Source of the DNA: Paenibacillus lupini
Lineage (GTDB): Bacteria; Bacillota; Bacilli; Paenibacillales; Paenibacillaceae
Length of the DNA stretch: 64,000 bases
Assembly (NCBI RefSeq): GCF_011761355.1
Contig: NZ_JAASRW010000009.1
Span: 124,001-188,000 of the forward strand
Direction: 5' to 3'
Below, one piece after another: positions 1 through 64,000 of this stretch. The notes under the pieces are model-generated. The model searched no databases, was not told the DNA's origin, and saw nothing but the letters and a program-made list of their open reading frames with translations. Numbering within the stretch: the stretch's first letter is position 1; the number at the start of each line of letters is the position of its first letter. The position numbers and the translations under genes are program-made.

Positions 1-143
1 GTGTGCCACTGCATGTTGAATATGAACTTACCGAGAGTGGGCAAGGCTTGCAACCCATATTTGCGGCTATGTGGGCGTGGACCCAGGAGCATGGGGCAGG
101 CTTGAGGAATGAAACGAACTTAAAGCCGAGTACTGGCAGTTAA
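1..143 (+). CDS. HxlR-family transcriptional regulator, C-terminal fragment
   Basis: Reading frame 3 is open from the window edge to the TAA at 141-143. It encodes about 46 residues beginning VPLHVEYELTESGQ and continuing through a Trp-rich stretch (AAMWAWTQEHG). This matches the end of the winged-helix HxlR domain: the PxxVEYxLTxxG wing strand and the dimerisation helix. The same signature occurs in the complete HxlR gene at 31851-32207 of this window. The N-terminus lies outside the window, so target and neighbour cannot be judged. HxlR proteins are small dimeric DNA-binding regulators, often of redox or detoxification genes. Confidence 0.7.
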   Translation, partial: VPLHVEYELTESGQGLQPIFAAMWAWTQEHGAGLRNETNLKPSTGS

Positions 144-150
144 TAAGCAA

Positions 151-213
151 GAAACCATGCTTTTCGCAAGAGGGGGTCAGCGCCTCTAACTGCGTTAGCA
201 TGGTTTCTTTTTT
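151..213 (+). terminator. Intrinsic terminator after the HxlR fragment
   Basis: An 11-bp stem (GAAACCATGCT at 151-161 pairing with AGCATGGTTTC at 197-207) is followed by a T run. The loop is long, about 35 nt. It ends the plus-strand gene and abuts the stop codon of the convergent DUF2339 gene. Confidence 0.7.
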
Positions 214-1864
214 AATCTTTTTTGTAGAAAAATCTCGATAATAAGATACCGATGAGCCCAAGTCCAATAAATAATATCGCTTTAGCAAGTAAGGATACAC
301 TTGGCAAATCCATTAGAATGACCTTCATTAAGGTCAGGAATAACAGGGCAATACCTGTCAGCCTAGCTTGCTTTATTTGCTTTTTCAATCCATATCCAAT
401 GACGACAACCGAGTAGGCCACCCATACCGTTGATACTAAAAGATGCTGGGCATTTGTGCTGAAGTCCTTTGTTAGTAGATTGGTTAACTCAGTAAGGAAG
501 ACCAGGAAGGCTAAGCCAATGCCGTACCATAGTAGAATTAGGGTGCTTTTTGTGTTTCTGCCCAATTCGAAGTGATAAACCAGTCTAATTAAACCACCTA
601 ACGTTCCAAGTAATACGATCCAAATGAGCATTTCAACTGAGAAAATGCTGTCCAGGTTTCCTGTTACCGTATTGATTCCAATCAAGCATCCAAGTACATA
701 GATCAGAATACCGTTCATTTTTTGCAATAAGGACTTCACAACAAATCCAAGCCATAACGCCGCAATACCCTCAAGTAATAAGACGACTGGTAAAACTTCT
801 GATCCGAGGAGATTAGCCAGGCAGAATAATAGGGCATAACTTGCTATTGTAAGAGTGTAGGGCACTTTACCTTTGTGCTCTGCTTTCCTCCAAAACCAAA
901 CGGTTAATAAGGCGTATACAACAAACATGATAAGCATGACAACGTTAAATAGCAGGTCTGAATAGGATAATTTAAACCAGAGAGCAGTCAATGCAAAGCT
1001 TGGAACAAGCATTCTAAGTTGATGGCTCATGATTGTGGTTTTCGAGAATATGGAGAGAAGCAGTACAATTTGCTGGACAAGTACTCCTATAGCAACAACT
1101 CGTTCATTCCCATCCGCAATTAACTGGTAGATCGCTAATGCAACCTGAAGTAATACAAAGGATTGATAGAACAGGGCAGCAAATTTGCTCTTTATCGCGT
1201 AAGCCATGAAGCTAATGAATACCACGGATTCGTAAGTAACAAAGAATACGACAGATGGATGATCGCTATCTAGTAAGAATGGAGTCAGCACGCCTGCTGC
1301 GCTCGCTAACACAGCGAGAGGCTGGGATTTCAGGCTGTTAGAGAACACGACTCCTGCTATGACAAACAATACATTTAGAATTAAGGCCACGGGTACACTC
1401 ATTAGTTCATATAAACTATGGGCTGCAAATGTGGTGAGCATACCTATCGCGATGGAGCCCCCTAATAATACTTGTGAGAGCAATGGACGCTTTGCCTTCT
1501 GCTGTCTGAATCCCAAGAATATAAAAACCCCGGCAGCCAAATAGCCTGTGACACAGCGCATGGATTCCGTTATGAATCCGCCATCAACAGCTGCTTTAAA
1601 TCCCCAGATCATCCCAATAAGCAGCACGAACAAAAAGATTCTTGGCAGCCATACCCTTGCAATAAGATGCTCCCAATCGGTTTCTTTTTTGATCTTCTGC
1701 TGTTGTGCAGGACGCACTGTTGATTCATGTGGAGTCTTCTTTAAATGATTGGTACGCATTGACGTCGGTGAAGCGGGAAGTCTGCTCTGTTTCAATTCCG
1801 TTATTTCTTGTTCGAGCTCCGTAATCCTTGCTTCTAACTTACTTACTCGCTCATCAAGTTCCAA
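212..1864 (-). CDS. DUF2339-type polytopic membrane protein
   Basis: This 550-residue protein has two parts. Residues 1-30 form a heptad-like coiled coil (VSKLEARITELEQEI). A basic linker to about residue 65 then leads into a long run of hydrophobic segments, roughly a dozen or more, up to a short basic tail. A coiled coil followed by many transmembrane helices is the architecture of DUF2339 membrane proteins, whose function is not established. The start appears to be TTG at 1864, with an AAAGGGGG ribosome binding site nine bases upstream on the minus strand. It stands alone, convergent with the fragment to its left. The family call rests on architecture and is fairly safe; no substrate can be inferred. 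Confidence 0.75.
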   Translation of the reverse strand: MELDERVSKLEARITELEQEITELKQSRLPASPTSMRTNHLKKTPHESTVRPAQQQKIKKETDWEHLIARVWLPRIFLFVLLIGMIWGFKAAVDGGFITESMRCVTGYLAAGVFIFLGFRQQKAKRPLLSQVLLGGSIAIGMLTTFAAHSLYELMSVPVALILNVLFVIAGVVFSNSLKSQPLAVLASAAGVLTPFLLDSDHPSVVFFVTYESVVFISFMAYAIKSKFAALFYQSFVLLQVALAIYQLIADGNERVVAIGVLVQQIVLLLSIFSKTTIMSHQLRMLVPSFALTALWFKLSYSDLLFNVVMLIMFVVYALLTVWFWRKAEHKGKVPYTLTIASYALLFCLANLLGSEVLPVVLLLEGIAALWLGFVVKSLLQKMNGILIYVLGCLIGINTVTGNLDSIFSVEMLIWIVLLGTLGGLIRLVYHFELGRNTKSTLILLWYGIGLAFLVFLTELTNLLTKDFSTNAQHLLVSTVWVAYSVVVIGYGLKKQIKQARLTGIALLFLTLMKVILMDLPSVSLLAKAILFIGLGLIGILLSRFFYKKD

Positions 1865-1994
1865 CTAAGAAGTCCCCCTTTTTACTGAAAATGTGCAATT
1901 ATTATACATTACTCATTATAGGAAGTATTTTACTTGTCTGATTCATGGAGCGTCAATGACAAACGACATTATCGCCCAAGTCAGGACCCTCTGT

Positions 1995-2124
1995 TATAAT
2001 GGGGTCACAAAGGGGCTGCGTTAATTTTCAAGAAACTGACGGCCAGTTTGCAGGTATAAGCTGCGCAGGTTGTTCAGATGGACTTATACGGAAGGGGCAC
2101 TCCAATCGGAGTGCCCCTTTTTAT
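1995..2124 (+). ncRNA. Putative structured small RNA or leader ending in a terminator
   Basis: Downstream of a TATAAT hexamer (1995-2000) lie three hairpins in a row. They are AAACTG/CAGTTT at 2033-2049, GTATAAG/CTTATAC at 2054-2089, and a strong 12-bp terminator (AAGGGGCACTCC/GGAGTGCCCCTT at 2092-2119) followed by five Ts. No clear -35 box is visible. It lies 75 bases before the AlkD-like gene, so it could be a free RNA or an attenuator for that gene. I could not match it to a riboswitch class I know. The rest of the 1865-2198 gap shows nothing else. Confidence 0.4.
2092..2124 (+). terminator. Strong intrinsic terminator upstream of the AlkD-like gene
   Basis: A perfect 12-bp stem with a four-base loop (AATC) is followed by TTTTT. 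It sits between a promoter-like TATAAT and the next start codon, so it would either end a small RNA or act as an attenuator. Confidence 0.8.
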
Positions 2125-2198
2125 GCTATTATGGCAGTAGTTGGCTTTCTGATACGCAAATATTCGATTTTATCTAATAACTAAAGGATGTGTCAGCA

Positions 2199-2906
2199 AT
2201 GAAACTAGAAGAGGTTATGCAGGAGCTTGAAGCGCTTGGCAAGGAACGAAGCAAAAAGATGTATCAGTCCAATGGTGCGCATGAACCGCTGTTTGGTGTG
2301 GCGACTGGGGCAATGAAGCCTCTCTTCAGAACAATAAAGCTCAACCAGCCATTAGCGGAGGAGCTCTATGCGACAGGAAACTACGATGCGATGTACTTTG
2401 CCGGGATAATCGCAGAGCCTAAAGCGATGACGGCGGAGGACTTTGAGCGATGGATCGATGGCGCTTATTTTTATATGCTATCGGACTTTGTGGTCGCTGT
2501 AACCTTGTCAGAATCGGATATTGCACAAGAAGTGTCAGATAAATGGATTACAAGTGGTATCGATCTGAAAATGTCAGCAGGCTGGAGCTGTTACTGCTGG
2601 CTGCTTGGCAATCGTCCGGATCGTGAGTTCTCGGAAGAGAAGCTTGCCGCTATGCTGGAGCTTGTGAAAAACACGATTCATGATGCCCCTGATCGGACAA
2701 AATACTCGATGAACAATTTCATTTATACGGTGGCGGTATCCTATCAGCCGCTTCATGAGAAGGCCGTCGAGACCGCGAATGAAGTAGGTCCGGTAGAAGT
2801 GAATCAAGGAACAGCCAAAAGCAAGTTCATTCATGCGGCTGTTAATATTCAAACGGCGGTAGACAAAGGGCGGACTGGCTTCAAACGTAAGCATGTAAGA
2901 TGCTAA
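2199..2906 (+). CDS. AlkD-like DNA alkylation repair (HEAT-repeat) protein
   Basis: This protein of about 235 residues has the helical-repeat pattern and length of the DNA_alkylation (AlkC/AlkD) family, including conserved stretches such as YDAMYFAG and MSAGWSCYCWLLGNRPD. Characterised AlkD enzymes excise cationic N3- and N7-alkylpurines without base flipping. Here the region equivalent to the classic NWDLVD segment reads YFMLSDFVV, so catalytic activity should not be assumed. ATG at 2199 is preferred over GTG at 2190 because AAAGGA at 2183-2188 then has proper spacing. It is a single gene, preceded by the structured element at 1995-2124. Confidence 0.75.
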   Translation: MKLEEVMQELEALGKERSKKMYQSNGAHEPLFGVATGAMKPLFRTIKLNQPLAEELYATGNYDAMYFAGIIAEPKAMTAEDFERWIDGAYFYMLSDFVVAVTLSESDIAQEVSDKWITSGIDLKMSAGWSCYCWLLGNRPDREFSEEKLAAMLELVKNTIHDAPDRTKYSMNNFIYTVAVSYQPLHEKAVETANEVGPVEVNQGTAKSKFIHAAVNIQTAVDKGRTGFKRKHVRC

Positions 2907-3005
2907 ACCCGAAAATAACCCTCAAAAAACTCTTGCACCTTACGCAACGTCATCTTTTATGATTGAGCTATAGCAAGGCAAAACCATTTTGAGGGGGACA
3001 TCGTC

Positions 3006-3452
3006 ATGACAGCAACGGCAGGCAAAAATGAAGTTATAAACACTCGAGAGTTCGATTATCCAAGAGAGTTCATCTTCAAAGCTTGGACAACACCAGATCA
3101 GCTTTCCCGTTGGTGGGGGCCAAAGGGCTTTACCAATACGTTTCATGAATTTGATGTGAGACCGGGAGGCCAATGGCGGTTTGTTATGCATGGACCCAAT
3201 GGTACAGACTATCCGAACCATAGTGAATTTGAGGAGATCGTACCAGAGGAACGTATCGTCGTTCATCATCTGAATGCTCCTGAATTTCAGGTGACGGCTT
3301 CATTTGAAGAGGTTGATGGCCGAACCAGATTGACATTCCGTCAGGTGTTTGTGAACGAGAAATTCGTCGAAGGGGCCAGGACGTTTCTAATGGATGCGAA
3401 TGAACAGAACTTTGATCGGCTGAGCGACTTGCTTGCTGAATTATATAGTTAA
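3006..3452 (+). CDS. SRPBCC / AHSA1-like domain protein
   Basis: A 148-residue protein filling one START-like (Bet v1) fold. The N-terminal FDYPREFIFKAWTTPDQLSRWWGP and the following GGQWRFVMHGPNGTDY are typical of the AHSA1 family (activator of Hsp90 ATPase homologue-like). Members bind hydrophobic ligands in a deep cavity; most bacterial ones have no known ligand. GAGGGGG precedes the ATG by about eight bases. It is monocistronic and shares a bidirectional terminator with the convergent GH78 gene. Function beyond the fold cannot be stated. Confidence 0.85.
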   Translation: MTATAGKNEVINTREFDYPREFIFKAWTTPDQLSRWWGPKGFTNTFHEFDVRPGGQWRFVMHGPNGTDYPNHSEFEEIVPEERIVVHHLNAPEFQVTASFEEVDGRTRLTFRQVFVNEKFVEGARTFLMDANEQNFDRLSDLLAELYS

Positions 3453-3473
3453 GTTGTAAGGACAAGAGACAAC

Positions 3474-3511
3474 AAAAGAAACCACTCCTTGGTTAGGAGT
3501 GGTTTTCTTTA
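3474..3511. terminator. Bidirectional terminator between convergent genes
   Basis: A long inverted repeat (AAAAGAAACCACTCCT pairing with AGGAGTGGTTTTCTTT, loop TGGTT) has T runs readable on both strands. It serves the SRPBCC gene on plus and the GH78 gene on minus. Confidence 0.85.
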
Positions 3512-3520
3512 TTGTAAGCT

Positions 3521-6454
3521 CTACAGCAATTTAACCCGCTGAATCTTCACGGCGCAAGCATCAGAAACCCGGATATCAAGCTCTGTGAGCTCGGGAGCGG
3601 TGACGGTCAGCTCGGTAATCGCGCCGTTAACGGCTTTCCAGGCTACTTCGATAGATCCGTCCTGCGGCAGAGGAACAATTCCCTTAGCCCAGCTTAAGTC
3701 TCCGCTTTGCGGTTCAATAAGGACCTTCGTCCAGCCTGGTGCGGCAGGTCTTACTCCCAGTACGTAAGCACCGAGGAAATAGCCAGGTGCAGCAGACCAG
3801 GCGTGGCAATGGCTGCGGGTCAGATCGTTCTCGTTCGCACGGTTCATCGTGGTGTGGCCATACATCTCCCAGCATGTGGTTGCATCGTTATCAAGCATAA
3901 ATCCGTAGTTCGTTCGGATGTCGTCGAGCATCCACTGCAGGCTGCCATTAGCCATCAATGCTTCGTAATAGAAGAAGGACATAAACGGACTGCCAACCGG
4001 TACGAACCCTTCCGGAGTAACGGTTAAGTACGCCTTCAGCAAAGCCTTACGTTCCTCATCCGCAACATCCGCAAGGAGCGCCATCACCTGCGTCTGCATG
4101 CTGAAGATGGTCGAGCGGCGGCCTCCTGGATGAATGCAGTCGAGATAAGCGCCGCGCTCATCGCTCCAGAGATGCTGATTAATGGCAGATTTCATTCTAA
4201 CGGCGATCTCTGCATAAGGTTTCCCCTGTTCCGGAACTCCCGCTAATGCAGCAATAGCAGCAGCATCCTCCAGAACCTTCTTCAACATCACATTCTGATG
4301 CGTTACAATTCCGTCATCCGGCTGATCGATTGGCGCCCAGTCCAGCAGATTCCAGCCTTTCATATCCAGCAGATCATCCGAGTTCAGAAGCTTCAGATAA
4401 TGATCCAGTGTGAATAGGATGGAAGGAAGCGTCTCTGCCGCAAAATCACGCTTGCCTGTGTGCTCCGCATATTCCCGGCAGGCTACAATCCAGAAGAAGG
4501 TCCAGTTCGGAATGACACTTGTCCATGCGCTCGGAACCTGGTCACCATAGAGCGGTGTCTGGAACGCAGAGCCCGGCACCAATCGAAGGCAGCGTTCTAC
4601 GATGTCTGTTCCTCCGAATGCATAGTAATTAACGAGCGCCTCGTTGCGGCTGTCGCCGACCCAGAAGGTCTGCTCATACGCCGGGCAGTCGACGAAAGTA
4701 TCCTCCATGCAAAGCTTGGTTGTATGCTTCGCAAGGTCCCAAATTCGGCCTAGTCGATCATCCGAGCATTGGAAGCTTCCGATCTCTGGTGCAGGATAGT
4801 TACTTTGAATGAGCCGGATATCCCGAATGTGCACCGGACTCTTGGCACCACGTACAGTGACGATCAGATAACGAAGCCCTCTACGGACAGGAGAGGCGTA
4901 ACGCTGGTAGCCTTCCCTCGTCACATAACGAAGCGTATTGTCCAAGCCAAAGGTATGTTGAATATAGGTATCCTTCCGGTATTCAATACCGTACCAATCA
5001 ATCGTAACGCCAGCCTCGGCCTCCAGCTCGAATTCGAGGAAGCCGCTCCACTCCTTGCCGAAGTCGATCATAAATTCCGTATCTGCATGATTGAATACAG
5101 GAACGATGGCCGTATCCGAGGAGGCAACCGCAATACGCTGAAGCGAAGCGGGAACAGCATAAGCTTCGGTTTCCCGTTTTGCGAATTGCGGCATAAAGGC
5201 ATCTTGGCTGTTAGCTAGCAGATGCGGAACAGGCTCAATCGGATAGCCGGTTTCGCGCAGTTCATCAATCGTTGTAATGGAGAGCATTCGATCAGCAAAC
5301 TGATCTCTTGCCGCCTCCCACGCTGCGAACTTGTCATATTGAACAATATAATCGATACACGTATAAGAATAAGTAGGGCCGATACGAACAAATGGGGACA
5401 TCGTTCCGTCTGCCTTGCTGAACTCCACCTCTAGAGGAGAGACCCACTCGATCTCTTTGTCCGAGTCCACCCCTATACGGTTACTATGACCATGTTCGGG
5501 GCCATAAACGGTGTATAACAACACATGCTCACCTGCCGGTAAATGAGCGCGAATGCCAGCAAGAGGTGAATCTCCTTCCATATCCTCAGCGGTATAAACT
5601 TGCTCTCCCAGCCTCACAATGCCTAGTCCACCAACGTGGAACATCAGCTTTACCTCGGCTGCTTCTTTTAAGCGCAAAGTTGTCATGAAGGCTCCGCAGA
5701 ATCGGATATGGTTGGCATTCTCTTCTCCTGGGGTCTTCATCATATGATAAGCATCAATAAATGCGGTAAGCTGATAAGGGACAACTCGATTTAACGAAAT
5801 GATACGTGTTGGCAGAACAGGCTCTTCCGTCAAATAAGGAATGTCTCTTGGATGCAGACGTACCCACGGTTCCATCCCTGCCGCACCAAGAACTTCTGCT
5901 TGCTGCCAATGGGTATCCGAATACTGGGATGAGGTCCAGTCCTCTGAGAGCTGCCTTCCATCGATTCGCTCCGAGAAGGCTAACTGACAAGACATACGCG
6001 CTGTGGCTGGATCCTGCCCTGCATGCAGAGAGGTACGCCAGTCGGCTCCTGTCTTGGCGAGCGTAATCTCCCCATTGTCCGAGAGTACATCTAATTGGGC
6101 AAGTAATCCTCCCCGTCCTCTCAAATAGACGAAGTTAGAGATGCCATAATGCATGACTTGCACTGCAATCGTATTAACTTCGCCGCGTCGCAGAAGATGT
6201 CCCACTTCATGTGCATCATAGAAAATATCCGTGGAAAAGTAACGAACGGGACCTCTGCCTACTCTTGTTCCATTGACGTACAGCTCATAACGAGAGTCTG
6301 CCGTAATCCATAAGACGGCTTTCGCCAATGCGTCCAAATCACTCGGACAGGTGAAGGAGGTTCTGAACCAGCGCCATTCGTTACGCGGACTTTCCTCTGA
6401 GCCTCCCCAGATCCAGCTTCCTTGCCAGGGTGTTTGCTTTTCGATAATAGACAT
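3521..6454 (-). CDS. GH78-like alpha-L-rhamnosidase, cytoplasmic
   Basis: This 977-residue multidomain protein has the layout of family 78 glycosidases. N-terminal beta-sandwich modules include a carbohydrate-binding stretch (ADSRYELYVNGTRVGRGP). An (alpha/alpha)6 barrel and a C-terminal beta-sandwich ending in rhamnosidase-like APGWTKVLIEPQ follow. The catalytic-barrel motif DCPAYEQTFWVGDSR begins near residue 589, and E594 is a candidate general acid, as in relatives with DCPYYEQ. There is no signal peptide, so it would act inside the cell on imported rhamnosides. AGGAGG lies just upstream of the ATG. No transporter or regulator is adjacent; a possible cre site lies upstream. Family assignment is good; the exact sugar is not proven. 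Confidence 0.8.
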   Translation of the reverse strand: MSIIEKQTPWQGSWIWGGSEESPRNEWRWFRTSFTCPSDLDALAKAVLWITADSRYELYVNGTRVGRGPVRYFSTDIFYDAHEVGHLLRRGEVNTIAVQVMHYGISNFVYLRGRGGLLAQLDVLSDNGEITLAKTGADWRTSLHAGQDPATARMSCQLAFSERIDGRQLSEDWTSSQYSDTHWQQAEVLGAAGMEPWVRLHPRDIPYLTEEPVLPTRIISLNRVVPYQLTAFIDAYHMMKTPGEENANHIRFCGAFMTTLRLKEAAEVKLMFHVGGLGIVRLGEQVYTAEDMEGDSPLAGIRAHLPAGEHVLLYTVYGPEHGHSNRIGVDSDKEIEWVSPLEVEFSKADGTMSPFVRIGPTYSYTCIDYIVQYDKFAAWEAARDQFADRMLSITTIDELRETGYPIEPVPHLLANSQDAFMPQFAKRETEAYAVPASLQRIAVASSDTAIVPVFNHADTEFMIDFGKEWSGFLEFELEAEAGVTIDWYGIEYRKDTYIQHTFGLDNTLRYVTREGYQRYASPVRRGLRYLIVTVRGAKSPVHIRDIRLIQSNYPAPEIGSFQCSDDRLGRIWDLAKHTTKLCMEDTFVDCPAYEQTFWVGDSRNEALVNYYAFGGTDIVERCLRLVPGSAFQTPLYGDQVPSAWTSVIPNWTFFWIVACREYAEHTGKRDFAAETLPSILFTLDHYLKLLNSDDLLDMKGWNLLDWAPIDQPDDGIVTHQNVMLKKVLEDAAAIAALAGVPEQGKPYAEIAVRMKSAINQHLWSDERGAYLDCIHPGGRRSTIFSMQTQVMALLADVADEERKALLKAYLTVTPEGFVPVGSPFMSFFYYEALMANGSLQWMLDDIRTNYGFMLDNDATTCWEMYGHTTMNRANENDLTRSHCHAWSAAPGYFLGAYVLGVRPAAPGWTKVLIEPQSGDLSWAKGIVPLPQDGSIEVAWKAVNGAITELTVTAPELTELDIRVSDACAVKIQRVKLL

Positions 6455-6490
6455 GATTATCCTCCTATGGCTTAATGTCGATCAGTTAGA

Positions 6491-6504
6491 AGAAAGCGCT
6501 ACCA
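6491..6504 (-). promoter_or_regulatory. Possible catabolite-responsive element (cre)
   Basis: The sequence AGAAAGCGCTACCA matches 11 of 14 positions of the palindromic cre form TGAAAGCGCTTTCA recognised by CcpA in Bacillota. It lies 37 bases upstream of the GH78 start, where repression in good carbon sources would make sense. The match is imperfect on one arm, so this is tentative. Confidence 0.35.
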
Positions 6505-6578
6505 GCCCTTATTATAAATATACTAATCAATTCATAGAGGAAAAAATAGATCGGATCTCATTGTATAATTGTCCAATA

Positions 6579-7313
6579 TTAATGTAATAGACAGTCCCGA
6601 ATCGTCTGCACGACGAGTTCTGGTTCTGTGAACTGCGGGAAGTGTCCGCTGCCAGCAGCGAGGACCTGTTTGCCTTGTTTGCTGAGCTGTACGAGGTCCA
6701 GTTGATTCCTCATTCGAATCGCAAAGGCTTGTTCCGGCATCATCGGGGGTTTACTCGTTCCCGTTAAGACAAAGAGCGGCTTGTCAGGGAAGGGGCCGGC
6801 CTGTTCGATCTGCCTTGCTGTCTCTTGTACATATTGAACTTCATTCCACTTTCTTGAAGGGGAGAGGGTATCAAAGCTGCTTAGGAAACGGTTGATGTAT
6901 CGGATGAAGGCAGGTTGAGTATCATTAATCGCCAGATCATTTGGGTGGCTGGCTTCAAGCAGGACTATACCAGCAATCTGATCAGGGAACAGGCGAGCAA
7001 ATAAGTTTGCATATAACCCGCCAAGAGAGTGCCCCACAAGAAGATAAGGGGGAGGAAGCTTTACTTCATCGAGCAGCTGTCTTAATGCGGACACAATTGC
7101 AGCGCCATCTTGGGGACTAGTTGGCATATCACTTTTTCCAACTCCCAAGCGATTGTAGGCCAGAACGGTTGATTCCTCGGCGAGCTCGTGAAAAATCTTG
7201 TGCCAACCTTCAATTGGGCCACTTCCTCCATTAATAAGGATAATGGCTGGTGAACCTGTGCCAGATCGAGCATATTCCAAGGCACCAAGTTTATTTTTGG
7301 TAATAGGTTTCAT
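6579..7313 (-). CDS. Alpha/beta-hydrolase
   Basis: A 244-residue alpha/beta-hydrolase. The oxyanion region is INGGSGPIEGW (residues 27-37). The nucleophile elbow is GHSLGG with S96, and the C-terminal GSGHFPQF supplies H224 for the triad. Length fits a single-domain esterase/hydrolase without a lid insertion larger than usual. There is no signal peptide. A GGAGGT site lies upstream of the ATG. It is monocistronic between the GH78 gene and the divergent metallo-hydrolase. The substrate cannot be deduced from sequence. Confidence 0.85.
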   Translation of the reverse strand: MKPITKNKLGALEYARSGTGSPAIILINGGSGPIEGWHKIFHELAEESTVLAYNRLGVGKSDMPTSPQDGAAIVSALRQLLDEVKLPPPYLLVGHSLGGLYANLFARLFPDQIAGIVLLEASHPNDLAINDTQPAFIRYINRFLSSFDTLSPSRKWNEVQYVQETARQIEQAGPFPDKPLFVLTGTSKPPMMPEQAFAIRMRNQLDLVQLSKQGKQVLAAGSGHFPQFTEPELVVQTIRDCLLH

Positions 7314-7439
7314 TACTTACCTCCGTCCCTATTGTCGTCTTCTCCTGATACGCAGCAGCATCTCCTTACGTTTCCAGCGAATCATTTGTACTTCACTCGT
7401 ATTCCGTCTAAACTTGGATTATAAGAAGAGGTGATGCTA

Positions 7440-8384
7440 ATGGCTCGGAAACGGTATAGCAATTTAGACCCATCAGCGACAGTCAAAACCTTTAAAGAAG
7501 TACGTCGCTGGCAAAAGGAACGCAAAGGCAAAGTGAAAGATCTAAGCTACCGCATCGGACAAGCTGAGCATAAGCAGCAGGCACTGCTCAGCAGTAACCA
7601 AAGTGAGTTGACGATTACCTGGATCGGCCACTCCACGTTTCTTGTGCAAATCGCTGGCCTGACGATTGTGACGGATCCTGTATGGGCGAGCCGGATGGGT
7701 TTTGCCAGGAGACTTGAAGAACCAGGACTTACTTTAGATGAGATTCCGCCGGTGGATGTTATTTTGTTGTCGCATTCGCATTATGACCATCTTCACAAGG
7801 GTTCTTTGAGGAAACTGAAGGGTTCACCTGTTGTGCTCGTGCCTGAGGGACTTGGTCCGATGATGAGGAAACTTATGCGCGGCAAAGAAGTACATGAGCT
7901 GCCATGGTGGGGACATGTGAAAATAGGCCCTGTCGAGTTTCATTTTGTACCGGCGCAGCACTGGGTAAGACGTACTCTGACGGATACGAATACGTCCCTT
8001 TGGGGCGGATGGGTGATCAAGCGTTCAGAGGAAGATACAGTCTATTTTGCCGGAGATAGTGGTTATTTCGCAGGATTTAGTGATATCGGAGTGAGGTTCC
8101 CAGACATTACGTATGCACTTATGCCGATTGGTGCCTACGAGCCAGAATGGTTTATGGGTGCGCAGCACGTATCGCCGGAGGAAGCTGTACAAGCCTTCGT
8201 TGATGTTAGAGCAAAGCAGTTTATCCCTATGCATTACGGGGCATTCCGATTGGCCGATGATACGGCGAAGGAAGCGTTAGATCGTTTGCTTGCAGAGTGG
8301 CAGCAAAGAGGCATGGATTCGAATAATCTGAAGCTGTTAAAGCATGGCGAGACGTTATGGCATACGGCAAATGGGCAAAAATGA
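7440..8384 (+). CDS. Metallo-beta-lactamase-fold hydrolase (NAPE-PLD / UlaG-like)
   Basis: This protein of about 314 residues carries the zinc-binding HSHYDH motif (residues 112-117 from the ATG at 7440), preceded by WIGHSTFLVQIAG and TDPVWASR. Those strands are typical of the L-ascorbate-6-phosphate lactonase / N-acylphosphatidylethanolamine phospholipase D branch. Further ligands are in FVPAQHW, FAGDSGYF and PMHYGAF. The ATG at 7440 has AGAGGTG about seven bases upstream; in-frame GTG 7431 and ATG 7434 overlap that site and are less likely. It is divergent from the alpha/beta-hydrolase. Intracellular; substrate unknown. Confidence 0.85.
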   Translation: MARKRYSNLDPSATVKTFKEVRRWQKERKGKVKDLSYRIGQAEHKQQALLSSNQSELTITWIGHSTFLVQIAGLTIVTDPVWASRMGFARRLEEPGLTLDEIPPVDVILLSHSHYDHLHKGSLRKLKGSPVVLVPEGLGPMMRKLMRGKEVHELPWWGHVKIGPVEFHFVPAQHWVRRTLTDTNTSLWGGWVIKRSEEDTVYFAGDSGYFAGFSDIGVRFPDITYALMPIGAYEPEWFMGAQHVSPEEAVQAFVDVRAKQFIPMHYGAFRLADDTAKEALDRLLAEWQQRGMDSNNLKLLKHGETLWHTANGQK

Positions 8385-8490
8385 TACAATGAAATATATT
8401 GTGATAAGCATGTACATGATTTGATGCGCAATTGGGGAGAATCCCACTTGGCAGGAATCGAATAATTTCCAGAGAGCAGGATTAGTTTAA

Positions 8491-10047
8491 ATGACAGTTA
8501 ATCATACCGAACGTTACCGTTTTAGCGAAGCCCCGATATGGAATATTCAGCGGGAATATTATGAAGAAGAAGGACTGAAGGCTTGGAACAACGACCAAGT
8601 TCCTCAATATATCACCTGTAATCCAATGATCGGAACGGCTTATGCTGAGATGATCTTCGGGTTCCTGCAAGACCGTGCAAATAAGGGGCATGTCTCTGAG
8701 TCTGTGCAGATTGTAGAGCTTGGAGCAGGAGCGGGCCGTTTTGCTTTTCACGTGTTACATGAGTTATGTAAATTGATTGACTATGCTGGGATCAAGCTGC
8801 CATCGTTCCGGTATATCATGACGGATTTGGCGATGAACAATGTGGTGGCATGGCAGAAGCATCCCGCTATGCAGTCCTTTATCGCTCGAGGAATGCTTGA
8901 TTTCGCACGATTTGACGCCGTTCATGACACGGAACTGAAGCTGGCTGTATCAGGTGAGACCATTAGTCAGGGAGATTTGAAACAGCCGTTAGTCATTGTG
9001 GCTAACTACTTCTTTGACGGTATTCCGCAAGAGCTGCTGTATGTGGGTGAAGGTAAGATCTATGAAACAGATGTTTCTGTCGAATATCCGGAGCACAGGG
9101 AAGGGCTTAAGCCATCCGAATTGCTTCATAAAATATCTTTAAGCTACGAGCATCGCCGGGCACCGGAGTACGAGGCAGATTCCTATCCTTACCGCGAGCT
9201 CATAGGCTTCTATCAGGAGCATTTGGAGGATTCTCATATTTTATTTCCAAGCTCCGCATTAACATGTTTAGATCGTCTTAATCTGTTATCTAAGGCAGGT
9301 TATTTATTAATAACTGCAGACAAAGGCGATCACTTGATCGACAACTTTAAATTCGCGGGCCCGCCGGAGCTGATCCTGCATGGAAGCTTCTCCTTTACGG
9401 CGAACTACCATGCTATTCAGCAAGTGTTGGAGAAGCAAGGAGCCATCACGTTATTCCCACCCCATCATTATAAAAATATAAATGTGGGTTGTATGATCAA
9501 TGTGGACTCCCCCGAGGAATGCCTCCAAACCAGATTAGCTTATCGTCGATTTATTGCGCGATATGGCCCAGATGATTTCTTCAGCTTGAAGGAATTGGTC
9601 GATCGTAATATCGACAGTATGGGGATGCAGCAATTCTTAAGCTTCTGGCGCCTAGGCGGCTATGATGCGGAATTCTTCATTCAAAGTACGAAGCGGATCT
9701 CTAGTCTTCTGCCGGATGCGAATGACGATGAGAAGGAAGATCTCCTGATGGGGATCCACATTATGACGTCATCGTACTATGTGATGGAGCAGCGTTATGA
9801 TCTCTCTCTTGAAGCTGGTCTAGTCCTGTTCGAGATGGAGCTGTACGAGGAATCCAAACGGTACTTGGAAATCTCGGTAGAAGAAGACGAGGAAGAGATT
9901 GTATCCACTGTATTCTATTGCCTGGCCATCTGCTGCTTCGAGCTGGAGCTCATAGATGAAGCCTTGAAATACACGAGGGAACTGCTCAGACTTGAACCTG
10001 ATCATGAAGAGGCATTGGCGTTGATCCAGGGGTTTGAGGCGGAATAG
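8491..10047 (+). CDS. MidA-like SAM-dependent methyltransferase with C-terminal TPR region
   Basis: A 518-residue protein. Residues 76-84 (ELGAGAGRF) form the glycine-rich SAM-binding motif I. The following VIVANYFFDGIPQELLYV strand resembles MidA/NDUFAF7-family methyltransferases (class I SAM fold), which act on protein arginine in mitochondria. After about residue 400 the sequence becomes helical repeats consistent with TPR (residues 435-518: MEQRYDLSLEAGLVLFEMEL, then EEIVSTVFYCLAICCFELEL). A TPR tail on a MidA-like domain suggests a protein substrate or partner. The ATG is preceded by a weak AGAGCAGGA. It is a single gene with its own terminator. Confidence 0.65.
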   Translation: MTVNHTERYRFSEAPIWNIQREYYEEEGLKAWNNDQVPQYITCNPMIGTAYAEMIFGFLQDRANKGHVSESVQIVELGAGAGRFAFHVLHELCKLIDYAGIKLPSFRYIMTDLAMNNVVAWQKHPAMQSFIARGMLDFARFDAVHDTELKLAVSGETISQGDLKQPLVIVANYFFDGIPQELLYVGEGKIYETDVSVEYPEHREGLKPSELLHKISLSYEHRRAPEYEADSYPYRELIGFYQEHLEDSHILFPSSALTCLDRLNLLSKAGYLLITADKGDHLIDNFKFAGPPELILHGSFSFTANYHAIQQVLEKQGAITLFPPHHYKNINVGCMINVDSPEECLQTRLAYRRFIARYGPDDFFSLKELVDRNIDSMGMQQFLSFWRLGGYDAEFFIQSTKRISSLLPDANDDEKEDLLMGIHIMTSSYYVMEQRYDLSLEAGLVLFEMELYEESKRYLEISVEEDEEEIVSTVFYCLAICCFELELIDEALKYTRELLRLEPDHEEALALIQGFEAE

Positions 10048-10076
10048 GTTATGATGAACAGATCTAACGTTTAATG

Positions 10077-10117
10077 AACAGGCCGTGACTAGAAAACAAC
10101 TAGTTGCGGCCTGTTTT
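10077..10117 (+). terminator. Terminator after the MidA-like gene
   Basis: The stem AACAGGCCG/CGGCCTGTT, with an inner CTAGAAAACAACTAG pairing, is followed by a T-rich tail. Confidence 0.75.
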
Positions 10118-10204
10118 GTACATGTACCCTTTTGTTCGGCATAGCCAAAAATCTGGTATATAATAGATTACAAATAAGAGCCAAAGCAGGAAAGGGAGAT
10201 TGTC

Positions 10205-11035
10205 ATGTCAGTTGGAATATTAGCGCATTTACTTGGAACGATGCCTTATAAGGAATTGGCGGCGAAGACTGCCGCACAAGGGTTTCCCTATGTTCAATTG
10301 GCTTTGGCAAAAGCCTTCTCGGATGTGGATGCCAGACTTGGTAAGCTAAGCCCCGGTTTGGCGCAAGAGGTGGGCGGAGCCTTTGCGGAGAACGGTGTGC
10401 GCATTGCAGTACTCGGCTGCTACGCGAGCCTAGTTGATCTAGATGATGAAGTATTTCGGCATAATGTTGACCGATTTAAGGAGCATCTGCGGAACGCAAG
10501 GCACTTCGGGGCACCTATAGTGGCGACAGAGGTCGGCGGCGTTACGAATCCGGAGCGTCGTGTCGAGCATGTCCAGCGTTTAAACCGTGCGCTTGAAGAA
10601 CTGGTCGAAGAGGCCGAGCGTTGGGGCGTTACGATTGGGCTGGAAGCCGCTCAGGGACATATGATCGATACGACAGAGACACTGGCCGAGACAATCGAGC
10701 GGTTCCCTTCTTCCTGCGTTGGCGTTGTGATGGATCCGTGCAACTTAATGAACCCAGCTCGTTTTGACAATCAGGACCACACCATTCGGGAAGCTTTCCG
10801 CCTGCTTGGACCACGTATTGTAAGTGCGCATGTGAAGGACCTGAACCGTGCAGAAGACGGCACTTTGAGGGAAACAGCGGCTGGCTTAGGCGAGCTCAAC
10901 TATCCGTTATTCTTCGAGCTTCTTGAGCAGTACAAGCCGTATGGCTTTGCGACGATGGAAGCGGTAAACGAATCACAAGTGGCTGAGGCAGCGCGGTTCG
11001 TTCGTGATGGCCGTTTAGCTGCGAGAAAGCTTTAG
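10205..11035 (+). CDS. Sugar phosphate isomerase/epimerase (AP-endonuclease-2-like TIM barrel)
   Basis: A 276-residue protein with the xylose-isomerase-like TIM-barrel pattern. Metal-site strands are ATEVGG, GLEAAQGH, VVMDPCNL, SAHVKDL and ATMEAV, each placing Glu, Asp or His at strand ends. Length matches the single-domain sugar phosphate isomerase/epimerase family. Members isomerise or epimerise sugars, inosose or hydroxypyruvate, and the family name alone does not fix the substrate. AAAGGGAG precedes the ATG. It is followed by a strong terminator and so is monocistronic. Confidence 0.8.
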   Translation: MSVGILAHLLGTMPYKELAAKTAAQGFPYVQLALAKAFSDVDARLGKLSPGLAQEVGGAFAENGVRIAVLGCYASLVDLDDEVFRHNVDRFKEHLRNARHFGAPIVATEVGGVTNPERRVEHVQRLNRALEELVEEAERWGVTIGLEAAQGHMIDTTETLAETIERFPSSCVGVVMDPCNLMNPARFDNQDHTIREAFRLLGPRIVSAHVKDLNRAEDGTLRETAAGLGELNYPLFFELLEQYKPYGFATMEAVNESQVAEAARFVRDGRLAARKL

Positions 11036-11077
11036 CACTTTTTATAGATACTTAGATACTCATATAGATAAGTCGAG

Positions 11078-11124
11078 AAGGCAAAGTCCTACCTGCAAGA
11101 GCAGGTAAGGGCTTTGCCTTTTTG
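11078..11124 (+). terminator. Terminator after the TIM-barrel isomerase
   Basis: A long hairpin (AAGGCAAAG..CCTACCTGC pairing with GCAGGTA.GG.CTTTGCCTT, loop AAGA) is followed by a T tract. Confidence 0.85.
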
Positions 11125-11255
11125 TTTTTGGGCTATTTTACATGTAGGTAAATTGCAGTCATTCACGGGCTTTCTTACGTCTACTAAAAATAATTAGTAT
11201 CGAATGAAAAATAATGGGGCACTCAGTTGTATTACAAGTGAAAGGAGGTGCTGAG

Positions 11256-11753
11256 GTGTACAATTCATATGAGCTCAATGAATCTGTGCGAAGGGCCTTG
11301 GATCTATATTCGCAGAGCATGATCAAAATCGCCTTTGCTTACTTAAAAAATATAGCCGATGCAGAAGAAGTAACGCAGGAGGTTTTCCTCACTTATTTGC
11401 AAAAGCGCCCTGTTTTTGAGAACAGCGAACATGAAAAAGCGTGGTTGATTCGAACGACCATAAATAAAAGCAAAAATATGCTGAAAACCGGATGGTTCAA
11501 AAGCAGAAACCCTGTTCCCGAAAACCTGAGCTACCTCCCCAAGGAAGAGAATGAGGTCCTGCAGGCCGTACTCTCCTTGGACAAGAAGTATCGTATTCCG
11601 ATTCATCTGCATTATTACGAAGGCTATTCGATACAGGAAATCGCAGTTATTATGCAGGCCAAGTCCGCAACAGTGGGAACATGGCTAGCCAGAGGACGTG
11701 TACTCTTAAAAGATAAGATTGGAGGCCTGGAGGATGAAGAAATCTGTCTATAA
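11256..11753 (+). CDS. ECF-type RNA polymerase sigma factor
   Basis: About 165 residues from GTG 11256. The site AAAGGAGGTG at 11241-11250 fixes this start rather than an ATG 42 bases earlier. Region 2 is DLYSQSMIKIAFAYLKN..DAEEVTQEVF. Region 4 is LSLDKKYRIPIHLHYYEGYS followed by QEIAVIMQAKSATVGTWLAR. These are the two domains of group 4 (ECF) sigma-70 factors, which direct transcription of small regulons under control of a membrane anti-sigma partner. The next gene overlaps its 3' end by 20 bases and has the expected partner topology. No sure autoregulatory promoter is visible. Confidence 0.9.
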   Translation: MYNSYELNESVRRALDLYSQSMIKIAFAYLKNIADAEEVTQEVFLTYLQKRPVFENSEHEKAWLIRTTINKSKNMLKTGWFKSRNPVPENLSYLPKEENEVLQAVLSLDKKYRIPIHLHYYEGYSIQEIAVIMQAKSATVGTWLARGRVLLKDKIGGLEDEEICL

Positions 11754-12591
11754 ATCCGCGATGTCCCGTGTGAAAACCAGCGAGGACTTCAAAGAGGCAA
11801 CCTATCAGAAGTTCATGCTGGAACTTGAGAAAACAACACATACAACTACTATGAATGAGGAGCGGGTAAAAATGGAGAAAACAAGCAAAAGAAAGTTAAC
11901 GGGTTTGACTGTAGGTCTTGCAGCAGCTGCAATATTGGCGGTTGGTGTTATTTCGATCAATCAGAATCAAAGCAATCCGGCTTCCACGCCAACTAATCAA
12001 GGGCAGACAGCTGAGGCAACAGCAAAGCCTCCTATTATGGGTAAAGTAGCTGTTAATATTGATGGCGTTATCTCTGAAGTAAGTGCAGATGGCAAAAGCT
12101 TCAAGGTTGGCGATCTTTGGGTAGAAGTAACGGATCAAACAAAGCTGGGAAGCAGTGAACCAACAGCGGAGAAGCCATCCGAAGAACTGCTGCAAAAGGA
12201 GTTCAAAGTTGGTAATATCGTATCCGGCTATACTTCTCAGGATGTGAGCACAGGCAAGGTAACGGCTGATGTGATTTATAACAATATGGCACCTCAGGCG
12301 GACAGCGGTGAGAAGCCTGCTACTACAGCTAAAGTACAAGTGAATATTGATGGTGTGATCTCTGAAGTAAGTGCTGACGGCAAAAGCTTCAAAGTTAATG
12401 ATGTATGGGTGACAGTGACTCCTGACACCATTATGGGCATTGACGGTCCAACAGCGGCGGAACCATCCGATGAGCTGCTGCAAAAGGAATTTAAAGTCGG
12501 CAACGTGGTATCCGGCTTTACGACTGAGGATCTCAGCACAGGTAAAGTAAATGCAACACGCATTTACAACAACATGATTCCGCAAAAATAA
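11734..12591 (+). CDS. Putative anti-sigma factor with duplicated extracytoplasmic domain
   Basis: A 285-residue single-pass membrane protein. Residues 1-52 are a charged cytoplasmic region, the expected sigma-binding part. Residues 56-75 (LTGLTVGLAAAAILAVGVIS) form the membrane helix. A Ser/Thr/Gln-rich linker then leads to two copies of an 85-residue beta-rich domain (about 103-190 and 200-285). Each copy has NIDGVISEVSADGKSFKV near its start and LLQKEFKVGN..SG near its end. ATG 11734 has GGAGG eight bases upstream. The overlap with the ECF gene implies translational coupling. Anti-sigma function is inferred from context; no zinc-finger (ZAS) motif is present. Confidence 0.7.
   Translation: MKKSVYKSAMSRVKTSEDFKEATYQKFMLELEKTTHTTTMNEERVKMEKTSKRKLTGLTVGLAAAAILAVGVISINQNQSNPASTPTNQGQTAEATAKPPIMGKVAVNIDGVISEVSADGKSFKVGDLWVEVTDQTKLGSSEPTAEKPSEELLQKEFKVGNIVSGYTSQDVSTGKVTADVIYNNMAPQADSGEKPATTAKVQVNIDGVISEVSADGKSFKVNDVWVTVTPDTIMGIDGPTAAEPSDELLQKEFKVGNVVSGFTTEDLSTGKVNATRIYNNMIPQK
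12042..12588 (+). repeat. Intragenic duplication encoding two 85-residue domains
   Basis: Two copies, starting near 12042 and 12331, share long identical or near-identical nucleotide stretches such as the segment coding EVSADGKSFKV and QKEFKVG. Nucleotide similarity is still high, so the duplication looks recent or is kept similar by conversion. Confidence 0.85.
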
Positions 12592-12658
12592 AGCGGGAGC
12601 CATATTTCGACTTTTTTCACGTGAAACATAACAGGTATTCCTCAAAATTCGCAAAATG

Positions 12659-12697
12659 AAGCAGGCACCGGTAGTAACCCGGTGTCTGCTTTTTTTA
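12659..12697 (+). terminator. Terminator after the sigma/anti-sigma pair
   Basis: AAGCAGGCACCGG pairs with CCGGTGTCTGCTT (one mismatch), followed by seven Ts. It separates the sigma operon from the amino-sugar-acid operon. Confidence 0.85.
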
Positions 12698-12708
12698 TTT
12701 TCATATAA

Positions 12709-12722
12709 AACATTATAATGTT
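12709..12722. promoter_or_regulatory. Perfect 14-bp palindrome upstream of the -35 box
   Basis: AACATTATAATGTT is an exact palindrome just before the -35 hexamer of the amidohydrolase operon. Together with the palindrome at 12758-12771 it brackets the promoter. The local GntR-family regulator (16776-17495) is the obvious candidate to bind. Confidence 0.5.
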
Positions 12723-12724
12723 TA

Positions 12725-12753
12725 TTGACCTAGGTATGAAATCAGTGTAATTT
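12725..12753 (+). promoter_or_regulatory. Sigma-A-like promoter of the amino-sugar-acid operon
   Basis: TTGACC (12725-12730) and TAATTT (12748-12753) are spaced by 17 bases, 36 bases before the ATG at 12789. Palindromes flank it on both sides. Confidence 0.6.
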
Positions 12754-12757
12754 AACA

Positions 12758-12771
12758 TTATAACGTTATAA
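12758..12771. promoter_or_regulatory. Perfect 14-bp palindrome at the expected transcription start
   Basis: TTATAACGTTATAA is an exact palindrome beginning about five bases after the -10 box. Binding there would block initiation, the usual place for a GntR/HutC-type operator. It shares the (C)ATTATAA core with the upstream palindrome. Confidence 0.55.
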
Positions 12772-12788
12772 CTAACTGAGAATGAAGA

Positions 12789-13901
12789 ATGAAGGTGATT
12801 CGCATAAAGCACGTATGGCGCAACGTTAAACGAACGGATGGCGAATTAATAGATATCGCTGTCGAGAACGGCATAATTATCGAATTAACAGGTGCTGGAC
12901 TCGCAAGCAGCGGGGACGTTGTTATAGATGGCACCGGATTATATGTCTCAAGCGGTTGGATTGATCTGCATGTTCACGCCTTCGCCGAGCTTGACCCGTA
13001 CGGCGATGAAATCGACGAAATCGGCGTCAAGCAAGGGGTAGCGACGATCGTTGATGCGGGTAGCTGCGGCGCGGACCGGATTGGAGACTTGGCGGCAAGC
13101 AGGGAACAAGCGATGACAAGCGTGCTCGCGCTGCTGAACATCTCGAAGATCGGGCTATCCCGAATTGATGAACTATCCGATTTAAGCTGGATCAATCGGG
13201 AACAAGCAATAGAAACCATTCATAGTTATCCAGACTTTATTGTCGGGTTGAAAGCGAGAATGAGCCGGAGCGTCGTTAAGGAAAGCGGAATTGAACCGCT
13301 TCGGAGGGCTAGAGAAATCGCAGATCGGACGGGCTTGCCGATTATGGTTCATATCGGGTCGGCACCGCCTCGAATCGAGGAGATCTTGCCATTGTTGAAG
13401 AAGAATGATGTTGTAACTCATTATTTGAATGGGAAGAGCAACAATCTGTTCGATAAAGCGGGACAACCTTTGCCAGAGCTCAAGGATGCCATTGGCAAAG
13501 GGGTCCGTATGGACGTAGGGCATGGCACCGCCAGCTTCTCGTTTAGGACAGCGGAAGCCGCGAAAGAAAGTGGAGTTAGGTTCGACACCATTAGCACAGA
13601 TATATACAGAGGCAACCGGCTGGGCGGTCCTGTATATAGCTTGGCGCATGTCATGTCTAAGTTTTTGCTGCTGGGCTACCCGTTAGCTGAGGTGATCGAC
13701 GCCGTTACGGTTCGGGCGGCCGATTGGCTGAACAAGCCTGAGCTCGGACGTATCGAGGCTGGTGACAAGGCTCATCTCACCTTTTTCACTGTGAGGCAGG
13801 AAAAAGCGGAGTTCATCGATTCCGAAGGGGAAGCACGCGTGGGAGATCAATATATTCAAGCTAAAGGGGTTTTCGTCAATGGTAGATATGTTGAATGCTA
13901 A
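12789..13901 (+). CDS. Amidohydrolase/deacetylase-family metallohydrolase
   Basis: This 370-residue protein has a full binuclear amidohydrolase metal site. It comprises H61 and H63 in DLHVHAF, the carbamylatable K155 in IVGLKAR, H188 in IMVHIG, H211 in VVTHYL and D271 in ISTDIYRG. This belongs to the amidohydrolase/deacetylase branch that commonly travels with DgaE-like lyases. In this context it would remove the acetyl group from a 2-acetamido-2-deoxy-aldonate, giving the free amino acid sugar for the next enzyme. That role is inference; the family itself is clear. It is the first gene of a five-gene run and overlaps the lyase by 23 bases. Confidence 0.85.
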   Translation: MKVIRIKHVWRNVKRTDGELIDIAVENGIIIELTGAGLASSGDVVIDGTGLYVSSGWIDLHVHAFAELDPYGDEIDEIGVKQGVATIVDAGSCGADRIGDLAASREQAMTSVLALLNISKIGLSRIDELSDLSWINREQAIETIHSYPDFIVGLKARMSRSVVKESGIEPLRRAREIADRTGLPIMVHIGSAPPRIEEILPLLKKNDVVTHYLNGKSNNLFDKAGQPLPELKDAIGKGVRMDVGHGTASFSFRTAEAAKESGVRFDTISTDIYRGNRLGGPVYSLAHVMSKFLLLGYPLAEVIDAVTVRAADWLNKPELGRIEAGDKAHLTFFTVRQEKAEFIDSEGEARVGDQYIQAKGVFVNGRYVEC

Positions 13902-14982
13902 ATATGGATTGAAGCGTGTTATTAACGCAAGCGGACGCATGAGCATCCTTGGCGTATCGGCACCAACCGATACCGTGATGGATGCAATGAAGCGCGGCGG
14001 GCAAAGCTACGTGGAAATTGCAGATCTCGTAGATAAGGCAGGCGATCATATTGCCGGCATCCTCGGATCTGAAGCAGCTGTCGTTGTTAACTCAGCTTCC
14101 AGCGGCATTGCCCTTTGCGTTGCCGGTATCGTGACGCAGGGCAACCGTCGCAGAAGCGAGCGGCTGCACCAGGATCCAATCGAGAAGAATGAAATCCTTA
14201 TTCTAAAAGGTCATAATGTTCAATACGGAGCTCCAGTTGAGACGATGGTATTCTTAGGCGGAGGCAGGCTCGTTGAAGTCGGCTATGCGAACGAAGGTAA
14301 AGCCGAGCATATCGAGGATGCGGTCAGCGATCGTACAGCTGCCATCTTGTATGTGAAATCGCATCATGCGGTACAGAAAAACATGATATCTGTTGAGGAA
14401 GCATGGGCGGTAGCACAGCGCAGCGGCGTGCCGCTTATTGTTGATGCAGCAGCTGAAGAAGATATTCGCAAGTATGTGAAATGCTCTGACCTCGCCATCT
14501 ATAGCGGCTCCAAGGCAATCGAAGGGCCTACCTCAGGGATTGTTGGCGGCAAGCGCAAATATGTAGAGATGGTGAAGGTTCAGCTGCATGGCATTGGCCG
14601 CAGCATGAAGGTCGGTAAGGAAACAACGTTTGGTCTGCTCCAAGCTCTGGACGAGTATCTTGATAAGCCGGATAACAGCGAGCAGGAGAAAGCATCTCTT
14701 CAAACCCTTATGCCGCTGAGCGAGCGGCCGGGTGTTCAAGTGACAATTGTGCAGGATGAAGCAGGACGGGCGATATTCCGCGCTAGAATTCAGATCGATC
14801 CGCTACTAGCAGGCACGACGGCCAAAGAAGTCGTCCATCAGCTGCAAAACGGTGAGATTGCTATCTATACCCGTGATTACGGCGTGAAGCAAGGCTACTT
14901 CGACATTGATCCGCGTCCACTTCTAGGTGACGATATAGACGTAATCGCAGCAACCATCCGCAATTTAACAGGAGGCAACTAA
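13879..14982 (+). CDS. DgaE-like PLP-dependent ammonia-lyase (SelA-like fold)
   Basis: A 367-residue fold-type I PLP enzyme. VDAAAEED places D189 for the pyridine nitrogen, and IYSGSKAIEGPTSG gives K212 as the Schiff-base lysine. NSASSGIALCVAGI near 71-84 is the phosphate-binding region. The family includes DgaE, D-glucosaminate-6-phosphate ammonia-lyase of Salmonella, which forms 2-keto-3-deoxygluconate-6-phosphate. Here a kinase is encoded downstream, so the lyase could act on the free or the phosphorylated amino acid sugar. AAAGGGG lies nine bases before the ATG inside the previous gene, so translation is coupled. Confidence 0.85.
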   Translation: MVDMLNAKYGLKRVINASGRMSILGVSAPTDTVMDAMKRGGQSYVEIADLVDKAGDHIAGILGSEAAVVVNSASSGIALCVAGIVTQGNRRRSERLHQDPIEKNEILILKGHNVQYGAPVETMVFLGGGRLVEVGYANEGKAEHIEDAVSDRTAAILYVKSHHAVQKNMISVEEAWAVAQRSGVPLIVDAAAEEDIRKYVKCSDLAIYSGSKAIEGPTSGIVGGKRKYVEMVKVQLHGIGRSMKVGKETTFGLLQALDEYLDKPDNSEQEKASLQTLMPLSERPGVQVTIVQDEAGRAIFRARIQIDPLLAGTTAKEVVHQLQNGEIAIYTRDYGVKQGYFDIDPRPLLGDDIDVIAATIRNLTGGN

Positions 14983-14983
14983 C

Positions 14984-15739
14984 ATGTCCAATATGAATAA
15001 AAGATTGTATAAGAGCCGCGCAGCACTAAATGTACTTGCAAACAGCGTGGACAATGCCAAAGAAGTGTTCGACGCTGCAGAAGGGCATGTACTCGTTGGT
15101 GTTCTATCCAAAGACTATCCGACTGTTGAAGCTGCTGTTGAAGCGATGAAACGTTACGGAGAAGCGATCGAAGAGGCTGTCTCCATTGGGCTTGGAGCAG
15201 GAGACAATCGGCAAGCGGCAGTTGTAGCTGAGATTGCGAAATATTATCCGGGAACGCATATCAACCAGGTATTCCCGGCAGTTGGTGCAACCCGTGCCAA
15301 TTTGAACGGCCAGGAGAGCTGGATTAATAGCCTTGTCTCGCCGACAGGTCAAGTCGGCTACGTAAATATCTCGACTGGTCCCTACAGCGCTGCACAACCG
15401 GAGCAAGCTATCGTGCCGGTCAAGACCGCTATCGCACTTGTCCGGGACATGGGCGGCAATGCACTCAAGTATTTCCCGATGAACGGGCTTAGCCGGGAAG
15501 ACGAGCTTCGTGCAGTAGCTAAAGCATGCGGTGAGGAAGGGTTTGCGCTTGAGCCTACGGGTGGCATTGACATGGACAACTTTGAGCCAATCTTGCGCAT
15601 CGCGCTGGAAGCAGGAGTACCGCAGGTCATTCCCCATGTCTACTCCTCAATTATCGACAAGGCTACGGGCAAGACTAACGTTGCAGACGTGCAAGCCCTG
15701 CTCGCTGTAATGAAAAGGCTGGTCGATGCCCATGGTTGA
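14984..15739 (+). CDS. DgaF-like 2-keto-3-deoxy-6-phosphogluconate aldolase
   Basis: A 251-residue TIM-barrel class I aldolase of the KDGP aldolase (DgaF) type. The Schiff-base lysine is K162 in GGNALKYFPMNG, and the substrate-binding EPTGGIDMDNF starts at E190. It cleaves 2-keto-3-deoxy-6-phosphogluconate to pyruvate and D-glyceraldehyde-3-phosphate. AGGAGG precedes the ATG, which follows the lyase stop by one base. The gene overlaps the kinase by 14 bases. Its pairing with the DgaE-like lyase is the strongest evidence that this operon degrades a 2-amino-2-deoxy-aldonate. Confidence 0.88.
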   Translation: MSNMNKRLYKSRAALNVLANSVDNAKEVFDAAEGHVLVGVLSKDYPTVEAAVEAMKRYGEAIEEAVSIGLGAGDNRQAAVVAEIAKYYPGTHINQVFPAVGATRANLNGQESWINSLVSPTGQVGYVNISTGPYSAAQPEQAIVPVKTAIALVRDMGGNALKYFPMNGLSREDELRAVAKACGEEGFALEPTGGIDMDNFEPILRIALEAGVPQVIPHVYSSIIDKATGKTNVADVQALLAVMKRLVDAHG

Positions 15740-16766
15740 TCGTCCTAACTGTGATCGCCTGACCGTTGCCGTATTTGGTGAAGTCATGATGCGTTTGCAG
15801 ACGCCGGGTTACGAGCTGTTAACCCAGGCAAGCAGCTTAAATTACTCTTTCTCCGGCACAGGCGTTAACGTCGGTTCCGCACTCGCCCGCTTTGGGCACC
15901 GTGCGGAGCTTGTTACGGCTCTGCCGGACAATCCGCTTGGAGACGCGGCTGCAGCTTTCGTGCACAAGCTTGGTTTGTCGACGGACCTCGTTGCCAGATC
16001 CGGGCAATACATCGGCATGTATTTCCTGGAGAACGGCTTTGGTGCACGCCCCGGCCGGGTCACTTATTCGGGCCGCCAGGCAAGCAGCTTTAATACGGCG
16101 TCTGCCGAGACGTACGATTACGCGGCAATTGCTAAGCGCGTTGATCTTGCACATTTTTGTGGCATCACGCTTGCGATGAACGACCTCGTGCGCACCCATC
16201 TGCTCTCTTTAGCACGCACGGTCAAGGCGAAAGGCGGCCGAATCATATTTGATTGCAACTATCGCCCGGCTCATTGGGGAAAAGACGGGTATGCGTTAGC
16301 CCGTCCCTTTTACGAAGAAATGCTCTCGCTGTCGGATATCGTGATGATGAATGAGCAGGACGCGATTCGTATCCTCGGCATGCCCACGGAGCAGACAGGC
16401 CGTCAGGAGCAGTTATTCGAGCTCATCCCACAAGTCGCGAGCCGTTACGGAATCTCCGTCATTGCTGGGACGCATCGTACGATTAACGGAAATAATACAC
16501 ATACCCTTCAAGGCTATTTGTACAAAAACGAATTCTTCTTCGCCGATCCGGTTACATTCGCTGTTCATGACAGAATCGGCGCGGGCGATGCGTTCGCGAG
16601 CGGGATTATTCACGGCGAACTTAGTGGATTTGAACCGGATTATACGGTCCGCTTCGCAGTTGCAGCTGCTATGCTCGCTCATACGATTACTGGAGATACG
16701 CCGATGTCAAGCGAGCGGGACATCATTCGAGCCATGACGGAAGCTGCCCTCGATGTAGAAAGGTAG
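15726..16766 (+). CDS. PfkB-family sugar kinase, probable 2-keto-3-deoxygluconate kinase
   Basis: A 346-residue ribokinase/PfkB protein. The N-terminal SFSGTGVNVGSALARFG binds sugar, FDCNYRPAHW (about 175-184) is typical of 2-keto-3-deoxygluconate kinases, and DRIGAGDAFASG gives catalytic D288. In the operon it would supply the 6-phosphate, either on 2-keto-3-deoxygluconate after the lyase or on glucosaminate before it. The first ordering avoids phosphorylating an amino acid sugar; sequence alone does not decide. In-frame ATGs at 15726 and 15732 both lie in the overlap with the aldolase gene. Confidence 0.82.
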   Translation: MPMVDRPNCDRLTVAVFGEVMMRLQTPGYELLTQASSLNYSFSGTGVNVGSALARFGHRAELVTALPDNPLGDAAAAFVHKLGLSTDLVARSGQYIGMYFLENGFGARPGRVTYSGRQASSFNTASAETYDYAAIAKRVDLAHFCGITLAMNDLVRTHLLSLARTVKAKGGRIIFDCNYRPAHWGKDGYALARPFYEEMLSLSDIVMMNEQDAIRILGMPTEQTGRQEQLFELIPQVASRYGISVIAGTHRTINGNNTHTLQGYLYKNEFFFADPVTFAVHDRIGAGDAFASGIIHGELSGFEPDYTVRFAVAAAMLAHTITGDTPMSSERDIIRAMTEAALDVER

Positions 16767-16775
16767 GCCATTCCT

Positions 16776-17495
16776 GTGTCTATGCGACGTACCACCGACA
16801 AACCGCTTTACTTACAGGTCATGAGCGTACTGAAAGAACATATTCTTCACGGGAAGTATCCGGTCGGCACGCTGCTTCCTTCCGAGCCGCAGTTAGAAGC
16901 TGAATTTAACGTCAGCAAAATTACGGTGCGCGCCGCGATTAAGGAGCTGGCGCAGGACGGATATGTAGAGAAAGGAAGCGGTAAAGGCACGAAGGTCATC
17001 CGCAATACTTCCATCTCGAAGCTGTCCAAGCTGAAGCGGTTTACCGAAGTGCTTGTAGAAGAAGGATACCGTATTCAGAAGGAGCTGTTGTCCGCAGAAG
17101 TCGTGCCTACAGAGGAAGACTCCATCCCGTGGCAATTGTTCGGCGATACTTGTGTGAAGATCGAGCGACTCTATCGGCTGAACGGCAAGCCCTACATCTA
17201 TTTCAATCATTACTTAACGAGCAAGGTGTCTGGTATCGAAACTGCCGGCTTGAACGACCAGTCGTTATATGGTTTGCTCGAAGAAAGCCAAGTCACACTC
17301 GAGAAGTACCGTGACGAATTTTCCGTTTGCGGAAGCGCGCCGGAACGCGTAATGGAGGCGCTAGGTCTCGAAGTGGGGAGACTGCTGCTAAAGCGTTCGC
17401 GCTACTCCTTCGCTGGGAATGGCGAGCCGGTTGAATACAGTGAAGGGTTCTACGATACGGACCAGCATCATTACATTATCAATTACGATGTGTGA
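16776..17495 (+). CDS. GntR-family transcriptional regulator (UTRA domain)
   Basis: A 239-residue HutC-type regulator. Residues 5-70 form the winged helix (LYLQVMSVLKEHILHGKYP, then LPSEPQLEAEFNVSKITVRA), and residues 95-235 form a UTRA ligand-binding domain. Such domains bind sugar phosphates or amino sugars and release operators on binding. GTG 16776 is favoured by AAAGGTAGG eight bases upstream. As last gene of the five-gene operon it probably represses its own transcription at the palindromes 12709-12722 and 12758-12771. The effector may be a pathway intermediate. Confidence 0.88.
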   Translation: MSMRRTTDKPLYLQVMSVLKEHILHGKYPVGTLLPSEPQLEAEFNVSKITVRAAIKELAQDGYVEKGSGKGTKVIRNTSISKLSKLKRFTEVLVEEGYRIQKELLSAEVVPTEEDSIPWQLFGDTCVKIERLYRLNGKPYIYFNHYLTSKVSGIETAGLNDQSLYGLLEESQVTLEKYRDEFSVCGSAPERVMEALGLEVGRLLLKRSRYSFAGNGEPVEYSEGFYDTDQHHYIINYDV

Positions 17496-17498
17496 GAC

Positions 17499-17528
17499 AA
17501 CTCCCTCTCTCCCGAGAGGGAGTTTATT
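17499..17528 (+). terminator. Hairpin ending the five-gene operon
   Basis: A perfect 11-bp stem (AACTCCCTCTC/GAGAGGGAGTT) with tetraloop TCCC is followed by a short weak T stretch (TTATTGT). It probably terminates or attenuates transcription before the sensor kinase gene. Confidence 0.7.
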
Positions 17529-17597
17529 GTAGCTTAATTGCTCAGAATAAATCGTATAAGGAATGAATTTTCCTAAAATGGAGGTCGAATCGACGGC

Positions 17598-19361
17598 ATG
17601 AACGGCTGGTTTAGAAGATCGCTGAAGCGCAAAATCACGTTCCTGCTCCTCATTTCGATTTTGCTGCCGCTATTATCATTAGGCTTGTTTTCCTACTTTA
17701 TTGCATCCAACATAACGGAAGAAAAAGTGAAAGCATCAGGTATGAGCATCATGCGACAGATGGGCTCAAACCTTGAGTTTTTCATGCGCGACATCGAGAA
17801 CAGCTCTTTATTCCTCATCGGTAACAAAGATGTTCAGATGTATTTGAACGTTTCCGAGAAAGAAGCAAACCTGCGACAGAACCGTATGACTGAATTTCTA
17901 TCGAACCTGATGTATTCCAAGAACTATGTATCGGATATTACGATTTATCCCGCCAGCCAGGCGCTGCCTGTGTCCAATACGACGATCTTTAAGGTCAGCG
18001 TGCCAGATATTACAATCTCTGAACCGGATTATTACGTCGATCACCCTTACTGGTGGACATCGCTTTATCCCATTCACACGGCGGCGGGCAAGAAGAACAT
18101 CCTCTCTCTTATCCGTCCGATCCGTAACGTGAATACGTTCCAATATCTAGGAAAACTTGTCATTAGTCTCGACGAAAGCATGGTGGCGAAGACGCTTAAG
18201 AAATCAGGTATCGGCGATAATGGCTTTATGCTGCTCATCGATGGGAATGGAAATGTCCTGTCGGGATCCTTGTCTCCACTTCCGAGTACAATCGCAGACA
18301 TCTTGCCAGAGATGCCTTCCGTAGACGGAACGGCAGGCTCTATCAACTATGGTACCGGAGGGGATAAAAAGACGGTGCTATACCGGAAGCTTCCTGAAGC
18401 CGGCTGGACACTGATTGGTGTCATCCCTTTCGCAGACTACAAGTCGCAGAACCGCTACGTGCTCACGCTTACCGCCGCGGCAGTTGGCGTATCGCTACTG
18501 GCCATCGTTGTGCTTGTTGTGTTCTTTGTCCAACGGCTCACCAGGCCGCTTCGTATGCTGACGAATTTCCTGAACAACACCGACCCGGAAGAGCCCATGC
18601 GTTTGTATCCGGTCGAATCCATGGATGAGGTTGGCCAGCTTGTACGAAGCTACAACAAGCTAAGTGGTAAAATCGAGGCGCTCACTGACCAAGTAAAGCT
18701 AACCGAAGCCATGAAGACGGAAGCGGATATGCAGGCTCTGCAGGCGCAGATCAACCCCCACTTCCTATACAATACACTCTCATCCATCCATTGGATGGCG
18801 CTCATGAATCAGGATCATCAAACAGCCGATATGGTCGGTAACTTAAGTGATTTCCTTCGCTTTAGCCTTAACAAAGGAGCACAATTTACATCCGTTGAGC
18901 AAGAGATCGCTCATGTGCGCCATTACGCGAACATTCAAGCGATCCGCTATCCGGATCAGTTCGACATCGTATTCGCGATTGATTCCCAGTTGTATCGCAA
19001 GAAGATTCTGAAGCTGCTGCTGCAACCCCTAATAGAGAACGCGCTCGTCCATGGCTTGCACAAGAAACCAGGGAAAGGGGCGATCAGCGTACACGCGAGT
19101 CTGCAGGGATCTCTCATGACATTCACTGTAGAAGATTCTGGCGCGGGCATCGCTGCGGACAAGCTGGCGCACATCCGTACCCGGCTTAATGAACCGGAAG
19201 AGGTACGCGGTGAGTCCAAAGATCATTACGGACTTCGGAATGTAAATTTGAGGCTGCTGCTTCATTACGGCGCTGATGCGGGACTGAAAATTGAAAGCAC
19301 AGAGGGCGTTGGAACGATCGTTTCGTTCTCGCTGCCGGTAACGGAGGAATCAATAGCATGA
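17598..19361 (+). CDS. YesM-like sensor histidine kinase
   Basis: A 587-residue membrane kinase. A transmembrane helix near 12-36 (KITFLLLISILLPLLSLGLF) and a second near 292-315 bracket a large extracellular sensor domain. A HAMP region follows (RLTRPLRMLTNFL). The His_kinase motif LQAQINPHFLYNTLSSI has H388 as phospho-acceptor. The C-terminus is a HATPase domain with N-box LLQPLIENALVHGL and G-box DHYGLRNVNLRL. This is the YesM/LytS-type layout that senses extracellular sugars in Paenibacillaceae. Its stop overlaps the YesN-like gene start (ATGA). It likely controls the adjacent importer. Confidence 0.92.
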   Translation: MNGWFRRSLKRKITFLLLISILLPLLSLGLFSYFIASNITEEKVKASGMSIMRQMGSNLEFFMRDIENSSLFLIGNKDVQMYLNVSEKEANLRQNRMTEFLSNLMYSKNYVSDITIYPASQALPVSNTTIFKVSVPDITISEPDYYVDHPYWWTSLYPIHTAAGKKNILSLIRPIRNVNTFQYLGKLVISLDESMVAKTLKKSGIGDNGFMLLIDGNGNVLSGSLSPLPSTIADILPEMPSVDGTAGSINYGTGGDKKTVLYRKLPEAGWTLIGVIPFADYKSQNRYVLTLTAAAVGVSLLAIVVLVVFFVQRLTRPLRMLTNFLNNTDPEEPMRLYPVESMDEVGQLVRSYNKLSGKIEALTDQVKLTEAMKTEADMQALQAQINPHFLYNTLSSIHWMALMNQDHQTADMVGNLSDFLRFSLNKGAQFTSVEQEIAHVRHYANIQAIRYPDQFDIVFAIDSQLYRKKILKLLLQPLIENALVHGLHKKPGKGAISVHASLQGSLMTFTVEDSGAGIAADKLAHIRTRLNEPEEVRGESKDHYGLRNVNLRLLLHYGADAGLKIESTEGVGTIVSFSLPVTEESIA

Positions 19362-20908
19362 AAATAATGATTGTAGACGACGAGGTCATCATACGAAACG
19401 GATTAAGCACCGTTATCAATTGGGAGGAACTCGGGTTCAAGCTTCTCCCGCCTGCCGCTTCCGCAGAGGAAGCATTGGCCAGGTTTCCAGATGAACAGCC
19501 TAACATTGTCCTGTCTGACATTCAGATGACGGGTATGAATGGTATCAATCTGGCAGCCGAAATCAAGATGAAATGGCCGGATACAGAAATTATTATTTTG
19601 ACCGGCTTCGATATGTTCTCTTATGCCCAGCAGGCGATCCGCGAAGGCGTGAGCGATTATTTGCTGAAGTCGAGCCGCCCCGAAGAAATCATCAGGGCGG
19701 CGATGAAGGCAAAGCAGAGGCTGCAGGTACGATGGGAGTCCATTAAGAAGGAAAGCCGCGGCCGTTCGGCGTTCCGTGATCGCCTGCTTGAGAGTCTGAC
19801 CCGGGAAGGGACACTGAGTGATCAATCCGTCGAATCGGCCAGCGAGCTGCTGCCGCATCTTGGGCTTGAGGAGCCGCCCTTGTCTCTGCAGGTATTGCTA
19901 TTAGCAGCGAGTGGTTGGGGAGGGCGGCCGGATGATTCTTCGCTTGCACATTTTGCCGTCGCCAATATCGTACAGGAGATATTGCCCTGCGAGACACTCC
20001 TGCATAAGGATCGCGTTCTCGTTGTCATGAATAACAAGGCTGGTGAGACTGTCGATAAGCTGGAGAAAGAGCTTGGAAGAGTCAGCCGGAAACTCAAGTG
20101 CAAGCTCTACGTGGCTGTTGGTTCAACAGTGGGATCAATCGAGGAGCTGAGGCGTTCTTTCAAAGAAGCGGAGCATGCGTTCACCTACCGTTCCATTTCG
20201 AGCACGAACGAAGACACGTTTATCCGCTACGAGCTCGTGAAGGATCGGACAGGCGGTAAGAGGGTCTGTTCGGAAGAGGAGGAAGCGAGGTTTATCGCTA
20301 TTGCTAAATCCGGAAGCATTATCGATCTGCGGCATTGGGTCGACGAAACGATAGCTGCGCAGCTGTCCGATCCCGAAGTGACGCCAGACTCTCTGCAAGC
20401 TTACTTGAACTCCATCGTTCTGTCGGGACACCGCTTTCTGGAGAGGGTCACTGCAACGGTTGGTGAACCGCCGCCTGTAGCAGAACCGCTGCGCCCAGAT
20501 GTGCTTAATCAGTCGGAAAATTCGTATGTAGTGCTGTTCCGTTTGCTGAACTCGATCATGGACCTGTACAGAGAAACGATGTCGGGCGATCGAGTATCTT
20601 ATATCAAAAGAGCAATTACATACATTAGAGACCATTTGGACAGAAACTTAACGCTGCAGCAAGTAGCGAAGCATGTGCATTTGAATCCGAACCATTTCAG
20701 CGAAGTATTCAAGCGGGAGACCGGGTTTACCTATATCGAATTTGTGACCAAGGAACGGATCTCCCGCGCGAAGGAACTGCTGGACAGTACTCCAATCAAG
20801 ATCAGTGATATCGCCGGGCGGGTCGGTTACGAGGACGTGAAGTATTTCGGTCAATTATTTAAGAAGGCGACCGGCCAGACACCGTCCGAATATCGCAATA
20901 AGACCTGA
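19358..20908 (+). CDS. YesN-like response regulator with AraC DNA-binding domain
   Basis: A 516-residue regulator. The N-terminal receiver domain has D7/D8, phospho-acceptor D54 in VLSDIQMTGMNG, T82 in ILTGFD and a conserved K. The central 150-400 region is the variable linker typical of YesN proteins. The final about 100 residues form two AraC helix-turn-helices (LTLQQVAKHVHLNPNHFSEV and ISDIAGRVGYEDVKYFGQLF). It is translationally coupled to the kinase by an ATGA overlap. It would activate the importer promoter between 20909 and 21033. Confidence 0.92.
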   Translation: MKIMIVDDEVIIRNGLSTVINWEELGFKLLPPAASAEEALARFPDEQPNIVLSDIQMTGMNGINLAAEIKMKWPDTEIIILTGFDMFSYAQQAIREGVSDYLLKSSRPEEIIRAAMKAKQRLQVRWESIKKESRGRSAFRDRLLESLTREGTLSDQSVESASELLPHLGLEEPPLSLQVLLLAASGWGGRPDDSSLAHFAVANIVQEILPCETLLHKDRVLVVMNNKAGETVDKLEKELGRVSRKLKCKLYVAVGSTVGSIEELRRSFKEAEHAFTYRSISSTNEDTFIRYELVKDRTGGKRVCSEEEEARFIAIAKSGSIIDLRHWVDETIAAQLSDPEVTPDSLQAYLNSIVLSGHRFLERVTATVGEPPPVAEPLRPDVLNQSENSYVVLFRLLNSIMDLYRETMSGDRVSYIKRAITYIRDHLDRNLTLQQVAKHVHLNPNHFSEVFKRETGFTYIEFVTKERISRAKELLDSTPIKISDIAGRVGYEDVKYFGQLFKKATGQTPSEYRNKT

Positions 20909-20964
20909 TCGATGTCCCCCCATGACCTGAAGGGTGTCCCCTGCCTCTTCGCTACACCCAAGTC

Positions 20965-20979
20965 TATACTGAAAGTATA
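20965..20979. promoter_or_regulatory. Inverted repeat in the importer promoter region
   Basis: TATACT-GAA-AGTATA is a 6+3+6 inverted repeat about 55 bases before the binding-protein start. A TATACT hexamer (20976-20981) could be a -10 box without a good -35, as expected of an activator-dependent promoter. Confidence 0.4.
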
Positions 20980-21033
20980 CTAACGCAGCACATTGCTAGA
21001 CGATTATGAACTTCAATCAGGGGGGATTTTCCG

Positions 21034-22347
21034 ATGAATAAGAAGCTTTCCATTGTGGCGACATCGCTCGTCACCACATCAATCCTACTGGCTGCCTGCG
21101 GCAGCAACGGCGATACTAATTCCAACAGCAATGGCAAAGAGAAAGTAATGCTTTCGCTTTGGCACAACTATACAGGCGATGATCAACGTGCTCAAACGAT
21201 GCGTGCAATCATCGAGCAATATCAGAAGGATCACCCGGAAGTCGAGCTTGATGTTCAGGCGATTCCACCAGACGGCTATCGCACTCGCTTGAAAACGGTT
21301 GCAGCTGCTAACGAAATGCCGGACCTGTTCGTTATGTGGCCAGGTGTCATGACGAAGGAATTCCAATCAGGCAACCTGCTCCAACCGATTAACGAGCTAC
21401 TGGACAGCAAGAAGGAATGGAAAGATGGATTCCTGCCAGGCTCCTTTGACGGCTTCTCGATTGGCGAGGACATCTTCAGTGCACCAATTGCATTGTCCCC
21501 AACTTCCATTCTGTACTACAACAAATCCATTCTCGAAGAGAACGGTCTGCAGCCTCCAAAAACTTGGGATGAGCTCATGAATGCTGTTACCGTGCTGAAA
21601 GAAAAGAAAATCACGCCAATCGCGCTTGGCAACAAAGCGGCATGGCTCGCACAATCTAGTATTTTCAGCTCATTGGCTGACCGCGTGACGGGTACGGAAT
21701 GGTTCCTGAAAGCAGCGGCGCAAGACGGCGCGAAATTTACGGATCCAGAGTTCGTAGAGGCGCTCACTTACCTTCAAGATCTGGGTAAAGCTGGCGCGTT
21801 CCAAGACGGCTTCAACTCCATCGATAATACGCAGATGGAACAATATTTCGCTCAAGGTAAAGCAGCTATGATGATCGACGGCGGCTGGGCATTGACGAAC
21901 CTGGCGGCTTCGGCCTCGAAGGAAACGCTTGAGCAAATGGGCGCGACTGTACTGCCTTCCATCCCTGGCGGCAAAGGGGATCCTAATACGATCTCTGGTG
22001 TGGTTGGAACGGGTATCGGCATGAGCTCGAAAGTAAAAGATGCGAAGAAGCAGGCTGCATATGACCTCATGTATGCGATGGCTGGTCCGGATGCTCAAAA
22101 ACGCGTGCTGGAAAGCAATCAGCTCGTCAGCTACAAGGTTGATCTTGATAAAACGAAGGTTACACCAATCTTCGCCGAAGTGTATGATCTCGTGAACAGC
22201 GTTACCACTACTCCTGTCTATGATGGTGTCATGTCTTCCGCAGTAGCCGATGAACTGAACAACGGTCTGCAGGATCTGCTTATGGGCGGCAAGCCGGAAG
22301 AGATCGCGAAGAAGGTCCAGGCTGCACAAGAAAAAGAAGCAAAGTAA
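21034..22347 (+). CDS. ABC transporter sugar-binding lipoprotein
   Basis: A 437-residue family 1 extracellular solute-binding protein. The N-terminal signal ends in the lipobox LLAACGSN with C22 as lipidated cysteine. A Ser/Asn/Gly linker follows, then SLWHNYTGDDQRAQTMRAII and the YYNKSILEENGLQPPKTWDE hallmark of oligosaccharide-binding proteins. It captures an oligosaccharide at the outer face of the membrane for the two permeases downstream. GGGGGGATTTTCCG precedes the ATG. No ATPase is encoded nearby; as usual in this group, a shared MsmX-type ATPase would energise it. Confidence 0.93.
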   Translation: MNKKLSIVATSLVTTSILLAACGSNGDTNSNSNGKEKVMLSLWHNYTGDDQRAQTMRAIIEQYQKDHPEVELDVQAIPPDGYRTRLKTVAAANEMPDLFVMWPGVMTKEFQSGNLLQPINELLDSKKEWKDGFLPGSFDGFSIGEDIFSAPIALSPTSILYYNKSILEENGLQPPKTWDELMNAVTVLKEKKITPIALGNKAAWLAQSSIFSSLADRVTGTEWFLKAAAQDGAKFTDPEFVEALTYLQDLGKAGAFQDGFNSIDNTQMEQYFAQGKAAMMIDGGWALTNLAASASKETLEQMGATVLPSIPGGKGDPNTISGVVGTGIGMSSKVKDAKKQAAYDLMYAMAGPDAQKRVLESNQLVSYKVDLDKTKVTPIFAEVYDLVNSVTTTPVYDGVMSSAVADELNNGLQDLLMGGKPEEIAKKVQAAQEKEAK

Positions 22348-22371
22348 TTACCACACTACAATATACGGGGT

Positions 22372-22404
22372 CCGTTCTTCCTCACGCTGTACGGGGGCGA
22401 ACGG
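22372..22404 (+). other. Hairpin between binding-protein and permease genes
   Basis: CCGTTC pairs with GAACGG across a GC-rich loop, with no T run after it. Such intercistronic stems often stabilise the upstream message so that the binding protein is made in excess of the permeases; that role is inference. Confidence 0.4.
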
Positions 22405-22442
22405 ATTACCGTTCTACTAGCAATTGAAATGGAGGGGGCGTT

Positions 22443-23318
22443 ATGACGTCTACTGTACGTACTAGAAGATTTATCGTTATTGGTCTTCTCCCTGCGCTGC
22501 TGTTATTCTCTTTCTTTGTCATCATCCCGATTATCTGGTCTGCTTATTACGGTTTCTTCGATTGGAAGGGAATCGGCACTGCGAAATTCATCGGCTTCGA
22601 TAACTATTCAGAGATTATTCATGACGAAGTGTTCTGGCGTTCATTAAAGAACAACATGCTTGTTGTCGCCGCATCCGTATTTGGCCAAGTGCCGATTGCA
22701 CTCGTGCTTGCGCTTTTGCTGCTCAAAAACTCTTGGATTCATAAATTCATCCGTACCGCTGTTTTCATGCCGATGGTATTATCGTCGGTTGTTGTCGGCA
22801 TTATCTGGGGTTATATTTATCACCCGGAAATCGGTATTCTTAACTTCCTGCTAGACAGCCTTGGACTTGAATCCTGGAAGCGCCAATGGCTTGGCGATCC
22901 GGCCGTCTCGATGTATTCGCTTATGGTTCCAATCATCTGGAACTACATTGGTCCGTATTTGATTATGTTCATAGCCGCTCTTCACAATATTCCGAGCGAG
23001 ATGGACGACGCAGCAAAAATCGATGGAGCTAAAGGCTCCCGCAAATTGTTCTCTTTAACCTTGCCATTAATATGGGATACGATCAAGGTCGCGGTAGTTC
23101 TGTGTATTTCCGGCAGTCTCAAGTCATTTGACTTGATCTATATCATGACCGGAGGCGGACCTGCCCATTCGACTGAACTGCTCGCATCTTATATGTACAA
23201 TAATACATTTGCAATTTACCGTTTCGGTTACGGCAGCGCGGTATCAACCGCGATTATTATCATCAGTCTGTTCTTGATCGCCGGCAGCCAATATCTTATG
23301 AAATCGAAAAATCGTTAA
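22443..23318 (+). CDS. Sugar ABC transporter permease (MalF/LacF-type)
   Basis: A 291-residue inner-membrane protein with six hydrophobic segments. It has the permease EAA-like loop MDDAAKIDGAKGSRKLFSL before the last helices, where the ATPase docks. The N-terminal FFDWKGIGTAKFIGFDNYSE is typical of the MalF/LacF half of CUT1 importers. GGAGGGGG precedes the ATG. It forms a heterodimer with the next gene product and lies 13 bases upstream of it. Confidence 0.93.
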   Translation: MTSTVRTRRFIVIGLLPALLLFSFFVIIPIIWSAYYGFFDWKGIGTAKFIGFDNYSEIIHDEVFWRSLKNNMLVVAASVFGQVPIALVLALLLLKNSWIHKFIRTAVFMPMVLSSVVVGIIWGYIYHPEIGILNFLLDSLGLESWKRQWLGDPAVSMYSLMVPIIWNYIGPYLIMFIAALHNIPSEMDDAAKIDGAKGSRKLFSLTLPLIWDTIKVAVVLCISGSLKSFDLIYIMTGGGPAHSTELLASYMYNNTFAIYRFGYGSAVSTAIIIISLFLIAGSQYLMKSKNR

Positions 23319-23330
23319 GGGGGACCTCGC

Positions 23331-24158
23331 ATGCTGCAACGCCGTTTTTCAAGCGGACTCGCGAATGGTCTGATGACCCTTTACGCGCTTGTCACGCTTT
23401 ATCCGCTGTTCTGGTTGTTCACTAGTGCATTCAAGTCGAACGAAGAGTTTTATTCCCGTCCGTTCCAGCTGCCAACAACCTGGCACTGGGACAGCTTCTC
23501 CCGCGCGTGGAAAGTATCCGATATGGGAACGAGTATGTTCAACTCCATTATCGTAACTGGAGCTTCGCTTGTGCTTACCCTAATAATCGGCGCGCTGGCC
23601 GCGTACATTTTGTCCCGGTTCCAGTTTCGCCTCAAACTAGCTGTCATGGGCTTATTCCTGCTAGGCATGCTCATTCCGGTTCACAGCACGCTTGTACCGC
23701 TGTTTATCGTTATGAATAAGATTGATCTACTCAACACGTACGGTGCACTTATATTCCCGTATGTCGCATTCGAACTGCCAATTGCAATCTTTATCATCCA
23801 GGCGTATATGAACACGTTTCCGAAAGAAATCGAAGAAGCGGCTCATCTCGACGGCATGGGATACTGGGGTACTTTCCTGAAAATCATGCTTCCGCTGTCC
23901 GCTCCTGCATTATCAACGGTGGGCATTCTGGCGCTCCTGCGGTTCTGGAATGACTTCTCATTCGCGCTCGTATTTATCAGTAAACCAGAGCTAAAAACTT
24001 TGCCGCTTAGCTTATCACAGTTTGCAACAGGATATATGACCGATTACGAACTGACGATGGCTGCACTAACCATCGCGGTAATACCAACCATTATCCTCTA
24101 CTTGATTTTCCAACGTTCGATTATGCAGGGTATGGTCGCTGGCGCTGTAAAAGGTTAA
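23331..24158 (+). CDS. Carbohydrate ABC transporter permease (MalG/LacG-type)
   Basis: A 275-residue six-helix permease of the CUT1 MalG type. The cytoplasmic coupling loop is KEIEEAAHLDGMGYWGTFLK, and the C-terminus ends FQRSIMQGMVAGAVKG, as in this half of the importer. GGGGGA lies eight bases before the ATG. It partners the preceding permease and the shared ATPase. The GH20 gene follows after 66 bases. Confidence 0.93.
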   Translation: MLQRRFSSGLANGLMTLYALVTLYPLFWLFTSAFKSNEEFYSRPFQLPTTWHWDSFSRAWKVSDMGTSMFNSIIVTGASLVLTLIIGALAAYILSRFQFRLKLAVMGLFLLGMLIPVHSTLVPLFIVMNKIDLLNTYGALIFPYVAFELPIAIFIIQAYMNTFPKEIEEAAHLDGMGYWGTFLKIMLPLSAPALSTVGILALLRFWNDFSFALVFISKPELKTLPLSLSQFATGYMTDYELTMAALTIAVIPTIILYLIFQRSIMQGMVAGAVKG

Positions 24159-24224
24159 AGCCTAACTAGAGTCCGTGCCTACGTGGTATGGGCTCTAGAT
24201 TCATATTCGGGGAGGAGTATTCCT

Positions 24225-26171
24225 ATGAAATTGTGTTTCGAAGGCGAACTGGAGGAGTTGCTGCCTGGCATTCAGGCTATCGTTCCGGAACTCGGCATAA
24301 CGCTTGAGCTTGCGCGTACACTCGATGAGGATGAAGGATTAACGGTAGTCGTCGGCAGCTCTTCAGACGGCCTAGAAGTTAAATACGAACCAGACGCAGG
24401 GAAAGCTTATATCCGTTACGAGCGAAGACATCAATTTTATCGAGGACTTGGCCTGATTGTGCAGCACGCACGTAAGGGTGAACCACTGACGCGTTTCGAG
24501 AAGCAGCAATTCGATACAATTGGACCGATGTTCGATTTATCCCGTAACGGGGTACTGACCGTGGACGCGTTCAAGACGATGCTGAACCGAATGGCGCTAA
24601 TGGGTCTTAATACGGTCATGCTGTACATGGAAGATACTTATGCGATTGAGGGCGAGCCCTACTTTGGCTATATGCGCGGGCGGTACTCCGCAGAGGAATT
24701 GAAAGCCATTGACGACTACGCTGACATGCTTGGTATCGAAGCTTTCCCAAGCATTCAGACGCTTGCACATCTAGAGGAATTCCTGAAGTGGGAGCCTGTG
24801 AAAGGATACAAGGATACGAAAGGCGCGCTTCTCGTCGGCGACAATCAAGTAGACCTGCTGGTCGAGCGCATGATCCATTCTGCTTCGGCGCCGTTCCGCA
24901 GCCGCAAAATTCATATCGGTATGGACGAGGCAGAAGAGCTTGGACGCGGCAAATATTTGGACCGCTTCGGCTTTGACGACCGGATCGACATCATGACCGG
25001 GCATCTGAACAAAGTGCTCGATGTTACACGCCGCCATGGGTTGAAGGCTATGATGTGGAGCGATATGTTCTTAAAACTTGCAGTCGGCAATACGGGCACG
25101 GAAAGCGATTATTACAATACGAATACGAAAATTCCCGAAGAGATGGCACGCCGGATTCCGAAAGACGTGGATATGGTGTACTGGGATTATGTCCATATGG
25201 AGCAGGAGCACTATGAGGGTGTTATTGCTAATCACCGCCCGCTTGGCTGCAACCTTGTGTTTGCTGGGGCGGTGTGGATCTTCAATACATTTGGTGTTAA
25301 TTACGGCATGTCGCTGAACGCGTCTAATGTCGCGCTTCAAACCTGTAAACGCGAAGGCATACGCGAGGCGTACGCGACGATGTGGGGCGATGATGGCAAC
25401 GAAGGCAATCCATTCGCGGCGCTGCTTGGTCTGCAGCTCTACGCGGAGCATGCCTATTCAGAGGAACAACCAGAATGGAGTATCGTTGCTGAACGAGCAA
25501 AATTCTGTACCGGCATCGACGCAGATGCTTACTTGCTACTGAAGGACTTGGACGAAGTGCCCGGATCTGAACCTGACAACCGGAAACAAAGCAATCCTTC
25601 GAAGTTTCTGCTTTACCAAGACGCCTTGCTTGGTCTGTTTGACTGTCAGATCGACGGCTTACCGTTAAATGCGCATTATGCGGCGCTTGAAGAGAAATTG
25701 AGCGATGCGAGGGTCAAAGACGCTGCGCTGGATTGGATCTTTGAAGTTCCGCAGAAGCTATGCGCAGTATTGAAGCACAAGAGTGAATTAGGCTTACTGC
25801 TGAAACACGCTTACGATACAGCGGATATAGCTGCGCTGCGGCATTTGGCGACTGAGGTAATTCCTGTTATCGCAGCAGCGGTTGACGAACTCCGCGTCGC
25901 TCACCGCACGCAATGGCTTAAGATGTTCAAGCCATTCGGTTGGGAAGTGCTCGATATTCGTTACGGCGGCGTCATCAATAGGCTCAATACCGCATCAGTC
26001 CGTCTGCTTGCCTTCGCGAACAATGAAATTGACCGGATCGAAGAATTGGAGCAGGAGCGGCTGCCATTCAGCACCGTCAATCGTTTCAACGGCAGAGGAG
26101 TTGGCTGGAGCAGTCATTATTACCGGATGGCAAGCCCGAATGTCTTCTTCCACGTCATGAATCCTTTCTAA
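24225..26171 (+). CDS. GH20 beta-N-acetylhexosaminidase, cytoplasmic
   Basis: A 648-residue protein from ATG 24225, with GGGGAGGAG upstream; an in-frame GTG at 24183 lacks a site. The family 20 catalytic motif HIGMDEAEELG carries the Asp-Glu pair D234/E235. In GH20 the Asp orients the 2-acetamido group as internal nucleophile and the Glu is the acid. The barrel start FDLSRNGVLTVDAFKTMLNR and MLYMEDTY support the fold. There is no signal peptide, so it trims oligosaccharides after uptake by the adjacent importer. It removes terminal beta-linked GlcNAc or GalNAc. The long C-terminal helical region (about 430-648) is not catalytic. Confidence 0.88.
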   Translation: MKLCFEGELEELLPGIQAIVPELGITLELARTLDEDEGLTVVVGSSSDGLEVKYEPDAGKAYIRYERRHQFYRGLGLIVQHARKGEPLTRFEKQQFDTIGPMFDLSRNGVLTVDAFKTMLNRMALMGLNTVMLYMEDTYAIEGEPYFGYMRGRYSAEELKAIDDYADMLGIEAFPSIQTLAHLEEFLKWEPVKGYKDTKGALLVGDNQVDLLVERMIHSASAPFRSRKIHIGMDEAEELGRGKYLDRFGFDDRIDIMTGHLNKVLDVTRRHGLKAMMWSDMFLKLAVGNTGTESDYYNTNTKIPEEMARRIPKDVDMVYWDYVHMEQEHYEGVIANHRPLGCNLVFAGAVWIFNTFGVNYGMSLNASNVALQTCKREGIREAYATMWGDDGNEGNPFAALLGLQLYAEHAYSEEQPEWSIVAERAKFCTGIDADAYLLLKDLDEVPGSEPDNRKQSNPSKFLLYQDALLGLFDCQIDGLPLNAHYAALEEKLSDARVKDAALDWIFEVPQKLCAVLKHKSELGLLLKHAYDTADIAALRHLATEVIPVIAAAVDELRVAHRTQWLKMFKPFGWEVLDIRYGGVINRLNTASVRLLAFANNEIDRIEELEQERLPFSTVNRFNGRGVGWSSHYYRMASPNVFFHVMNPF

Positions 26172-26186
26172 TTCAAGTTATTTCAT

Positions 26187-26240
26187 AACCTGCAAACGGA
26201 TGTCCTGTTGATGACAGGCAATCGTTTGCGGGTTATTTTT
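26187..26240 (+). terminator. Terminator after GH20
   Basis: AACCTGCAAACG pairs with CGTTTGCGGGTT, with an inner TGTCCTGTTGATGACAGGCA hairpin, followed by ATTTTT. It closes the import and hydrolase operon. Confidence 0.85.
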
Positions 26241-26402
26241 CGTGAGGGCCTATTCTCCCGCATTACCAATCCTTTTGACCTAAATAGACCTATTCAATTA
26301 GGTACTTTAGCCCCGCATATAAACTTGGAAAATTAATCTATAATGAAGGAAACATTTTTCGATATGAATCGACATATTTTCTCAGAAAAGGTGAGTTGAT
26401 CT

Positions 26403-27119
26403 ATGTTTTCTCCTTTCCAAAAGAAGAAAGAGCAGCAGCATTCGCGAGAGGATCTTGGGGTAAGGAGGGACTTGGAAGAACCGCAGGAGGAAGTGTCGGT
26501 TAATTCAGCTGCATCCGAGATCGTAGAGGAGTCATCCGGCTCTATTCTAATAAATAAAGGTCATATGGACAAAAGATCGCTGGACTTGGTATTTGCCGTT
26601 GAGCAGATGATTAAAGCCAAACAGCATGTCGAAATGAGCCATAACGACTTGCAGGATCGACTGGGCCATGCAAATGGGCAGATTGATCGATTAAACCGGG
26701 ACGTAAAGAATCTCGGCAAGGTCATTGAAGAGCGTGAGAAGAGTATTATTGATCTGGAGAAGAGACTAAGCGATAAAAACCTGAAGGTTGACCAGATGAT
26801 GGATGACTACCGGGAGCTCCATTCCACCCTATCCGGTGAGATTGAGGAGCTGAAAAGCGTTATCGAGCTCGAACGCCAGAACTACGCGGGTCTCTTGCAA
26901 AAGCACAACGAGACAACTGCAGATAAGAACAAGAAAATTAATGAGCTGGAAGAAAAGAATACAAGGCTGGAATCCGAGCTTTCTCAAATGAGACAGAAAT
27001 TCGATGCCCTCCGTCAGGAGAAAACGCATCTTCTTAACATTGTAAATGACTTTACGAACCGGCTAACGTCTCCGTTTGCACCTAACGCAAGCTCTACTGA
27101 TGGAGGTTCATCGGAATAA
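26403..27119 (+). CDS. Coiled-coil protein of unknown function
   Basis: A 238-residue, highly charged protein. From about residue 60 to 215 it shows continuous heptads (for example LNRDVKNLGKVIEEREKSI and INELEEKNTRLESELSQM), consistent with a long parallel coiled coil. The N-terminus is Lys/Gln rich (FQKKKEQQHSRED) and the C-terminus is a short Ser/Gly tail. There is no signal peptide or membrane segment. AAAAGGTGA precedes the ATG. It is 33 bases upstream of a membrane-bound NodB deacetylase and probably co-transcribed, so a role at the envelope is possible. I do not recognise a family. Confidence 0.7.
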   Translation: MFSPFQKKKEQQHSREDLGVRRDLEEPQEEVSVNSAASEIVEESSGSILINKGHMDKRSLDLVFAVEQMIKAKQHVEMSHNDLQDRLGHANGQIDRLNRDVKNLGKVIEEREKSIIDLEKRLSDKNLKVDQMMDDYRELHSTLSGEIEELKSVIELERQNYAGLLQKHNETTADKNKKINELEEKNTRLESELSQMRQKFDALRQEKTHLLNIVNDFTNRLTSPFAPNASSTDGGSSE

Positions 27120-27152
27120 GGTCATGCCGGGAATGGGAAGAGAAGGACGCAC

Positions 27153-28451
27153 ATGGGGATGGACACATACAGCATACAGGTGATGGAGCTGCTGTCACTT
27201 GAGAGGACTTCTGGTGGTGCTAACCTACTCAGAATTGCCGTAACCCAAGAGGACATGCAAGCTGTCTACGTAATCGATATTGATGAGTTTACGTTTTTTC
27301 AACTTGAAGCACTGGGGCCGTTAAATGGAGACAGGATCCGAATTTCTCCCTACTCCAAATGGGATCCTTTCCGAAATACGTTTTATAGTTCCATTATTCG
27401 AACTACAGGCATTTCCCGGAATACTTTGTACTTTGCGTGCAGCGAGGCTTACCTTAGTTTAATTAAACAGATCAGGCAAGGCGAGCTTACACCTGTTCCA
27501 ATGGAAGAAGAGAAGCAGGAAGATGCAGTCGAGATCGCGATTGTGAATCCGCCACAGCTCCCGAGGCGTTACACCGCACGTATGCCTAGAATTGCTGTTG
27601 CACTGTTAATTATGGTTGGTTTGCTCGCTATTCTCTCTATTGCCACCGGAGGTAAGGTCGATTCCGCACGTATTCTTGGTGGACAAGCAGCGAAGGCTGA
27701 GGTTACCAAGAGTGATGTGCCGACGGCTCATGTATCCGCCTCATTTAGTGATTTGAACAAGGCTGCTGTATCCAATGCTGCAGAGGTTGTGACGGCCGAT
27801 CAGACCGTGATAACGGAGCAGGAATCGATTTCGCTTAGTGATCATGAAATACAATCAGCCTTTAAAGTGATCGACATCACGGAAGAAAAGAAATTTTTCG
27901 GCTTGCCGAAGGAATATGTCGCTTTAACCTTTGACGATGGACCATCCAAGCTCACGAGAGAGATTGTAGATATTCTCACGGAGCAGAAGGTTCCTGCGAC
28001 CTTTCTATTCATCGGTCAAAATGTGAGTCATCATACGGATGCTGTTACTTATGCAAGTGAGCATGGCATGTCAATCGGGAATCATTCTTGGGATCATAGT
28101 GTTATGACCAAATCGGATCCAGAGGAACAAAGTGATAACTTGTCCAAGGCCAACCATGCCATTGAAGCCCTGACGGATAAGCCTGTCACGTTGTTCCGCC
28201 CCCCGTATGGTGCGGTAAACGATGACCTGGTTTCTGCAGCTAAGGGACAGCATATGAAGACCCTTCTGTGGAACCGGGATCCGGAAGACTGGAATGCCAA
28301 GAATCCGGAAGACATTATTCGTTATTTCCATCATGTCGAAGCTGCTGGCGGCATTTATGTACTGCATGAAGACAAGAACACGCTAGAGGCGCTTCCAGCC
28401 ATTATAAAATATTTAAAAAGCAAGGACTTAACCTTTGTTGCGTTTAAATAA
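27153..28451 (+). CDS. Membrane-anchored polysaccharide deacetylase (NodB domain) with novel N-terminal domain
   Basis: A 432-residue protein. Residues 1-125 form a soluble domain I do not recognise (YSIQVMELLSLERTSGGANL). A transmembrane helix lies around 143-166, then a Ser/Ala/Val-rich stalk. The NodB homology domain runs from 253 to 432. Metal and catalytic residues are visible: D261/D262 in TFDDGPS, H311 and H315 in GNHSWDHS, RPPYG, and LWNRDPEDW. Such enzymes remove N-acetyl groups from peptidoglycan or related polymers outside the membrane. The cytoplasmic N-terminal domain is unusual for the family. Confidence 0.85.
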   Translation: MGMDTYSIQVMELLSLERTSGGANLLRIAVTQEDMQAVYVIDIDEFTFFQLEALGPLNGDRIRISPYSKWDPFRNTFYSSIIRTTGISRNTLYFACSEAYLSLIKQIRQGELTPVPMEEEKQEDAVEIAIVNPPQLPRRYTARMPRIAVALLIMVGLLAILSIATGGKVDSARILGGQAAKAEVTKSDVPTAHVSASFSDLNKAAVSNAAEVVTADQTVITEQESISLSDHEIQSAFKVIDITEEKKFFGLPKEYVALTFDDGPSKLTREIVDILTEQKVPATFLFIGQNVSHHTDAVTYASEHGMSIGNHSWDHSVMTKSDPEEQSDNLSKANHAIEALTDKPVTLFRPPYGAVNDDLVSAAKGQHMKTLLWNRDPEDWNAKNPEDIIRYFHHVEAAGGIYVLHEDKNTLEALPAIIKYLKSKDLTFVAFK

Positions 28452-28480
28452 TCTAACTCTGCTTATATAGTTCGCAGCAC

Positions 28481-28504
28481 AGCACCCGTTTGGGTGCTTT
28501 TTTT
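28481..28504 (+). terminator. Terminator after the NodB gene
   Basis: AGCACCC/GGGTGCT with loop GTTT is followed by a T run. Confidence 0.85.
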
Positions 28505-28642
28505 ATGCTGTGAAAAAAATATTTTTGCGTTAGGATACAGTTATGAAGTTGTCGATCTTGCAAGAGTCCGTTCGTCGTTATAATAAGAGGTTGGAGTGAA
28601 TCAGCTCCGGGACCATAATCTGACGTTAAAGGGGTAATAACA

Positions 28643-29017
28643 ATGAAATTCCTATGTTTAGGTTATTTGAATGCAGAGGCAATGGATGCAACCGACAAAG
28701 AGGAGATTACTGCAATTATGCAACAGTGTACGCCTCACCTTGAGGAGTTTTATAACAGTGGTCAAGTGATCATAGATGCTGGTCTCGCCCCGGAATCAAC
28801 AAGTTTGAAGCGGGCAAACGGCAAAGTGAGAGTAATGGACGGTCCTTTTATTGAAACAAAAGAGATGATCGGCAGTGCTTTTCTCATTGAAGCGCAGGAC
28901 ATGGAAGAAGCGATACGAATCGCCTCTTTGCATCCAACTGTGCAGGTAGAAGCGGGGGAGCAGTTTGGTTGGAGGATTGAGATCCGTCCGATTCAATATT
29001 TTAAGGGAGAGGATTAA
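28643..29017 (+). CDS. YciI-family (YCII-related) protein
   Basis: A 124-residue protein with the alpha+beta (ferredoxin-like) YCII pattern: MKFLCLGYLNAEAMD at the start, VRVMDGPFIETKEMIGSAFL in the middle and a C-terminal IEIRPIQYF. The conserved DGPFxExKE segment is typical of the DGPF subgroup, often found next to ECF sigma genes. Here the following gene is a GNAT acetyltransferase, five bases away, so the two are co-transcribed. AAAGGGG precedes the ATG. No reaction is established for most members. Confidence 0.88.
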   Translation: MKFLCLGYLNAEAMDATDKEEITAIMQQCTPHLEEFYNSGQVIIDAGLAPESTSLKRANGKVRVMDGPFIETKEMIGSAFLIEAQDMEEAIRIASLHPTVQVEAGEQFGWRIEIRPIQYFKGED

Positions 29018-29022
29018 GCGAT

Positions 29023-29808
29023 ATGGTCATTCATTCATGCACATACGATGAAATTCAACACCTTGTTACCGAGTATCTGGAGGGATTGTCCTCGCCGTTT
29101 GATTCCTTTTTGGAAGACCATATTCTATCCTCAGCCTTTTACCGGATTCAGGACGGTCCGGAGGATATCGGATATTACGCGATACACAATCAGGAACTGC
29201 TTACACAGTTTTATATCCGGCAATCTTATTTGATGCATGCACAGCGATTATTTCTTGAAGCGCTGGAGCGGCATGCTGTTAAAAATCTGTTCGTACCGAC
29301 CTGCGATGAATTGTTCTTAAGTCTAGCCGTCGATCAGGATTTTAAGATCAACAAGCAGGCTTACTTCTTCCAAGATAGTCAGATAGATATTGCGGCACGC
29401 TTTGATGAAGGCGAGGAAGTATTCCGACTTGCGGTAGAGGCTGATCTTCCAACCATACAGCAGGTGTGCGGGGATTTCTTGAATGATTATGACCAGTGGA
29501 TAGCCAAAAAGCTGCTGTTCGTCTATTACAGAGGCACGGATCTGCTTGGTATCGGAATCATGGATTCATCCAAAATGTTTGATGGATTCGCCAGCATAGG
29601 GATGTTTACGAATGAAGCTTTCAGGAAGCAGGGGATCGGGAAGGCAATTATCGTGAATTTGCGCAAATGGTGCAAAGATCATGGCGTAACCGCGATATGC
29701 GGCTGCTGGTATTATAACGAAGCCTCCAAGCGCACCTTGGAGAGCGCGGGTATGGTGACGAAGACAAGGCTGTTAAATATAGAGGTGAAAGCACAGTCTA
29801 TAACTTAA
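29023..29808 (+). CDS. GNAT-family N-acetyltransferase
   Basis: A 261-residue protein. The C-terminal half carries GNAT motif A, with the acetyl-CoA pyrophosphate loop RKQGIGKA followed by IIVNLRKWC and the motif B region NEASKRTLESAGM. The N-terminal half (residues 1-120) is a degenerate GNAT-like or accessory domain, as in double-GNAT proteins. It would transfer an acetyl group to an unidentified amine in the cytoplasm. It starts five bases after the YciI gene, with GAGAGGATT upstream. Confidence 0.85.
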   Translation: MVIHSCTYDEIQHLVTEYLEGLSSPFDSFLEDHILSSAFYRIQDGPEDIGYYAIHNQELLTQFYIRQSYLMHAQRLFLEALERHAVKNLFVPTCDELFLSLAVDQDFKINKQAYFFQDSQIDIAARFDEGEEVFRLAVEADLPTIQQVCGDFLNDYDQWIAKKLLFVYYRGTDLLGIGIMDSSKMFDGFASIGMFTNEAFRKQGIGKAIIVNLRKWCKDHGVTAICGCWYYNEASKRTLESAGMVTKTRLLNIEVKAQSIT

Positions 29809-29817
29809 GGTTCATCT

Positions 29818-29848
29818 GCAGGGCACTCTACGTAGTGCCCTGCTTTTT
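29818..29848 (+). terminator. Terminator after the YciI/GNAT pair
   Basis: A perfect 10-bp stem GCAGGGCACT/AGTGCCCTGC, loop CTACGT, followed by TTTTTG. The convergent VOC gene ends six bases beyond. Confidence 0.88.
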
Positions 29849-29854
29849 GTTGTC

Positions 29855-30214
29855 TTATGGGTTTAGACAAGTTACTTCAAAGAGAATACCGCCAAGCGCC
29901 GTGAAGTAAAGCGTGTATCCGCCTCGCATCATACCAGGTGTTTGTTCGGATGCCATTCCGAGTTCTCCAAGCTTCTGATAGAACTGATCAACCTCGCTTG
30001 TTGTGTCGACATAGAATCCCAAATGGAAATCCTTCGGGTAGCCATTCTCGCCAGAACGCATACTGCTGAGCACTAGGGTAAATCCATGACTGTCATTCAT
30101 GACAGCAATAGCATTTCCTTTTTGATCGGTAAGTTTAAAATCAAAAACCGTTTGAAAAAATAAGATGGCCTCAGACAAATCGATAACACATAAGTTCAAG
30201 TGATTAAGTTTCAT
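29855..30214 (-). CDS. VOC-family (glyoxalase/bleomycin-resistance-like) protein
   Basis: About 119 residues with two beta-alpha-beta-beta-beta modules: KLNHLNLCVIDLSEAILFF at the start and the second module from DFHLGFYVDTTSEVDQFYQ. The vicinal-oxygen-chelate fold covers metal-dependent lyases, dioxygenases and drug-binding proteins. ATG 30214 is preferred: the GTG at 30229 overlaps the AAAGGAG site. The gene is divergent from a TetR regulator across a tandem operator-like repeat, so its expression is probably controlled by that regulator. The ligand is unknown. Confidence 0.85.
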   Translation of the reverse strand: MKLNHLNLCVIDLSEAILFFQTVFDFKLTDQKGNAIAVMNDSHGFTLVLSSMRSGENGYPKDFHLGFYVDTTSEVDQFYQKLGELGMASEQTPGMMRGGYTLYFTALGGILFEVTCLNP

Positions 30215-30234
30215 TTTGTATATATCCACTCCTT

Positions 30235-30272
30235 TAATCTAATGGTGTTAGAATAATCTAATGGTGTTAGAA
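30235..30272. promoter_or_regulatory. Two exact tandem 19-bp operator-like repeats
   Basis: TAATCTAATGGTGTTAGAA occurs twice without a gap (30235-30253, 30254-30272). Each unit contains the inverted repeat TCTAA-TGGTG-TTAGA. Its position between the divergent VOC and TetR genes, and the resemblance of arm length and spacing to TetR-type operators, suggest the TetR protein binds here as two dimers. Confidence 0.65.
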
Positions 30273-30314
30273 AGTCAAGGCAATGGTATACTGCAAGTGA
30301 AAGAGGTGAGCCGT

Positions 30315-31025
30315 GTGGCAAGACGACGAACGTACACCCAACAGCCAGGTGGGGAGATCGATTTGAGCTATGTTCCGCTTGATCGAAGACGGATTCTGGA
30401 TACTGCCCTTCAGTTATTAGATGAGGTTGGACTAAAAGAATTAAGTATGAGGAAGATAGCGGACAAATTGCAGGTGAAAACAGCCTCCCTATATTATCAT
30501 GTAAAAGATAAAGAGGAATTAATGCAGCTTCTCTCTGACCGAATATGTGGAGGGATGGTATGGCCAGAGCCTTCGCTTGATTGGCGGGAACAGCTGTATC
30601 AATGGGCCGAGCAGTTCAGAGCGATTCTGCTTTCGCATAGAGATACGGTAGAGCTGTTTAATCAGACGATTGCAAATGGCTATGAGAGGTTAATCCAAAT
30701 CGAAAAGCTATATCAAATATTAGTGTCGGCGGGTTTCCTGGACATGCAAGTTCCATGGGCTGCTTCTATCTTGAAAAATTATGTGTTAGGATTTGTTGCC
30801 GAAGATGCCCAGCTTAGAGCTACTGCTGAGAACCACCATTCCTCTTATGAAGAGATGAGTGATCAGTACGATCAGTTCTACAGCCAATTGCCACAGGAGC
30901 AGTTTCCTAATATGATCCGTTTAGCGTCTTACACGACAAAGCCGGATTGGGAGAAAGAATTTCATTTTGGGATCAGCGTGTTAATAGACGGGTTATCCTC
31001 CAGACTTTCGCAGGAAAAAGGTTAA
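30315..31025 (+). CDS. TetR-family transcriptional regulator (TetR_C type)
   Basis: About 236 residues from GTG 30315, with AAAGAGGTGA upstream; the in-frame ATG at 30261 lies inside the operator repeat and is unlikely. The helix-turn-helix is RRRILDTALQLLDEVGLKEL then MRKIADKLQVKTASLYYHV. The following helices form the ligand-binding and dimerisation domain of the TetR_C type. It probably represses the divergent VOC gene and itself at 30235-30272. The inducer is unknown. Confidence 0.88.
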   Translation: MARRRTYTQQPGGEIDLSYVPLDRRRILDTALQLLDEVGLKELSMRKIADKLQVKTASLYYHVKDKEELMQLLSDRICGGMVWPEPSLDWREQLYQWAEQFRAILLSHRDTVELFNQTIANGYERLIQIEKLYQILVSAGFLDMQVPWAASILKNYVLGFVAEDAQLRATAENHHSSYEEMSDQYDQFYSQLPQEQFPNMIRLASYTTKPDWEKEFHFGISVLIDGLSSRLSQEKG

Positions 31026-31035
31026 TACAAAAGTA

Positions 31036-31059
31036 AAAGGCACCCTCACGGGTGCCTCT
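31036..31059. terminator. Bidirectional terminator between TetR and NAD(P)-binding genes
   Basis: AGGCACCC/GGGTGCCT with loop TCAC sits six bases from the minus-strand gene end. Short A- and T-rich flanks occur on each side. Confidence 0.7.
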
Positions 31060-31064
31060 TGTAT

Positions 31065-31706
31065 TTATTCCGCTTCGCCTACAAGCGTAAATCTTTTATT
31101 CACATGCTGCGGATTTTCAATTTCATCAAGTACGGCAATTGCATAGTCGGCATAGCTGACGTAGCTTTGGCCTTGGCTATTTAAGATGACATGATCGAGG
31201 CCCTTCGTGTAGGAACCTGTTCTTTTTCCAATTGGATCAAAGAAAGCAGCAGGGCTGATGTACGTCCATTTAATGGAAGTCTCCTTCTTCAATTCCTCCA
31301 GCTGTTTGCCGGCGTTAGAAGCAGTAGGGTAGACGAAATCCGGGAACTCCGGTGTATCCATCAGTTTGGTTGTTTTTTGTTCATCGACGTAGAGGCTTCC
31401 GGCACCTCCAACAACGATCAGCTTTGTGTTTGGGGCATCTTTTAAAGCTTGAACCAAAGCTCTTCCGGCATCGATATAGAGATGTTCTTCACCATCTGCT
31501 GCTTTAAACGTGTTAACAATCACGTCGAATGCTTTCAGATCAGCGGCGGTTAAATGAAAAATATCCCTTTCGAGCACATTAACAGTTGTCTCACTTATTT
31601 TTGCGGAGTTCCTAACAATAGCGGTCACTTCATGACCTCTATTTAAAGCTTCCTGCATAATAAGGCTTCCGACTTTGCCGTTTGCACCAATGATACCAAT
31701 GTTCAT
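31065..31706 (-). CDS. NAD(P)H-binding oxidoreductase (atypical SDR)
   Basis: A 213-residue Rossmann-fold protein. GIIGANGKVGSLIMQEALNRG is the dinucleotide-binding GxxGxxG strand-turn-helix, AIVRN follows as the second strand, and VVGGAGSLYVDE and the WTYISPAAFFDP segment fit the atypical SDR / YwnB-like family. The catalytic YxxxK of classical SDRs is not evident, as usual in this branch. GGAGGA precedes the ATG. It is divergent from an HxlR regulator, a common arrangement in which HxlR controls a detoxifying oxidoreductase. Confidence 0.88.
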   Translation of the reverse strand: MNIGIIGANGKVGSLIMQEALNRGHEVTAIVRNSAKISETTVNVLERDIFHLTAADLKAFDVIVNTFKAADGEEHLYIDAGRALVQALKDAPNTKLIVVGGAGSLYVDEQKTTKLMDTPEFPDFVYPTASNAGKQLEELKKETSIKWTYISPAAFFDPIGKRTGSYTKGLDHVILNSQGQSYVSYADYAIAVLDEIENPQHVNKRFTLVGEAE

Positions 31707-31850
31707 GATCTATTCCTCCAGTTTTTTGATGGATAAGTTGTGTGGTTAAGCATAATCCTATATTATTTCAATAGTTCGATTTTTAAAAGTAGTCACTATT
31801 TTATAACATAGTCATAAAAACAGAACCATGAGAGAAGAGAGGGATTCAGC

Positions 31851-32207
31851 ATGGCTCGAAGTTCATTCGAAGGGGAAGTTCCAGTCGAACAAGTTGAAGT
31901 ATGCCCCGTAACGGAGACGCAAAACGTGATTGCAGGCAAATGGAAGATCCTCATTTTGTGGCATTTGAGGGAGACAAGACGGTTTGGCGAGCTTCAAAGA
32001 CTTGTCCCAGGCATATCGAAGGCTATCTTGACCAGTCAGCTTAGAGAGCTGGAGAAGGATCAAATGATCAACAGAAAGGTGTACCAAGAGGTGCCGCCAA
32101 AAGTTGAGTACTCCCTTACCGAAGCAGGGAAAGAATTTATTCCGATCCTCGAAAGGATGGGCGAGTGGGGCAAGAAGCATGCAGTAAACAGGAAGACCGT
32201 TCGCTAA
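31851..32207 (+). CDS. HxlR-family transcriptional regulator
   Basis: A 118-residue winged-helix protein. VCPVTETQNVIAGKWKILIL opens the domain with the conserved N-terminal Cys, followed by the recognition region SKAILTSQLRELEKDQMI and the wing KVEYSLTEAGKEF. Redox sensing through the Cys is known for some relatives. GAGAGGGATT lies upstream of the ATG. It probably regulates the divergent NAD(P)-binding gene across the AT-rich 31707-31850 interval. Confidence 0.9.
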   Translation: MARSSFEGEVPVEQVEVCPVTETQNVIAGKWKILILWHLRETRRFGELQRLVPGISKAILTSQLRELEKDQMINRKVYQEVPPKVEYSLTEAGKEFIPILERMGEWGKKHAVNRKTVR

Positions 32208-32258
32208 ACATTACAGCTTATGGGATATACCCAATAAAGTGTTAAGCTGAACTTCAAT

Positions 32259-32292
32259 GGAAACCACTCCAAACTTAGGAGCGGTTTTGTTA
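32259..32292 (+). terminator. Terminator after HxlR
   Basis: AAACCACTCC pairs with GGAGCGGTTT (one mismatch), followed by TTGTTATTTT. The remaining upstream region of mqo (32293-32526) is AT rich with a TATAAT at 32389-32394, and I see no other element in it. Confidence 0.75.
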
Positions 32293-32526
32293 TTTTATGA
32301 GCAAATTCGAATGCTTTTGTGGAGAATTGTTCAGGGAATGGTTAAAAAATCATGTCGAAATAGCGTCGATTATACCTTGAAACTATCGTATAATAGGAGT
32401 AGATACTTTTATTCATTGATCGTAGCACTACAATATAATCAGTTTAATTATGGATACAGAAAAGATGTGTGATAAGCAGGAGTGTTGCATCCTTTCTGCA
32501 AATCGAAGGGTATAAGGACGGTTGAA

Positions 32527-34038
32527 ATGAGCAAACAAACGAAAACAGACGTTGTATTAATTGGTGCCGGAATCATGAGTGCGACTCTCGGTTCACTACT
32601 GAAAGAACTAGTACCGGACTGGGAGATTACAGTGTTTGAACGGCGTGGAAGCGCAGGTGAGGAAAGCTCTAACGAATGGAATAATGCAGGTACCGGGCAC
32701 TCTTCGCTATGCGAACTGAACTACACAACAGAGAAGCCGGACGGATCCATCGATGTTAGCAAAGCGAATAAGGTTAATGAAGAGTTCCAGGTTTCCAAGC
32801 AGTTCTGGTCCTATCTTGTTAACAGCAATCTGATCCGCAGCCCGCGGGACTTTATTGTACCCGTTCCTCATATGAGCTTTGTGCAAGGGGAAAAGGATGT
32901 AACCTTCTTGAAGAAACGGTTTGAAGCGTTGTCGGTTAATCCATTGTTTGAAGGAATGGAATTTTCCGATGTACCAGCGAAGCTGGCTGAATGGATTCCG
33001 CTTATGATGAAAGACCGTAAAGTGGATCAACCAATCGCGGCTACTAGAATTGAAACGGGAACGGATGTTAACTTTGGCGCTTTAACGCGCATTCTGTTTA
33101 ATCAATTAAAGAAGCAGAACGTTGACATAAACTTCAACCATAATGTAGATGATATTAAACGTGCGAATGATGGCTCTTGGGAACTGAAAGTTCGGAACAT
33201 GGAGAACGGCAGCAAGGATCGCATTAATGCCAAGTTCGTCTTTATCGGTGGTGGCGGCGGAAGTCTGCATCTGTTGCAGAAAACCGGCATTCCCGAAGGA
33301 AAAGGCATCGGCGGATTCCCTGTTAGCGGTCTTTTCATGGTGTGTAAAAAACCGGAGGTTGTGGCTCAGCATCGTGCGAAAGTTTACGGCCAAGCTCCAG
33401 TTGGCGCACCACCAATGTCCGTACCGCATCTGGATACACGCGTAATCGACAACAAAGAATCGTTGTTCTTTGGCCCATTTGCCGGCTTCACGCCAAAGTT
33501 CCTGAAATATGGATCGAACATGGATCTGATCACTTCTGTCAAACCGCATAACCTTACGAATATGCTGGCGGCAGGCGCGAAAAATATGTCTTTGACAACT
33601 TACCTGGTCAAACAGCTGATGTTGTCGAAAGAGCAGCGTATGGAAGCTCTGCGAGAATTCATCCCGAACGCGAAGAGCGAAGATTGGGAACTGCTCGTTG
33701 CAGGCCAACGTGTACAAATTATTAAAGAAACGAATGCAGGTAAAGGAACTCTTCAGTTTGGTACAGAAGTTATTAATGCCGCTGACGGTTCGGTCGCTGC
33801 ATTGCTTGGCGCTTCGCCAGGTGCTTCGACAGCAGTATCTGTCATGCTTGAAGTGATCAACAATTGCTTCCCGCAGCATATGAAAGAGTGGGAGCCTAAG
33901 CTTAAAGAAATGATTCCATCTTATGGCGCGAAGCTCCTGCAACAACCAGAGCTGATTAAGCAAATCAATGCAACAACGAACGAGGCTCTTGGCTTAGTAA
34001 GTAAAAAATCATCTACATCTGCATCGGCATTAGCATAG
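32527..34038 (+). CDS. mqo: Malate:quinone oxidoreductase
   Basis: A 503-residue FAD-dependent protein of normal Mqo length. The N-terminal [20 protein letters not shown] is the FAD dinucleotide-binding fold. [20 protein letters not shown] and [10 protein letters not shown] are highly characteristic of Mqo. It oxidises malate to oxaloacetate at the membrane face and passes electrons to the quinone pool, replacing or supplementing NAD-dependent malate dehydrogenase. ATG 32527 matches the family start; a GGACGGTTGAA site precedes it. An upstream in-frame start at 32482 adds a non-conserved extension. It is monocistronic. Confidence 0.95.
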
Positions 34039-34046
34039 AGGTTAAG

Positions 34047-34087
34047 GAAGCCGTCCATTGTTGACTCAACAATGGATGGCTTCTTTT
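34047..34087. terminator. Bidirectional terminator between mqo and the phosphotransferase
   Basis: GAAGCCGTCCATTGTTG pairs with CAACAATGGATGGCTTC (one mismatch), followed by TTTTT. The minus-strand gene ends within it. Confidence 0.88.
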
Positions 34088-34989
34088 TATGTTCTAATTT
34101 CCTGATATAGCAGCTCGACATCACTCATTAGATCTGGAATCCATGCCTCGGATCCAGGAATGATTTCTGTTCCTCCATAAACCAGCCATCGTAAGGTTTT
34201 GATCAGCCAGCATAAGCCGCCTACGGACACTTGCCAGTTCAGTTGGTCAGTTGGTATATCCGTTACTTCAAGGTAGGCTGTAAGAATATCTTCTCTAGCT
34301 AGATTGCTGTAGGCCTCGGCCTCTGTAATCAGGCAGTACAAGTCGCCAAGATGAGGGCTTAAATAGGCCAGCGCCCAATCAATCGGCATAATGCCCTGAT
34401 GCCCAATGACGAGGTTTTTGGCATGATAATCATGGTGAACGAGTGTAACAGGTACCGTGTGATACAATCTTTCCAAGTGATGGGGCAATTCAACCTTTAG
34501 CTTCTGCAGCACTTCGGAATCAGCTAGCTTTTCCGATTTCAGCAGGTTATTAAGCAGGTCTAGAAACTGGCCTATGGAGACGTAATAAGTATCGATAACG
34601 GGTTTTGGGAGCCTTTTTTCTACGTTCATTGATGCTCGTTCTCTTAACCTTGCCAGCTCCCTGGCTGCTTCAAGAAAATGAGTGGGCTGTGGTTCAACTT
34701 CCAGGTTAGTGTGACCTGCATCCTCCATAATCATAACTCCGCTATCCTTCAGCTCAACAAATTCGAAAATCTGAGGTGCTTTGATTTGCAAAGGTTGTAC
34801 CAGTTCTCGATAAATGCAGGCTTCGCCAGCCATTTCATTGCCGCCCCATTTAATAATTCGAGACTCTCCTGTTAGGAGCCTTACTCTGAATACTTCAGAA
34901 AGTGCCCATTTCCTTAACAGTGACCATTCCGCAACGTCATTTAATACTGGAATCAACGAACGATATTCAGATAAGCATGCTGGTATCAT
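34087..34989 (-). CDS. Aminoglycoside phosphotransferase (APH)-family kinase
   Basis: About 300 residues with the APH / choline kinase fold. Brenner's motif reads LVHHDYHAKNLVIG (catalytic Asp and Asn) and the metal-binding Asp follows in PIDWALAY. The N-lobe has the lysine strand SRIIKWGG. Members phosphorylate small hydroxyl compounds, including aminoglycosides, choline and homoserine, and resistance is not implied by the fold alone. ATG 34989 has GGTGGAG at correct distance; GTG at 35001 overlaps that site. It stands alone. Confidence 0.83.
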   Translation of the reverse strand: MIPACLSEYRSLIPVLNDVAEWSLLRKWALSEVFRVRLLTGESRIIKWGGNEMAGEACIYRELVQPLQIKAPQIFEFVELKDSGVMIMEDAGHTNLEVEPQPTHFLEAARELARLRERASMNVEKRLPKPVIDTYYVSIGQFLDLLNNLLKSEKLADSEVLQKLKVELPHHLERLYHTVPVTLVHHDYHAKNLVIGHQGIMPIDWALAYLSPHLGDLYCLITEAEAYSNLAREDILTAYLEVTDIPTDQLNWQVSVGGLCWLIKTLRWLVYGGTEIIPGSEAWIPDLMSDVELLYQEIRT

Positions 34990-35136
34990 TGAAAGCTCCA
35001 CCCCCGTAGATTGTAGTGTTGGAACATATTTTTACATATTTGGTGAAAAAGATATAGACTGAACATTTCCTGTCTGTTATGATGTTGAATAAGGTCTTGG
35101 AAAAATTTGGGACTCTTTTTTTATGTCTACATAGTC

Positions 35137-35175
35137 AAAAGGGCTGCCCCCGCGTTTGGGGACAACCCTTTTTTT
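35137..35175. terminator. Terminator downstream of the SnoaL-like gene
   Basis: AAGGGCTGCCCC pairs with GGGGACAACCCTT (two mismatches), with T runs on both strands. It serves the minus-strand gene ending at 35193. Confidence 0.7.
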
Positions 35176-35192
35176 TGTACTATAAAATGATA

Positions 35193-35636
35193 TTATTCCA
35201 CTTTAAACAAACGGCGTGTCAGCCAATTGAATTTTTTGATACGGCAGTTATGGAAAGCGGCAATTTTCCACTCGCCATTTTGCTTCACTAACACGTTTGT
35301 GTTAATGGAATCGCGGCTCGCTGGAGCTTTCTTTTGCCATCGCATCATAACTGCTCCAGTGGCATGTGCAATCGCTAACTCGGGGGTTAAGAAGCGTAAC
35401 TTCATATCATTGGAGTCCGCAATAAGTCTTGAACCACGTAACGGACCATTCCATAAGGCTTGATGGGCGTGATCGATTTCGTTTCGGCCCTTTAAGTGTT
35501 GGCCAAAGAAGGTCACATAGTCCGCATCAGGCGTGAAGATTTCGCTATACGCCTTCCCATTGCCCTGCTGCCAAGCAAGGGATAAGGCAGAAAACACCTC
35601 ATGTATCGCCTGAATATCCTCTCGATTATCGAGCAT
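35193..35636 (-). CDS. SnoaL-like / NTF2-fold protein (SgcJ/EcaC type)
   Basis: About 147 residues with the cone-shaped NTF2-like fold. DIQAIHEVFSALSLAWQQGN opens the helical part, YSEIFTPDADYVTFFGQHLK gives the first strands, and a C-terminal NVLVKQNGEWKIAAFHNCRI completes the sheet. That closing strand is the hallmark of the SgcJ/EcaC group, whose functions are mostly unknown. ATG 35636 has GGGAGGA nine bases upstream; the in-frame TTG at 35645 is less likely. Single gene. Confidence 0.82.
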   Translation of the reverse strand: MLDNREDIQAIHEVFSALSLAWQQGNGKAYSEIFTPDADYVTFFGQHLKGRNEIDHAHQALWNGPLRGSRLIADSNDMKLRFLTPELAIAHATGAVMMRWQKKAPASRDSINTNVLVKQNGEWKIAAFHNCRIKKFNWLTRRLFKVE

Positions 35637-35769
35637 TAACCTCAATCCTCCCTAGACGATTGTTCTTTGTCCCTCATTATAGAGCAAAGCAGCAAAGAGA
35701 TAATCGCCCCAAGGATGGAAGCTGTCTCAGACTGGCGACGGATAGGGAATCACTTAATCTTCACTTGTT

Positions 35770-36615
35770 TCAGATCCGCCCCGCCCGCAGGCGATACTCG
35801 GTTGGAGAGCAGCTCGCTTCTTTGCGGAAAGCCTTGGCAAAATGATTCGTATCGGGGTAGCCGACAGCTTCCGCGATTTCTTTAATGGTCAGATCGGTTG
35901 CGCCTAGGAGCGACTTGGCTTTCTGCATTCGCTTGCGATTGATGTATTTGAGCGGGGAGACGGCAAAATGTTTATTGAAATAACGGACGAGATAGTTCGG
36001 GTGAAGATGAACATGCTTAGCCAGCTGCTCCAGCGTGAGGGATTCAGATAGATTAGCTTCGATAAAAGTCTCAATCTGCTTTAATCGTTCGATCTCGCCA
36101 AGCCGCCCCGGTACAAATCGAAGATGGGTATTAGATTCGGACAGGAACAGGGCGATGATCTCGAGCAGAATGGCTTTTTCCCGGATTCGCGCCAGGTAAC
36201 TTCGATTCTGGTACAAGCTGCTCAACTCACGGAATAGCGACATCAGCCTGTCCATGAGCGGGGGAGGGATATCTAAGATAGAAGGAGCATCTACCCATTG
36301 GAAAAGATCCATTTCTCCCATCGTGGCGGTAAAATGGCACCAATATTTCGCATAAGGCTTATCGCTTACAGTGGAATAGGATTGCAGAACGTGAGCGGGC
36401 ATATGGACCAGCTGGCCTGGGACAGGACGGTATTCCTCTCCGTCTATTCGCAGCCAGCCCTCTCCCTCGCAGATCAGATAAAACTTATTGTACTTAGGAA
36501 CGTAATCCAGCTCGCGCCATTGCGGTGAGCATTCGGTATAATAAGCTTCCTCCAGATGTACCTGCAGGTGCTGAAGCATCTCATTTAGAAACTCTGGGTT
36601 TTGGTTAAGCGGCAT
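35770..36615 (-). CDS. AraC-family regulator with cupin sensor domain
   Basis: A 281-residue regulator. An N-terminal AraC-type cupin binds the sugar (GEGWLRIDGEEYRPVPGQLV). The C-terminal 100 residues hold the two helix-turn-helices (LTLEQLAKHVHLHPNYLVRY and LTIKEIAEAVGYPDTNHFAK). It is divergent from the GH29 fucosidase gene, with a 122-base intergenic space, and probably activates it in response to a fucoside or its product. GAGGTG precedes the ATG. Confidence 0.9.
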   Translation of the reverse strand: MPLNQNPEFLNEMLQHLQVHLEEAYYTECSPQWRELDYVPKYNKFYLICEGEGWLRIDGEEYRPVPGQLVHMPAHVLQSYSTVSDKPYAKYWCHFTATMGEMDLFQWVDAPSILDIPPPLMDRLMSLFRELSSLYQNRSYLARIREKAILLEIIALFLSESNTHLRFVPGRLGEIERLKQIETFIEANLSESLTLEQLAKHVHLHPNYLVRYFNKHFAVSPLKYINRKRMQKAKSLLGATDLTIKEIAEAVGYPDTNHFAKAFRKEASCSPTEYRLRAGRI

Positions 36616-36737
36616 GCGGTGGACACCTCAACTTAGGTTAATCTGATCCCCATACTAGCTAATTTACTGCCTATATCATAGCACAAATCATTGTTAGACT
36701 AAGGGTATATCAGATGCTATGGAGGCGATCCTTTCCA

Positions 36738-38057
36738 ATGAGTCAATCTTATATCGAGCAGCGAACCGAGCGCACGAAGTGGTTTCTTCAGGACCGCTTT
36801 GGCATGTTCATCCACTGGGGGCTGTACGCCATTCCTGCACGCGGGGAATGGGTAAGAAATGCTGAACGAATCAGCAATGAGGACTATCAGGTCTACTTTG
36901 ATGAATTCAACCCGGAACGCTATGATCCAAAGGCATGGGCGAAGGCGGCCAAAGCGGCGGGGATGAAATATGCAGTACTTACAGCCAAGCACCATGACGG
37001 ATTCTGTCTGTTCGACAGTCAACTGACGGATTACAAGTCTACGAACACGAAATCCGGAAGGGATTTGGTAAGAGAGTTCCTTGACGCCTTCCGCGAAGAA
37101 GGGCTGAAGGTTGGCTTATATTATTCGCTGCTAGATTGGCATCATCCGGACTATCCGGCGTATGGGGATCAGATTCACCCGATGCGGGAAAATGAGGAGT
37201 ACAAGCGTGATCCCGAGCGATTCGTCAATTATCTGAACTATATGCACGGCCAAGTCAAAGAATTGCTGACCGGCTATGGCAAGCTCGATATTATGTGGTT
37301 CGACTTCTCCTATGGCGAGCTTAAGGGAGAAGCATGGCGTGCTACGGAGCTCATGGAGATGATCCGTTCTATTCAGCCGCACATCATCGTAGACAACCGT
37401 CTTGAAGCAAGCGGTGAAGAAGGCGGCTCGATCTACACGGATAATCCGAGCTTATACTCCGGTGACTTTGCCTCTCCGGAGCAGATTATTCCGCCAAGCG
37501 GCATCACGGATGAAGCGGGTAACTCCATTCCTTGGGAAGCGTGTATTACGCTGAACAACAACTGGGGTTATAGCGCCGCAGACCTTACGTATAAGTCGGC
37601 TAAGACGGTGATCCGCAAGCTCGTGGAATGCGTCAGCAAGAACGGCAACCTGCTATTGAACGTTGGGCCTGACGCGAAGGGTGAGATTCCGCGTGAATCC
37701 CTCGAAATCCTGGAGGAAGTTGGCCAATGGATACGCAGGAACGGAGATAGCATTTACGGCTGCGGTGAAGCTGGTCTAACGAAGCCGGAATGGGGCAGAT
37801 ATACGCGTAAGGGGAATAAACTGTACGCGCATCTCTTTGAGGAAAGTGTTGGTCCTATCAATTTGGTCGGTTTGGCGGGCCGCGTGAAGCACGCGAGACT
37901 GCTGTCGGACGGCGCCGAGGTGTTCGTCTCGCGTCCGTGGAATGCATCTCTGTATCAGGAGGATGCTTTCTTCAACTTTGCTAGACCCGAGCACTCGACT
38001 TATCCGCTCCCGGATGAGCGGGATACGGTCGTTGAGATTACACTGATTGAGGAATAA
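36738..38057 (+). CDS. GH29 alpha-L-fucosidase, cytoplasmic
   Basis: A 439-residue protein. The start is MSQSYIEQRTERTKWFLQDR, then the family-defining FGMFIHWGLYAIPARGEW and AKHHDGFCLFDS. The nucleophile is D189 in LDIMWFDFSYGE, as in GH29 retaining enzymes. ATG 36738 has GGAGGCG upstream; the earlier in-frame ATG at 36714 precedes the ribosome site. There is no signal peptide, so it removes alpha-L-fucose from intracellular substrates. The C-terminal beta-sandwich is present. AraC control from the divergent gene is likely. No transporter lies nearby. Confidence 0.92.
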   Translation: MSQSYIEQRTERTKWFLQDRFGMFIHWGLYAIPARGEWVRNAERISNEDYQVYFDEFNPERYDPKAWAKAAKAAGMKYAVLTAKHHDGFCLFDSQLTDYKSTNTKSGRDLVREFLDAFREEGLKVGLYYSLLDWHHPDYPAYGDQIHPMRENEEYKRDPERFVNYLNYMHGQVKELLTGYGKLDIMWFDFSYGELKGEAWRATELMEMIRSIQPHIIVDNRLEASGEEGGSIYTDNPSLYSGDFASPEQIIPPSGITDEAGNSIPWEACITLNNNWGYSAADLTYKSAKTVIRKLVECVSKNGNLLLNVGPDAKGEIPRESLEILEEVGQWIRRNGDSIYGCGEAGLTKPEWGRYTRKGNKLYAHLFEESVGPINLVGLAGRVKHARLLSDGAEVFVSRPWNASLYQEDAFFNFARPEHSTYPLPDERDTVVEITLIEE

Positions 38058-38071
38058 GGTAATTTAAATAT

Positions 38072-38109
38072 AAGAGACTCTCCTTATATGGAGGGTCTCT
38101 TTTTATTTT
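38072..38109 (+). terminator. Terminator after GH29
   Basis: AAGAGACTCTCC pairs with GGAGGGTCTCTT (one mismatch), followed by TTTTATTTTT. The adjoining 38110-38231 stretch is very AT rich without further elements. Confidence 0.85.
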
Positions 38110-38231
38110 TAATAAAATGATAAGGATATTTAAATAACAATAATAATAAAATATAATACGATACTAATTTATTGAAAAACGATAAATCAAATGATAAGAT
38201 CATATTGTCATTATATAGTGAGGTGTTAGAA

Positions 38232-38696
38232 ATGAACGTTAAACGGGGCTCAACCACTTTCTTGAAGATTATTATTTTTCTGGCAGGAATTGCAGTGCTT
38301 GCATTGTGTATCTCGTTGCCTGGGATAACTATTAAAGACGCAAGAGTTCATCCCGATACAGCTTACTTCCTAATCCCCTTTTTAGTATGTGCATACGGAT
38401 TCTGTATCGCGTTGTCTGTTGCGCTGTATCACGCCTATAAACTACTAACCTGCATCGAAAAGAACAATGCTTTCTCTGAATTATCGCTTAAATCTTTGCA
38501 AATTATAAAAAAATGTACGATTGCAGTCATTTTCCTCTTTTTATTAGCAATAGTAAGCTTGAAGATATGCGCTAAAGTTACAGGTGGTGATGCAGCTCCT
38601 GTACCGTTATGTCTATTGGGTATTTTAGCAACAAGTATGATCACGGCGATTGTGGATGTCCTTCAAAAGCCAATAAAAAATGCTTTGAATATATAA
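38232..38696 (+). CDS. DUF2975 membrane protein
   Basis: About 154 residues with four hydrophobic segments (near 12-35, 50-75, 95-118 and 130-148). The layout and the YHAYKLLTCIEKNNAFSE loop are those of DUF2975 proteins. These usually lie next to a small XRE-type (YozG-like) regulator; none is adjacent here, since the next gene is on the opposite strand. ATG 38232 has GAGGTG upstream; the in-frame ATG at 38172 adds a hydrophilic leader without a site. Confidence 0.75.
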   Translation: MNVKRGSTTFLKIIIFLAGIAVLALCISLPGITIKDARVHPDTAYFLIPFLVCAYGFCIALSVALYHAYKLLTCIEKNNAFSELSLKSLQIIKKCTIAVIFLFLLAIVSLKICAKVTGGDAAPVPLCLLGILATSMITAIVDVLQKPIKNALNI

Positions 38697-38701
38697 CCCT
38701 T

Positions 38702-39676
38702 TCATATTTCCACAGTATCCTGCTGCTCCTCCACTTGTAAACATGCCTCGGCAATAAACGATCCTAGATCACCTTGGGAATGCAGCAACTGCTGCAGGAG
38801 CAGCTGCACTTCCTCGGTCACATTATCACCATAACGCTGTTTGTTGGCACGTATACAAGCGAGGACATCACTTGTTTGGATGGATAATGTTTTGATGGAT
38901 TGATTTACAACCGGATTAACCTCCACACAGCTGGCCAGAGAATCAATCGCGAATCGGACGGAGCGCGGGAATTCAGCATTTCGAAGCAGGAATTCTGTCA
39001 CTTCAGCGAGCCGGACGTCCTGAGCATGGAATTTGCGGAAGGCTTCATAGCCGCCGCAGGATTTCAGGAGCACAAGGAATCGATTATAGCGGGCTTCCTC
39101 ATTAAGCTGCTTCGCATCCTTCAGCAGGTTGCCATAAGTGGCATGTATAATGCGGACGGTACTGTTTAATCGTTCCAGGAATTTCCCGGATTGAACGAGA
39201 TTCCAGCCTTGTCCACGAACCATAGTAGAATCCGCCGCACCGTTAAACATCGAGAGCCATTCGCTGATCCGTTTATAAAACATATAAGGAGACTGCGGCA
39301 TCATCTTATTAACTTCCTGTTCCTTCAGCCATAAATAGAAGGAATTGATAATATCCCACAGCTCAACGGGCAGCATTGGCCTTAAGGTACGGATATGGGT
39401 TCTAGCCTGCTGGACGCAGGAAAAAATACTATCCTCATTTGAGCGTTCGAATGTCAGGTAGTGAAGGACAGACCACTCACTCGCCTGTGGCTGCACCCGT
39501 CTAAATTCCTCGACATCACCTACGGCCGCAGCAAGCCGTTCCCATGTATAGCCTTGCTCCTCTTCGACCAGCTCATCACGCATACTATAGTAGACATTAA
39601 TAACGCGGGAATAGTTATCTGCTCTCTCTAGAAGACGTCCGATCAGGAGCAGGAGTTCCGCATAACGATTTATCAT
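38702..39676 (-). CDS. Alpha-E domain protein (DUF403)
   Basis: About 324 residues, almost all helical. The N-terminal RYAELLLLIGRLLERADNYS resembles the conserved start of the alpha-E family, and FERSNEDSIFSCVQQARTHI in the middle is highly typical. The family is known only by genomic association with circularly permuted ATP-grasp proteins, and a role in making or transferring a peptide-like product was proposed from that association. ATG 39676 has AAGAGGTG upstream. It follows the ATP-grasp gene by 35 bases. Confidence 0.88.
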   Translation of the reverse strand: MINRYAELLLLIGRLLERADNYSRVINVYYSMRDELVEEEQGYTWERLAAAVGDVEEFRRVQPQASEWSVLHYLTFERSNEDSIFSCVQQARTHIRTLRPMLPVELWDIINSFYLWLKEQEVNKMMPQSPYMFYKRISEWLSMFNGAADSTMVRGQGWNLVQSGKFLERLNSTVRIIHATYGNLLKDAKQLNEEARYNRFLVLLKSCGGYEAFRKFHAQDVRLAEVTEFLLRNAEFPRSVRFAIDSLASCVEVNPVVNQSIKTLSIQTSDVLACIRANKQRYGDNVTEEVQLLLQQLLHSQGDLGSFIAEACLQVEEQQDTVEI

Positions 39677-39711
39677 TTTTTCCACCTCTTAGTGAAATTT
39701 ATAATGCCGGA

Positions 39712-41184
39712 TTAGGCTAACACCCATGTATCCTTTGTACCGCCGCCTTGCGATGAATTGACGACAAGAGAGCCTTCCTTCAATGCCACACGGGTTAAGC
39801 CACCCGGGACGACATACGTTTCGGAGCCCATGAAGGTAAAAGCGCGAAGATCAATATGACGGGGAGCAACACGGCCGCCGGTAAGTGATGGGCTGCACGA
39901 CAGCTTTACGGTAGGCTGCGCAATATAACGCTCCGGATGCTGGACGATTTTCTCAGCAAAAGCCTTGATTTCTTCTTCCGTGGCCGTTGGCCCGATCAGC
40001 ATGCCGTACCCCCCAGATAAGGACCTTTCTTTGACGACCATATCGGATAAGCGCGACAGCACATATTCTCTCTCATGAGGTCTTGTTAAAATATAAGTGG
40101 GAACATTGTTCAAGATGGGTTCTTCCTTGAGGTAGTAACGGATCATATCCGGCACATATGCATACACCGCTTTATCATCAGCTACACCTGTTCCAGGGGC
40201 ATTCGCTAATGCCACATTACCGGTAAGATAGGCATCCATGAGTCCTGGTACACCCAGTAAGGAATCTTTGCGGAAAACTTGAGGATCCAAATATTCATCG
40301 TCAATTCGGCGGTAAATGACATCAACTTGGCGAAGTCCATCGCTGCTTTTCATATAGACAACCCGGTCTTTGACAATCAGGTCGCTGCCTTGGGCCAAGT
40401 CAATTCCCATTTCCTGCGCCAGAAAAGTATGGTCATAATAGGCGGAGTTATAAATGCCTGGAGTAAGTAACACTACGCGAGGGTCTGGTTTAGAATTCGG
40501 AGCTAAGCTGCGAAGGCTAGAGAGCAGGGCGTTCATTCCTTGATCGATACTGCGAACTCGTTGATCGAAGAACAATTCGGGAAGTAAGGTTGTTGTGAGA
40601 GCCCGGTTCTTATACACGTAGGAAAGGCCTGAAGGGGTTCGAAGATTATCCTCGAGGACATAAAATTCTCCAGAATGGCCGCGAATAATATCAATACCGG
40701 ATAATGGGATATAAGTGCGGTTTGGAACATCTACTCCAGCCATCTCTGGCACATAATAAGGATTATTCAGAACCATATCGGAAGGAATGAGTCCGTCTTT
40801 TAATATATTTTGCTCATGATAGATGTCCCATATAAAAAGATTCAAAGCTTTGACCCGCTGCTTCAGGCCTTGATTCAGATGAAGCCATTCATCCGAGGTA
40901 ATGACCCTCGGCATCATATCAAAAGGAATGGTCCTCTCTTGCGAGGCTTCTTCCGGATTATTGCTGTATAGGGTAAAGGTAATTCCTTGCTTGACCATTT
41001 CTTCTTGCATCATGGCGTCACGCTTTTTTAGTTCTTCCAGCCCCATTTTGGACAACCGCTGCAGGATAGCACCGTAGTGGGTTCTGCCTTTACCTCGCCC
41101 TTCAAACATTTCATCGTAAAAAGCCGGATGTTCATAATCAGCGAAGAGCTGGTTCATGTTATCCTTCATCATAAGCATGGCCAT
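39712..41184 (-). CDS. Circularly permuted type 2 ATP-grasp protein
   Basis: A 490-residue protein. YDEMFEGRGKGRTHYGAILQ opens the family domain. LEDNLRTPSGLSYVYKNR, RRIDDEYLDPQVFRKDS and the C-terminal RAFTFMGSETYVVPGGLTRV are the most conserved stretches of the circularly permuted ATP-grasp (DUF404/DUF407) group. ATP-grasp enzymes form carbon-nitrogen bonds via acyl-phosphates. It is operonic with the alpha-E gene. The transglutaminase-like or proteasome-like third member often found with the pair is absent on both sides. GGAGGG precedes the ATG. Confidence 0.92.
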   Translation of the reverse strand: MAMLMMKDNMNQLFADYEHPAFYDEMFEGRGKGRTHYGAILQRLSKMGLEELKKRDAMMQEEMVKQGITFTLYSNNPEEASQERTIPFDMMPRVITSDEWLHLNQGLKQRVKALNLFIWDIYHEQNILKDGLIPSDMVLNNPYYVPEMAGVDVPNRTYIPLSGIDIIRGHSGEFYVLEDNLRTPSGLSYVYKNRALTTTLLPELFFDQRVRSIDQGMNALLSSLRSLAPNSKPDPRVVLLTPGIYNSAYYDHTFLAQEMGIDLAQGSDLIVKDRVVYMKSSDGLRQVDVIYRRIDDEYLDPQVFRKDSLLGVPGLMDAYLTGNVALANAPGTGVADDKAVYAYVPDMIRYYLKEEPILNNVPTYILTRPHEREYVLSRLSDMVVKERSLSGGYGMLIGPTATEEEIKAFAEKIVQHPERYIAQPTVKLSCSPSLTGGRVAPRHIDLRAFTFMGSETYVVPGGLTRVALKEGSLVVNSSQGGGTKDTWVLA

Positions 41185-41420
41185 GACAGAAATCCCTCCA
41201 TTGTTCTTATTGCTTCATTCATTATGAGTGTGTTAGTTATTGTGACATTCGGATAATAACGCAAGTATAGAGCAACCAATCATTGAATGTATGTCGAAAC
41301 CCCTTGCTTAAATGTGTCTATTTTGTGACAAATGGGAATTGCCGTATAACTAGTACTTTTTGCTATATTCACTTAATAGTAACAATAGTAATATAAAGGA
41401 AATGAATAGAGAGGTGTTTC

Positions 41421-44084
41421 ATGAGGTTTACGATTAGAAGTAAGCTGCTTGTCAGCTTTTTATCCGTTGCTTTCTTTGTAACAGCTGTGAATATAACGGC
41501 GTACATTTACAACGATAAACTCAATCAATCCTTTGATGAATTAATTGACAGGCGGGTAGCCGTGCTCAGCAAAGCTACGGAAATTCAGTATTTGTCTGTT
41601 CAGCAAACGAACAGCCTGAGGGGCTATTTGCTGACGCAAGACCCTGATTTTCTGACAGAGCTTCGTTCCTCAAATACACAAATGACGGCCCTTGTTGATG
41701 AGGTGGATAACCTGATCATTAAGCCTGATGTGCAGGAAGCGTTCCAGGAGCTGGCGAATACGGACGAATCCTTCATTAGAGCTTCTGATGAGCTGCTCGT
41801 TAATCTGGAGAAGGATCATGATCAGGAGACGGCACTCGCCTATTTCAAAACGGCTGTACTTCCAATAGGGGAAGAGCTGGGGCCGCTTTCTAAAGCTTTT
41901 GTAAATCATCAACAGCAATTATTAGATCAAGAAAGAGCCAAAAATGCCTCCATGGTGGACTTCGTTAACACGATGACCGCTATTCTTACTGTTGTTACCT
42001 TTCTATTAACTCTGCTGATTGGACTCTTACTATCTCAACGCATCACGAGGAATCTTTTCAAAATTACTAGTGTTATTACAGGTTTTACCCACGATTCCAA
42101 TACAGCCTCCAAACTACCTCAAATACAAGTCCGTTCACAGGACGAGATTGGCGATATTGCCCGGTCCTTTAATGAGATGGCTATCACGCTTAATAAATAT
42201 TCGATTCTTGAAGAAGAGCAGCGCTGGCTTGAGACCAACGTCGCCGAAATGGCTACAAAGTTCCAAGGAATCAATCATTTAGAAGCATTGGCACAACTGT
42301 TTATCACCACCATTACACCACTCGTTGAAGCGAGTTATGGCGTATTCTACTTGAAAGAAGGCGCAGGCCGGCGTCAACAGTTAAGCAAGCTGGCTTCGTA
42401 TGCCTATCAACAGACCGGTATCGGAGTGGAATCGTTTAAGACTGGTGAGGGGCTCGTTGGGCAAGCAGCCTTGGAAAACAGGACGATTCTGCTGAACAAT
42501 CTCCCGGACAACTATATTCAAATTACGTCGGGATTAGGAAAAGCCGCACCAGCCAGTCTGCTGATTATGCCGATCCATTTCGAAGGCCAGGTGGTTGGGG
42601 TTATCGAAGTAGCCTCATTCCATCCATTCAGCCATATTCAACAAACGTTGCTGCAGCAGGCATCCGCACATCTTGGCAGTGTACTAAGTAGTATCTCTGG
42701 ACGCATGCAGGTTGAACAATTGCTGGCAGAATCACAAGTTCTGACTGAAGAACTGCAGACTCAATCGGAAGAACTTCGTGGAATTAATGAGAAGCTGGAG
42801 GAGCAGTACAAGAACTCTGAGCAGAAGACGCGGGAGCTGGAGAAGACCAAGACGCAGCTGGAGGAAAAAGCAAGGCAGCTGTCGCTTAGCTCTCAGTATA
42901 AATCGGAGTTCCTGGCTAATATGTCTCATGAGCTTCGAACACCATTGAACAGTCTGCTCATCCTGTCTAATATTCTGGCAACCAATGTAGAAGGCAATCT
43001 GAACGAGCACCAGGTCAAATATGCGAATACGATTCATCATTCCGGTAATGATCTGCTCCAATTAATTAACGATATCCTCGATTTGGCTAAGGTCGAAGCG
43101 GGTAAAATCGATCTCGTAAACGGAAAGGTCTGTCTGCATGAAATCAGCGAATTCGCCGAGCAGCAGTTTCTCCCGGTTGCCCGTCAGAAAGGTCTCAAGT
43201 TCACAACGGTCCTGGATCCAGATCTGCCGCAGGCTATCTTCACGGATGAGCAGCGTCTATTGCAGATTATTAAGAACCTGCTGTCCAACGCCTTCAAATT
43301 CACCGAGCGGGGTGAAGTGAAGCTGCATATTCATCGTGCTCACATAGGCTCTCTATCCCATTCGGGAGTTGCCTTCTCCATCACGGATACTGGTATTGGA
43401 ATACCGAAAGAGAAGCAGGAGCTGATCTTCCAGGCGTTCCAACAGGCGGATGGGACAACCAATCGGAGATACGGAGGGACGGGACTTGGGCTGTCGATCA
43501 GCATCAATATGGCTCATTTGTTGAATGGAGAGATTAATGTGAGCAGTGCGGTTGGCAAAGGAAGTGTGTTCTCGCTAGTATTGCCTCATGAGGAAGAAGC
43601 CGAGGGAGCCACAATTGTTCATCAAGAATCTGCTGCCGCAGTAGCCGAGCTGGAGCCTGAGATCATAGCTGAACCACAAGACCTTGAGAGTGAGCTGGAT
43701 GACGCGGTATGGGTCGGCAAAAAAATATTAATTGTCGACGATGATATGCGAAATATATACGCCACAACCATCGCCCTGGAAAGTAAACAAGTCAATGTCC
43801 TTTTTGCTGAGAATGGACTTTCGTGCTTGAAAGTGTTGAAGGAAAATCCGGATGTTGATCTAATTCTGATGGATATTATGCTGCCTGAAATGGATGGCTA
43901 TGAGACGATGCGCACCTTGCGGCAAATGCCAGGCTTCGTATCGCTGCCGATTATTGCGTTAACGGCCAAAGCGATGAAAGACGACAAGGACAAATGCATC
44001 GAAGCAGGTGCATCTGATTACATGAGCAAGCCCGTCAAGCTGGAGCAGTTGTTCGCCCGCATACATACTTGGCTGAGCAGATAG
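41421..44084 (+). CDS. Hybrid sensor histidine kinase (CHASE3-HAMP-GAF-HisKA-HATPase-REC)
   Basis: An 887-residue kinase. A transmembrane helix near 9-27 and another near 182-205 flank a CHASE3 sensor (LSVQQTNSLRGYLLTQDPDF). Then come HAMP, GAF (about 285-430), a coiled coil (435-490) and HisKA with H503 in NMSHELRTPLNSLLIL. HATPase (FSITDTGIGIPKEKQELIF, RRYGGTGLGLSISINMAHLL) and a C-terminal receiver with D818 in LILMDIMLPEMDGYE complete it. A hybrid kinase with an internal receiver implies further relay. GAGGTG precedes the ATG. It abuts a CheR gene and a REC-PAS-kinase gene. Confidence 0.93.
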   Translation: MRFTIRSKLLVSFLSVAFFVTAVNITAYIYNDKLNQSFDELIDRRVAVLSKATEIQYLSVQQTNSLRGYLLTQDPDFLTELRSSNTQMTALVDEVDNLIIKPDVQEAFQELANTDESFIRASDELLVNLEKDHDQETALAYFKTAVLPIGEELGPLSKAFVNHQQQLLDQERAKNASMVDFVNTMTAILTVVTFLLTLLIGLLLSQRITRNLFKITSVITGFTHDSNTASKLPQIQVRSQDEIGDIARSFNEMAITLNKYSILEEEQRWLETNVAEMATKFQGINHLEALAQLFITTITPLVEASYGVFYLKEGAGRRQQLSKLASYAYQQTGIGVESFKTGEGLVGQAALENRTILLNNLPDNYIQITSGLGKAAPASLLIMPIHFEGQVVGVIEVASFHPFSHIQQTLLQQASAHLGSVLSSISGRMQVEQLLAESQVLTEELQTQSEELRGINEKLEEQYKNSEQKTRELEKTKTQLEEKARQLSLSSQYKSEFLANMSHELRTPLNSLLILSNILATNVEGNLNEHQVKYANTIHHSGNDLLQLINDILDLAKVEAGKIDLVNGKVCLHEISEFAEQQFLPVARQKGLKFTTVLDPDLPQAIFTDEQRLLQIIKNLLSNAFKFTERGEVKLHIHRAHIGSLSHSGVAFSITDTGIGIPKEKQELIFQAFQQADGTTNRRYGGTGLGLSISINMAHLLNGEINVSSAVGKGSVFSLVLPHEEEAEGATIVHQESAAAVAELEPEIIAEPQDLESELDDAVWVGKKILIVDDDMRNIYATTIALESKQVNVLFAENGLSCLKVLKENPDVDLILMDIMLPEMDGYETMRTLRQMPGFVSLPIIALTAKAMKDDKDKCIEAGASDYMSKPVKLEQLFARIHTWLSR

Positions 44085-44939
44085 GTGGTAAGGCATTTGT
44101 GCACGAATGAGAAGGAACCGCTCGAGGAGCTCGAGCGGATTGAAATTGAGCTGCTGCTTGAAGCTCTCTACCGGTATTACGGTGTAGACTTCCGCAACTA
44201 TGTCCTGCCGACCATACGCCGTCGAATATGGTACCGCATCCGGGCAGAACGTCTGAAGACGATATCCGGCTTGCAGGAGAAGGTTTTGCATGATCGACTT
44301 ATTTTTAAGAGGCTGGCTAGTGATTTCTCCATTAATGTGACGGAGTTGTTCCGTGATCCAAGCTTCTTCACAGCATTCCGACATACCATAGTCCCCCAAC
44401 TGCAGGATTATTCTCTTATCCGGATCTGGCACGCGGGCTGCTCAACAGGTGAAGAAGCCTATTCGATGGCAATCCTGCTGCATGAGGAAGGCTTGCTAGA
44501 GAAGACAAGAATTTATGCCACGGATATGAATGAAGCGGTCGTTGAAGAAGCGAAGCTGGGATCCTTTCCTCTCGAGCGCTTGGAGCAATATGCCCAAAAC
44601 TATAAGCTGTCCGGCGGCAAGGGTTCGATTGAGGATTATCTCTCCTATGCGAATGAGTATGCGAAATTCCGAACCTTCCTAGGGGAAAAAATCACCTTTG
44701 CCCAGCATAATCTGGCGGTTGATGAATCCTTTAATGAATTTCACGTTATTATTTGCCGTAATGTGATGATCTACTTTAATTCCCATCTTCAGAATCGTGT
44801 TCATGAACTGTTCTATGAGAGCTTGTCCCCTTCCGGGTTTCTGGGACTTGGGCATAAGGAAAGCATGACCTTTACCAGCTTTACAGACTGTTACAAGGAG
44901 ATGGAGCCTAATGAAAAGCTTTACCGCAAAATTAAATAG
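44085..44939 (+). CDS. CheR-type protein-glutamate methyltransferase
   Basis: About 284 residues. The N-terminal helical CheR_N domain (ELLLEALYRYYGVDFRNYVL) precedes a SAM-binding fold with WHAGCSTGEEAYSMAILLHE, ATDMNEAVVEEA and the IICRNVMIYF motif, all classic CheR features. CheR methylates glutamates of chemoreceptors; here no chemoreceptor or CheB is nearby. GTG 44085 directly follows the stop of the hybrid kinase; TTG 44097 is an alternative start. It overlaps the next gene by 29 bases, so three signalling genes are translated as a unit. Confidence 0.88.
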   Translation: MVRHLCTNEKEPLEELERIEIELLLEALYRYYGVDFRNYVLPTIRRRIWYRIRAERLKTISGLQEKVLHDRLIFKRLASDFSINVTELFRDPSFFTAFRHTIVPQLQDYSLIRIWHAGCSTGEEAYSMAILLHEEGLLEKTRIYATDMNEAVVEEAKLGSFPLERLEQYAQNYKLSGGKGSIEDYLSYANEYAKFRTFLGEKITFAQHNLAVDESFNEFHVIICRNVMIYFNSHLQNRVHELFYESLSPSGFLGLGHKESMTFTSFTDCYKEMEPNEKLYRKIK

Positions 44940-46692
44940 CGCCGTATCCACGGTCAATATATTAATGGTAGACGATCGGCCGGAAAATCTGATCGCGCTT
45001 GAAGCGATACTGGCTTCCCCCAATTACCGCTTGTTCTCGGCTCATTCCGGAGAAGAAGCGCTCCGTCATGTTCTAACAACAGACTTTGCGGTTATCCTGC
45101 TGGATGTTCAGATGCCAGGTATGAACGGATTCGAAACCGCTCGTCTCATTAAGATGAGAGAGCGCTCTAAGTATGTGCCAATCATCTTTATTACAGCGAT
45201 CAGCCAGGCGGCAGAGCATGTGAAGCATGGCTATTCCGTTGGCGCAATCGATTATATTTTCAAACCGTTCCATCCTGAAACGTTAAAAATGAAGATCGAA
45301 GCTTTTGTTCAAATGTATCAATATCAGGAGCAGATTAAGCTGCAAAATGAGCTGCTTAAGGTTATAGGGGAGACGTCTAATGACACGATCGTAACCGTTG
45401 ATGAGTATGGCATTATGCAGACCTTAAATCCTACTGCGGCCAAGATGTTTGGTTATACGCCAGATAAACTGGCAGGGCAGCATATCGATCAGATCGTACC
45501 TGCTATGTCTACTTTGCTAAGTGCTGAGAATCTTCAAGGAACTCACCTGATCGAAACAACGGCAGTTCGTAAGGACTCTGTTCCGTTCCCTGTTGATGTA
45601 CAGATTGGTAAAGCCAGTATTGTTGGGCAACAGCTATACGTCTGCTCGATCCGTGATGTAACCGATCGCAAAATGATGGAAGAGGAGCGTTTCCGTAAAA
45701 TTTTCGATACGACGCCCTGCTTGATCGCCCTAAGATCGATAAAGGATCAGCGATATATTAATGTGAATGAGAGCCTGCTGCAGGCTACTGGTTTTGAAGG
45801 AATTGAATTGATGAATCAAACCTCAGATCTGCTGCAATATATTGTGGAAACAGAGGAGAGGGGCGATTCGGCTTCGAATCGTCATAACCCATGGGAGCCG
45901 GTTCGCAATATACGTATCCGCTATATGACCAAATCTGGTGATTTGCGTGATGGCTTACTGTCGAGTGAAGTGATGCAAGTGCATGGAGAGGAATGTCTCC
46001 TTAGTGTGGTGACCGATATTTCCGAGCGTGTGTTTCTGGAGAAGGAAATTACGCGGCTTGACCGGCTCAACATTACAGGAGAAATGGCTGCTGGGATTGT
46101 TCATGAGATCCGTAATCCGATGACAACTGTCCGTGGATTCCTGCAGCTGTCGAAGAGCAACCCATCGAAGGAATATACCGACATTATGATTGAAGAGCTC
46201 GACCGCGTACACAATATCGTAACCGAGTTTCTATCTGTAGGTGCGCAGGCTCCAACGAGTCGCAAGCTCAAGCAGATCAACACCGTTATTGAAACGTTAT
46301 TCCCACTCATTCAATCCAAGGCGATGACAGGCAATCACGATATTGCACTGGATCTGGGAGAATGCCCGCCTATTCAACTCGATGAGAAGGAGATCCGCCA
46401 GCTGGTGCTGAATCTTGTCCTGAACGGACTAGACGCGATGCCACTCGGAGGTATCTTAACGATTAAGACTTACTCCAACGATAAGGAAGTTGTCATGGAG
46501 GTCATAGATCAAGGAAGCGGCATTAAGGAAGAATTCCTTGAAAAGCTCGGTACGCCGTTCTTCAGCACGAAGTCGAGTGGAACCGGCCTTGGTCTATCCG
46601 TCAGCTATGGCATTGCCTCCCGGCATGACGCAGTCATTAAAGTACAGACCAGCGAGTGGGGAACGACATTCTCTGTGAATTTCAGATTGTAG
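44911..46692 (+). CDS. Soluble REC-PAS-PAS histidine kinase
   Basis: A 593-residue protein without transmembrane segments. Residues 15-135 are a receiver domain with D65 in ILLDVQMPGMNGFETARLIK. Two PAS-like regions follow (about 155-255 and 265-370). Then HisKA has H398 in AAGIVHEIRNPMTTVRGFLQ, and HATPase has IDQGSGIKEEFLEKLG and SGTGLGLSVSYG. The receiver could accept phosphate from the hybrid kinase two genes upstream. AAGGAGATGG precedes the ATG within CheR. It resembles KinA-like sporulation kinases in its catalytic half. Confidence 0.92.
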   Translation: MKSFTAKLNSAVSTVNILMVDDRPENLIALEAILASPNYRLFSAHSGEEALRHVLTTDFAVILLDVQMPGMNGFETARLIKMRERSKYVPIIFITAISQAAEHVKHGYSVGAIDYIFKPFHPETLKMKIEAFVQMYQYQEQIKLQNELLKVIGETSNDTIVTVDEYGIMQTLNPTAAKMFGYTPDKLAGQHIDQIVPAMSTLLSAENLQGTHLIETTAVRKDSVPFPVDVQIGKASIVGQQLYVCSIRDVTDRKMMEEERFRKIFDTTPCLIALRSIKDQRYINVNESLLQATGFEGIELMNQTSDLLQYIVETEERGDSASNRHNPWEPVRNIRIRYMTKSGDLRDGLLSSEVMQVHGEECLLSVVTDISERVFLEKEITRLDRLNITGEMAAGIVHEIRNPMTTVRGFLQLSKSNPSKEYTDIMIEELDRVHNIVTEFLSVGAQAPTSRKLKQINTVIETLFPLIQSKAMTGNHDIALDLGECPPIQLDEKEIRQLVLNLVLNGLDAMPLGGILTIKTYSNDKEVVMEVIDQGSGIKEEFLEKLGTPFFSTKSSGTGLGLSVSYGIASRHDAVIKVQTSEWGTTFSVNFRL

Positions 46693-46713
46693 CGTGAATA
46701 GAAGTAGAAAGTA

Positions 46714-46753
46714 GAACAGACCTCCTCTTTGGTTAGAGGGGGTCTGTTCTTTG
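46714..46753 (+). terminator. Terminator of the signalling operon
   Basis: GAACAGACCTCCTCT pairs with AGAGGGGGTCTGTTC (one mismatch), followed by TTTG. Confidence 0.85.
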
Positions 46754-46853
46754 TTTTCGGTGGATGCTTATGTCTATGCGCGCTATGATCGTACGTGTGA
46801 TTTACCTAGGCCTGCACCCCACTAAGGGCACCCTGCACCTCATCTGCCGCCGT

Positions 46854-47038
46854 ATGTTGTATTTTCTACAGTATAATCAAGTATCAATGGGGCTGTTGAC
46901 CAGCTATGTTGTATTTAATACAGTATATTCGCTCTTATGGGGTGCAAATCAGCTGAAAAGCAGTCAATATCCTGCATATTGTACAACATAGGCAGCTTCC
47001 CTGCTCCATTTGCTTTAAATATCCTGTATAAAGTGCAG
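46854..47038. repeat. Four degenerate repeats, two direct then two inverted
   Basis: Related cores of about 20 bases occur at 46854-46875 (ATGTTGTATTTTCTACAG, then TATA), at 46906-46927 (same with TTAATACAG), and on the minus strand at 46968-46989 (ATGTTGTACAATATGCAG) and 47020-47038. Flanks such as ATGGGGC also recur, giving units near 50 bases. They fill the gene-free 46760-47097 interval between the signalling operon and serS. The pattern suggests a dispersed intergenic repeat family rather than a gene; a short ORF there is not convincing. Confidence 0.7.
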
Positions 47039-47097
47039 CGCAGCTAAAGAGGGCGCGACTCGAATGGAGTGGAGTAGTGCCCTGTCAGTTGGCAGTA

Positions 47098-48375
47098 TTA
47101 AATGTGCAGACGACCAATCCCGTTCATATATTTGCGCAGGGCTTGTGGAATGCGGATCGAGCCATCTTCCTCCTGGTGGTTCTCCAGTAGTGGGATTAGA
47201 ATCCGCGGCGAAGCTACAGCTGTATTGTTGAGGGTGTAGCAGAATCGTGTTTTACCCTCCGCATCCCGATACCTAATGTTCGAACGACGCGCTTGGAAAT
47301 CGAGAAGATTGGACGACGAATGCGTCTCCCCATAGGCGTTTCGGCTAGGCATCCAAGTCTCGATGTCGAGCTGTTTATAGGTTTTTTGCGACATATCTCC
47401 CGTACAGACGGCCATTACGCGATAGGGAAGCTCAAGCAGCTGCAATAGCTCTTCCGCATTCGCTGTAATCTCTTGAAAAACTTGCTCCGACTTCTCCAGG
47501 CTGCCTTCACAAATAATAACCTGCTCCACTTTCGAGAACTGGTGAACCCGATACAAACCATGTACATCTCTCCCCGCCGAACCTATTTCGTTACGGAAAC
47601 AGGTCGAGACAGCGGCAAGCCGGATTGGCTCGGTTACATCCACAATTTCATTATCGTAGTACGAGATTAATGGTACTTCCGAAGTGCCAACAAGCCATTT
47701 ATTCTCATCAGCTATACGGAAGGTTTGCTCCTCGCCTAGCGGGAAGAATCCTGTATTATACAAGGTTTCTTGCCGCACCATTAAAGGAACCTCGAGCAGG
47801 TTGAAGCCTTTTGCTGTGAGCAAGTCTACGGCTAGCTGCTGTACCGCACGATGCAAGGCAGCTCCCGTACCCGTCAAATAATAGTTGCGGCTTCCGGCCG
47901 TTTTTACTCCGCGAGGGATATCGATCATCCGGTGAAGCTCACCCAGCGTTACATGATCTTTGGGCTCAAAGGTGAAGCTAATTGGCTCTCCGAACCGTTT
48001 TACTTCTACATTATCTTGATCCGAAAGGCCGATTGGCGTGTCAGGCGAGACGATGTTTGGAACATACAAGAGGAGATTCGTGTATTGCTGATGGACTTCT
48101 TTGTGTTCATTTTCTAACGTGCTGATATGCTTATTCATTTCCTTCATATGAAGCTTCTTATGTTCAATGTGATTAAGGTCATTGTTGCGAATGAGATGGT
48201 TAATCTCTTCAATGGTCTGATTCCGTTCCTGGCGAAGCTGTTCAATCTCCTGCAGTATCGCTCTTCTCTTATCATCCCAGTCTATTAACTCCGAGATTGA
48301 AATGGTGATACCTTTCTGATTGGCTGTGGTCTGAATAAGCTCTTGATTTTGTCTAATCCATTTGATGTCTAACAT
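47098..48375 (-). CDS. serS: Seryl-tRNA synthetase
   Basis: A 425-residue class II synthetase of standard length. The N-terminal long antiparallel coiled coil (residues about 30-100) binds the tRNA variable arm. Class II motif 2 is FRNEIGSAGRDVHGLYRVHQ and motif 3 is at the C-terminus (CYTLNNTAVASPRILIPLLE). It attaches serine to tRNA-Ser. AAAGGAG precedes the ATG. The gene is regulated by a T-box leader at 48405-48597, sensing uncharged tRNA-Ser. It is the only informational gene of its region. Confidence 0.97.
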   Translation of the reverse strand: MLDIKWIRQNQELIQTTANQKGITISISELIDWDDKRRAILQEIEQLRQERNQTIEEINHLIRNNDLNHIEHKKLHMKEMNKHISTLENEHKEVHQQYTNLLLYVPNIVSPDTPIGLSDQDNVEVKRFGEPISFTFEPKDHVTLGELHRMIDIPRGVKTAGSRNYYLTGTGAALHRAVQQLAVDLLTAKGFNLLEVPLMVRQETLYNTGFFPLGEEQTFRIADENKWLVGTSEVPLISYYDNEIVDVTEPIRLAAVSTCFRNEIGSAGRDVHGLYRVHQFSKVEQVIICEGSLEKSEQVFQEITANAEELLQLLELPYRVMAVCTGDMSQKTYKQLDIETWMPSRNAYGETHSSSNLLDFQARRSNIRYRDAEGKTRFCYTLNNTAVASPRILIPLLENHQEEDGSIRIPQALRKYMNGIGRLHI

Positions 48376-48404
48376 GGCACTCGCTCCTTTAATTGTGAGA
48401 ATAT

Positions 48405-48597
48405 AAAAAAGCGCTCAATCATCCCATAATTGGGACGAAGAGCGCTTATTCTCGCGGTGCCACCCAAATTGATTAAACAGCATCACTGCTTAATCCACTT
48501 AGTTCCGCGGTAACGGGCGGGCCCGGTTAACTTAGGGGTTTCCCCTTGACGAGAACGCCTCCGAGTTGGATTCTCTTCATCGGCATAATCTTAATTT
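48405..48597 (-). ncRNA. T-box riboswitch leader of serS
   Basis: On the minus strand the T-box signature GGGTGGCACCGCGAG lies at 48451-48465, with CGTCCC following. A terminator with AAGCGCTC/GAGCGCTT arms (48409-48447) follows just before serS. Stem III (GATTAA..CAG/CTG..TTAATC) and the Stem II region (CGTTACCGCGGAACTAAGTGG) are recognisable. Upstream there is only about 55 nt for Stem I (GATGA..GAA/TTC..TCGTC) plus a small AGGGGAAACCCCT hairpin. The specifier may be TCC or TCG in the short Stem I loop; I cannot decide. Uncharged tRNA-Ser should promote readthrough into serS. Confidence 0.9.
48409..48447 (-). terminator. T-box-controlled intrinsic terminator
   Basis: AAGCGCTC and GAGCGCTT form the stem on the minus strand, followed by TTTTTTAT. 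The T-box bulge sequence just upstream would pair with part of it to form the antiterminator. Confidence 0.9.
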
Positions 48598-48602
48598 TTA
48601 CT

Positions 48603-48632
48603 AGTATAGCGTATGCTGCTTATTTTATACAA
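48603..48632 (-). promoter_or_regulatory. Promoter of the serS leader
   Basis: Read on the minus strand, TTGTAT (48632-48627) and TATACT (48608-48603) are spaced by 18 bases. Initiation would fall near 48596, which limits the leader to about 220 nt. Confidence 0.6.
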
Positions 48633-48654
48633 GTGCTAATAATTTGCTGCGTAG

Positions 48655-49149
48655 CTACAGGCTGATGCTGCTTTTGCTCCTATACTGCCGCTCTGTTTTA
48701 TCCAAGGTCTGATCTCTATTCTCATCCCAAACATAGCTGAGCTCAAAGGTACCATCCTCGAAGAACAGCGGGAATCGGCGTGCAAACCAGTCCTGCATAG
48801 GCAGTTTCAGCGCATCTTCTTTGCTCACCCACAGCAGCTCACCTTCCGGTGGATTCTCAAGCAGCTGTCCCTCGAACGAAGTCGCCAGGTAGTTGAACAC
48901 CATATATCTAAGCTGCTTGCTTGGATCGCAAAATTCTTCTAACCCTTTGTAAACAATATCTTTAACGATCAGGCCTGTCTCTTCACGAACTTCACGGATT
49001 GCTCCATTTACAATACTTTCGGGAAAATCAACCTTGCCGCCGGGAGCAATGTAGCCTGGGAAGCCCATTTTATCCGGTCTGTTCATTAATAGAACCTTAT
49101 CCTTGTCTTGCACCATACACATCGTATACATCTTATAGGTTATAGACAT
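48655..49149 (-). CDS. Nudix hydrolase (MutT / 8-oxo-dGTP diphosphatase-like)
   Basis: A 164-residue protein with a complete Nudix box, GGKVDFPESIVNGAIREVRE then ETGL, which matches GX5EX7REUXEEXGU. The flanking strands (YTMCMVQDKDKVLLMNRPDK and CDPSKQLRYMVFNYLATSFE) fit the YtkD/MutT branch. It would hydrolyse a nucleoside diphosphate-linked compound, possibly oxidised dGTP. AGGTGG precedes the ATG. It lies upstream of the serS leader, with about 60 bases between. Confidence 0.9.
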   Translation of the reverse strand: MSITYKMYTMCMVQDKDKVLLMNRPDKMGFPGYIAPGGKVDFPESIVNGAIREVREETGLIVKDIVYKGLEEFCDPSKQLRYMVFNYLATSFEGQLLENPPEGELLWVSKEDALKLPMQDWFARRFPLFFEDGTFELSYVWDENRDQTLDKTERQYRSKSSISL

Positions 49150-49263
49150 TTATGCGGCCACCTATCCTAGTTCGATCATCATTAATAGTTTTATATTACC
49201 ATCTTCGTGGAAGAAGGGTATTACTGTGATAGCTGGATACGGCAGTTGTTTATGGAGATTAAT

Positions 49264-49293
49264 TTGTAATTTTTTCTAATTTTATGATACAAT
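49264..49293 (+). promoter_or_regulatory. Extended -10 promoter for the RHH/DnaN operon
   Basis: TTGTAA (49264-49269) and TACAAT (49288-49293) are spaced by 18, with a TGA just before the -10 as an extended element. The surrounding DNA is strongly AT rich. The start codon follows 57 bases later. Confidence 0.6.
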
Positions 49294-49350
49294 TAAATTA
49301 CGTATTTTGATTAAAGTTACCTAAATCAATTAACAGGAGATACTATCGAG

Positions 49351-49584
49351 ATGAGTAATCATGAAATTAAAATTGGTGTTTCCAATAAAGATGGACAGTT
49401 GGGGTTTATATCAGCGAGAGGTGGTTTAAGGAAAGGAGCAGGCAGAAGAAATATAGGGGTGACCAAAAAGGTTTCCTTAACTCTTACCGAAGAAATATGG
49501 GACAAAGTAGAGAAGCAGTGTCAGGAACAACAGCTGTCGCGCTCTGAGGTTATCCGTAACATCATTAATTCCTATTATTCATAA
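49351..49584 (+). CDS. Ribbon-helix-helix (CopG/Arc-like) DNA-binding protein
   Basis: A 77-residue protein. A flexible, basic N-terminal half contains GGLRKGAGRRN. The C-terminal 45 residues fit one RHH unit: strand KKVSLTLTEEIWDKVEKQCQ followed by helix B SRSEVIRNIINSYY. The GGxRKGAGR element before RHH domains is common in plasmid- and phage-related regulators. It binds DNA as a dimer. AACAGGAG precedes the ATG. It is the first gene of a run ending at 52239 and may control its own operon. Confidence 0.82.
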   Translation: MSNHEIKIGVSNKDGQLGFISARGGLRKGAGRRNIGVTKKVSLTLTEEIWDKVEKQCQEQQLSRSEVIRNIINSYYS

Positions 49585-49609
49585 TTGCCCTCGAAGGCAG
49601 GTGAAGGTT

Positions 49610-50761
49610 ATGCGGTTGGAGATTACAAAGGACTCCCTTATAGACGCAATTCAGCATGTGCTAAAAGCGGTATCAACGAATAATCCTATCGCCATATTAA
49701 CGGGAATACATATAGAGGCAACCACAAAAGGGCTGATTGTGACAGCCAGTAATTCAAGTATGAAGATTCAATATACAATTGCTCAAGATGATCGTTGTAT
49801 GAAGGTGCAAAGAGCAGGCGGGATCGTTGTTCCGGCGCGGTATTTTCATGAGGTCATCCGTAAACTTGATGCGGGAGCTATTACAATAGAACAGTTGGAG
49901 CCGTTCATTCTTACGATTGTGTCTGGTCATTCCCGGATTCGACTAAGCGGAATGGATCCAGCAGAATTTCCAGTTACAACAACATCGAGCACTTCTTTGT
50001 TGAAGTTAAGTGTAAACAATGCCACACTGAAGACATCCATCAAGCAGGTAGCTGCTGCTGCCTCTACCTCGGAGACTCGTCCTGTATTAACGGGTATTCA
50101 TTTGGTATGTCAAAATGAATGGCTTAGTCTGGCTGCTACAGATGGAATCCGTCTTGCCTCTTTTTCTATACCAATGGACAGACAGGCTGACCTCGATGCT
50201 GATATCATCATTCCCAGTAGGAATTTAATGGAGGTTGCCAGACTATTGGATGAGGAGACTGCCAGAACGGAGATAGAAATTGGTCACCATTACATATGCT
50301 TTCGAGTAGGCCAAGTTCAGCTCCAATCCGTATTACTTGAGGGCGTTTATCCGCTTATAAAAAATTTCATTCCCACCTCTTATTTGACAGAGATTGTTGT
50401 GGATACATCTTTATTCCTTCGTGCCGTGGAGCGGGCAACGGTATTTGCGAGTGAAAGTGTAATCCGAATTGCGGCTGCTGCCAATCAATTAGACCTACTA
50501 TCTAGAACAGCCGAAATAGGAGAGGTTCATGAGGCAATACCTTTACAGCAAATAAGTGGTGATCCTTTCGAGATCGCAGTTAACGGTAAATTTCTTATCG
50601 ACCTCCTTCGTTTTATGGACAGCGGGTATCTTCGTTTGCGATTTACCGGACAACGTAGTCCAATCATGATCCATCCAGCAGACGATTGGTCTTCTGCCCT
50701 ATTTCTAATTACGCCTGTGAGAACTACAGGTCAAGGAGTGACAACGAATGAGCGAGCATGA
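49610..50761 (+). CDS. DNA polymerase III beta-subunit (sliding clamp) paralogue
   Basis: A 383-residue full-length clamp with three similar domains. The first begins MRLEITKDSLIDAIQHVLKA and has ILTGIHIEA; the second begins at about 125 with RPVLTGIHLVC; the third ends FLITPVRT, close to the usual clamp C-terminus. A 12-residue tail follows. The dnaA-dnaN-recF neighbourhood is absent, so this is not the replication-origin copy and must be a second clamp. ATG 49610 follows AGGTGAAGG. It overlaps the acetyltransferase gene by 14 bases. A role in repair or in an exchange polymerase is possible; the sequence does not say which. Confidence 0.85.
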   Translation: MRLEITKDSLIDAIQHVLKAVSTNNPIAILTGIHIEATTKGLIVTASNSSMKIQYTIAQDDRCMKVQRAGGIVVPARYFHEVIRKLDAGAITIEQLEPFILTIVSGHSRIRLSGMDPAEFPVTTTSSTSLLKLSVNNATLKTSIKQVAAAASTSETRPVLTGIHLVCQNEWLSLAATDGIRLASFSIPMDRQADLDADIIIPSRNLMEVARLLDEETARTEIEIGHHYICFRVGQVQLQSVLLEGVYPLIKNFIPTSYLTEIVVDTSLFLRAVERATVFASESVIRIAAAANQLDLLSRTAEIGEVHEAIPLQQISGDPFEIAVNGKFLIDLLRFMDSGYLRLRFTGQRSPIMIHPADDWSSALFLITPVRTTGQGVTTNERA

Positions 50762-51560
50762 CATTATCAATAGAACAGAACTGCCTGTTACGGTAAGCGG
50801 CATGGTTCACGACCTCAAACGGTTAGGCATACAAGAAGGCGATCATGTGCTTGTTCATTCCTCTTTGTCCAGTATTGGGTGGGTGTGCGGTGGTCCTCAA
50901 GCCGTTATCCAAGCACTCTTACAGTCAATTGGGGATGCTGGAACGCTGGTCATGCCAGCGCAATGCGGGGATTGGAGCGATCCCGCTGAATGGGGGAATC
51001 CTCCTGTTCCTCAGGAATGGATCGATATTATATATAAAGAAATGCCAGCCTTTGATGCAAAGGTTACTCCTACACGGGGGATGGGAAAGATTGCAGAGCT
51101 GTTCCGGACTTATCAGGGAACACTGCGCTCTAATCATCCGCAGGTTTCATTTTGCGCTAATGGCCGGCATGCCTCGTATATCGTGGCAGACCATCCATTA
51201 ACCCCGCAGTTTGGTGAGGATTCGCCGCTGGGTAAGCTTTACGCTGCAGATGCAAAAGTGCTGCTGCTTGGAGCTGGCTTCGATTCCTGTACGAGCCTTC
51301 ATCTTGCTGAGACGAGGCTTCAAGGGATGCCAACCAAAAAGATGGGCGCAGCGATGATGGTGAATGGTCGGCGTTCGTGGAAATGGTTTATGGATTATGC
51401 CTACAGCTCTGATGATTTTGAAGAGCTCGGAAGGCATTTTGCGGGTGAAGGCACGGTCACCATCGGTCGAGTTGGCCAAGCGGAAAGTATACTGCTTGAT
51501 ATGAAGGAAGCCGTTGATTATGCAGGCGAGTGGCTGGCCAAGCGTCGTTATTATTCTTAA
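50748..51560 (+). CDS. AAC(3)-family N-acetyltransferase (YokD-like)
   Basis: A 270-residue protein of the antibiotic N-acetyltransferase type. Family landmarks are VHSSLSSIGWVCGGPQAVIQ, GTLVMPAQCGDWSDP, RGMGKIAELFR, the RSNHPQVSFCANG segment and the histidine region TSLHLAETR. These enzymes transfer acetyl from acetyl-CoA to the 3-amino group of aminoglycosides or to related amines; chromosomal relatives often have other substrates. It is translationally coupled to the clamp paralogue by a 14-base overlap, which is an odd pairing. Confidence 0.88.
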   Translation: MSEHDIINRTELPVTVSGMVHDLKRLGIQEGDHVLVHSSLSSIGWVCGGPQAVIQALLQSIGDAGTLVMPAQCGDWSDPAEWGNPPVPQEWIDIIYKEMPAFDAKVTPTRGMGKIAELFRTYQGTLRSNHPQVSFCANGRHASYIVADHPLTPQFGEDSPLGKLYAADAKVLLLGAGFDSCTSLHLAETRLQGMPTKKMGAAMMVNGRRSWKWFMDYAYSSDDFEELGRHFAGEGTVTIGRVGQAESILLDMKEAVDYAGEWLAKRRYYS

Positions 51561-51588
51561 TCCTTATACGAAAGTGGAGTTGAGGAGT

Positions 51589-52239
51589 TTGATAGAGCGA
51601 TTCATGTATAGAGCAGTGTGGAAAGAAGAGCAGGCAGTTGAAGGTCTGCGGGCATTGAAGCTCGACAAACAGGCCGTCAGTCTGGTTAAGCATGGTCGAT
51701 TAATGACAGCAGCAGCGTTTCATTGGAACAATAATGTTTTCCTCTACTACGAGTGTATGGATGGATCCGTCCAGCCCGAAGAGCTCGCAAGTGCGGCCAT
51801 GCCGTATTTGAAGGATTGGCCAGGGCAAAAGGAGCCGCGGCAATGGATCCGTATGGTCGATGTATTCCACTTTAATGAACCGGCGAGCGTCGAGCACTGG
51901 CAACGTAGACATCAAGTGGAGAGACGAGTCGGCAGGGTCGCACATTTGAAGCCGGAGATGGTCAGCAGCTACATTTACTACCATTATCAGCTCCAGGAGG
52001 AGCGGGCTTTCTTCGGCCCTAAATATGAGATCATCGGCATGCATGAGAATCTTCTGTTCGGCTATCAGGAGTTCCCGAATGTGACAGAAGAACCCGTCGT
52101 ACCAGGGCGTCTTCAAACGAAAGGGACACCCGAGAATTGGAGCGATTCGCGGATGGATCTTCATTTTCAGCCGTGGGAAGACGGGCATCTCTACTTTAAG
52201 CCTATTGAGCAGATTTATGCTTATTATCTAGGAACTTGA
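51589..52239 (+). CDS. Unrecognised protein, possibly rhamnose-mutarotase-like at the C-terminus
   Basis: About 216 residues. I do not recognise the N-terminal 100 residues. The segment RVGRVAHLKPEMVSSYIYYH and, later, YEIIGMHENLLFGYQEF resemble the strand-helix and strand patterns of L-rhamnose mutarotase (RhaM) in the ferredoxin-like dimeric fold; this is weak. The start is unclear: TTG 51589, GTG 51574 and ATG 51604 are all in frame, with GAGGAG nearby. It follows the acetyltransferase by 28 bases and ends 16 bases before the convergent gerC-like gene. No catalytic role is assigned. Confidence 0.55.
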   Translation: MIERFMYRAVWKEEQAVEGLRALKLDKQAVSLVKHGRLMTAAAFHWNNNVFLYYECMDGSVQPEELASAAMPYLKDWPGQKEPRQWIRMVDVFHFNEPASVEHWQRRHQVERRVGRVAHLKPEMVSSYIYYHYQLQEERAFFGPKYEIIGMHENLLFGYQEFPNVTEEPVVPGRLQTKGTPENWSDSRMDLHFQPWEDGHLYFKPIEQIYAYYLGT

Positions 52240-52255
52240 ACTTGAGCTCGAACGA

Positions 52256-53365
52256 TTAAAGCTCACTCGTATTATCATAGGTGCCGGTATCAACGATACT
52301 TATCTTCACCTTCGGAACAATGGCGATTTTCGGATATTGCTCGCGCCAATTCAAACTAGCCCATAGCTTTGGATGGTGGGCGTAGACATGTTGTCCAATT
52401 CCGAGAAAGTCACAATTAGCCCCCTGCAAGGAGTGCATAATTTTCTCGGCCTTGTTGGTGTAGTCTTCAGATAAAAGTCGTTCAAAGTTGTGGAGTTCTG
52501 CGGTTGAGACCGGTCCATTCAGATCTCCATTTGAGCCTAATTGAACAAGCATGCGCAGCGGCAGCTCGACGTGCAGCTTACCTCCCCGGTCAACCTGTAT
52601 CCTCATCTGTCTCTCGATTTTCTTCACGATGAAGACGATCGATTGTTTATGAATTTGAGAGTACATCAAAGGGCGTTTCTTCTGACCGCTGAAAGAAAGC
52701 AGGAGCTCGGTTTGCTGTACATCCAGATCAACACCTGAATATATGCCTGCACTAAAGAGGGAGCTGCCTTTAAGGCGAACGATTTGCTCGTTCATTTCGA
52801 GCAAGGGAAGGACGATGTCCTGCTTCATATCTGCTTTGCTGAATATCAGGTCTGATAGAAGAACCTTTGGAGCGCTGCTTTGCTCTGTGGCTTGATCAAG
52901 TAAACGAATCAAATACTCGGATACCGTTGTATTTCCGAGCTCCTTCATTTGCAGCAGCTTAGCGATGTCTCCATCGAATAGGGCTGCTTTTGCAACTAAA
53001 GGGCTGGACGGAATTTTGCCCACAAAGCTAACTTGCTCACCGAGATCGTTTTTGGCGAATGACTTGTTGAATAGAAACAGTCTGTCTTCGATTAAGTTAA
53101 TTTTTCCGGCCATTTGAAGCTCTATGTCATGCGCTGCAGTATAGATATCTTTGTTAATGTCTTCAAAATATTGGTTCTGCGGCCTTCCTCCGCCTTGATT
53201 GGCTTCCTGTATGTTTGAGGTGACCATGCTTAGCTTGATTTCTTTTGAATCCTCCAGTTGCTCGACACCGATGACATCTACCATCTTCAGATCCTTAATG
53301 AGACTCTGATCCCAGCAACCAGGCAATAAGAGGAGGCATAGAAAGAGGAATGTTATTTTTCTCAT
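52256..53365 (-). CDS. Ger(x)C-family spore germination lipoprotein
   Basis: A 369-residue lipoprotein. The signal MRKITFLFLCLLLLPGCWDQ ends in a lipobox with C17, followed by the family-typical LKMVDVIGVEQ. It is the C subunit of a GerA-type germinant receptor, anchored outside the inner spore membrane, and its length is normal. The start overlaps the stop of the permease gene by four bases. It is the last gene of the A-B-C operon read leftward. Confidence 0.93.
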   Translation of the reverse strand: MRKITFLFLCLLLLPGCWDQSLIKDLKMVDVIGVEQLEDSKEIKLSMVTSNIQEANQGGGRPQNQYFEDINKDIYTAAHDIELQMAGKINLIEDRLFLFNKSFAKNDLGEQVSFVGKIPSSPLVAKAALFDGDIAKLLQMKELGNTTVSEYLIRLLDQATEQSSAPKVLLSDLIFSKADMKQDIVLPLLEMNEQIVRLKGSSLFSAGIYSGVDLDVQQTELLLSFSGQKKRPLMYSQIHKQSIVFIVKKIERQMRIQVDRGGKLHVELPLRMLVQLGSNGDLNGPVSTAELHNFERLLSEDYTNKAEKIMHSLQGANCDFLGIGQHVYAHHPKLWASLNWREQYPKIAIVPKVKISIVDTGTYDNTSEL

Positions 53366-54480
53366 CCGGTACCCCTCGCTGCTGTGCCACGTTTATAAGC
53401 TGCAAAGAAGACAATAGTCATCAAGCCCATAAGGATGAGGGTCGTATTTAGACGATAACCCACAAGCTGATCAATCCATTCATGCTTCGTAACAAAATAC
53501 CCCGGAATTAAGCAGCATCCTGCCACAATCCAGCTCCAGAGCTCATGCTTATGCTGCTCTTGCCTACTTAGATGGTCGATCGCCTTTGCCGCCATGAATA
53601 AGCACATCATTGTACGGATCAAGAGTACTAGAATCCATAAGCAAATGGCAATCATATCTATCCCTTGGATTAGACCGTTGTGAAGCTTTTTCATGGCAAA
53701 GAAGAGCGGATTTGTAATACTGTGCATCTGTTCCGTTGTATATAGCAGAAAAGAGACAGCGGTTCCCATCAAGTATAGGAGTGCTGACAGCCAGTTCGCC
53801 CATGTTACAGCAATGAGTCCTTTCCTCCGGTCATTCTTATTCAGTAGAGGAAAGGCATAGAGCAGCAGTTCAAAGGCTGTGAAGGCTGAGCAGCAGCGAA
53901 GCCATACGCTTATCACATTGTGCTCCCCGACATGCCATATCGGAAGAATCATCTTCAGATCCCATTCCCTCATGATTAGAATAATCAGCAGGACACCAAT
54001 AATCGCGATCGCAAATATAACGGTCTGGCTGATGTTAGCAATCGATTGCAGGCTGGAGCCTGCACCATAAGCGCCAATAGCTATAAACACCACAAGCAGA
54101 ACAAAGCTTGGGGTTGTAGACAGCACCCAGATTCTAACCGTATTTGTCAAATATAAAGTATCTACCAGCGCAGAGCAGGCAAAGTAAATGGCAAGGAGGA
54201 ATAAAATTGTAACAGAGACAACTCGGCTCAATCTAGATGTCAGCCAGGTATACAGATTCATCCGGTAGCCTCTAGCGCCAAACACCCATAGCAAAACCAA
54301 GAGAAGCTGCGACACGAGTGCGGCTGACAGAATGATTAGCATATTCTCCAAGCCTGTGGACCATGATTTTCCGTATGGCAGCATGAACATCTGAATGCCA
54401 AGCTGAAGGACAAATACGATGACAAATAGCTGACGAGGAGTAATATGTTCTCTTATGTTCATGGTGCCAATCACCGTCAC
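53362..54480 (-). CDS. Spore germination permease, GerAB/ArcD/ProY type
   Basis: A 372-residue protein with ten predicted hydrophobic segments. It starts REHITPRQLFVIVFVLQLGI, the usual opening of the B subunits of germinant receptors in the APC superfamily, and LPIWHVGEHNV is in the conserved extracellular loop. The start is a GTG whose first bases overlap the upstream TGA, so translation is coupled. It probably forms the germinant-binding and transport-like unit of the complex. Confidence 0.93.
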   Translation of the reverse strand: MTVIGTMNIREHITPRQLFVIVFVLQLGIQMFMLPYGKSWSTGLENMLIILSAALVSQLLLVLLWVFGARGYRMNLYTWLTSRLSRVVSVTILFLLAIYFACSALVDTLYLTNTVRIWVLSTTPSFVLLVVFIAIGAYGAGSSLQSIANISQTVIFAIAIIGVLLIILIMREWDLKMILPIWHVGEHNVISVWLRCCSAFTAFELLLYAFPLLNKNDRRKGLIAVTWANWLSALLYLMGTAVSFLLYTTEQMHSITNPLFFAMKKLHNGLIQGIDMIAICLWILVLLIRTMMCLFMAAKAIDHLSRQEQHKHELWSWIVAGCCLIPGYFVTKHEWIDQLVGYRLNTTLILMGLMTIVFFAAYKRGTAARGTG

Positions 54481-55886
54481 TTTGTAGAGGGTTGTTTGCG
54501 GCTCCGTTTAACCAAATTCCGGTTAGGAGGACGATAGAGCGTGTCCCGCATCGAGTCGATAAAGGGAAAAGTCGCCTGGTAATAAGGTGAACCAAGTGTC
54601 TTCATTCGGCTAAGATGGATGATGAAGAGCATCATGCAGCATACAATGCCAACAAGTCCGAATAGCTGTGCACTGAATATGATCGGGTAGGTGATTAAGC
54701 GAACGGACAAATTCATTTCGTAGTACGGAATGACAAACGAAGCCAGTCCGGTGAAAGAGGCGATGATGATCGCCATTGTTGATACCAGATTAGATTGCAC
54801 AACCGCTGTCCCTAAAATAATACCTCCGACGACTCCGATCGTCTGACCAATTGGAGATGCTAGGCGAATCGAGGCTTCTCTAATAATCTCAAGGGTAAGG
54901 AGCATAAATAATATTTCAATAATAGGCGGCATGGCGATGTATTGAAGAGAGCTCTGAAGCGTCAAAGCAATCTCAGTAGGGATGAGATACGGGATAAAGG
55001 TCGAGACCGAAATATAGAGGGCGGGCAGCACCAGCGTAAGAAGGAAACAAGTAAAACGCAGTAAACGGATCATGCTCCCGAAGGCCCAGCTCATGTTATA
55101 GTCATCGGTTGATTGGAAGAAGGCCCAGAAGGAGACTGGAAGAATAATGACGTCAGCATTGTCCTGTACGATCAAAGCAATTTTTCCTTCTGCAAGGTAA
55201 GCTTTGACCCGATCGGGACGTTCGGTTACGAGCATAAGAGGTAAGAAGGCAAATCGATCATCTTGCGCGACTCGCTTAAGAAAACCAAGTCTGACCTCAA
55301 TGTCCTCATGGCTATGTTCAATTATTTTCTGGTGCAGATTGTCCACGATACCTTGGTCACAAGCACCTTTCAAATAAGCAACAGCCACTTTTGATTTAGT
55401 GGTTTCCCCCATCTTATAATAGGTAATCGCTAATTTAGGAGAAGCAATGTAAGTGCGAATCAGATTTATATTCGTTTCGAACAGCTCCACAAAAGCTTGC
55501 TTAGAACCACGAATAACCCGTTCGTTGGTTGTTACATCCACGGTTCGATCCTTATGCAACTCTGAGGCAAGAAGCAGGAAATTTGCGGAGCCATCCTGTT
55601 GAATAACGGTGTTACCGGTAATAATGGCATGAATAATGATGTCCAATTGATCGCTTTCTTCCTTGCCGATAATGGAGATATCAGACTGAAGCGGACCCCC
55701 TGAAGAATCGAGCATTGGACGCAAAATATGCTCATTAATGATGGTGGCATCGACCAACGTGTCAAAGTACACAATCATACAGGTGCTGCCGTTGTATAGA
55801 ACCTCCTTGAACGTAAGGTCCGAGCTGTTCTGAAGTTCATCTGTAATCCATTGCTTATTTATCTCGATGCTGTTATTCATCTTCAT
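54477..55886 (-). CDS. Spore germination protein, GerA type
   Basis: A 469-residue A subunit. The hydrophilic N-terminal domain (about 1-250) carries conserved ERVIRGSKQAFVELFETNIN and RTYIASPKL. Four to six membrane segments follow, around PPIIEILFMLLTLEIIREAS and RLASPIGQTIGVVGGIILGT, both hallmarks of the family. It heads the A-B-C operon on the minus strand; GGGAGAG precedes the ATG. The full complex senses small-molecule germinants in the inner spore membrane. Confidence 0.95.
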   Translation of the reverse strand: MKMNNSIEINKQWITDELQNSSDLTFKEVLYNGSTCMIVYFDTLVDATIINEHILRPMLDSSGGPLQSDISIIGKEESDQLDIIIHAIITGNTVIQQDGSANFLLLASELHKDRTVDVTTNERVIRGSKQAFVELFETNINLIRTYIASPKLAITYYKMGETTKSKVAVAYLKGACDQGIVDNLHQKIIEHSHEDIEVRLGFLKRVAQDDRFAFLPLMLVTERPDRVKAYLAEGKIALIVQDNADVIILPVSFWAFFQSTDDYNMSWAFGSMIRLLRFTCFLLTLVLPALYISVSTFIPYLIPTEIALTLQSSLQYIAMPPIIEILFMLLTLEIIREASIRLASPIGQTIGVVGGIILGTAVVQSNLVSTMAIIIASFTGLASFVIPYYEMNLSVRLITYPIIFSAQLFGLVGIVCCMMLFIIHLSRMKTLGSPYYQATFPFIDSMRDTLYRPPNRNLVKRSRKQPSTK

Positions 55887-55979
55887 GTCGAAGCTCTCCC
55901 TAATAATGGAATGATCCTTTAAATGCTTCCCTTATTATGGATAACCTATTCGGTGGGATGTCTTGCTCAATTTCCGGAC

Positions 55980-56450
55980 TTAATCTGTAATTTCCGAAGA
56001 CAATCTATTTTTCTCAAATGCGTACAGAGTTGAGGCACTTCCCCACAGGGCAAGAGCAGCGAATAGAAAATGAAGGAGAAAACCAAGCGCATTCGACCAT
56101 GAGAATACCAGCAGGTTCATGATAAACCATATCAATAAAGGAGGAAGCTGTGCCGTAATCAGCAGGATGAGACAAATAAATAGGAATCCGAGGAGGAGGT
56201 TCCTTAGCCAGGCGGAACGGTAGGGTCGAAGCATAAGGGATCCGATAAACAATAATCCTCCGCCAATTATGGACCACTTTCCCCATTCTTCCTCTATTAT
56301 GTGGGAGCCTCGTCCGAGCTCGGGCTCAAAACCATGGATAGATAATGTGAAATGAAATACCGAGGGCAGATACAGCATTCCTAATAGGATGGAAGCAACA
56401 GCGGCTGCTCTGACCAATAACGTATGGCTGAACTTTGTTAGTAGCATCAA
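55980..56450 (-). CDS. Small membrane protein of unknown function
   Basis: About 156 residues with four hydrophobic segments (near 10-33, 60-78, 85-108 and 115-142). A short extracytoplasmic loop after the first helix is acidic and Gly-rich (GFEPELGRGSHIIEEEWGKW). AAGGAGGT precedes both the TTG at 56450 and the ATG at 56447. It is separated from the germination operon by about 90 bases. I do not recognise a family. Confidence 0.65.
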   Translation of the reverse strand: MMLLTKFSHTLLVRAAAVASILLGMLYLPSVFHFTLSIHGFEPELGRGSHIIEEEWGKWSIIGGGLLFIGSLMLRPYRSAWLRNLLLGFLFICLILLITAQLPPLLIWFIMNLLVFSWSNALGFLLHFLFAALALWGSASTLYAFEKNRLSSEITD

Positions 56451-56642
56451 TGGAACAAACCTCCTTGATCAAAGTGATTTCCTTAAATTTACAATAGTAT
56501 AAAATAAATAGCTATCCCCCCCGTCAAATGGGGGTTCGATAGGCGTGCAACCTGTGGTTGCGGGGCTTCGCAACGAAAGCTCGCTTTACTTCGTAGAGAG
56601 GATTTAGCAATATGAGGGTACGAGGTTGCTTGCAGGAGGGCG

Positions 56643-57104
56643 ATGGAGAAGATGGTATTTGGAGAGAAGTTAAAGAGCATGCGGCAGGCCAACGGCTGGT
56701 CTCAAGATGAGCTAGCGGAGAAGCTGTTTGTAAGCCGTCAGTCCGTATCGAAGTGGGAGAACAATCAGAACTATCCCAGTATCGAGATTATTATTAAGAT
56801 TAGTGATCTCTTTGCGGTTACGATAGATGAACTGTTGAGGAGTGATGATGAGTTGACCAAGAAAGTGATTGATGACAGCAAGCAGCTGGCGTATCCGAGG
56901 CTAAAGGTGCTATTTGATCTGTTATTTCTGTTAGGTGTGTTACTTCTTGTTATTAAGCTTGTAGTGCTGGCGTTGAACAAGTTGGCCGGCATGGATATTG
57001 CTTTGCTTAACGGGTCATTGTTCTGGAACTTTGCTCCTCTGGTTCTTATGGTTGGTGCGGGGATTGGTTCGGGTATAGTGAAGGAGAAATATAAAGGAGA
57101 ATAA
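56643..57104 (+). CDS. XRE-family regulator with C-terminal membrane segments
   Basis: A 153-residue protein. Residues 5-60 hold a Cro/CI-type helix-turn-helix (LKSMRQANGWSQDELAEKLF, VSRQSVSKWENNQNYPSIEI), followed by FAVTIDELLRSDDELTKKV. The C-terminal half has two hydrophobic stretches (about 92-112 and 122-142). This HTH plus membrane-tail layout is common in Bacillota; the membrane part may sense a signal. Both ATG 56643 and ATG 56652 lie after AGGAGGG. The 5' region (56510-56600) contains a CCCCCC/GGGGG hairpin. Confidence 0.85.
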   Translation: MEKMVFGEKLKSMRQANGWSQDELAEKLFVSRQSVSKWENNQNYPSIEIIIKISDLFAVTIDELLRSDDELTKKVIDDSKQLAYPRLKVLFDLLFLLGVLLLVIKLVVLALNKLAGMDIALLNGSLFWNFAPLVLMVGAGIGSGIVKEKYKGE

Positions 57105-57212
57105 CCCTGATATTGAACAAATTTTAAAGTAATGATGTCATCTTGGTGAGCGTATATACAAGGGTGCTATCCGTTTCAGACTATTCCTTAGGATTGAAGA
57201 GGAGGTAATTGT

Positions 57213-57647
57213 TTGGCTCATAATGATGACAATATCCGGCTCGTACAGCGGTTCTTCGAATGTTACGGCAGCGGTGACCTGGAAACGATGAAGCGGGACA
57301 TATTAGCGGAGGATGTAACTTGGATCATTCCGGGCCATCATCCATTAGCAGGTGTGAAGACAGGTGCGGAGGAGATTATTAACTATTTCGCAACGATCGC
57401 ACAGGCTAACTTTAAAGCGGAGCTTATCTCGCTGTCGGCAAGCGAGAACCACGTTGTTGACGTACATCGCGGCTGGGGAGAATATGGCGAACATAAGGTT
57501 GATATGAACTGGGTGCTTGTCTATCAGATAGAGGATGGACGTATTAAGCAAGCCCAGAACTTCGCGGCTGATCAGCATATTGCTGACCAATTCTTCTGGA
57601 ACGTATGGGGAGACCAGCTGAAGTCTGTACCGGAACGGTTGAAATAA
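57213..57647 (+). CDS. SnoaL-like / nuclear transport factor 2-fold protein
   Basis: A 144-residue single NTF2-like domain. It opens NIRLVQRFFECYGSGDLETM, then LAEDVTWIIPGHHPLAGVKT, the ketosteroid-isomerase-type cone strands, and closes NWVLVYQIEDGRIKQAQNFA. The start is TTG 57213 after GAGGAGGT. Relatives include polyketide cyclases and many enzymes of unknown reaction, so no substrate is assigned. It shares a bidirectional terminator with the convergent DeoR gene. Confidence 0.87.
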   Translation: MAHNDDNIRLVQRFFECYGSGDLETMKRDILAEDVTWIIPGHHPLAGVKTGAEEIINYFATIAQANFKAELISLSASENHVVDVHRGWGEYGEHKVDMNWVLVYQIEDGRIKQAQNFAADQHIADQFFWNVWGDQLKSVPERLK

Positions 57648-57656
57648 AATAGACCA

Positions 57657-57692
57657 AAATAACCGCAGGAGTGCCTGCGGTTATTTTTTTTC
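57657..57692. terminator. Bidirectional terminator between NTF2-like and DeoR genes
   Basis: A perfect 13-bp stem AAATAACCGCAGG/CCTGCGGTTATTT with loop AGTG has T runs on both strands. Confidence 0.9.
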
Positions 57693-57696
57693 GTTA

Positions 57697-58479
57697 TTAC
57701 CCGATATTTGTCACTATCGTCAAAGGAATCTCAGCCTGGCGATAAGCTACCGCTTCATAAGCATCGAGGCGATTATCCGTAATAATTTCATCGAACGCAT
57801 CAATTCCAGCAAAGATGGCAAGTGAGTTATAGCTGAATTTAGTTGAATCTGCTAAAAGCACTGTTTTCCCCGCAGCATCCATGGTCGTCTGTCTGGCCCC
57901 AACCAAATGTGGCGACCAAGCCATCGCTCCTTTTGTAAGGGAGACGGCTTCACAAGTGAGGAACGCCACATCTACCGTGAGGGAATTGATCATTTTCTCC
58001 GTATAAATCCCATCGAGGCTGTAAGCCCACTTACTCACTCTGCCCCCTGTGCAATAGACATCAAAGCTTCCGAACCGCTCCTCATTAGATAACATTAGTG
58101 CGGTGTGCAGGTCGCGGGTAATGATTTTGAGTCCCCTAAACGATTCTAGTTCATCCACCATTGCAGCTACTGTTGTGCCAGCATCGAGGATGATGCTCAT
58201 ACCGTCTTGGATATGCTTGACCGCTTCCTTGGCAATCGCTGTTTTCTCTGATTTGTGCTCATTCGCGCGCTGCTCGTATTTCGAGCCCATGAATCGTTTT
58301 ACTTTGACGGCACCGCCATGGAACCTCTGAATTTTGCCTTCCGACTGTAAGAGGTCCAGATCACGTCGGATCGTCATCTTGGAGACGTTAAATTGTTCAG
58401 CGAGCTCGAGAATGGTTAACTGAGGTTTTGAGTCCAATAGCATCATAATTTCGTGGCGGCGTGTTCCTATTAACAACAT
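57697..58479 (-). CDS. DeoR-family transcriptional regulator
   Basis: A 260-residue repressor. The N-terminal DeoR helix-turn-helix is LTILELAEQFNVSKMTIRRD followed by LLQSEGKIQRFHGGAVKV. The C-terminal DeoRC sensor domain has SIILDAGTTVAAMVDEL and the TLVDVAFLT-like and LADSTKF segments that bind sugar phosphates. GGAGGAGGAG precedes the ATG. It is divergent from the creatininase operon and probably represses it through the inverted repeat near 58695-58719. A phosphorylated ligand would be expected for the family. Confidence 0.9.
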   Translation of the reverse strand: MLLIGTRRHEIMMLLDSKPQLTILELAEQFNVSKMTIRRDLDLLQSEGKIQRFHGGAVKVKRFMGSKYEQRANEHKSEKTAIAKEAVKHIQDGMSIILDAGTTVAAMVDELESFRGLKIITRDLHTALMLSNEERFGSFDVYCTGGRVSKWAYSLDGIYTEKMINSLTVDVAFLTCEAVSLTKGAMAWSPHLVGARQTTMDAAGKTVLLADSTKFSYNSLAIFAGIDAFDEIITDNRLDAYEAVAYRQAEIPLTIVTNIG

Positions 58480-58694
58480 AATCTCCTCCTCCTACCGGGC
58501 ACTAATAATATTACATACAATGTTACATCGGTGTTCAATTGTGTGAAAATTTTGTATACTTTCTTTCGTTTCTGTGATATAAGGTAGATATGAGGTAGTT
58601 TTATGTGACTTAGATGTGATTTTAGTTTACTTAATATTCAGAAAATTTGCCACTATTTCATTGAAACTTCTAAAATCGAGTCATCTACGTTGCA

Positions 58695-58719
58695 TTTATG
58701 TTAGGTATATTGACATAAA
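58695..58719. promoter_or_regulatory. Inverted repeat upstream of the creatininase operon
   Basis: TTTATGT and ACATAAA form 7-bp arms separated by 11 bases, 20 bases before the creatininase-like start. It lies in the 260-base AT-rich space between the divergent DeoR gene and the operon, and is the best candidate operator there. The rest of the interval shows no clear element. Confidence 0.45.
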
Positions 58720-58739
58720 ATTTGTGAGGAGTGAACAAC

Positions 58740-59546
58740 ATGTTCTTTCGTTATCAAGGAACTGCATTTGACAGCCATTTCCTACCGCGCTTAACGACCA
58801 AAGAGGTTGCTGCAATGCCCAAAGACGATGTATTACTCATTCTTCCGGTTGGTGCAGTGGAGCAGCATGGTCCTCATATGCCGGTCTTCACAGATACGCT
58901 GATTGGAGAGGCGATGCTGGCAGAGGCGTTTGAACATTTGCCAGAGGATGCACCAATCTGGCTGCTGCCATCTGTAAGTTACGGGAAGAGCACCGAGCAT
59001 ATTGGTCACCCGGGCACGATTACCCTTTCAGCAAAGACACTAATGGCCGTGCTGGAGGATATTGCGGCCTCTCTTTCGAGAAGTGGATTCCGGAAGCTGT
59101 TGTTATTTAATACGCATGGCGGCAATGCAGATTTGCTTGGCATGATGGCTCGTGAGATTCGAATTGCGACGGGGCTTGAAGTGTATAGACTTGATCCCGG
59201 AGCGGTCGGCTACAGTGATTTATTTATAGATGATGAGGAAAAAGCCTGCGGCATCCATGCCGGAGATGTGGAGACGTCACTTGTTATGGCCATGTGTCCT
59301 GATTGGGTAGATGCAGAGCTCGCTCCACGGGAAATGCCGCGTTTTCCGGATTCCCGTTCGTTCTCCTTCAGATCTCGCTCCTTCGCTTGGGTTATGGATG
59401 ACATCTCTAGCAGCGGGATAGCAGGGGATGCAACCAAAGCAACGGCTGAGAGAGGTGAGGCGATGCTGAAGAAAGCAGGGCCGCTATTGGCAGAAGCACT
59501 GATGGGTATTGCAAAGTTCGATATGGAATCACTGAAGAGCGGATAG
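58740..59546 (+). CDS. Creatininase-family amidohydrolase
   Basis: About 268 residues. The metal-binding pattern of the creatininase superfamily is complete: LPVGAVEQHGPHMPVFTDTL (Glu, His, Asp), FNTHGGN (His) and GIHAGDVETSLVM (Glu). The superfamily includes creatinine amidohydrolase, MftE-type peptidases and formamide hydrolases acting on pyrimidine intermediates. The substrate here is unknown. ATG 58740 has GTGAGGAG eight bases upstream. It is the first gene of an operon with an ABC transporter, a flavoprotein and an amidohydrolase, so it probably opens a cyclic or linear amide. Confidence 0.87.
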   Translation: MFFRYQGTAFDSHFLPRLTTKEVAAMPKDDVLLILPVGAVEQHGPHMPVFTDTLIGEAMLAEAFEHLPEDAPIWLLPSVSYGKSTEHIGHPGTITLSAKTLMAVLEDIAASLSRSGFRKLLLFNTHGGNADLLGMMAREIRIATGLEVYRLDPGAVGYSDLFIDDEEKACGIHAGDVETSLVMAMCPDWVDAELAPREMPRFPDSRSFSFRSRSFAWVMDDISSSGIAGDATKATAERGEAMLKKAGPLLAEALMGIAKFDMESLKSG

Positions 59547-59628
59547 GTAATTGCTTTCGAAGTAAGAATCGCCATATATGGCTGCAGATAAGCCACAATA
59601 GTGACAATTCTTTTTAGGGGGACTTACG

Positions 59629-60402
59629 ATGTCGACAATCACGCAGGCTAAAGAATGGGTGAAGATGGAAAGGTTGTCCAAGGTGTACCCGAACGGAACG
59701 GTTGCGGTGAAGGAGGTCGACCTGACCATCCATGAGGGAGAATTTCTCTGCTTTGTTGGACCTTCCGGCTGCGGGAAGTCCACGATCTTCAAGATGATAA
59801 CAGGCTTGTCCAATCCAAGCAGCGGTACGTTGCAGGTGATGGGAACAACAGCGAGCGACGCTCGTAAGCAATCCGATACGGCATTTGTCTTCCAGGATCA
59901 TACGCTGCTGCCTTGGAACTCGGTCATTGATAATGTGACGCTGCCGCTCGCGCTGCGTGGAGTACCACGCAAGGAACGTCAGCGGGAAGCGGAACGAGTG
60001 CTCGAGATGGTTGGGCTGAAGGATTACATGCGGTCGATGCCGCGTGAGTTGTCCGGCGGGATGAAGATGCGTGCTTCTATCGCACGTGCCCTTGTCTCAA
60101 AACCAAAGCTATTGCTGATGGATGAACCATTTGGTGCGCTGGATGAGATTACCCGCCAGACCCTGCAAATTGAACTTCTTGAGTTGTGGCGTCAAGATCC
60201 TGAAATGACGGTGCTGTTCGTTACTCATAACGTATTTGAAGCTGTATTTCTATCTACTCGTATCGCCGTCATGACACCTCGGCCGGGCAAGATCGCCGAG
60301 CTGATTGATGTACCGGTACCTTTCCCCCGTGATGAGACATTCCGTACAACCCCGGAATTTGGGCAGATCGTCCGTTCCGTATCGTTGGCCCTTAAGCATT
60401 AG
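59629..60402 (+). CDS. ABC transporter ATPase, SsuB/TauB/ThiZ type
   Basis: A 257-residue ATPase. The Walker A is GPSGCGKST, the Q-loop VFQDHTLLPWNS, the signature LSGGMKMR, Walker B LLLMDEPFGALDE and the switch His THNVFE. The layout and MRMSRMPRELSGG-like region match the nitrate/sulfonate/taurine/pyrimidine importer group. It energises the permease at 61774. AGGGGG precedes the ATG. No solute-binding gene lies between; one may follow beyond the window edge. Confidence 0.94.
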   Translation: MSTITQAKEWVKMERLSKVYPNGTVAVKEVDLTIHEGEFLCFVGPSGCGKSTIFKMITGLSNPSSGTLQVMGTTASDARKQSDTAFVFQDHTLLPWNSVIDNVTLPLALRGVPRKERQREAERVLEMVGLKDYMRSMPRELSGGMKMRASIARALVSKPKLLLMDEPFGALDEITRQTLQIELLELWRQDPEMTVLFVTHNVFEAVFLSTRIAVMTPRPGKIAELIDVPVPFPRDETFRTTPEFGQIVRSVSLALKH

Positions 60403-60417
60403 AGAGGAGGAAGAAGC

Positions 60418-61770
60418 ATGATGAAGGACTGGATGGTTGAGATGCAGGCTGCAGTTGGAGAAGAGAAGCTGCTGTCAAATCCCGAACAGGTAGATAAATT
60501 ATCGAAGGATTATTATTGGTATTCCCCTGTACTGGTGCCGCTGCTTCAAGATAAACGTGCGGAGGCTATTGCTATACCGCATACAGTGGACGAAGCAGCT
60601 CAGGTGCTGGCTTCTGCCTGGAAACGACGGGTTCCCGTAACCACCCGAGGTGCGGGTACCGGTAACTACGGGCAAGCTGTACCGCTCGAAGGCGGCATCG
60701 TTCTTGATCTAAGTAAGCTGGACCGGGTGCTCGAAGTGACCGATACGTATGCCCGCGTACAGGCGGGGGTGCGGCTGGGAGCGCTCGAGAAGCTGCTGCG
60801 CACACAAGAGAAAGAGCTGAGAATTTATCCGAGTACTTATATGAAAGCAACAGTTGGCGGCTTCGTGTGCGGCGGGTCAGGAGGAATTGGCTCCATCCAT
60901 TGGGGCAACCTGTGGGATGGCAACGTTCTTGAGGCGGTTGTCCTCACGCTGGAAGAGACACCACGCAGGCTGACCGTCAAGGGTGATGAACTGAAGGCCT
61001 ACATCCACAATTACGGAACGACGGGAGTACTGGTTGAAGTGGTGATCCCGATTGCTCCAAAGGTGGAATGGACGCAGACGGTTGTACAATTCGATAATTT
61101 TGAAGCTGCCGCCCGTTTCTCTCATGCTGTTGCGGTAGACGACTCTATCCGCAAACGGCTGGTCGCTCCAGTGGAATGGCCGATTCCATCCTTCTTCAAG
61201 CCCATTGCTGCAAAGCTTGAAGCGGGCAGCAGTGCTTGCCTGTTGGAGACGGCAGAGGGTAGTGAGGCGCAGCTGGCGGAACATGCTAGTGTGGCTGGAG
61301 GTCGGATCGGGTACACGATTGCGCCGGAGCAATACCGAAAAGTGATCGGGCTGTCCGATTTTACATGGAATCATACAACGCTGTGGGCACTAAAGACGGA
61401 TCCGACTGTAACCTATCTGCAAGCCGGCTTTGATAAGGACCGGTTCCTGGAGCAGATTCATTTTATTAAAGAGAAGTTTGGCGATGAAGTACTCATGCAT
61501 CTGGAGTTTATGCGTTCGGCAGGTGTTGTTGTACCGGCTGCTTTGCCGGTTATCCGTTACACCACCCATGAGCGGCTCTATGAGATTATTGCTTATTTTA
61601 ACTCCATTGGTGTTCGTGTCAATGATCCACATACCTGGGTTCTTGAGATGGGAGGCCGGGGAGAATGGCATGTGATGCACGAAGCCAAGCGGGATAATGA
61701 TCCCCGTGGACTACTTAATCCGGGCAAGCTGCAAACGCCGGTCAGCACCGCTATGAATCAGGAGGGATAA
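60418..61770 (+). CDS. FAD-binding oxidoreductase (GlcD/PCMH-type)
   Basis: A 450-residue flavoprotein. The FAD_binding_4 (PCMH) domain shows RRVPVTTRGAGTGNYGQAVP, GGIVLDLSKLDRVLEV, and YPSTYMKATVGGFVCGGSGG around 140-160. The C-terminus ends DPRGLLNPGKL, typical of the glycolate oxidase GlcD group. It would oxidise a hydroxy acid or a related small compound with FAD. GAGGAGGAAG lies before ATG 60418 (60421 is equally possible). Being placed between ATPase and permease genes ties it firmly to the same pathway. Confidence 0.88.
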   Translation: MMKDWMVEMQAAVGEEKLLSNPEQVDKLSKDYYWYSPVLVPLLQDKRAEAIAIPHTVDEAAQVLASAWKRRVPVTTRGAGTGNYGQAVPLEGGIVLDLSKLDRVLEVTDTYARVQAGVRLGALEKLLRTQEKELRIYPSTYMKATVGGFVCGGSGGIGSIHWGNLWDGNVLEAVVLTLEETPRRLTVKGDELKAYIHNYGTTGVLVEVVIPIAPKVEWTQTVVQFDNFEAAARFSHAVAVDDSIRKRLVAPVEWPIPSFFKPIAAKLEAGSSACLLETAEGSEAQLAEHASVAGGRIGYTIAPEQYRKVIGLSDFTWNHTTLWALKTDPTVTYLQAGFDKDRFLEQIHFIKEKFGDEVLMHLEFMRSAGVVVPAALPVIRYTTHERLYEIIAYFNSIGVRVNDPHTWVLEMGGRGEWHVMHEAKRDNDPRGLLNPGKLQTPVSTAMNQEG

Positions 61771-61773
61771 ACG

Positions 61774-62649
61774 ATGCGAGAAGAGGTATTTACGAAACCG
61801 GAATTATCCTTTGGAACATCAACGGCCCCTGGAAAATCAACAAAGCTAGGAATGCCATGGTTTCAGAAAATGTGGAAGCGAATCGGACCGCCGGGTGTAG
61901 CCTTTATCTTATTCATCGGAGGCTGGGAGCTGTTCTGCCGTTTATCCGGCCTTAAACCGTATTTGCTGCCTAAGCCTTCAGATATTGTGATGGCTGCATC
62001 GGAGAATGCTTCGAATTTGTGGGTGTCCGTCTACACCACCATTACGGAAGCGGTGCTCGGATTTCTTCTCAGCATTGTGCTGGGCGTTGGCTTCGCCATT
62101 CTGCTCGCTAGCTCGAAGCTTATTGAACGGAGCGTCTATCCTTACGCCATTATTATGCAGACCATTCCGATTGTCGCGATTGCACCTATTATTGTCATTT
62201 GGTTTGGTGCAGGCATGAACGCTATTATCATTATTGCTTTCCTAATCGGGTTTTTCCCGATGCTGTCCAATACGTTAATTGGTCTTAACTCGACCGACCA
62301 CAACATGAAGAACCTCTTCTATCTTTACAATGCTTCCCCTCTTCAATCCATGCTCCGACTACGTATTCCAGCTGCTCTTCCTTACATCGTGGCGGGGCTG
62401 AAAATCTCTTGTACACTCGCTGTTATCGGTGCCATTGTTGGTGAGTACATTGCCGGCATCGGTGGAGGAAAAGGTGGACTAGGCTATGCCATTACCGTTG
62501 CTTCCTCTCGACTGCAAACTGCATATTTGTTCGCTTGCGGCTTATCTGCATCCCTGCTTGGCATCTTGTTCTTCCTGCTCGTTAATGCCTTTGCGAAATG
62601 GATGCTCAGCTCTTGGCATGAATCCGAGATGAATTCCTCCGAAGGCTAA
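61774..62649 (+). CDS. ABC transporter permease, SsuC/TauC/ThiX type
   Basis: A 291-residue permease with six hydrophobic segments. The cytoplasmic coupling loop is LYNASPLQSMLRLRIPAALP, and GLKISCTLAVIGAIVGEYIA follows, both characteristic of nitrate/sulfonate/pyrimidine-type importers. It starts three bases after the flavoprotein stop, with AGGAGGGATAA upstream. It works with the ATPase at 59629. Substrate is unassigned; the neighbouring hydrolases suggest an N-containing organic molecule. Confidence 0.93.
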   Translation: MREEVFTKPELSFGTSTAPGKSTKLGMPWFQKMWKRIGPPGVAFILFIGGWELFCRLSGLKPYLLPKPSDIVMAASENASNLWVSVYTTITEAVLGFLLSIVLGVGFAILLASSKLIERSVYPYAIIMQTIPIVAIAPIIVIWFGAGMNAIIIIAFLIGFFPMLSNTLIGLNSTDHNMKNLFYLYNASPLQSMLRLRIPAALPYIVAGLKISCTLAVIGAIVGEYIAGIGGGKGGLGYAITVASSRLQTAYLFACGLSASLLGILFFLLVNAFAKWMLSSWHESEMNSSEG

Positions 62650-62682
62650 ATATTCCGGTCAAAAAGAAAGGAGAGATGTCGA

Positions 62683-64000
62683 TTGCAATCACTCCATCTG
62701 GAAGCTATTAATGTGAAGCTTCCGCTTCAAGAAGGCGATGGGCTGTACACGGTGACGGTTAACGATGGCCGCTGGACGACGATTGAGCGGCAAGAGGGTA
62801 TCCTTGTTTCTTCCGAGCATGTACCCATCCATTCGCTAGAGTTCGATGAACTGCGGACGACTGCTCTTATTGACCTTGATGGCAAAGTGATGCTGCCGGG
62901 CTTCGTAGATGCCCATATGCATCTGGATAAAGCGTACTCGCTTCCTTGGGTCCGCAACCGATCGGGAACACTCCTAGAGGCAATCGAGAACTACCGCTCG
63001 GTTGCACCAACCTTTACGAAGGAAATCATTCGCGACCGTATCGTGAAAGCCGCATTAAGCTCGGCTTCTTACGGATCGGCTATGCTGCGCAGCCATCTCG
63101 ACGTGCCGGTGCATCTCGGGCGCGATATGGCGATGCGAACGATTGAGGCTGCACTAGAAGCAAGGGAGATCGTCAGCGGAACGATTGATATTCAATATTT
63201 CCCGATGTTCTTCTATGATCCCGCATACGAGCGCGAGCTGTCCGATTTTGCCTCCGAGGCCCTTCGTATGGGGATCGACGGGGTAGGCGGCTCACCACAT
63301 CTGTCCCCAAATCCGGAGACCAATATCGCTTGGGCGTTCAAGCTTGCTCAAAAATTTGATAAGCCAATTGATCTTCATTCGGATGAATCGGATGATCCAT
63401 CGACGAAGACGATTGATATCTACTGTGATTACGTGAGAGCAGGCGGATATGGAGGCCGAGCGACAGCCGGGCATCTTTGCTCCTTATCGGCCATGGAGCA
63501 TCATGAGGCGGAGCGGTTAATTGCGAAAATGGCGGATGCCGGAGTCGCGGCAGTCACTCTGCCGGCTGTGAACTTGTATTTGCAAGGTCGCGGAGATCGA
63601 GGGAATGTCCGGCGTGGAGTGACTCGTGTGCGTGAGCTGGCGGAAGCTGGCGTTGCTGTCGCTGCTGCTTCGGACAATATCCAAGACCCATTCCACCCGT
63701 TTGGCAAAGGAGATTTGCTGCAGATTGGTCTGATGACCGCTTACGCTGCTCATTTGGCCAAGGAGGAGGATATCGTCTCCGTGCTGCGAATGCTGACATC
63801 CATCCCTGCGGGAATTACAGGTTTGCAGAATTACGGGATAGCAGCCGGCAACCCGGCCAGCTTTGTCATTATGGATGCTCGCTCTGAAGAAGAGCTGTTC
63901 CAGGAGCTGCCGTCAACGCGATGGATTTATAACAAATCGAAGTGGACGTTTGCCTCAAAGCTAAGCCGATTCGGGATGGAGAACCCTTCCTTTGGAACAG
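62683..64000 (+). CDS. Cytosine-deaminase-like amidohydrolase (truncated by window end)
   Basis: The frame opens at TTG 62683, preceded by AAAGGAGAG, and stays open to 64000, about 439 codons. LPGFVDAHMHLDKAYSLPWV carries the first metal histidines, SHLDVPVH follows, IDLHSDES gives His and Glu, and AAASDNIQDPFHPFGKGDLL is the cytosine deaminase / isoguanine-deaminase-like segment with the metal Asp. These enzymes deaminate or hydrolyse N-heterocycles. It is the last visible gene of the operon. The C-terminus lies outside. Confidence 0.88.
   Translation, partial: MQSLHLEAINVKLPLQEGDGLYTVTVNDGRWTTIERQEGILVSSEHVPIHSLEFDELRTTALIDLDGKVMLPGFVDAHMHLDKAYSLPWVRNRSGTLLEAIENYRSVAPTFTKEIIRDRIVKAALSSASYGSAMLRSHLDVPVHLGRDMAMRTIEAALEAREIVSGTIDIQYFPMFFYDPAYERELSDFASEALRMGIDGVGGSPHLSPNPETNIAWAFKLAQKFDKPIDLHSDESDDPSTKTIDIYCDYVRAGGYGGRATAGHLCSLSAMEHHEAERLIAKMADAGVAAVTLPAVNLYLQGRGDRGNVRRGVTRVRELAEAGVAVAAASDNIQDPFHPFGKGDLLQIGLMTAYAAHLAKEEDIVSVLRMLTSIPAGITGLQNYGIAAGNPASFVIMDARSEEELFQELPSTRWIYNKSKWTFASKLSRFGMENPSFGT

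Follow-up and report, generated by a model that had tools for sequence, protein, structure and literature searches.

The window, i.e. the whole 64,000-nt stretch of Paenibacillus lupini DNA that was analysed, contains a core of five genes encoding an amidohydrolase, a DgaE-family lyase, a DgaF-type aldolase, a PfkB kinase and a GntR regulator. It is followed by genes for a YesM/YesN two-component system, a CUT1 importer and a GH20C hexosaminidase (Table 1). All genes named in a first-pass annotation of this DNA are present where it had placed them, on the plus strand, and most of the names were confirmed by family models. The same annotation had described one tight five-gene operon plus a downstream block. 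The genes agree with this description, but a terminator-like hairpin separates GntR from YesM and the locus may therefore comprise two transcription units; hairpin-type matches between these two genes are no more frequent than in shuffled sequence. An ABC ATPase gene was absent from the ORFs listed within the cluster, as was a PTS gene from the cluster, and none of the scanned window proteins (10205 to 28451) was identified as GH130 or GH38.

Table 1. Positions of genes and sequence features at the locus, numbered from the first letter of the window.
Feature	Position	Strand	Basis
Weaker second operator-like palindrome AAACATTATAATGTTT, immediately 5' of a TTGACC -35-like hexamer	12699..12724	.	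PWM 16.6
Main operator assigned to GntR, core TTATAACGTTATAA at 12758-12771	12752..12777	.	PWM 27.4
EF_0837-type amidohydrolase, predicted N-acetyl-2-amino-2-deoxy-aldonate deacetylase	12789..13901	+	TIGR03583 above cut-off
DgaE-family PLP lyase, predicted 2-amino-2-deoxy-aldonate ammonia lyase yielding KDG	13879..14982	+	TIGR01437 above cut-off, NF047797 below cut-off
DgaF-type KDPG aldolase	14984..15739	+	NF047796 and PF07071 above cut-off
PfkB sugar kinase, predicted KDG kinase	15726..16766	+	PF00294 above cut-off; KDG/KDGal kinase models below cut-off
GntR/UTRA regulator, predicted operator-binding repressor	16776..17495	+	PF00392, PF07702; operator occurrence tracks gene
Terminator-like hairpin 3' of the five-gene unit	17505..17522	+	Consensus match only
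YesM-type sensor kinase	17598..19361	+	dCache, His_kinase
YesN-type response regulator	19358..20908	+	REC and AraC HTH
CUT1 solute-binding lipoprotein, predicted oligosaccharide binder	21034..22347	+	PF01547 (SBP_bac_1)
First CUT1 permease	22443..23318	+	Family models
Second CUT1 permease	23331..24158	+	Family models
GH20C exo-beta-N-acetylhexosaminidase, predicted cytoplasmic	24183..26171	+	PF18088 and PF00728; PDB 2epk, 5a69 homologues

The amidohydrolase scored 490 bits against the EF_0837 deacetylase family TIGR03583 (cut-off 432). In alignments it has HxH, Lys, His, His and Asp positions in common with PDB entries 2ics and 8wzy; with 2ics, its HVH, the lysine of GLKARMS, MVHIGSAPP, THxxNGK and STDIY are aligned. 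We take these HVH, Lys, His, His and Asp positions to be metal ligands. The lyase had been called DgaE-like, which is correct for the wider DgaE family TIGR01437 (526 bits; cut-off 385) but not for the DgaE equivalog NF047797, the D-glucosaminate-6-phosphate ammonia lyase (403 bits; cut-off 600). The DgaF-like aldolase was upheld by model NF047796 (385 bits; cut-off 300), and the PfkB and GntR assignments were borne out by PF00294 and by PF00392 plus PF07702, respectively. NCBIfam matches of the kinase all fell below cut-off, and the best of them include several KDG/KDGal kinases; the KdgK model NF052444 gave 72 bits (cut-off 400).

Domain matches also agreed with the annotated YesM/YesN pair and CUT1 importer (Table 1). 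PDB matches of the binding protein were 4g68, 3vxb and the chitin-oligosaccharide binders NagB1 and NagB2, the similarity to NagB1 and NagB2 being weak (118 and 114 bits). Residues R83, W204, W285 and D397 align with the NagB2 ligand residues R96, W217, W296 and D408; these are the identical ones of 14 listed NagB2 ligand positions, and the other 10 differ or fall in a gap. According to the report on Paenibacillus FPU-7 (PMC8233162), NagB1 and NagB2, four of whose ligand residues are thus retained here, belong to the same SBP family, and nagB1 adjoins a two-component system, as does the binding protein gene in the window. GH20C was recognised by its C-terminal domain PF18088 (225 bits) and a GH20 catalytic domain (31 bits), both above cut-off, and inspection of its N-terminus revealed no signal peptide, as the first-pass annotation had proposed.

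Genes at the corresponding loci of relatives were called with a codon-usage caller. TIGR03583 and TIGR01437 exceeded their cut-offs in the identical 74 of 148 family genomes, and the five core clusters are represented in 154, 154, 153, 152 and 140 of 155 loci. The association is therefore not due to chance. Locus L092, which had no DgaE gene call, was left out before distinct loci were counted. A gene for a GntP gluconate permease lies 3' of the core on the same strand in 22 of 139 distinct loci, in 21 of them directly behind a core gene. Such loci are found, among others, in Priestia, Metabacillus, Bacillus and Scopulibacillus, and a plasmid of Priestia megaterium has the same gene order with the annotation 'gluconate:H+ symporter'. 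This linkage points to an aldonic acid as substrate. At the level of whole genomes, co-occurrence of the operon with AA10 genes (present in 33 of the 74 genomes with the operon and in 23 of the 74 without) was not significant (p=0.13) and was dropped as support; co-occurrence with GH20C reached only p=0.034.

A palindromic operator 5' of the core operon, whose occurrence tracks the GntR gene, provides the strongest of the new evidence. It was found in 129 of 131 loci with a GntR gene versus two of eight loci without, and 128 of the 139 distinct loci have a site scoring at least 18 upstream of the amidohydrolase start as annotated. GntR is predicted to bind the palindrome and to act as a repressor. 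The 14-bp operator core has exactly three perfect copies in the 6.67-Mb P. lupini genome, located upstream of this operon, of a gene for a CBP21-like chitin LPMO and of a gene for a secreted GH18 chitinase. Across 51 congeners the exact core (18 sites) was hardly more common than a reversed control (14); one exact-core site (G152:C7:50211) was left out of gene assignment.

The first-pass annotation had suggested a search for AA10 LPMO and chitinase genes in the same genome. Two AA10 genes are present, as is the GH18 chitinase gene mentioned above. The LPMO encoded downstream of the operator is closest to CBP21 and has a CBM5/12 domain, while the second AA10 gene has no operator. The LPMO site recurs in congeners G054 and G085, and the chitinase site in G054, G075, G085, G152 and G154. 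The chitinase site of P. lupini itself scores 22.2, a value also reached by stray sites in genomes without the operon; its position and its conservation are what lend it weight. Of 40 LPMO loci taken from 28 relatives with the operon, two, both belonging to the window's genus, have an operator in front, compared with none of 20 loci from operon-free genomes; this sample covers part of the LPMO genes of other genomes and excludes G060, G130, G138 and G146. Control of LPMO genes by GntR outside the window's genus was rejected (none of 36 other-genus LPMO loci in operon genomes).

In the window, no operator site was found before YesM, the binding protein gene or GH20C; the importer-GH20C block, which has the hairpin on its 5' side, is without an operator of its own. 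Among relatives, GH20C accompanies the core at 10 of the 139 distinct loci, in two layouts; in L098 and L112 it is truncated by the locus edge and was counted from its N-terminal part. In P. kobensis GH20C and the core are spread over two contigs. An operator stands directly 5' of unlinked GH20C genes in G118, G120 and the congener G159 (the site in G159 was found by the operator pattern itself), and GH20C thus adjoins the core or sits under the operator in several genera. This does not extend to unlinked GH20C genes in general: ten were fetched from operon genomes, eight of which (L225-L232) had no site, while the two with a site (L207, L208) had been fetched because of it. Most GH20C genes of operon genomes are unlinked, five of 40 being within 11 kb of the core; by chance, about 0.15 of 40 would be expected there on a rough calculation (40 x 22 kb / 6 Mb), and the five are not all independent. 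A specialised clade of operon-linked GH20C did not emerge: the linked genes did not form one clade in a tree with 11 linked, three operator-linked and eight unlinked rows.

From these data we infer that the locus probably catabolises C1-oxidised chitin fragments. The pathway logic put forward in the first-pass annotation (import, trimming by GH20, deacetylation, deamination to 2-keto-3-deoxygluconate (KDG), phosphorylation and aldol cleavage) fits the enzyme families, and it gains support from GntP behind the core, from the operator shared with LPMO and GH18 genes and from the linkage of GH20C in several genera. The predicted route would be as follows: (i) extracellular AA10 LPMO and chitinases would release chito-oligosaccharides with N-acetylglucosaminate (GlcNAc1A) ends; (ii) the CUT1 importer, with an ATPase presumably encoded elsewhere, would bind the oxidised ends and bring these oligosaccharides in; (iii) cytoplasmic GH20C would take off GlcNAc units to yield free GlcNAc1A; (iv) the EF_0837-type amidohydrolase would strip acetate from GlcNAc1A; (v) the DgaE-type lyase would convert the unphosphorylated amino-aldonate, presumably of the gluco- configuration, to ammonia and KDG; (vi) the PfkB enzyme would phosphorylate KDG; and (vii) the DgaF aldolase would produce pyruvate and glyceraldehyde-3-phosphate. 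GntR at the palindrome would repress the five genes, and within the genus its repression would extend to one LPMO gene and one GH18 chitinase gene.

A precedent in marine chitin degraders, to which the first-pass annotation had pointed, does exist, although the families of its deacetylase and deaminase are different ones (PMC9537276). In the ong cluster of Pseudoalteromonas prydzensis (PMC9537276; PMC12017989), the order of reactions is the same (GH20 trimming, GlcNAc1A deacetylation, deamination yielding KDG, KDG kinase, KDPG), and a link to AA10 LPMO and a dedicated regulator are shared with the locus described here. The ong cluster has a D-aminoacylase-like OngB, OngC annotated as D-amino acid deaminase, RidA, a TonB receptor, an SSS symporter, a MurR/RpiR regulator and a periplasmic GH20, whereas our locus combines an amidohydrolase of the EF_0837 type and a SelA-related lyase of the DgaE type with a CUT1 importer, GntR and signal-less GH20C. 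No OngB or D-aminoacylase entry was found among the eight PDB sequences matching the amidohydrolase or among its NCBIfam matches, the distinction being drawn from these matches and not from the OngB sequence itself. Likewise, no RidA-like gene is present among the 11 genes of 12789-26171, where the lyase is of the SelA/DgaE type. Membership in the ong pathway was thus rejected on the OngB and OngC types, and the different deacetylase and deaminase families argue for a parallel route. The EF_0837-EF_0839 module of enterococci and Klebsiella is similar in that the amidohydrolase gene adjoins that of a DgaE-family lyase, with a KDGP aldolase annotated next in Klebsiella and a sugar kinase nearby in E. 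faecalis. Unlike the present locus, it is flanked by SFCGS/DUF4310-4312 proteins and PRD regulators, and GH20, GntP and CUT1 are absent among its listed features.

The core could alternatively be a general sink for N-acetylated 2-amino-aldonates which derive mainly from mannose-containing glycans of the N-glycan or fungal mannoprotein kind whose HexNAc end is oxidised, chitin being one case among several. This is suggested by the families encoded near the core: among 139 loci, GH130 occurs in 33 and GH38 in 14, both more often than GH20C, and GH125 in 6; many cores of relatives carry GH130 or GH38 without GH20C. Moreover, GH130-importer operons of G007, G086 and G120 lie downstream of the same operator, an AraC-type regulator with operator lies beside GH130 in G071, G091, G108 and G140, and a paper on the use of N-glycans by pneumococci names both GH20C and GH38 (PMC5215778). 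By contrast, the window proteins scanned included neither GH130 nor GH38, and within the window's genus the operator is found at the genes of a chitinase and a chitin-type LPMO. Further, a reaction by which these bacteria would oxidise the reducing ends of N-glycans is not known to us, and we regard a predominantly mannose-glycan source as rather unlikely. Still somewhat less probable is that the core uses aldonates while importer and GH20C serve reduced chito-oligosaccharides, as neighbours without a common substrate. The hairpin between the units, the missing operators before YesM, the binding protein gene and GH20C, the partial NagB2 site (4 of 14) and the mostly unlinked state of GH20C would agree with such an arrangement, but the proximity of GH20C to the core, seen at 10 of 139 loci and in two layouts, the excess of GH20C over chance within 11 kb and the operators directly 5' of GH20C in G118, G120 and G159 argue against it.

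Degradation of N-acetyl-D-amino acids or similar compounds by amidohydrolase and lyase, instead of sugar acids, is brought to mind by the structural relatives EF0837 (2ics) and Atu3266 (2ogj), which reportedly remove the acetyl group from N-acetyl-D-amino acids and acetyl-(R)-mandelate. Since C2 of glucosaminate also has the R configuration, stereochemistry does not separate the two readings; a KDG-type kinase and a KDPG aldolase in the operon and an adjacent GntP do not fit amino acids, which makes this substrate class highly improbable. Least probable is a PTS-fed D-glucosaminate-6-phosphate system as in Salmonella, whose D-glucosaminate (dga) operon combines a DgaE-type lyase with a DgaF-type aldolase, as seen here, but relies on PTS uptake and a phosphorylated substrate. 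Such a system was rejected, as the lyase remained below the DgaE equivalog cut-off, the cluster is without a PTS gene and a kinase gene lies close to that of the lyase; uptake here is of the ABC type, and N-deacetylase and sugar kinase are part of the operon. In L. paracasei, PTS genes adjoin DgaE and no such kinase is among the genes listed, the list being incomplete.

With respect to the fate of oxidised ends produced by chitin LPMOs, the literature found describes Proteobacteria only, and PMC9537276 reports the complete ong pathway from Gammaproteobacteria plus one betaproteobacterium. It is conceivable, though doubtful, that Gram-positive soil bacteria independently built a full pathway for oxidised chitin by combining an EF_0837 deacetylase with a DgaE-type lyase, that a GntR responsive to a downstream metabolite controls both an LPMO and the use of its products, and that a second, unrecognised class of amino-aldonate-ended glycans feeds soil bacteria; the latter is suggested by the joining of core and switch to GH130 and GH38 in sister genera. 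If true, a convergent route would extend the pathway to Paenibacillaceae and Bacillaceae, which are major soil chitin degraders, and families now named just 'amidohydrolase/deacetylase' and 'DgaE family' would be given roles. The switch, which would also cover an LPMO gene in one genus, would offer a defined regulator and operator testable at once. Finally, two further hits of the operator matrix lay in a Bartonella plasmid (29.2) and next to the Enterococcus module (20.0).

The open reading frames claimed by the first-pass annotation for the forward-strand locus at 12789-26171 were found as stated. Family models identified the core genes as those of an amidohydrolase (EF_0837 type), a lyase (DgaE family), an aldolase (DgaF), a kinase (PfkB) and a regulator (GntR/UTRA). 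On their 3' side come genes for YesM, YesN, a CUT1 importer (binding protein and two permeases) and GH20C; a terminator-like hairpin lies between the GntR and YesM genes. The lyase passed the cut-off of the broad DgaE family and missed that of the D-glucosaminate-6-phosphate equivalog model (403 of 600 bits). The kinase resembled KDG kinases, under every cut-off. These scores fit, without proving it, a substrate that would enter unphosphorylated and be phosphorylated only after the lyase step.

Amidohydrolase and lyase exceeded their cut-offs in the identical 74 of 148 genomes drawn from the window's family. For comparison, 74 further operons were fetched from this draw, plus one stretch that is the second contig of P. 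kobensis; a genome collection supplied 80 named loci (best 80 of 257 relatives). With 15 duplicates discarded, along with one locus in which no lyase was called, the final set comprised 139 distinct loci including the window. Gene order of the core was stable, while its neighbours differed. In 22 of the 139 loci, Bacillaceae included, the core has a co-oriented gene for a GntP gluconate permease (PF02447; the one protein scanned scored 489 bits) on its 3' side, directly after the GntR gene in 18 and directly after the kinase gene in three. The same six genes are annotated consecutively on a Priestia megaterium plasmid, and in P. aestuarii (L082) one core is flanked by both importer and GntP. 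The best argument for a free aldonic acid as substrate is that a gluconate-type permease serves these enzymes. Family content, gene order and GntP together support the proposed chemistry of the locus well. What the importer contributes, which aldonate is used and all enzyme activities are inferred. The best PDB matches of the binding protein were 4g68 (177 bits), 3vxb (121) and NagB1/NagB2 (118/114); four of 14 NagB2 ligand positions, as given in an excerpt of PMC8233162, are kept, which would allow a chito-oligosaccharide ligand but does not demonstrate it.

Upstream of the amidohydrolase gene a palindrome with the consensus AAACATTATAACGTTATAATGTTT was found. Of 132 upstream regions, up to 123 contained its 10-mers and 115 its best dyad, versus 3 for the best dyad of shuffled sequence. 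A matrix built from 68 distinct sites gave two matches scoring at least 14, and none at 16, in 1.65 Mb of shuffled loci. Sites of at least 18 occurred in 129 of 131 loci with a GntR gene (the other two scored 17.2 and 14.2) versus two of eight without (Fisher p=8.5e-8, a rough guide only as related loci are non-independent); in P. kobensis, one of these two, the GntR gene sits on another contig. This distribution ties the palindrome to the GntR regulator of the core as its putative operator. The Cohnella laeviribosi locus L127 carries the core, a strong operator (34.5) and GntP, but the stretch retrieved, from a 15.9-kb contig, lacks a GntR gene. Locus L224 of G065, with a shortened amidohydrolase gene (partial match), a strong operator (35.3) and a kinase fragment nearby, looks like a decaying operon copy.

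In the window's own genome a 20-bp consensus retrieved two sites, and the operator core TTATAAYRTTATAA had exactly three perfect matches; five one-mismatch sites all scored below 12.

Perfect operator-core matches in the window's genome (6.67 Mb, 19 contigs) and features flanking the locus; C3 and C5 are contigs of that genome, other positions refer to the window
Feature	Position	Context	Score
Operator core match 1	12758-12771	5' of operon	
Operator core match 2	C3:772684	about 186 bp 5' of AA10 LPMO gene	30.8
Operator core match 3	C5:331102	about 207 bp 5' of GH18 chitinase gene	22.2
Sigma-70-like factor, then protein with DUF5666-like repeats	11214-12591	immediately 5' of operon	
Terminator-like hairpin	12658-12692	parts the preceding pair from operon	
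Polysaccharide deacetylase domain protein (PF01522)	27153-28451	immediately 3' of locus	

AA10 LPMO and GH18 chitinase genes, for which a search of the same genome had been suggested, are both present. The operator-linked LPMO is nearest to CBP21 and carries CBM5/12; the chitinase has 1206 residues, a signal-like N-terminus and both fibronectin and SLH domains, and none of the listed ORFs falls between its site and its gene. A second LPMO gene, on the window's contig, had no operator site by matrix scan. The chitinase site recurred before close homologues in G054, G075, G085, G152 and G154; two of these genomes, G054 and G085, also share the LPMO site. Both sites lie within conserved blocks of the alignments. 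An operator common to a CBP21-like LPMO and a chitinase makes the predicted assignment to chitin well supported in the window's genus. Among LPMO loci the operator was found in two of 40 from 28 operon genomes, both in this genus, and in none of 20 from operon-free genomes. AA10 genes were carried by 33 of 74 genomes with the operon versus 23 of 74 without (p=0.13), so across the family as a whole having the operon and having an LPMO are not linked; for GH20C the figures were 30 and 17 of 74 (p=0.034).

GH20C lay near the core in 10 of the 139 loci, placed 3' of YesMN and the importer or else divergently upstream, and additionally, spread over two contigs, in P. kobensis. Five of 40 GH20C genes of operon genomes were within 11 kb of the lyase gene, and the core-linked ones formed no separate clade. 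The operator preceded unlinked GH20C genes in G118, G120 and the congener G159, and YesM in G086, where the corresponding G120 arrangement has GH20C before YesM. GH130 was near the core in 33 loci, GH38 in 14, GH125 in six and GH3 in six; the nearest PDB relatives of the one GH130 compared were beta-1,2-mannoside phosphorylases. Apart from the core, the operator preceded GH130-importer operons in G007 (L199), G086 (L204) and G120 (L206), which suggests either glycans that contain mannose and end in an amino-aldonate or some other role of GH130. It was also found at an AraC-type regulator (about 775 residues) adjoining GH130 in G108 (L200), G140 (L201), G091 (L202), G071 (L203) and, with GH130 placed by coordinates, G092 (L210), and between this regulator and a GntR gene in G127. 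The core probably has a further, mannose-bearing source in sister genera.

Stray sites occurred as well. Nine operator-like sites fetched from operon-free genomes scored 15-24, a site in G143 18.8, and one near a small proline-rich protein in G135 (L196, position 3998), a congener with no DgaE match, 36.5; Bartonella plasmid DNA gave a match at 29.2. In 51 congeners the exact core occurred 18 times versus 14 for the reversed control, and six of the 18 sites had nothing downstream matching the reference set. The operator argument rests on position and conservation, not on count.

The marine precedent mentioned in the first-pass annotation stood for reaction order, which in the ong pathway, according to an excerpt of PMC9537276, is that proposed here, but not for enzyme families: OngB is D-aminoacylase-like (excerpt of PMC12017989), whereas the window's amidohydrolase matches EF0837 (2ics) and 8wzy, filed as dihydroorotase, and its lyase is SelA-related by family models. 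Listings of open-licence papers on N-acetylglucosaminate and related terms contained no Gram-positive route. No PDB match of the amidohydrolase was an entry named OngB. The aldolase family TIGR03581 is named EF_0839/AHA_3917, where AHA presumably denotes Aeromonas hydrophila. If so, the module might account for the OngB and OngC steps that were not found in two Aeromonas species, for which an excerpt of PMC11653859 describes OngB and OngC matches as distant or absent. In a Klebsiella plasmid (L302), Enterococcus faecalis (L304) and Bartonella (L305), the amidohydrolase-DgaE pair lies by PRD regulators and SFCGS/DUF4310-4312 proteins, perhaps a dedicated uptake system; the E. faecalis locus also includes genes for a MupG-family protein and a sugar kinase.

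What the first reader, a model, noticed from the sequence alone, without database searches (positions are those of the whole stretch)
49351..52239. Second DnaN sliding clamp in an operon with an RHH protein and an AAC(3)-like acetyltransferase
The clamp paralogue is full length, with three domains and overlapped coding with the acetyltransferase. A GGxRKGAGR-type RHH protein precedes it. Known: some Bacillales carry more than one dnaN; the function of the extras is unclear. Inference: an accessory replication or repair clamp whose operon may also carry self-regulation and a drug or metabolite acetyltransferase. The AT-rich extended -10 promoter and RHH type hint at mobile or plasmid ancestry.
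Basis: partly seen in the sequence, partly recalled or inferred. Interest (0 to 1): 0.6.

Follow-up and report, generated by a model that had tools for sequence, protein, structure and literature searches.

The report
Sliding clamp with clamp-binding repressor
About a quarter of sampled Paenibacillaceae genomes, this one included, carry a compact two-gene unit: a second, fast-evolving DNA sliding clamp paired with a small DNA-binding regulator that has one operator in the genome (its own) and what looks like a clamp-binding tail, which suggests a dedicated and so far undescribed feedback control of a spare replication clamp.

Summary
In detail: a full-length DnaN paralogue (49610-50761; 35% identical to the dnaA-linked dnaN 164 kb away) follows an RHH gene and overlaps an AAC(3)-like gene. 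The interpretation needs redrawing. The unit is the RHH-dnaN2 pair, found in 98 of 396 Paenibacillaceae genomes in varied neighbourhoods. The acetyltransferase is an older resident: relative G007 has the locus without the pair. Three features are new here. (1) A 23-bp palindromic operator (49307-49329) just after the -10 precedes 78 of 79 loci examined and has no other close match in 30 genomes searched: a dedicated autoregulator, probably. (2) The RHH N-terminal arm carries Q-[LVMI]-x-[FMIL]-x-[FYS] in 97 of 97 readable arms, the form of a bacterial clamp-binding motif; 13 armless RHH homologues have neither motif nor clamp. (3) The clamp evolves about ten times faster than the housekeeping clamp, yet its cleft is selectively conserved. 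Best model: an autorepressor that docks on its own clamp and sets its supply. Docking is inferred; fold predictions did not confirm it. The purpose (spare clamp against clamp inhibitors, or toxin-antitoxin-like) is open.

The parts
49264..49293 (+). promoter: -35 TTGTAA, 18-nt spacer, extended -10 TATG-A-TACAAT
   Evidence: similar TTGTAA/TTGCCA and TATGATAAAAT-type elements recur upstream of homologous operons
49307..49329 (+). operator: 23-bp quasi-palindrome TTGATTAAAGTTACCTAAATCAA
   Evidence: upstream of 78 of 79 arm-RHH genes examined; all 30 genomes searched carry it upstream of this operon; the six further hits were 2-mismatch sites, at the level of the reversed-pattern control
49351..49584 (+). 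RHH regulator, 77 aa: N-terminal arm (1-22), GGxRxGAGR-type basic segment, ribbon-helix-helix (about 38-77)
49396..49413 (+). clamp-binding-motif-like hexapeptide QLGFIS (RHH residues 16-21)
   Evidence: Q 97/97, position 2 L/V/M/I 97/97, position 4 F/M/I/L 97/97, position 6 F/Y/L 83/97; absent from 13 armless homologues
49610..50761 (+). dnaN2, second sliding clamp, 383 aa (GTG 49601 possible alternative start)
49204..50747 (+). stretch absent from the same locus of relative G007 (40 other nt there): the cassette
50748..51560 (+). AAC(3)/YokD-like acetyltransferase; older resident of the locus, now behind the cassette
51589..52239 (+). conserved gene of unknown function, next to the acetyltransferase in relatives too

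Best explanation
The RHH-dnaN2 pair is a self-contained, horizontally spread cassette for a second sliding clamp under dedicated feedback control. Indicated by sequence: (a) dnaN2 encodes a complete clamp fold with a conserved protein-binding cleft and is under purifying, though relaxed, selection; (b) the RHH gene precedes it in nearly all homologous loci; (c) a conserved palindrome sits just after the promoter and is essentially unique in the genome, so the RHH most likely represses only this operon. Inferred: (d) the RHH N-terminal arm docks through its Q-L-x-hydrophobic-x-hydrophobic motif in the cleft of DnaN2 (possibly also DnaN1); an RHH dimer offers two arms to the two clefts of a clamp ring; (e) this makes repression depend on how much clamp is free or how occupied its cleft is, so that clamp is made when clefts are blocked or clamp is short; (f) DnaN2 then stands in for, or competes with, the housekeeping clamp. 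My estimates: autoregulation 0.9; RHH-clamp docking 0.7; use as a conditional spare clamp 0.4.
For: Pairing: of 98 arm-type RHH loci, 88 have an intact clamp beside them, 7 a disrupted one, 3 none (with L259 and L273 re-read); 13 of 13 short RHH homologues lack both clamp and motif. The roughly 70 paralogue matches that outscore the first main clamp lie next to RHH matches. Motif; L259 has ENQLAMLY in place of EGQLGF; CBM consensus QL[S/D]LF or QxxLF, with QLSLPL a tight binder in E. coli, from PMC12309361. Operator. Cleft: mean entropy of 15 cleft columns 0.77 bits against 1.94 for random columns of the paralogues (none of 20,000 draws as low). Selection: dN/dS 0.14-0.34 for clamp2, 0-0.02 for the main clamp. 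Co-inheritance: RHH and clamp2 distances correlate at rho 0.74, clamp2 with main clamp only 0.28; partial correlation 0.74. Single origin: 88 paralogues form one clade, support 0.66. Empty site.
Against: Two AlphaFold2 read-through fusions of RHH and clamp gave a confident clamp (pLDDT about 90) but an arm at pLDDT about 36-50, with two short strands that could be a hairpin; docking is not predicted with confidence. Covariation between arm and cleft was not above expectation. Gly at motif position 3 and Phe at 4 are not the canonical S/D and L; Gly at 3 weakens binding in E. coli (PMC12309361). The pair is not obligate: 7 disrupted clamps, 3 RHH without clamp, and two intact clamps with a broken RHH (frameshift in G183, mobile-element insertion in G347). 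No expression or binding data.
Confidence: 0.6

Rival explanations
1. Toxin-antitoxin-like module: the RHH is the antitoxin (upstream gene, autoregulation through a palindrome, an arm that plugs its partner) and DnaN2 the effector that disturbs replication when freed, by competing with the housekeeping clamp.
For: Gene order and autoregulated palindrome as in RHH-antitoxin modules; patchy, mobile, fast-evolving pair; regulator kept while the clamp is disrupted in 7 loci and gone in 3. Other TA systems act on the clamp: RipAB targets the DnaN pocket (PMC12795458).
Against: In those systems the toxin is a clamp ligand, not a clamp. Purifying selection on the whole clamp fits a working clamp at least as well. 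Two intact clamps lack an intact RHH (G183, G347).
Confidence: 0.2
2. Bypass clamp: DnaN2 is a variant clamp that resists clamp-directed antibiotics, phage proteins or toxins and takes over when DnaN1 is blocked, like GriR/MypR. This is one possible purpose of the feedback module above.
For: Second clamps MypR/GriR are put forward as self-resistance in mycoplanecin/griselimycin producers (PMC10817943). DnaN2 clefts differ consistently from the main clamp: E. coli position H175 is V/I in 73 of 73, M362 mostly T, M364 mostly V or I; pneumococcal H183, which I map to H175 through the HRL motif, is a RipA-suppressor site. Fast evolution fits conflict.
Against: No recurrent neighbour gene, so no sign of a biosynthetic cluster, in the loci compared. 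Cleft changes may instead fit the RHH arm. No drug data.
Confidence: 0.25
3. Ordinary accessory repair or replication clamp behind an ordinary autorepressor; the arm is a structural hairpin or DNA-contacting element and does not touch the clamp.
For: Fold models show two short strands in the arm. A conserved Q could sit in a turn.
Against: Armless homologues lack the motif and the clamp (13/13). The GQ pair persists through strong divergence, and one exception keeps Q-L-A-M-L-Y without the G. Related RHH genes have the same kind of operator without this arm, so the arm does not seem needed for operator recognition. No LexA-like box.
Confidence: 0.2

Closest known systems
DnaN beta sliding clamp (TIGR00663; B. 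subtilis 4TR6)
   Same: three domains, clamp fold over the full length (homologue model, TM-score about 0.93 by target length), conserved protein-binding cleft
   Different: 35% identical to the genome's own dnaN, about ten-fold higher dN/dS, altered cleft residues, own RHH partner, outside the dnaA-dnaN region, patchy
GriR/MypR self-resistance clamps (PMC10817943)
   Same: second dnaN outside the origin region
   Different: no biosynthetic cluster seen; RHH partner and operator; resistance untested
RHH/CopG autorepressors and RHH antitoxins
   Same: small RHH upstream of its partner gene, palindromic operator at the promoter
   Different: N-terminal clamp-binding-like arm; partner is a sliding clamp
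Clamp-targeting TA systems SocAB and RipAB (PMC12795458)
   Same: a small locus that acts on the clamp
   Different: there the toxin binds the host clamp; here a clamp itself is encoded
phrog_35980 and related phage/plasmid-like RHH proteins
   Same: GGKREGAGRK..TRKVSLTL-type RHH with the same operator upstream
   Different: no QLxPhixPhi arm in those examined; some genes contain arrays of the operator

Membership tests
DnaN sliding clamp | TIGR00663 above cutoff and three Pfam domains | tested here: met
DnaN sliding clamp | conserved protein-binding cleft | tested here: met
   P242, the S346 position (P) and N320 invariant; L155, T172, R176, L177, P363 in over 80%; R365 in 53/73
DnaN sliding clamp | ring dimer loaded on DNA | not testable with these tools
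   DNA-facing positions partly changed (R24 mostly N; R73, R80, K198 mostly basic)
RHH (CopG/Arc) DNA-binding proteins | RHH_1 profile above gathering score | tested here: met
Clamp-binding motif proteins | QL[S/D]LF- or QLxPhixPhi-type peptide, conserved | tested here: met
   form only, Gly common at position 3, and the window's own copy ends in S (QLGFIS)
Clamp-binding motif proteins | physical binding in the cleft | tested here: inconclusive
   arm not placed with confidence; no covariation
Type II toxin-antitoxin | DNA-binding antitoxin gene next to toxin, autoregulated operator | tested here: met
   (architecture only; binding not tested)
Type II toxin-antitoxin | toxic second gene, neutralised by the first | not testable with these tools
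   needs expression assay; RHH broken with clamp intact in G183 and G347 argues against strong toxicity
GriR/MypR resistance clamps | lies in a clamp-inhibitor biosynthetic cluster | tested here: inconclusive
   no recurrent neighbours; genomes not mined for clusters
SOS/LexA regulon | LexA box upstream | tested here: not met
   none in the 200 nt upstream
AAC(3) aminoglycoside acetyltransferase | NF033082 equivalog cutoff 270 bits | tested here: not met
   209.5 bits; Antibiotic_NAT superfamily member only

The most novel reading that the evidence does not exclude
A mobile regulatory or conflict module in which an RHH repressor reads the occupancy of a sliding-clamp cleft with its own clamp-binding arm and releases an alternative clamp when host clamps are blocked by a phage protein, toxin or antibiotic, or acts as antitoxin to that clamp.
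Probability: 0.3. Interest if true: 0.88.

Novelty: new variant of a known kind. Interest (0 to 1): 0.62.

Why it matters
Second dnaN genes are known but mostly unexplained. Here the second clamp comes with a dedicated partner and one operator, which makes its function testable with two proteins and one 23-bp DNA. If the arm binds the cleft, this would be a transcription factor controlled directly by sliding-clamp availability, and a candidate natural sensor of, or resistance route to, clamp-directed inhibitors. My searches of the open-access library found no description of the pairing.

Tried and rejected
Acetyltransferase as part of the system: rejected, not linked to the pair elsewhere in the genus and older at the locus. 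Conserved third gene: none among 39 compared loci, only shared neighbourhoods of close relatives and large families. SOS control: no LexA-like box. Known anti-phage defence: no PADLOC match. Phage or plasmid copies of this RHH by tblastn: none; viral contigs yielded armless relatives. Arm-type RHH outside the family: none among the other-family matches in a class sample of 399 genomes. Arm docking by AlphaFold2 fusion: inconclusive. Arm-cleft covariation: no signal above expectation.

Full report
What is there. The window holds, in order on the + strand, an RHH gene (49351-49584), a full-length dnaN paralogue (49610-50761), an AAC(3)/YokD-like acetyltransferase (50748-51560) and a conserved gene without a family match (51589-52239). 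The genome has exactly two dnaN; the other lies at C9:8630-9772(-) between ORFs that read as DnaA and RecF, about 164 kb away, and is 35% identical.

The unit is a pair. In the genus (51 genomes) 17 other loci carry the paralogue with the same RHH gene directly upstream, -3 to +24 nt apart; flanking genes are shared only between close relatives, and the acetyltransferase is never there. In the family (396 genomes) I collected 98 arm-type RHH loci, one per genome: 88 with an intact clamp beside them, 7 with a disrupted clamp, 3 with none. A further class of RHH homologues, without the arm, was checked in 13 genomes: none is next to a clamp. In a class sample of 399 genomes, matches in other families covered only the RHH core and the GG segment, not the arm, and had no adjacent clamp. 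The 88 paralogues form one clade, support 0.66, apart from the main clamps.

A dedicated operator. Aligning upstream regions showed a 23-bp palindrome, consensus TTGAWTWWRGTWACYWWAWTCAA, in 78 of 79 loci examined; the exception, G347, has a mobile-element insertion there. In the window it lies 13 nt after the -10 hexamer and before the ribosome-binding site. A search of 30 genomes allowing two mismatches found the operon's site in each; six further hits, all with two mismatches, are at the level of the reversed-pattern control, so I treat them as chance. In the window it is the only match at up to three mismatches, expected 0.02. The RHH thus looks like a dedicated autoregulator; binding itself was not tested. 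Related armless RHH genes on phage- or plasmid-like contigs carry the same operator, some in arrays inside the coding sequence, which points to the origin of the DNA-binding half.

A clamp-binding-like arm. The RHH arm carries a hexapeptide with Q at position 1 in 97 of 97 readable arms, L/V/M/I at 2, F/M/I/L at 4, F/Y/L at 6 in 83 (mostly S in the rest). Frequent forms are QLGFVF, QLGFLF and QLSMMF; the window's own is QLGFIS. Bacterial clamp-binding motifs follow QL[S/D]LF or QxxLF, and QLSLPL is a tight binder in E. coli (PMC12309361). A short motif of this kind can arise by chance; its constancy together with the clamp, and its absence from the armless homologues, is the argument. Not confirmed: two AlphaFold2 predictions on read-through RHH-clamp fusions of relatives gave a confident clamp but an arm at low confidence, and covariation analysis gave no arm-cleft signal.

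The clamp is used and is changing fast. Across close pairs dN/dS is 0.14-0.34 for dnaN2 and 0-0.02 for the main dnaN; G030 and G040 share 99% of the main clamp but 69% of DnaN2 in the same neighbourhood. Yet cleft columns are far more conserved than the rest (0.77 against 1.94 bits). Consistent differences from the main cleft exist: position H175 is V/I in all 73 sequences, M362 mostly T, M364 mostly V. One of these, H175, corresponds by the HRL motif (my mapping) to pneumococcal H183, where a change suppresses the clamp-targeting toxin RipA (PMC12795458); this is a lead, not a test.

Mobility. RHH and clamp2 distances track each other (rho 0.74) and follow the main clamp weakly (0.28-0.36). 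In relative G007 the flanking genes are joined with 40 nt in place of window 49204-50747. Gain here is more likely than loss there, since the pair sits elsewhere in other species, but one empty site does not prove direction. No transposase is part of the pair. The clamp frame now runs into the acetyltransferase start, so the overlap looks like a by-product of insertion.

Judgement. I favour a feedback-controlled spare clamp. The sign of the feedback and the trigger are open. Toxin-antitoxin and inhibitor-bypass readings remain live; the plain accessory-clamp reading leaves the arm unexplained. Literature searches in the open library found no description of the pair, which is weak evidence of novelty because most subscription papers are missing.

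Noticed in passing
L085-L087 (viral/plasmid-like contigs), L202 and L205 (loci of other families in the class): RHH genes whose own coding sequence contains arrays of the same 23-bp operator-like site (up to 8 near-matches at a locus), read as NQNQ- or NLIQ-type peptide repeats; looks like an iteron or centromere-like array inside the regulator gene.
   Followed up: partly
L141-L153: Armless RHH homologues in Paenibacillaceae, several with a diverged upstream palindrome of the TTGATTaAGGTAGCATAAATTGA kind, so a sister regulator with shifted specificity; regulon unknown.
   Followed up: partly
upstream of the acetyltransferase in L276/L305 (G010) and L278/L307 (G009): Other sequence, in L307 a different short gene, sits at the site that carries the RHH-dnaN2 pair in the window, so the spot may be an insertion hotspot.
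   Followed up: no
L273 (G347): TnpB-like mobile element sequence ends inside the RHH gene and removes the arm; the clamp is intact.
   Followed up: partly
L049 (G025), L050 (G015): Another, distant type of second dnaN (24-26% identical) without the RHH partner.
   Followed up: no
window 47098-48375: Seryl-tRNA synthetase gene beside the cassette; whether it is the only copy in the genome was not checked.
   Followed up: no
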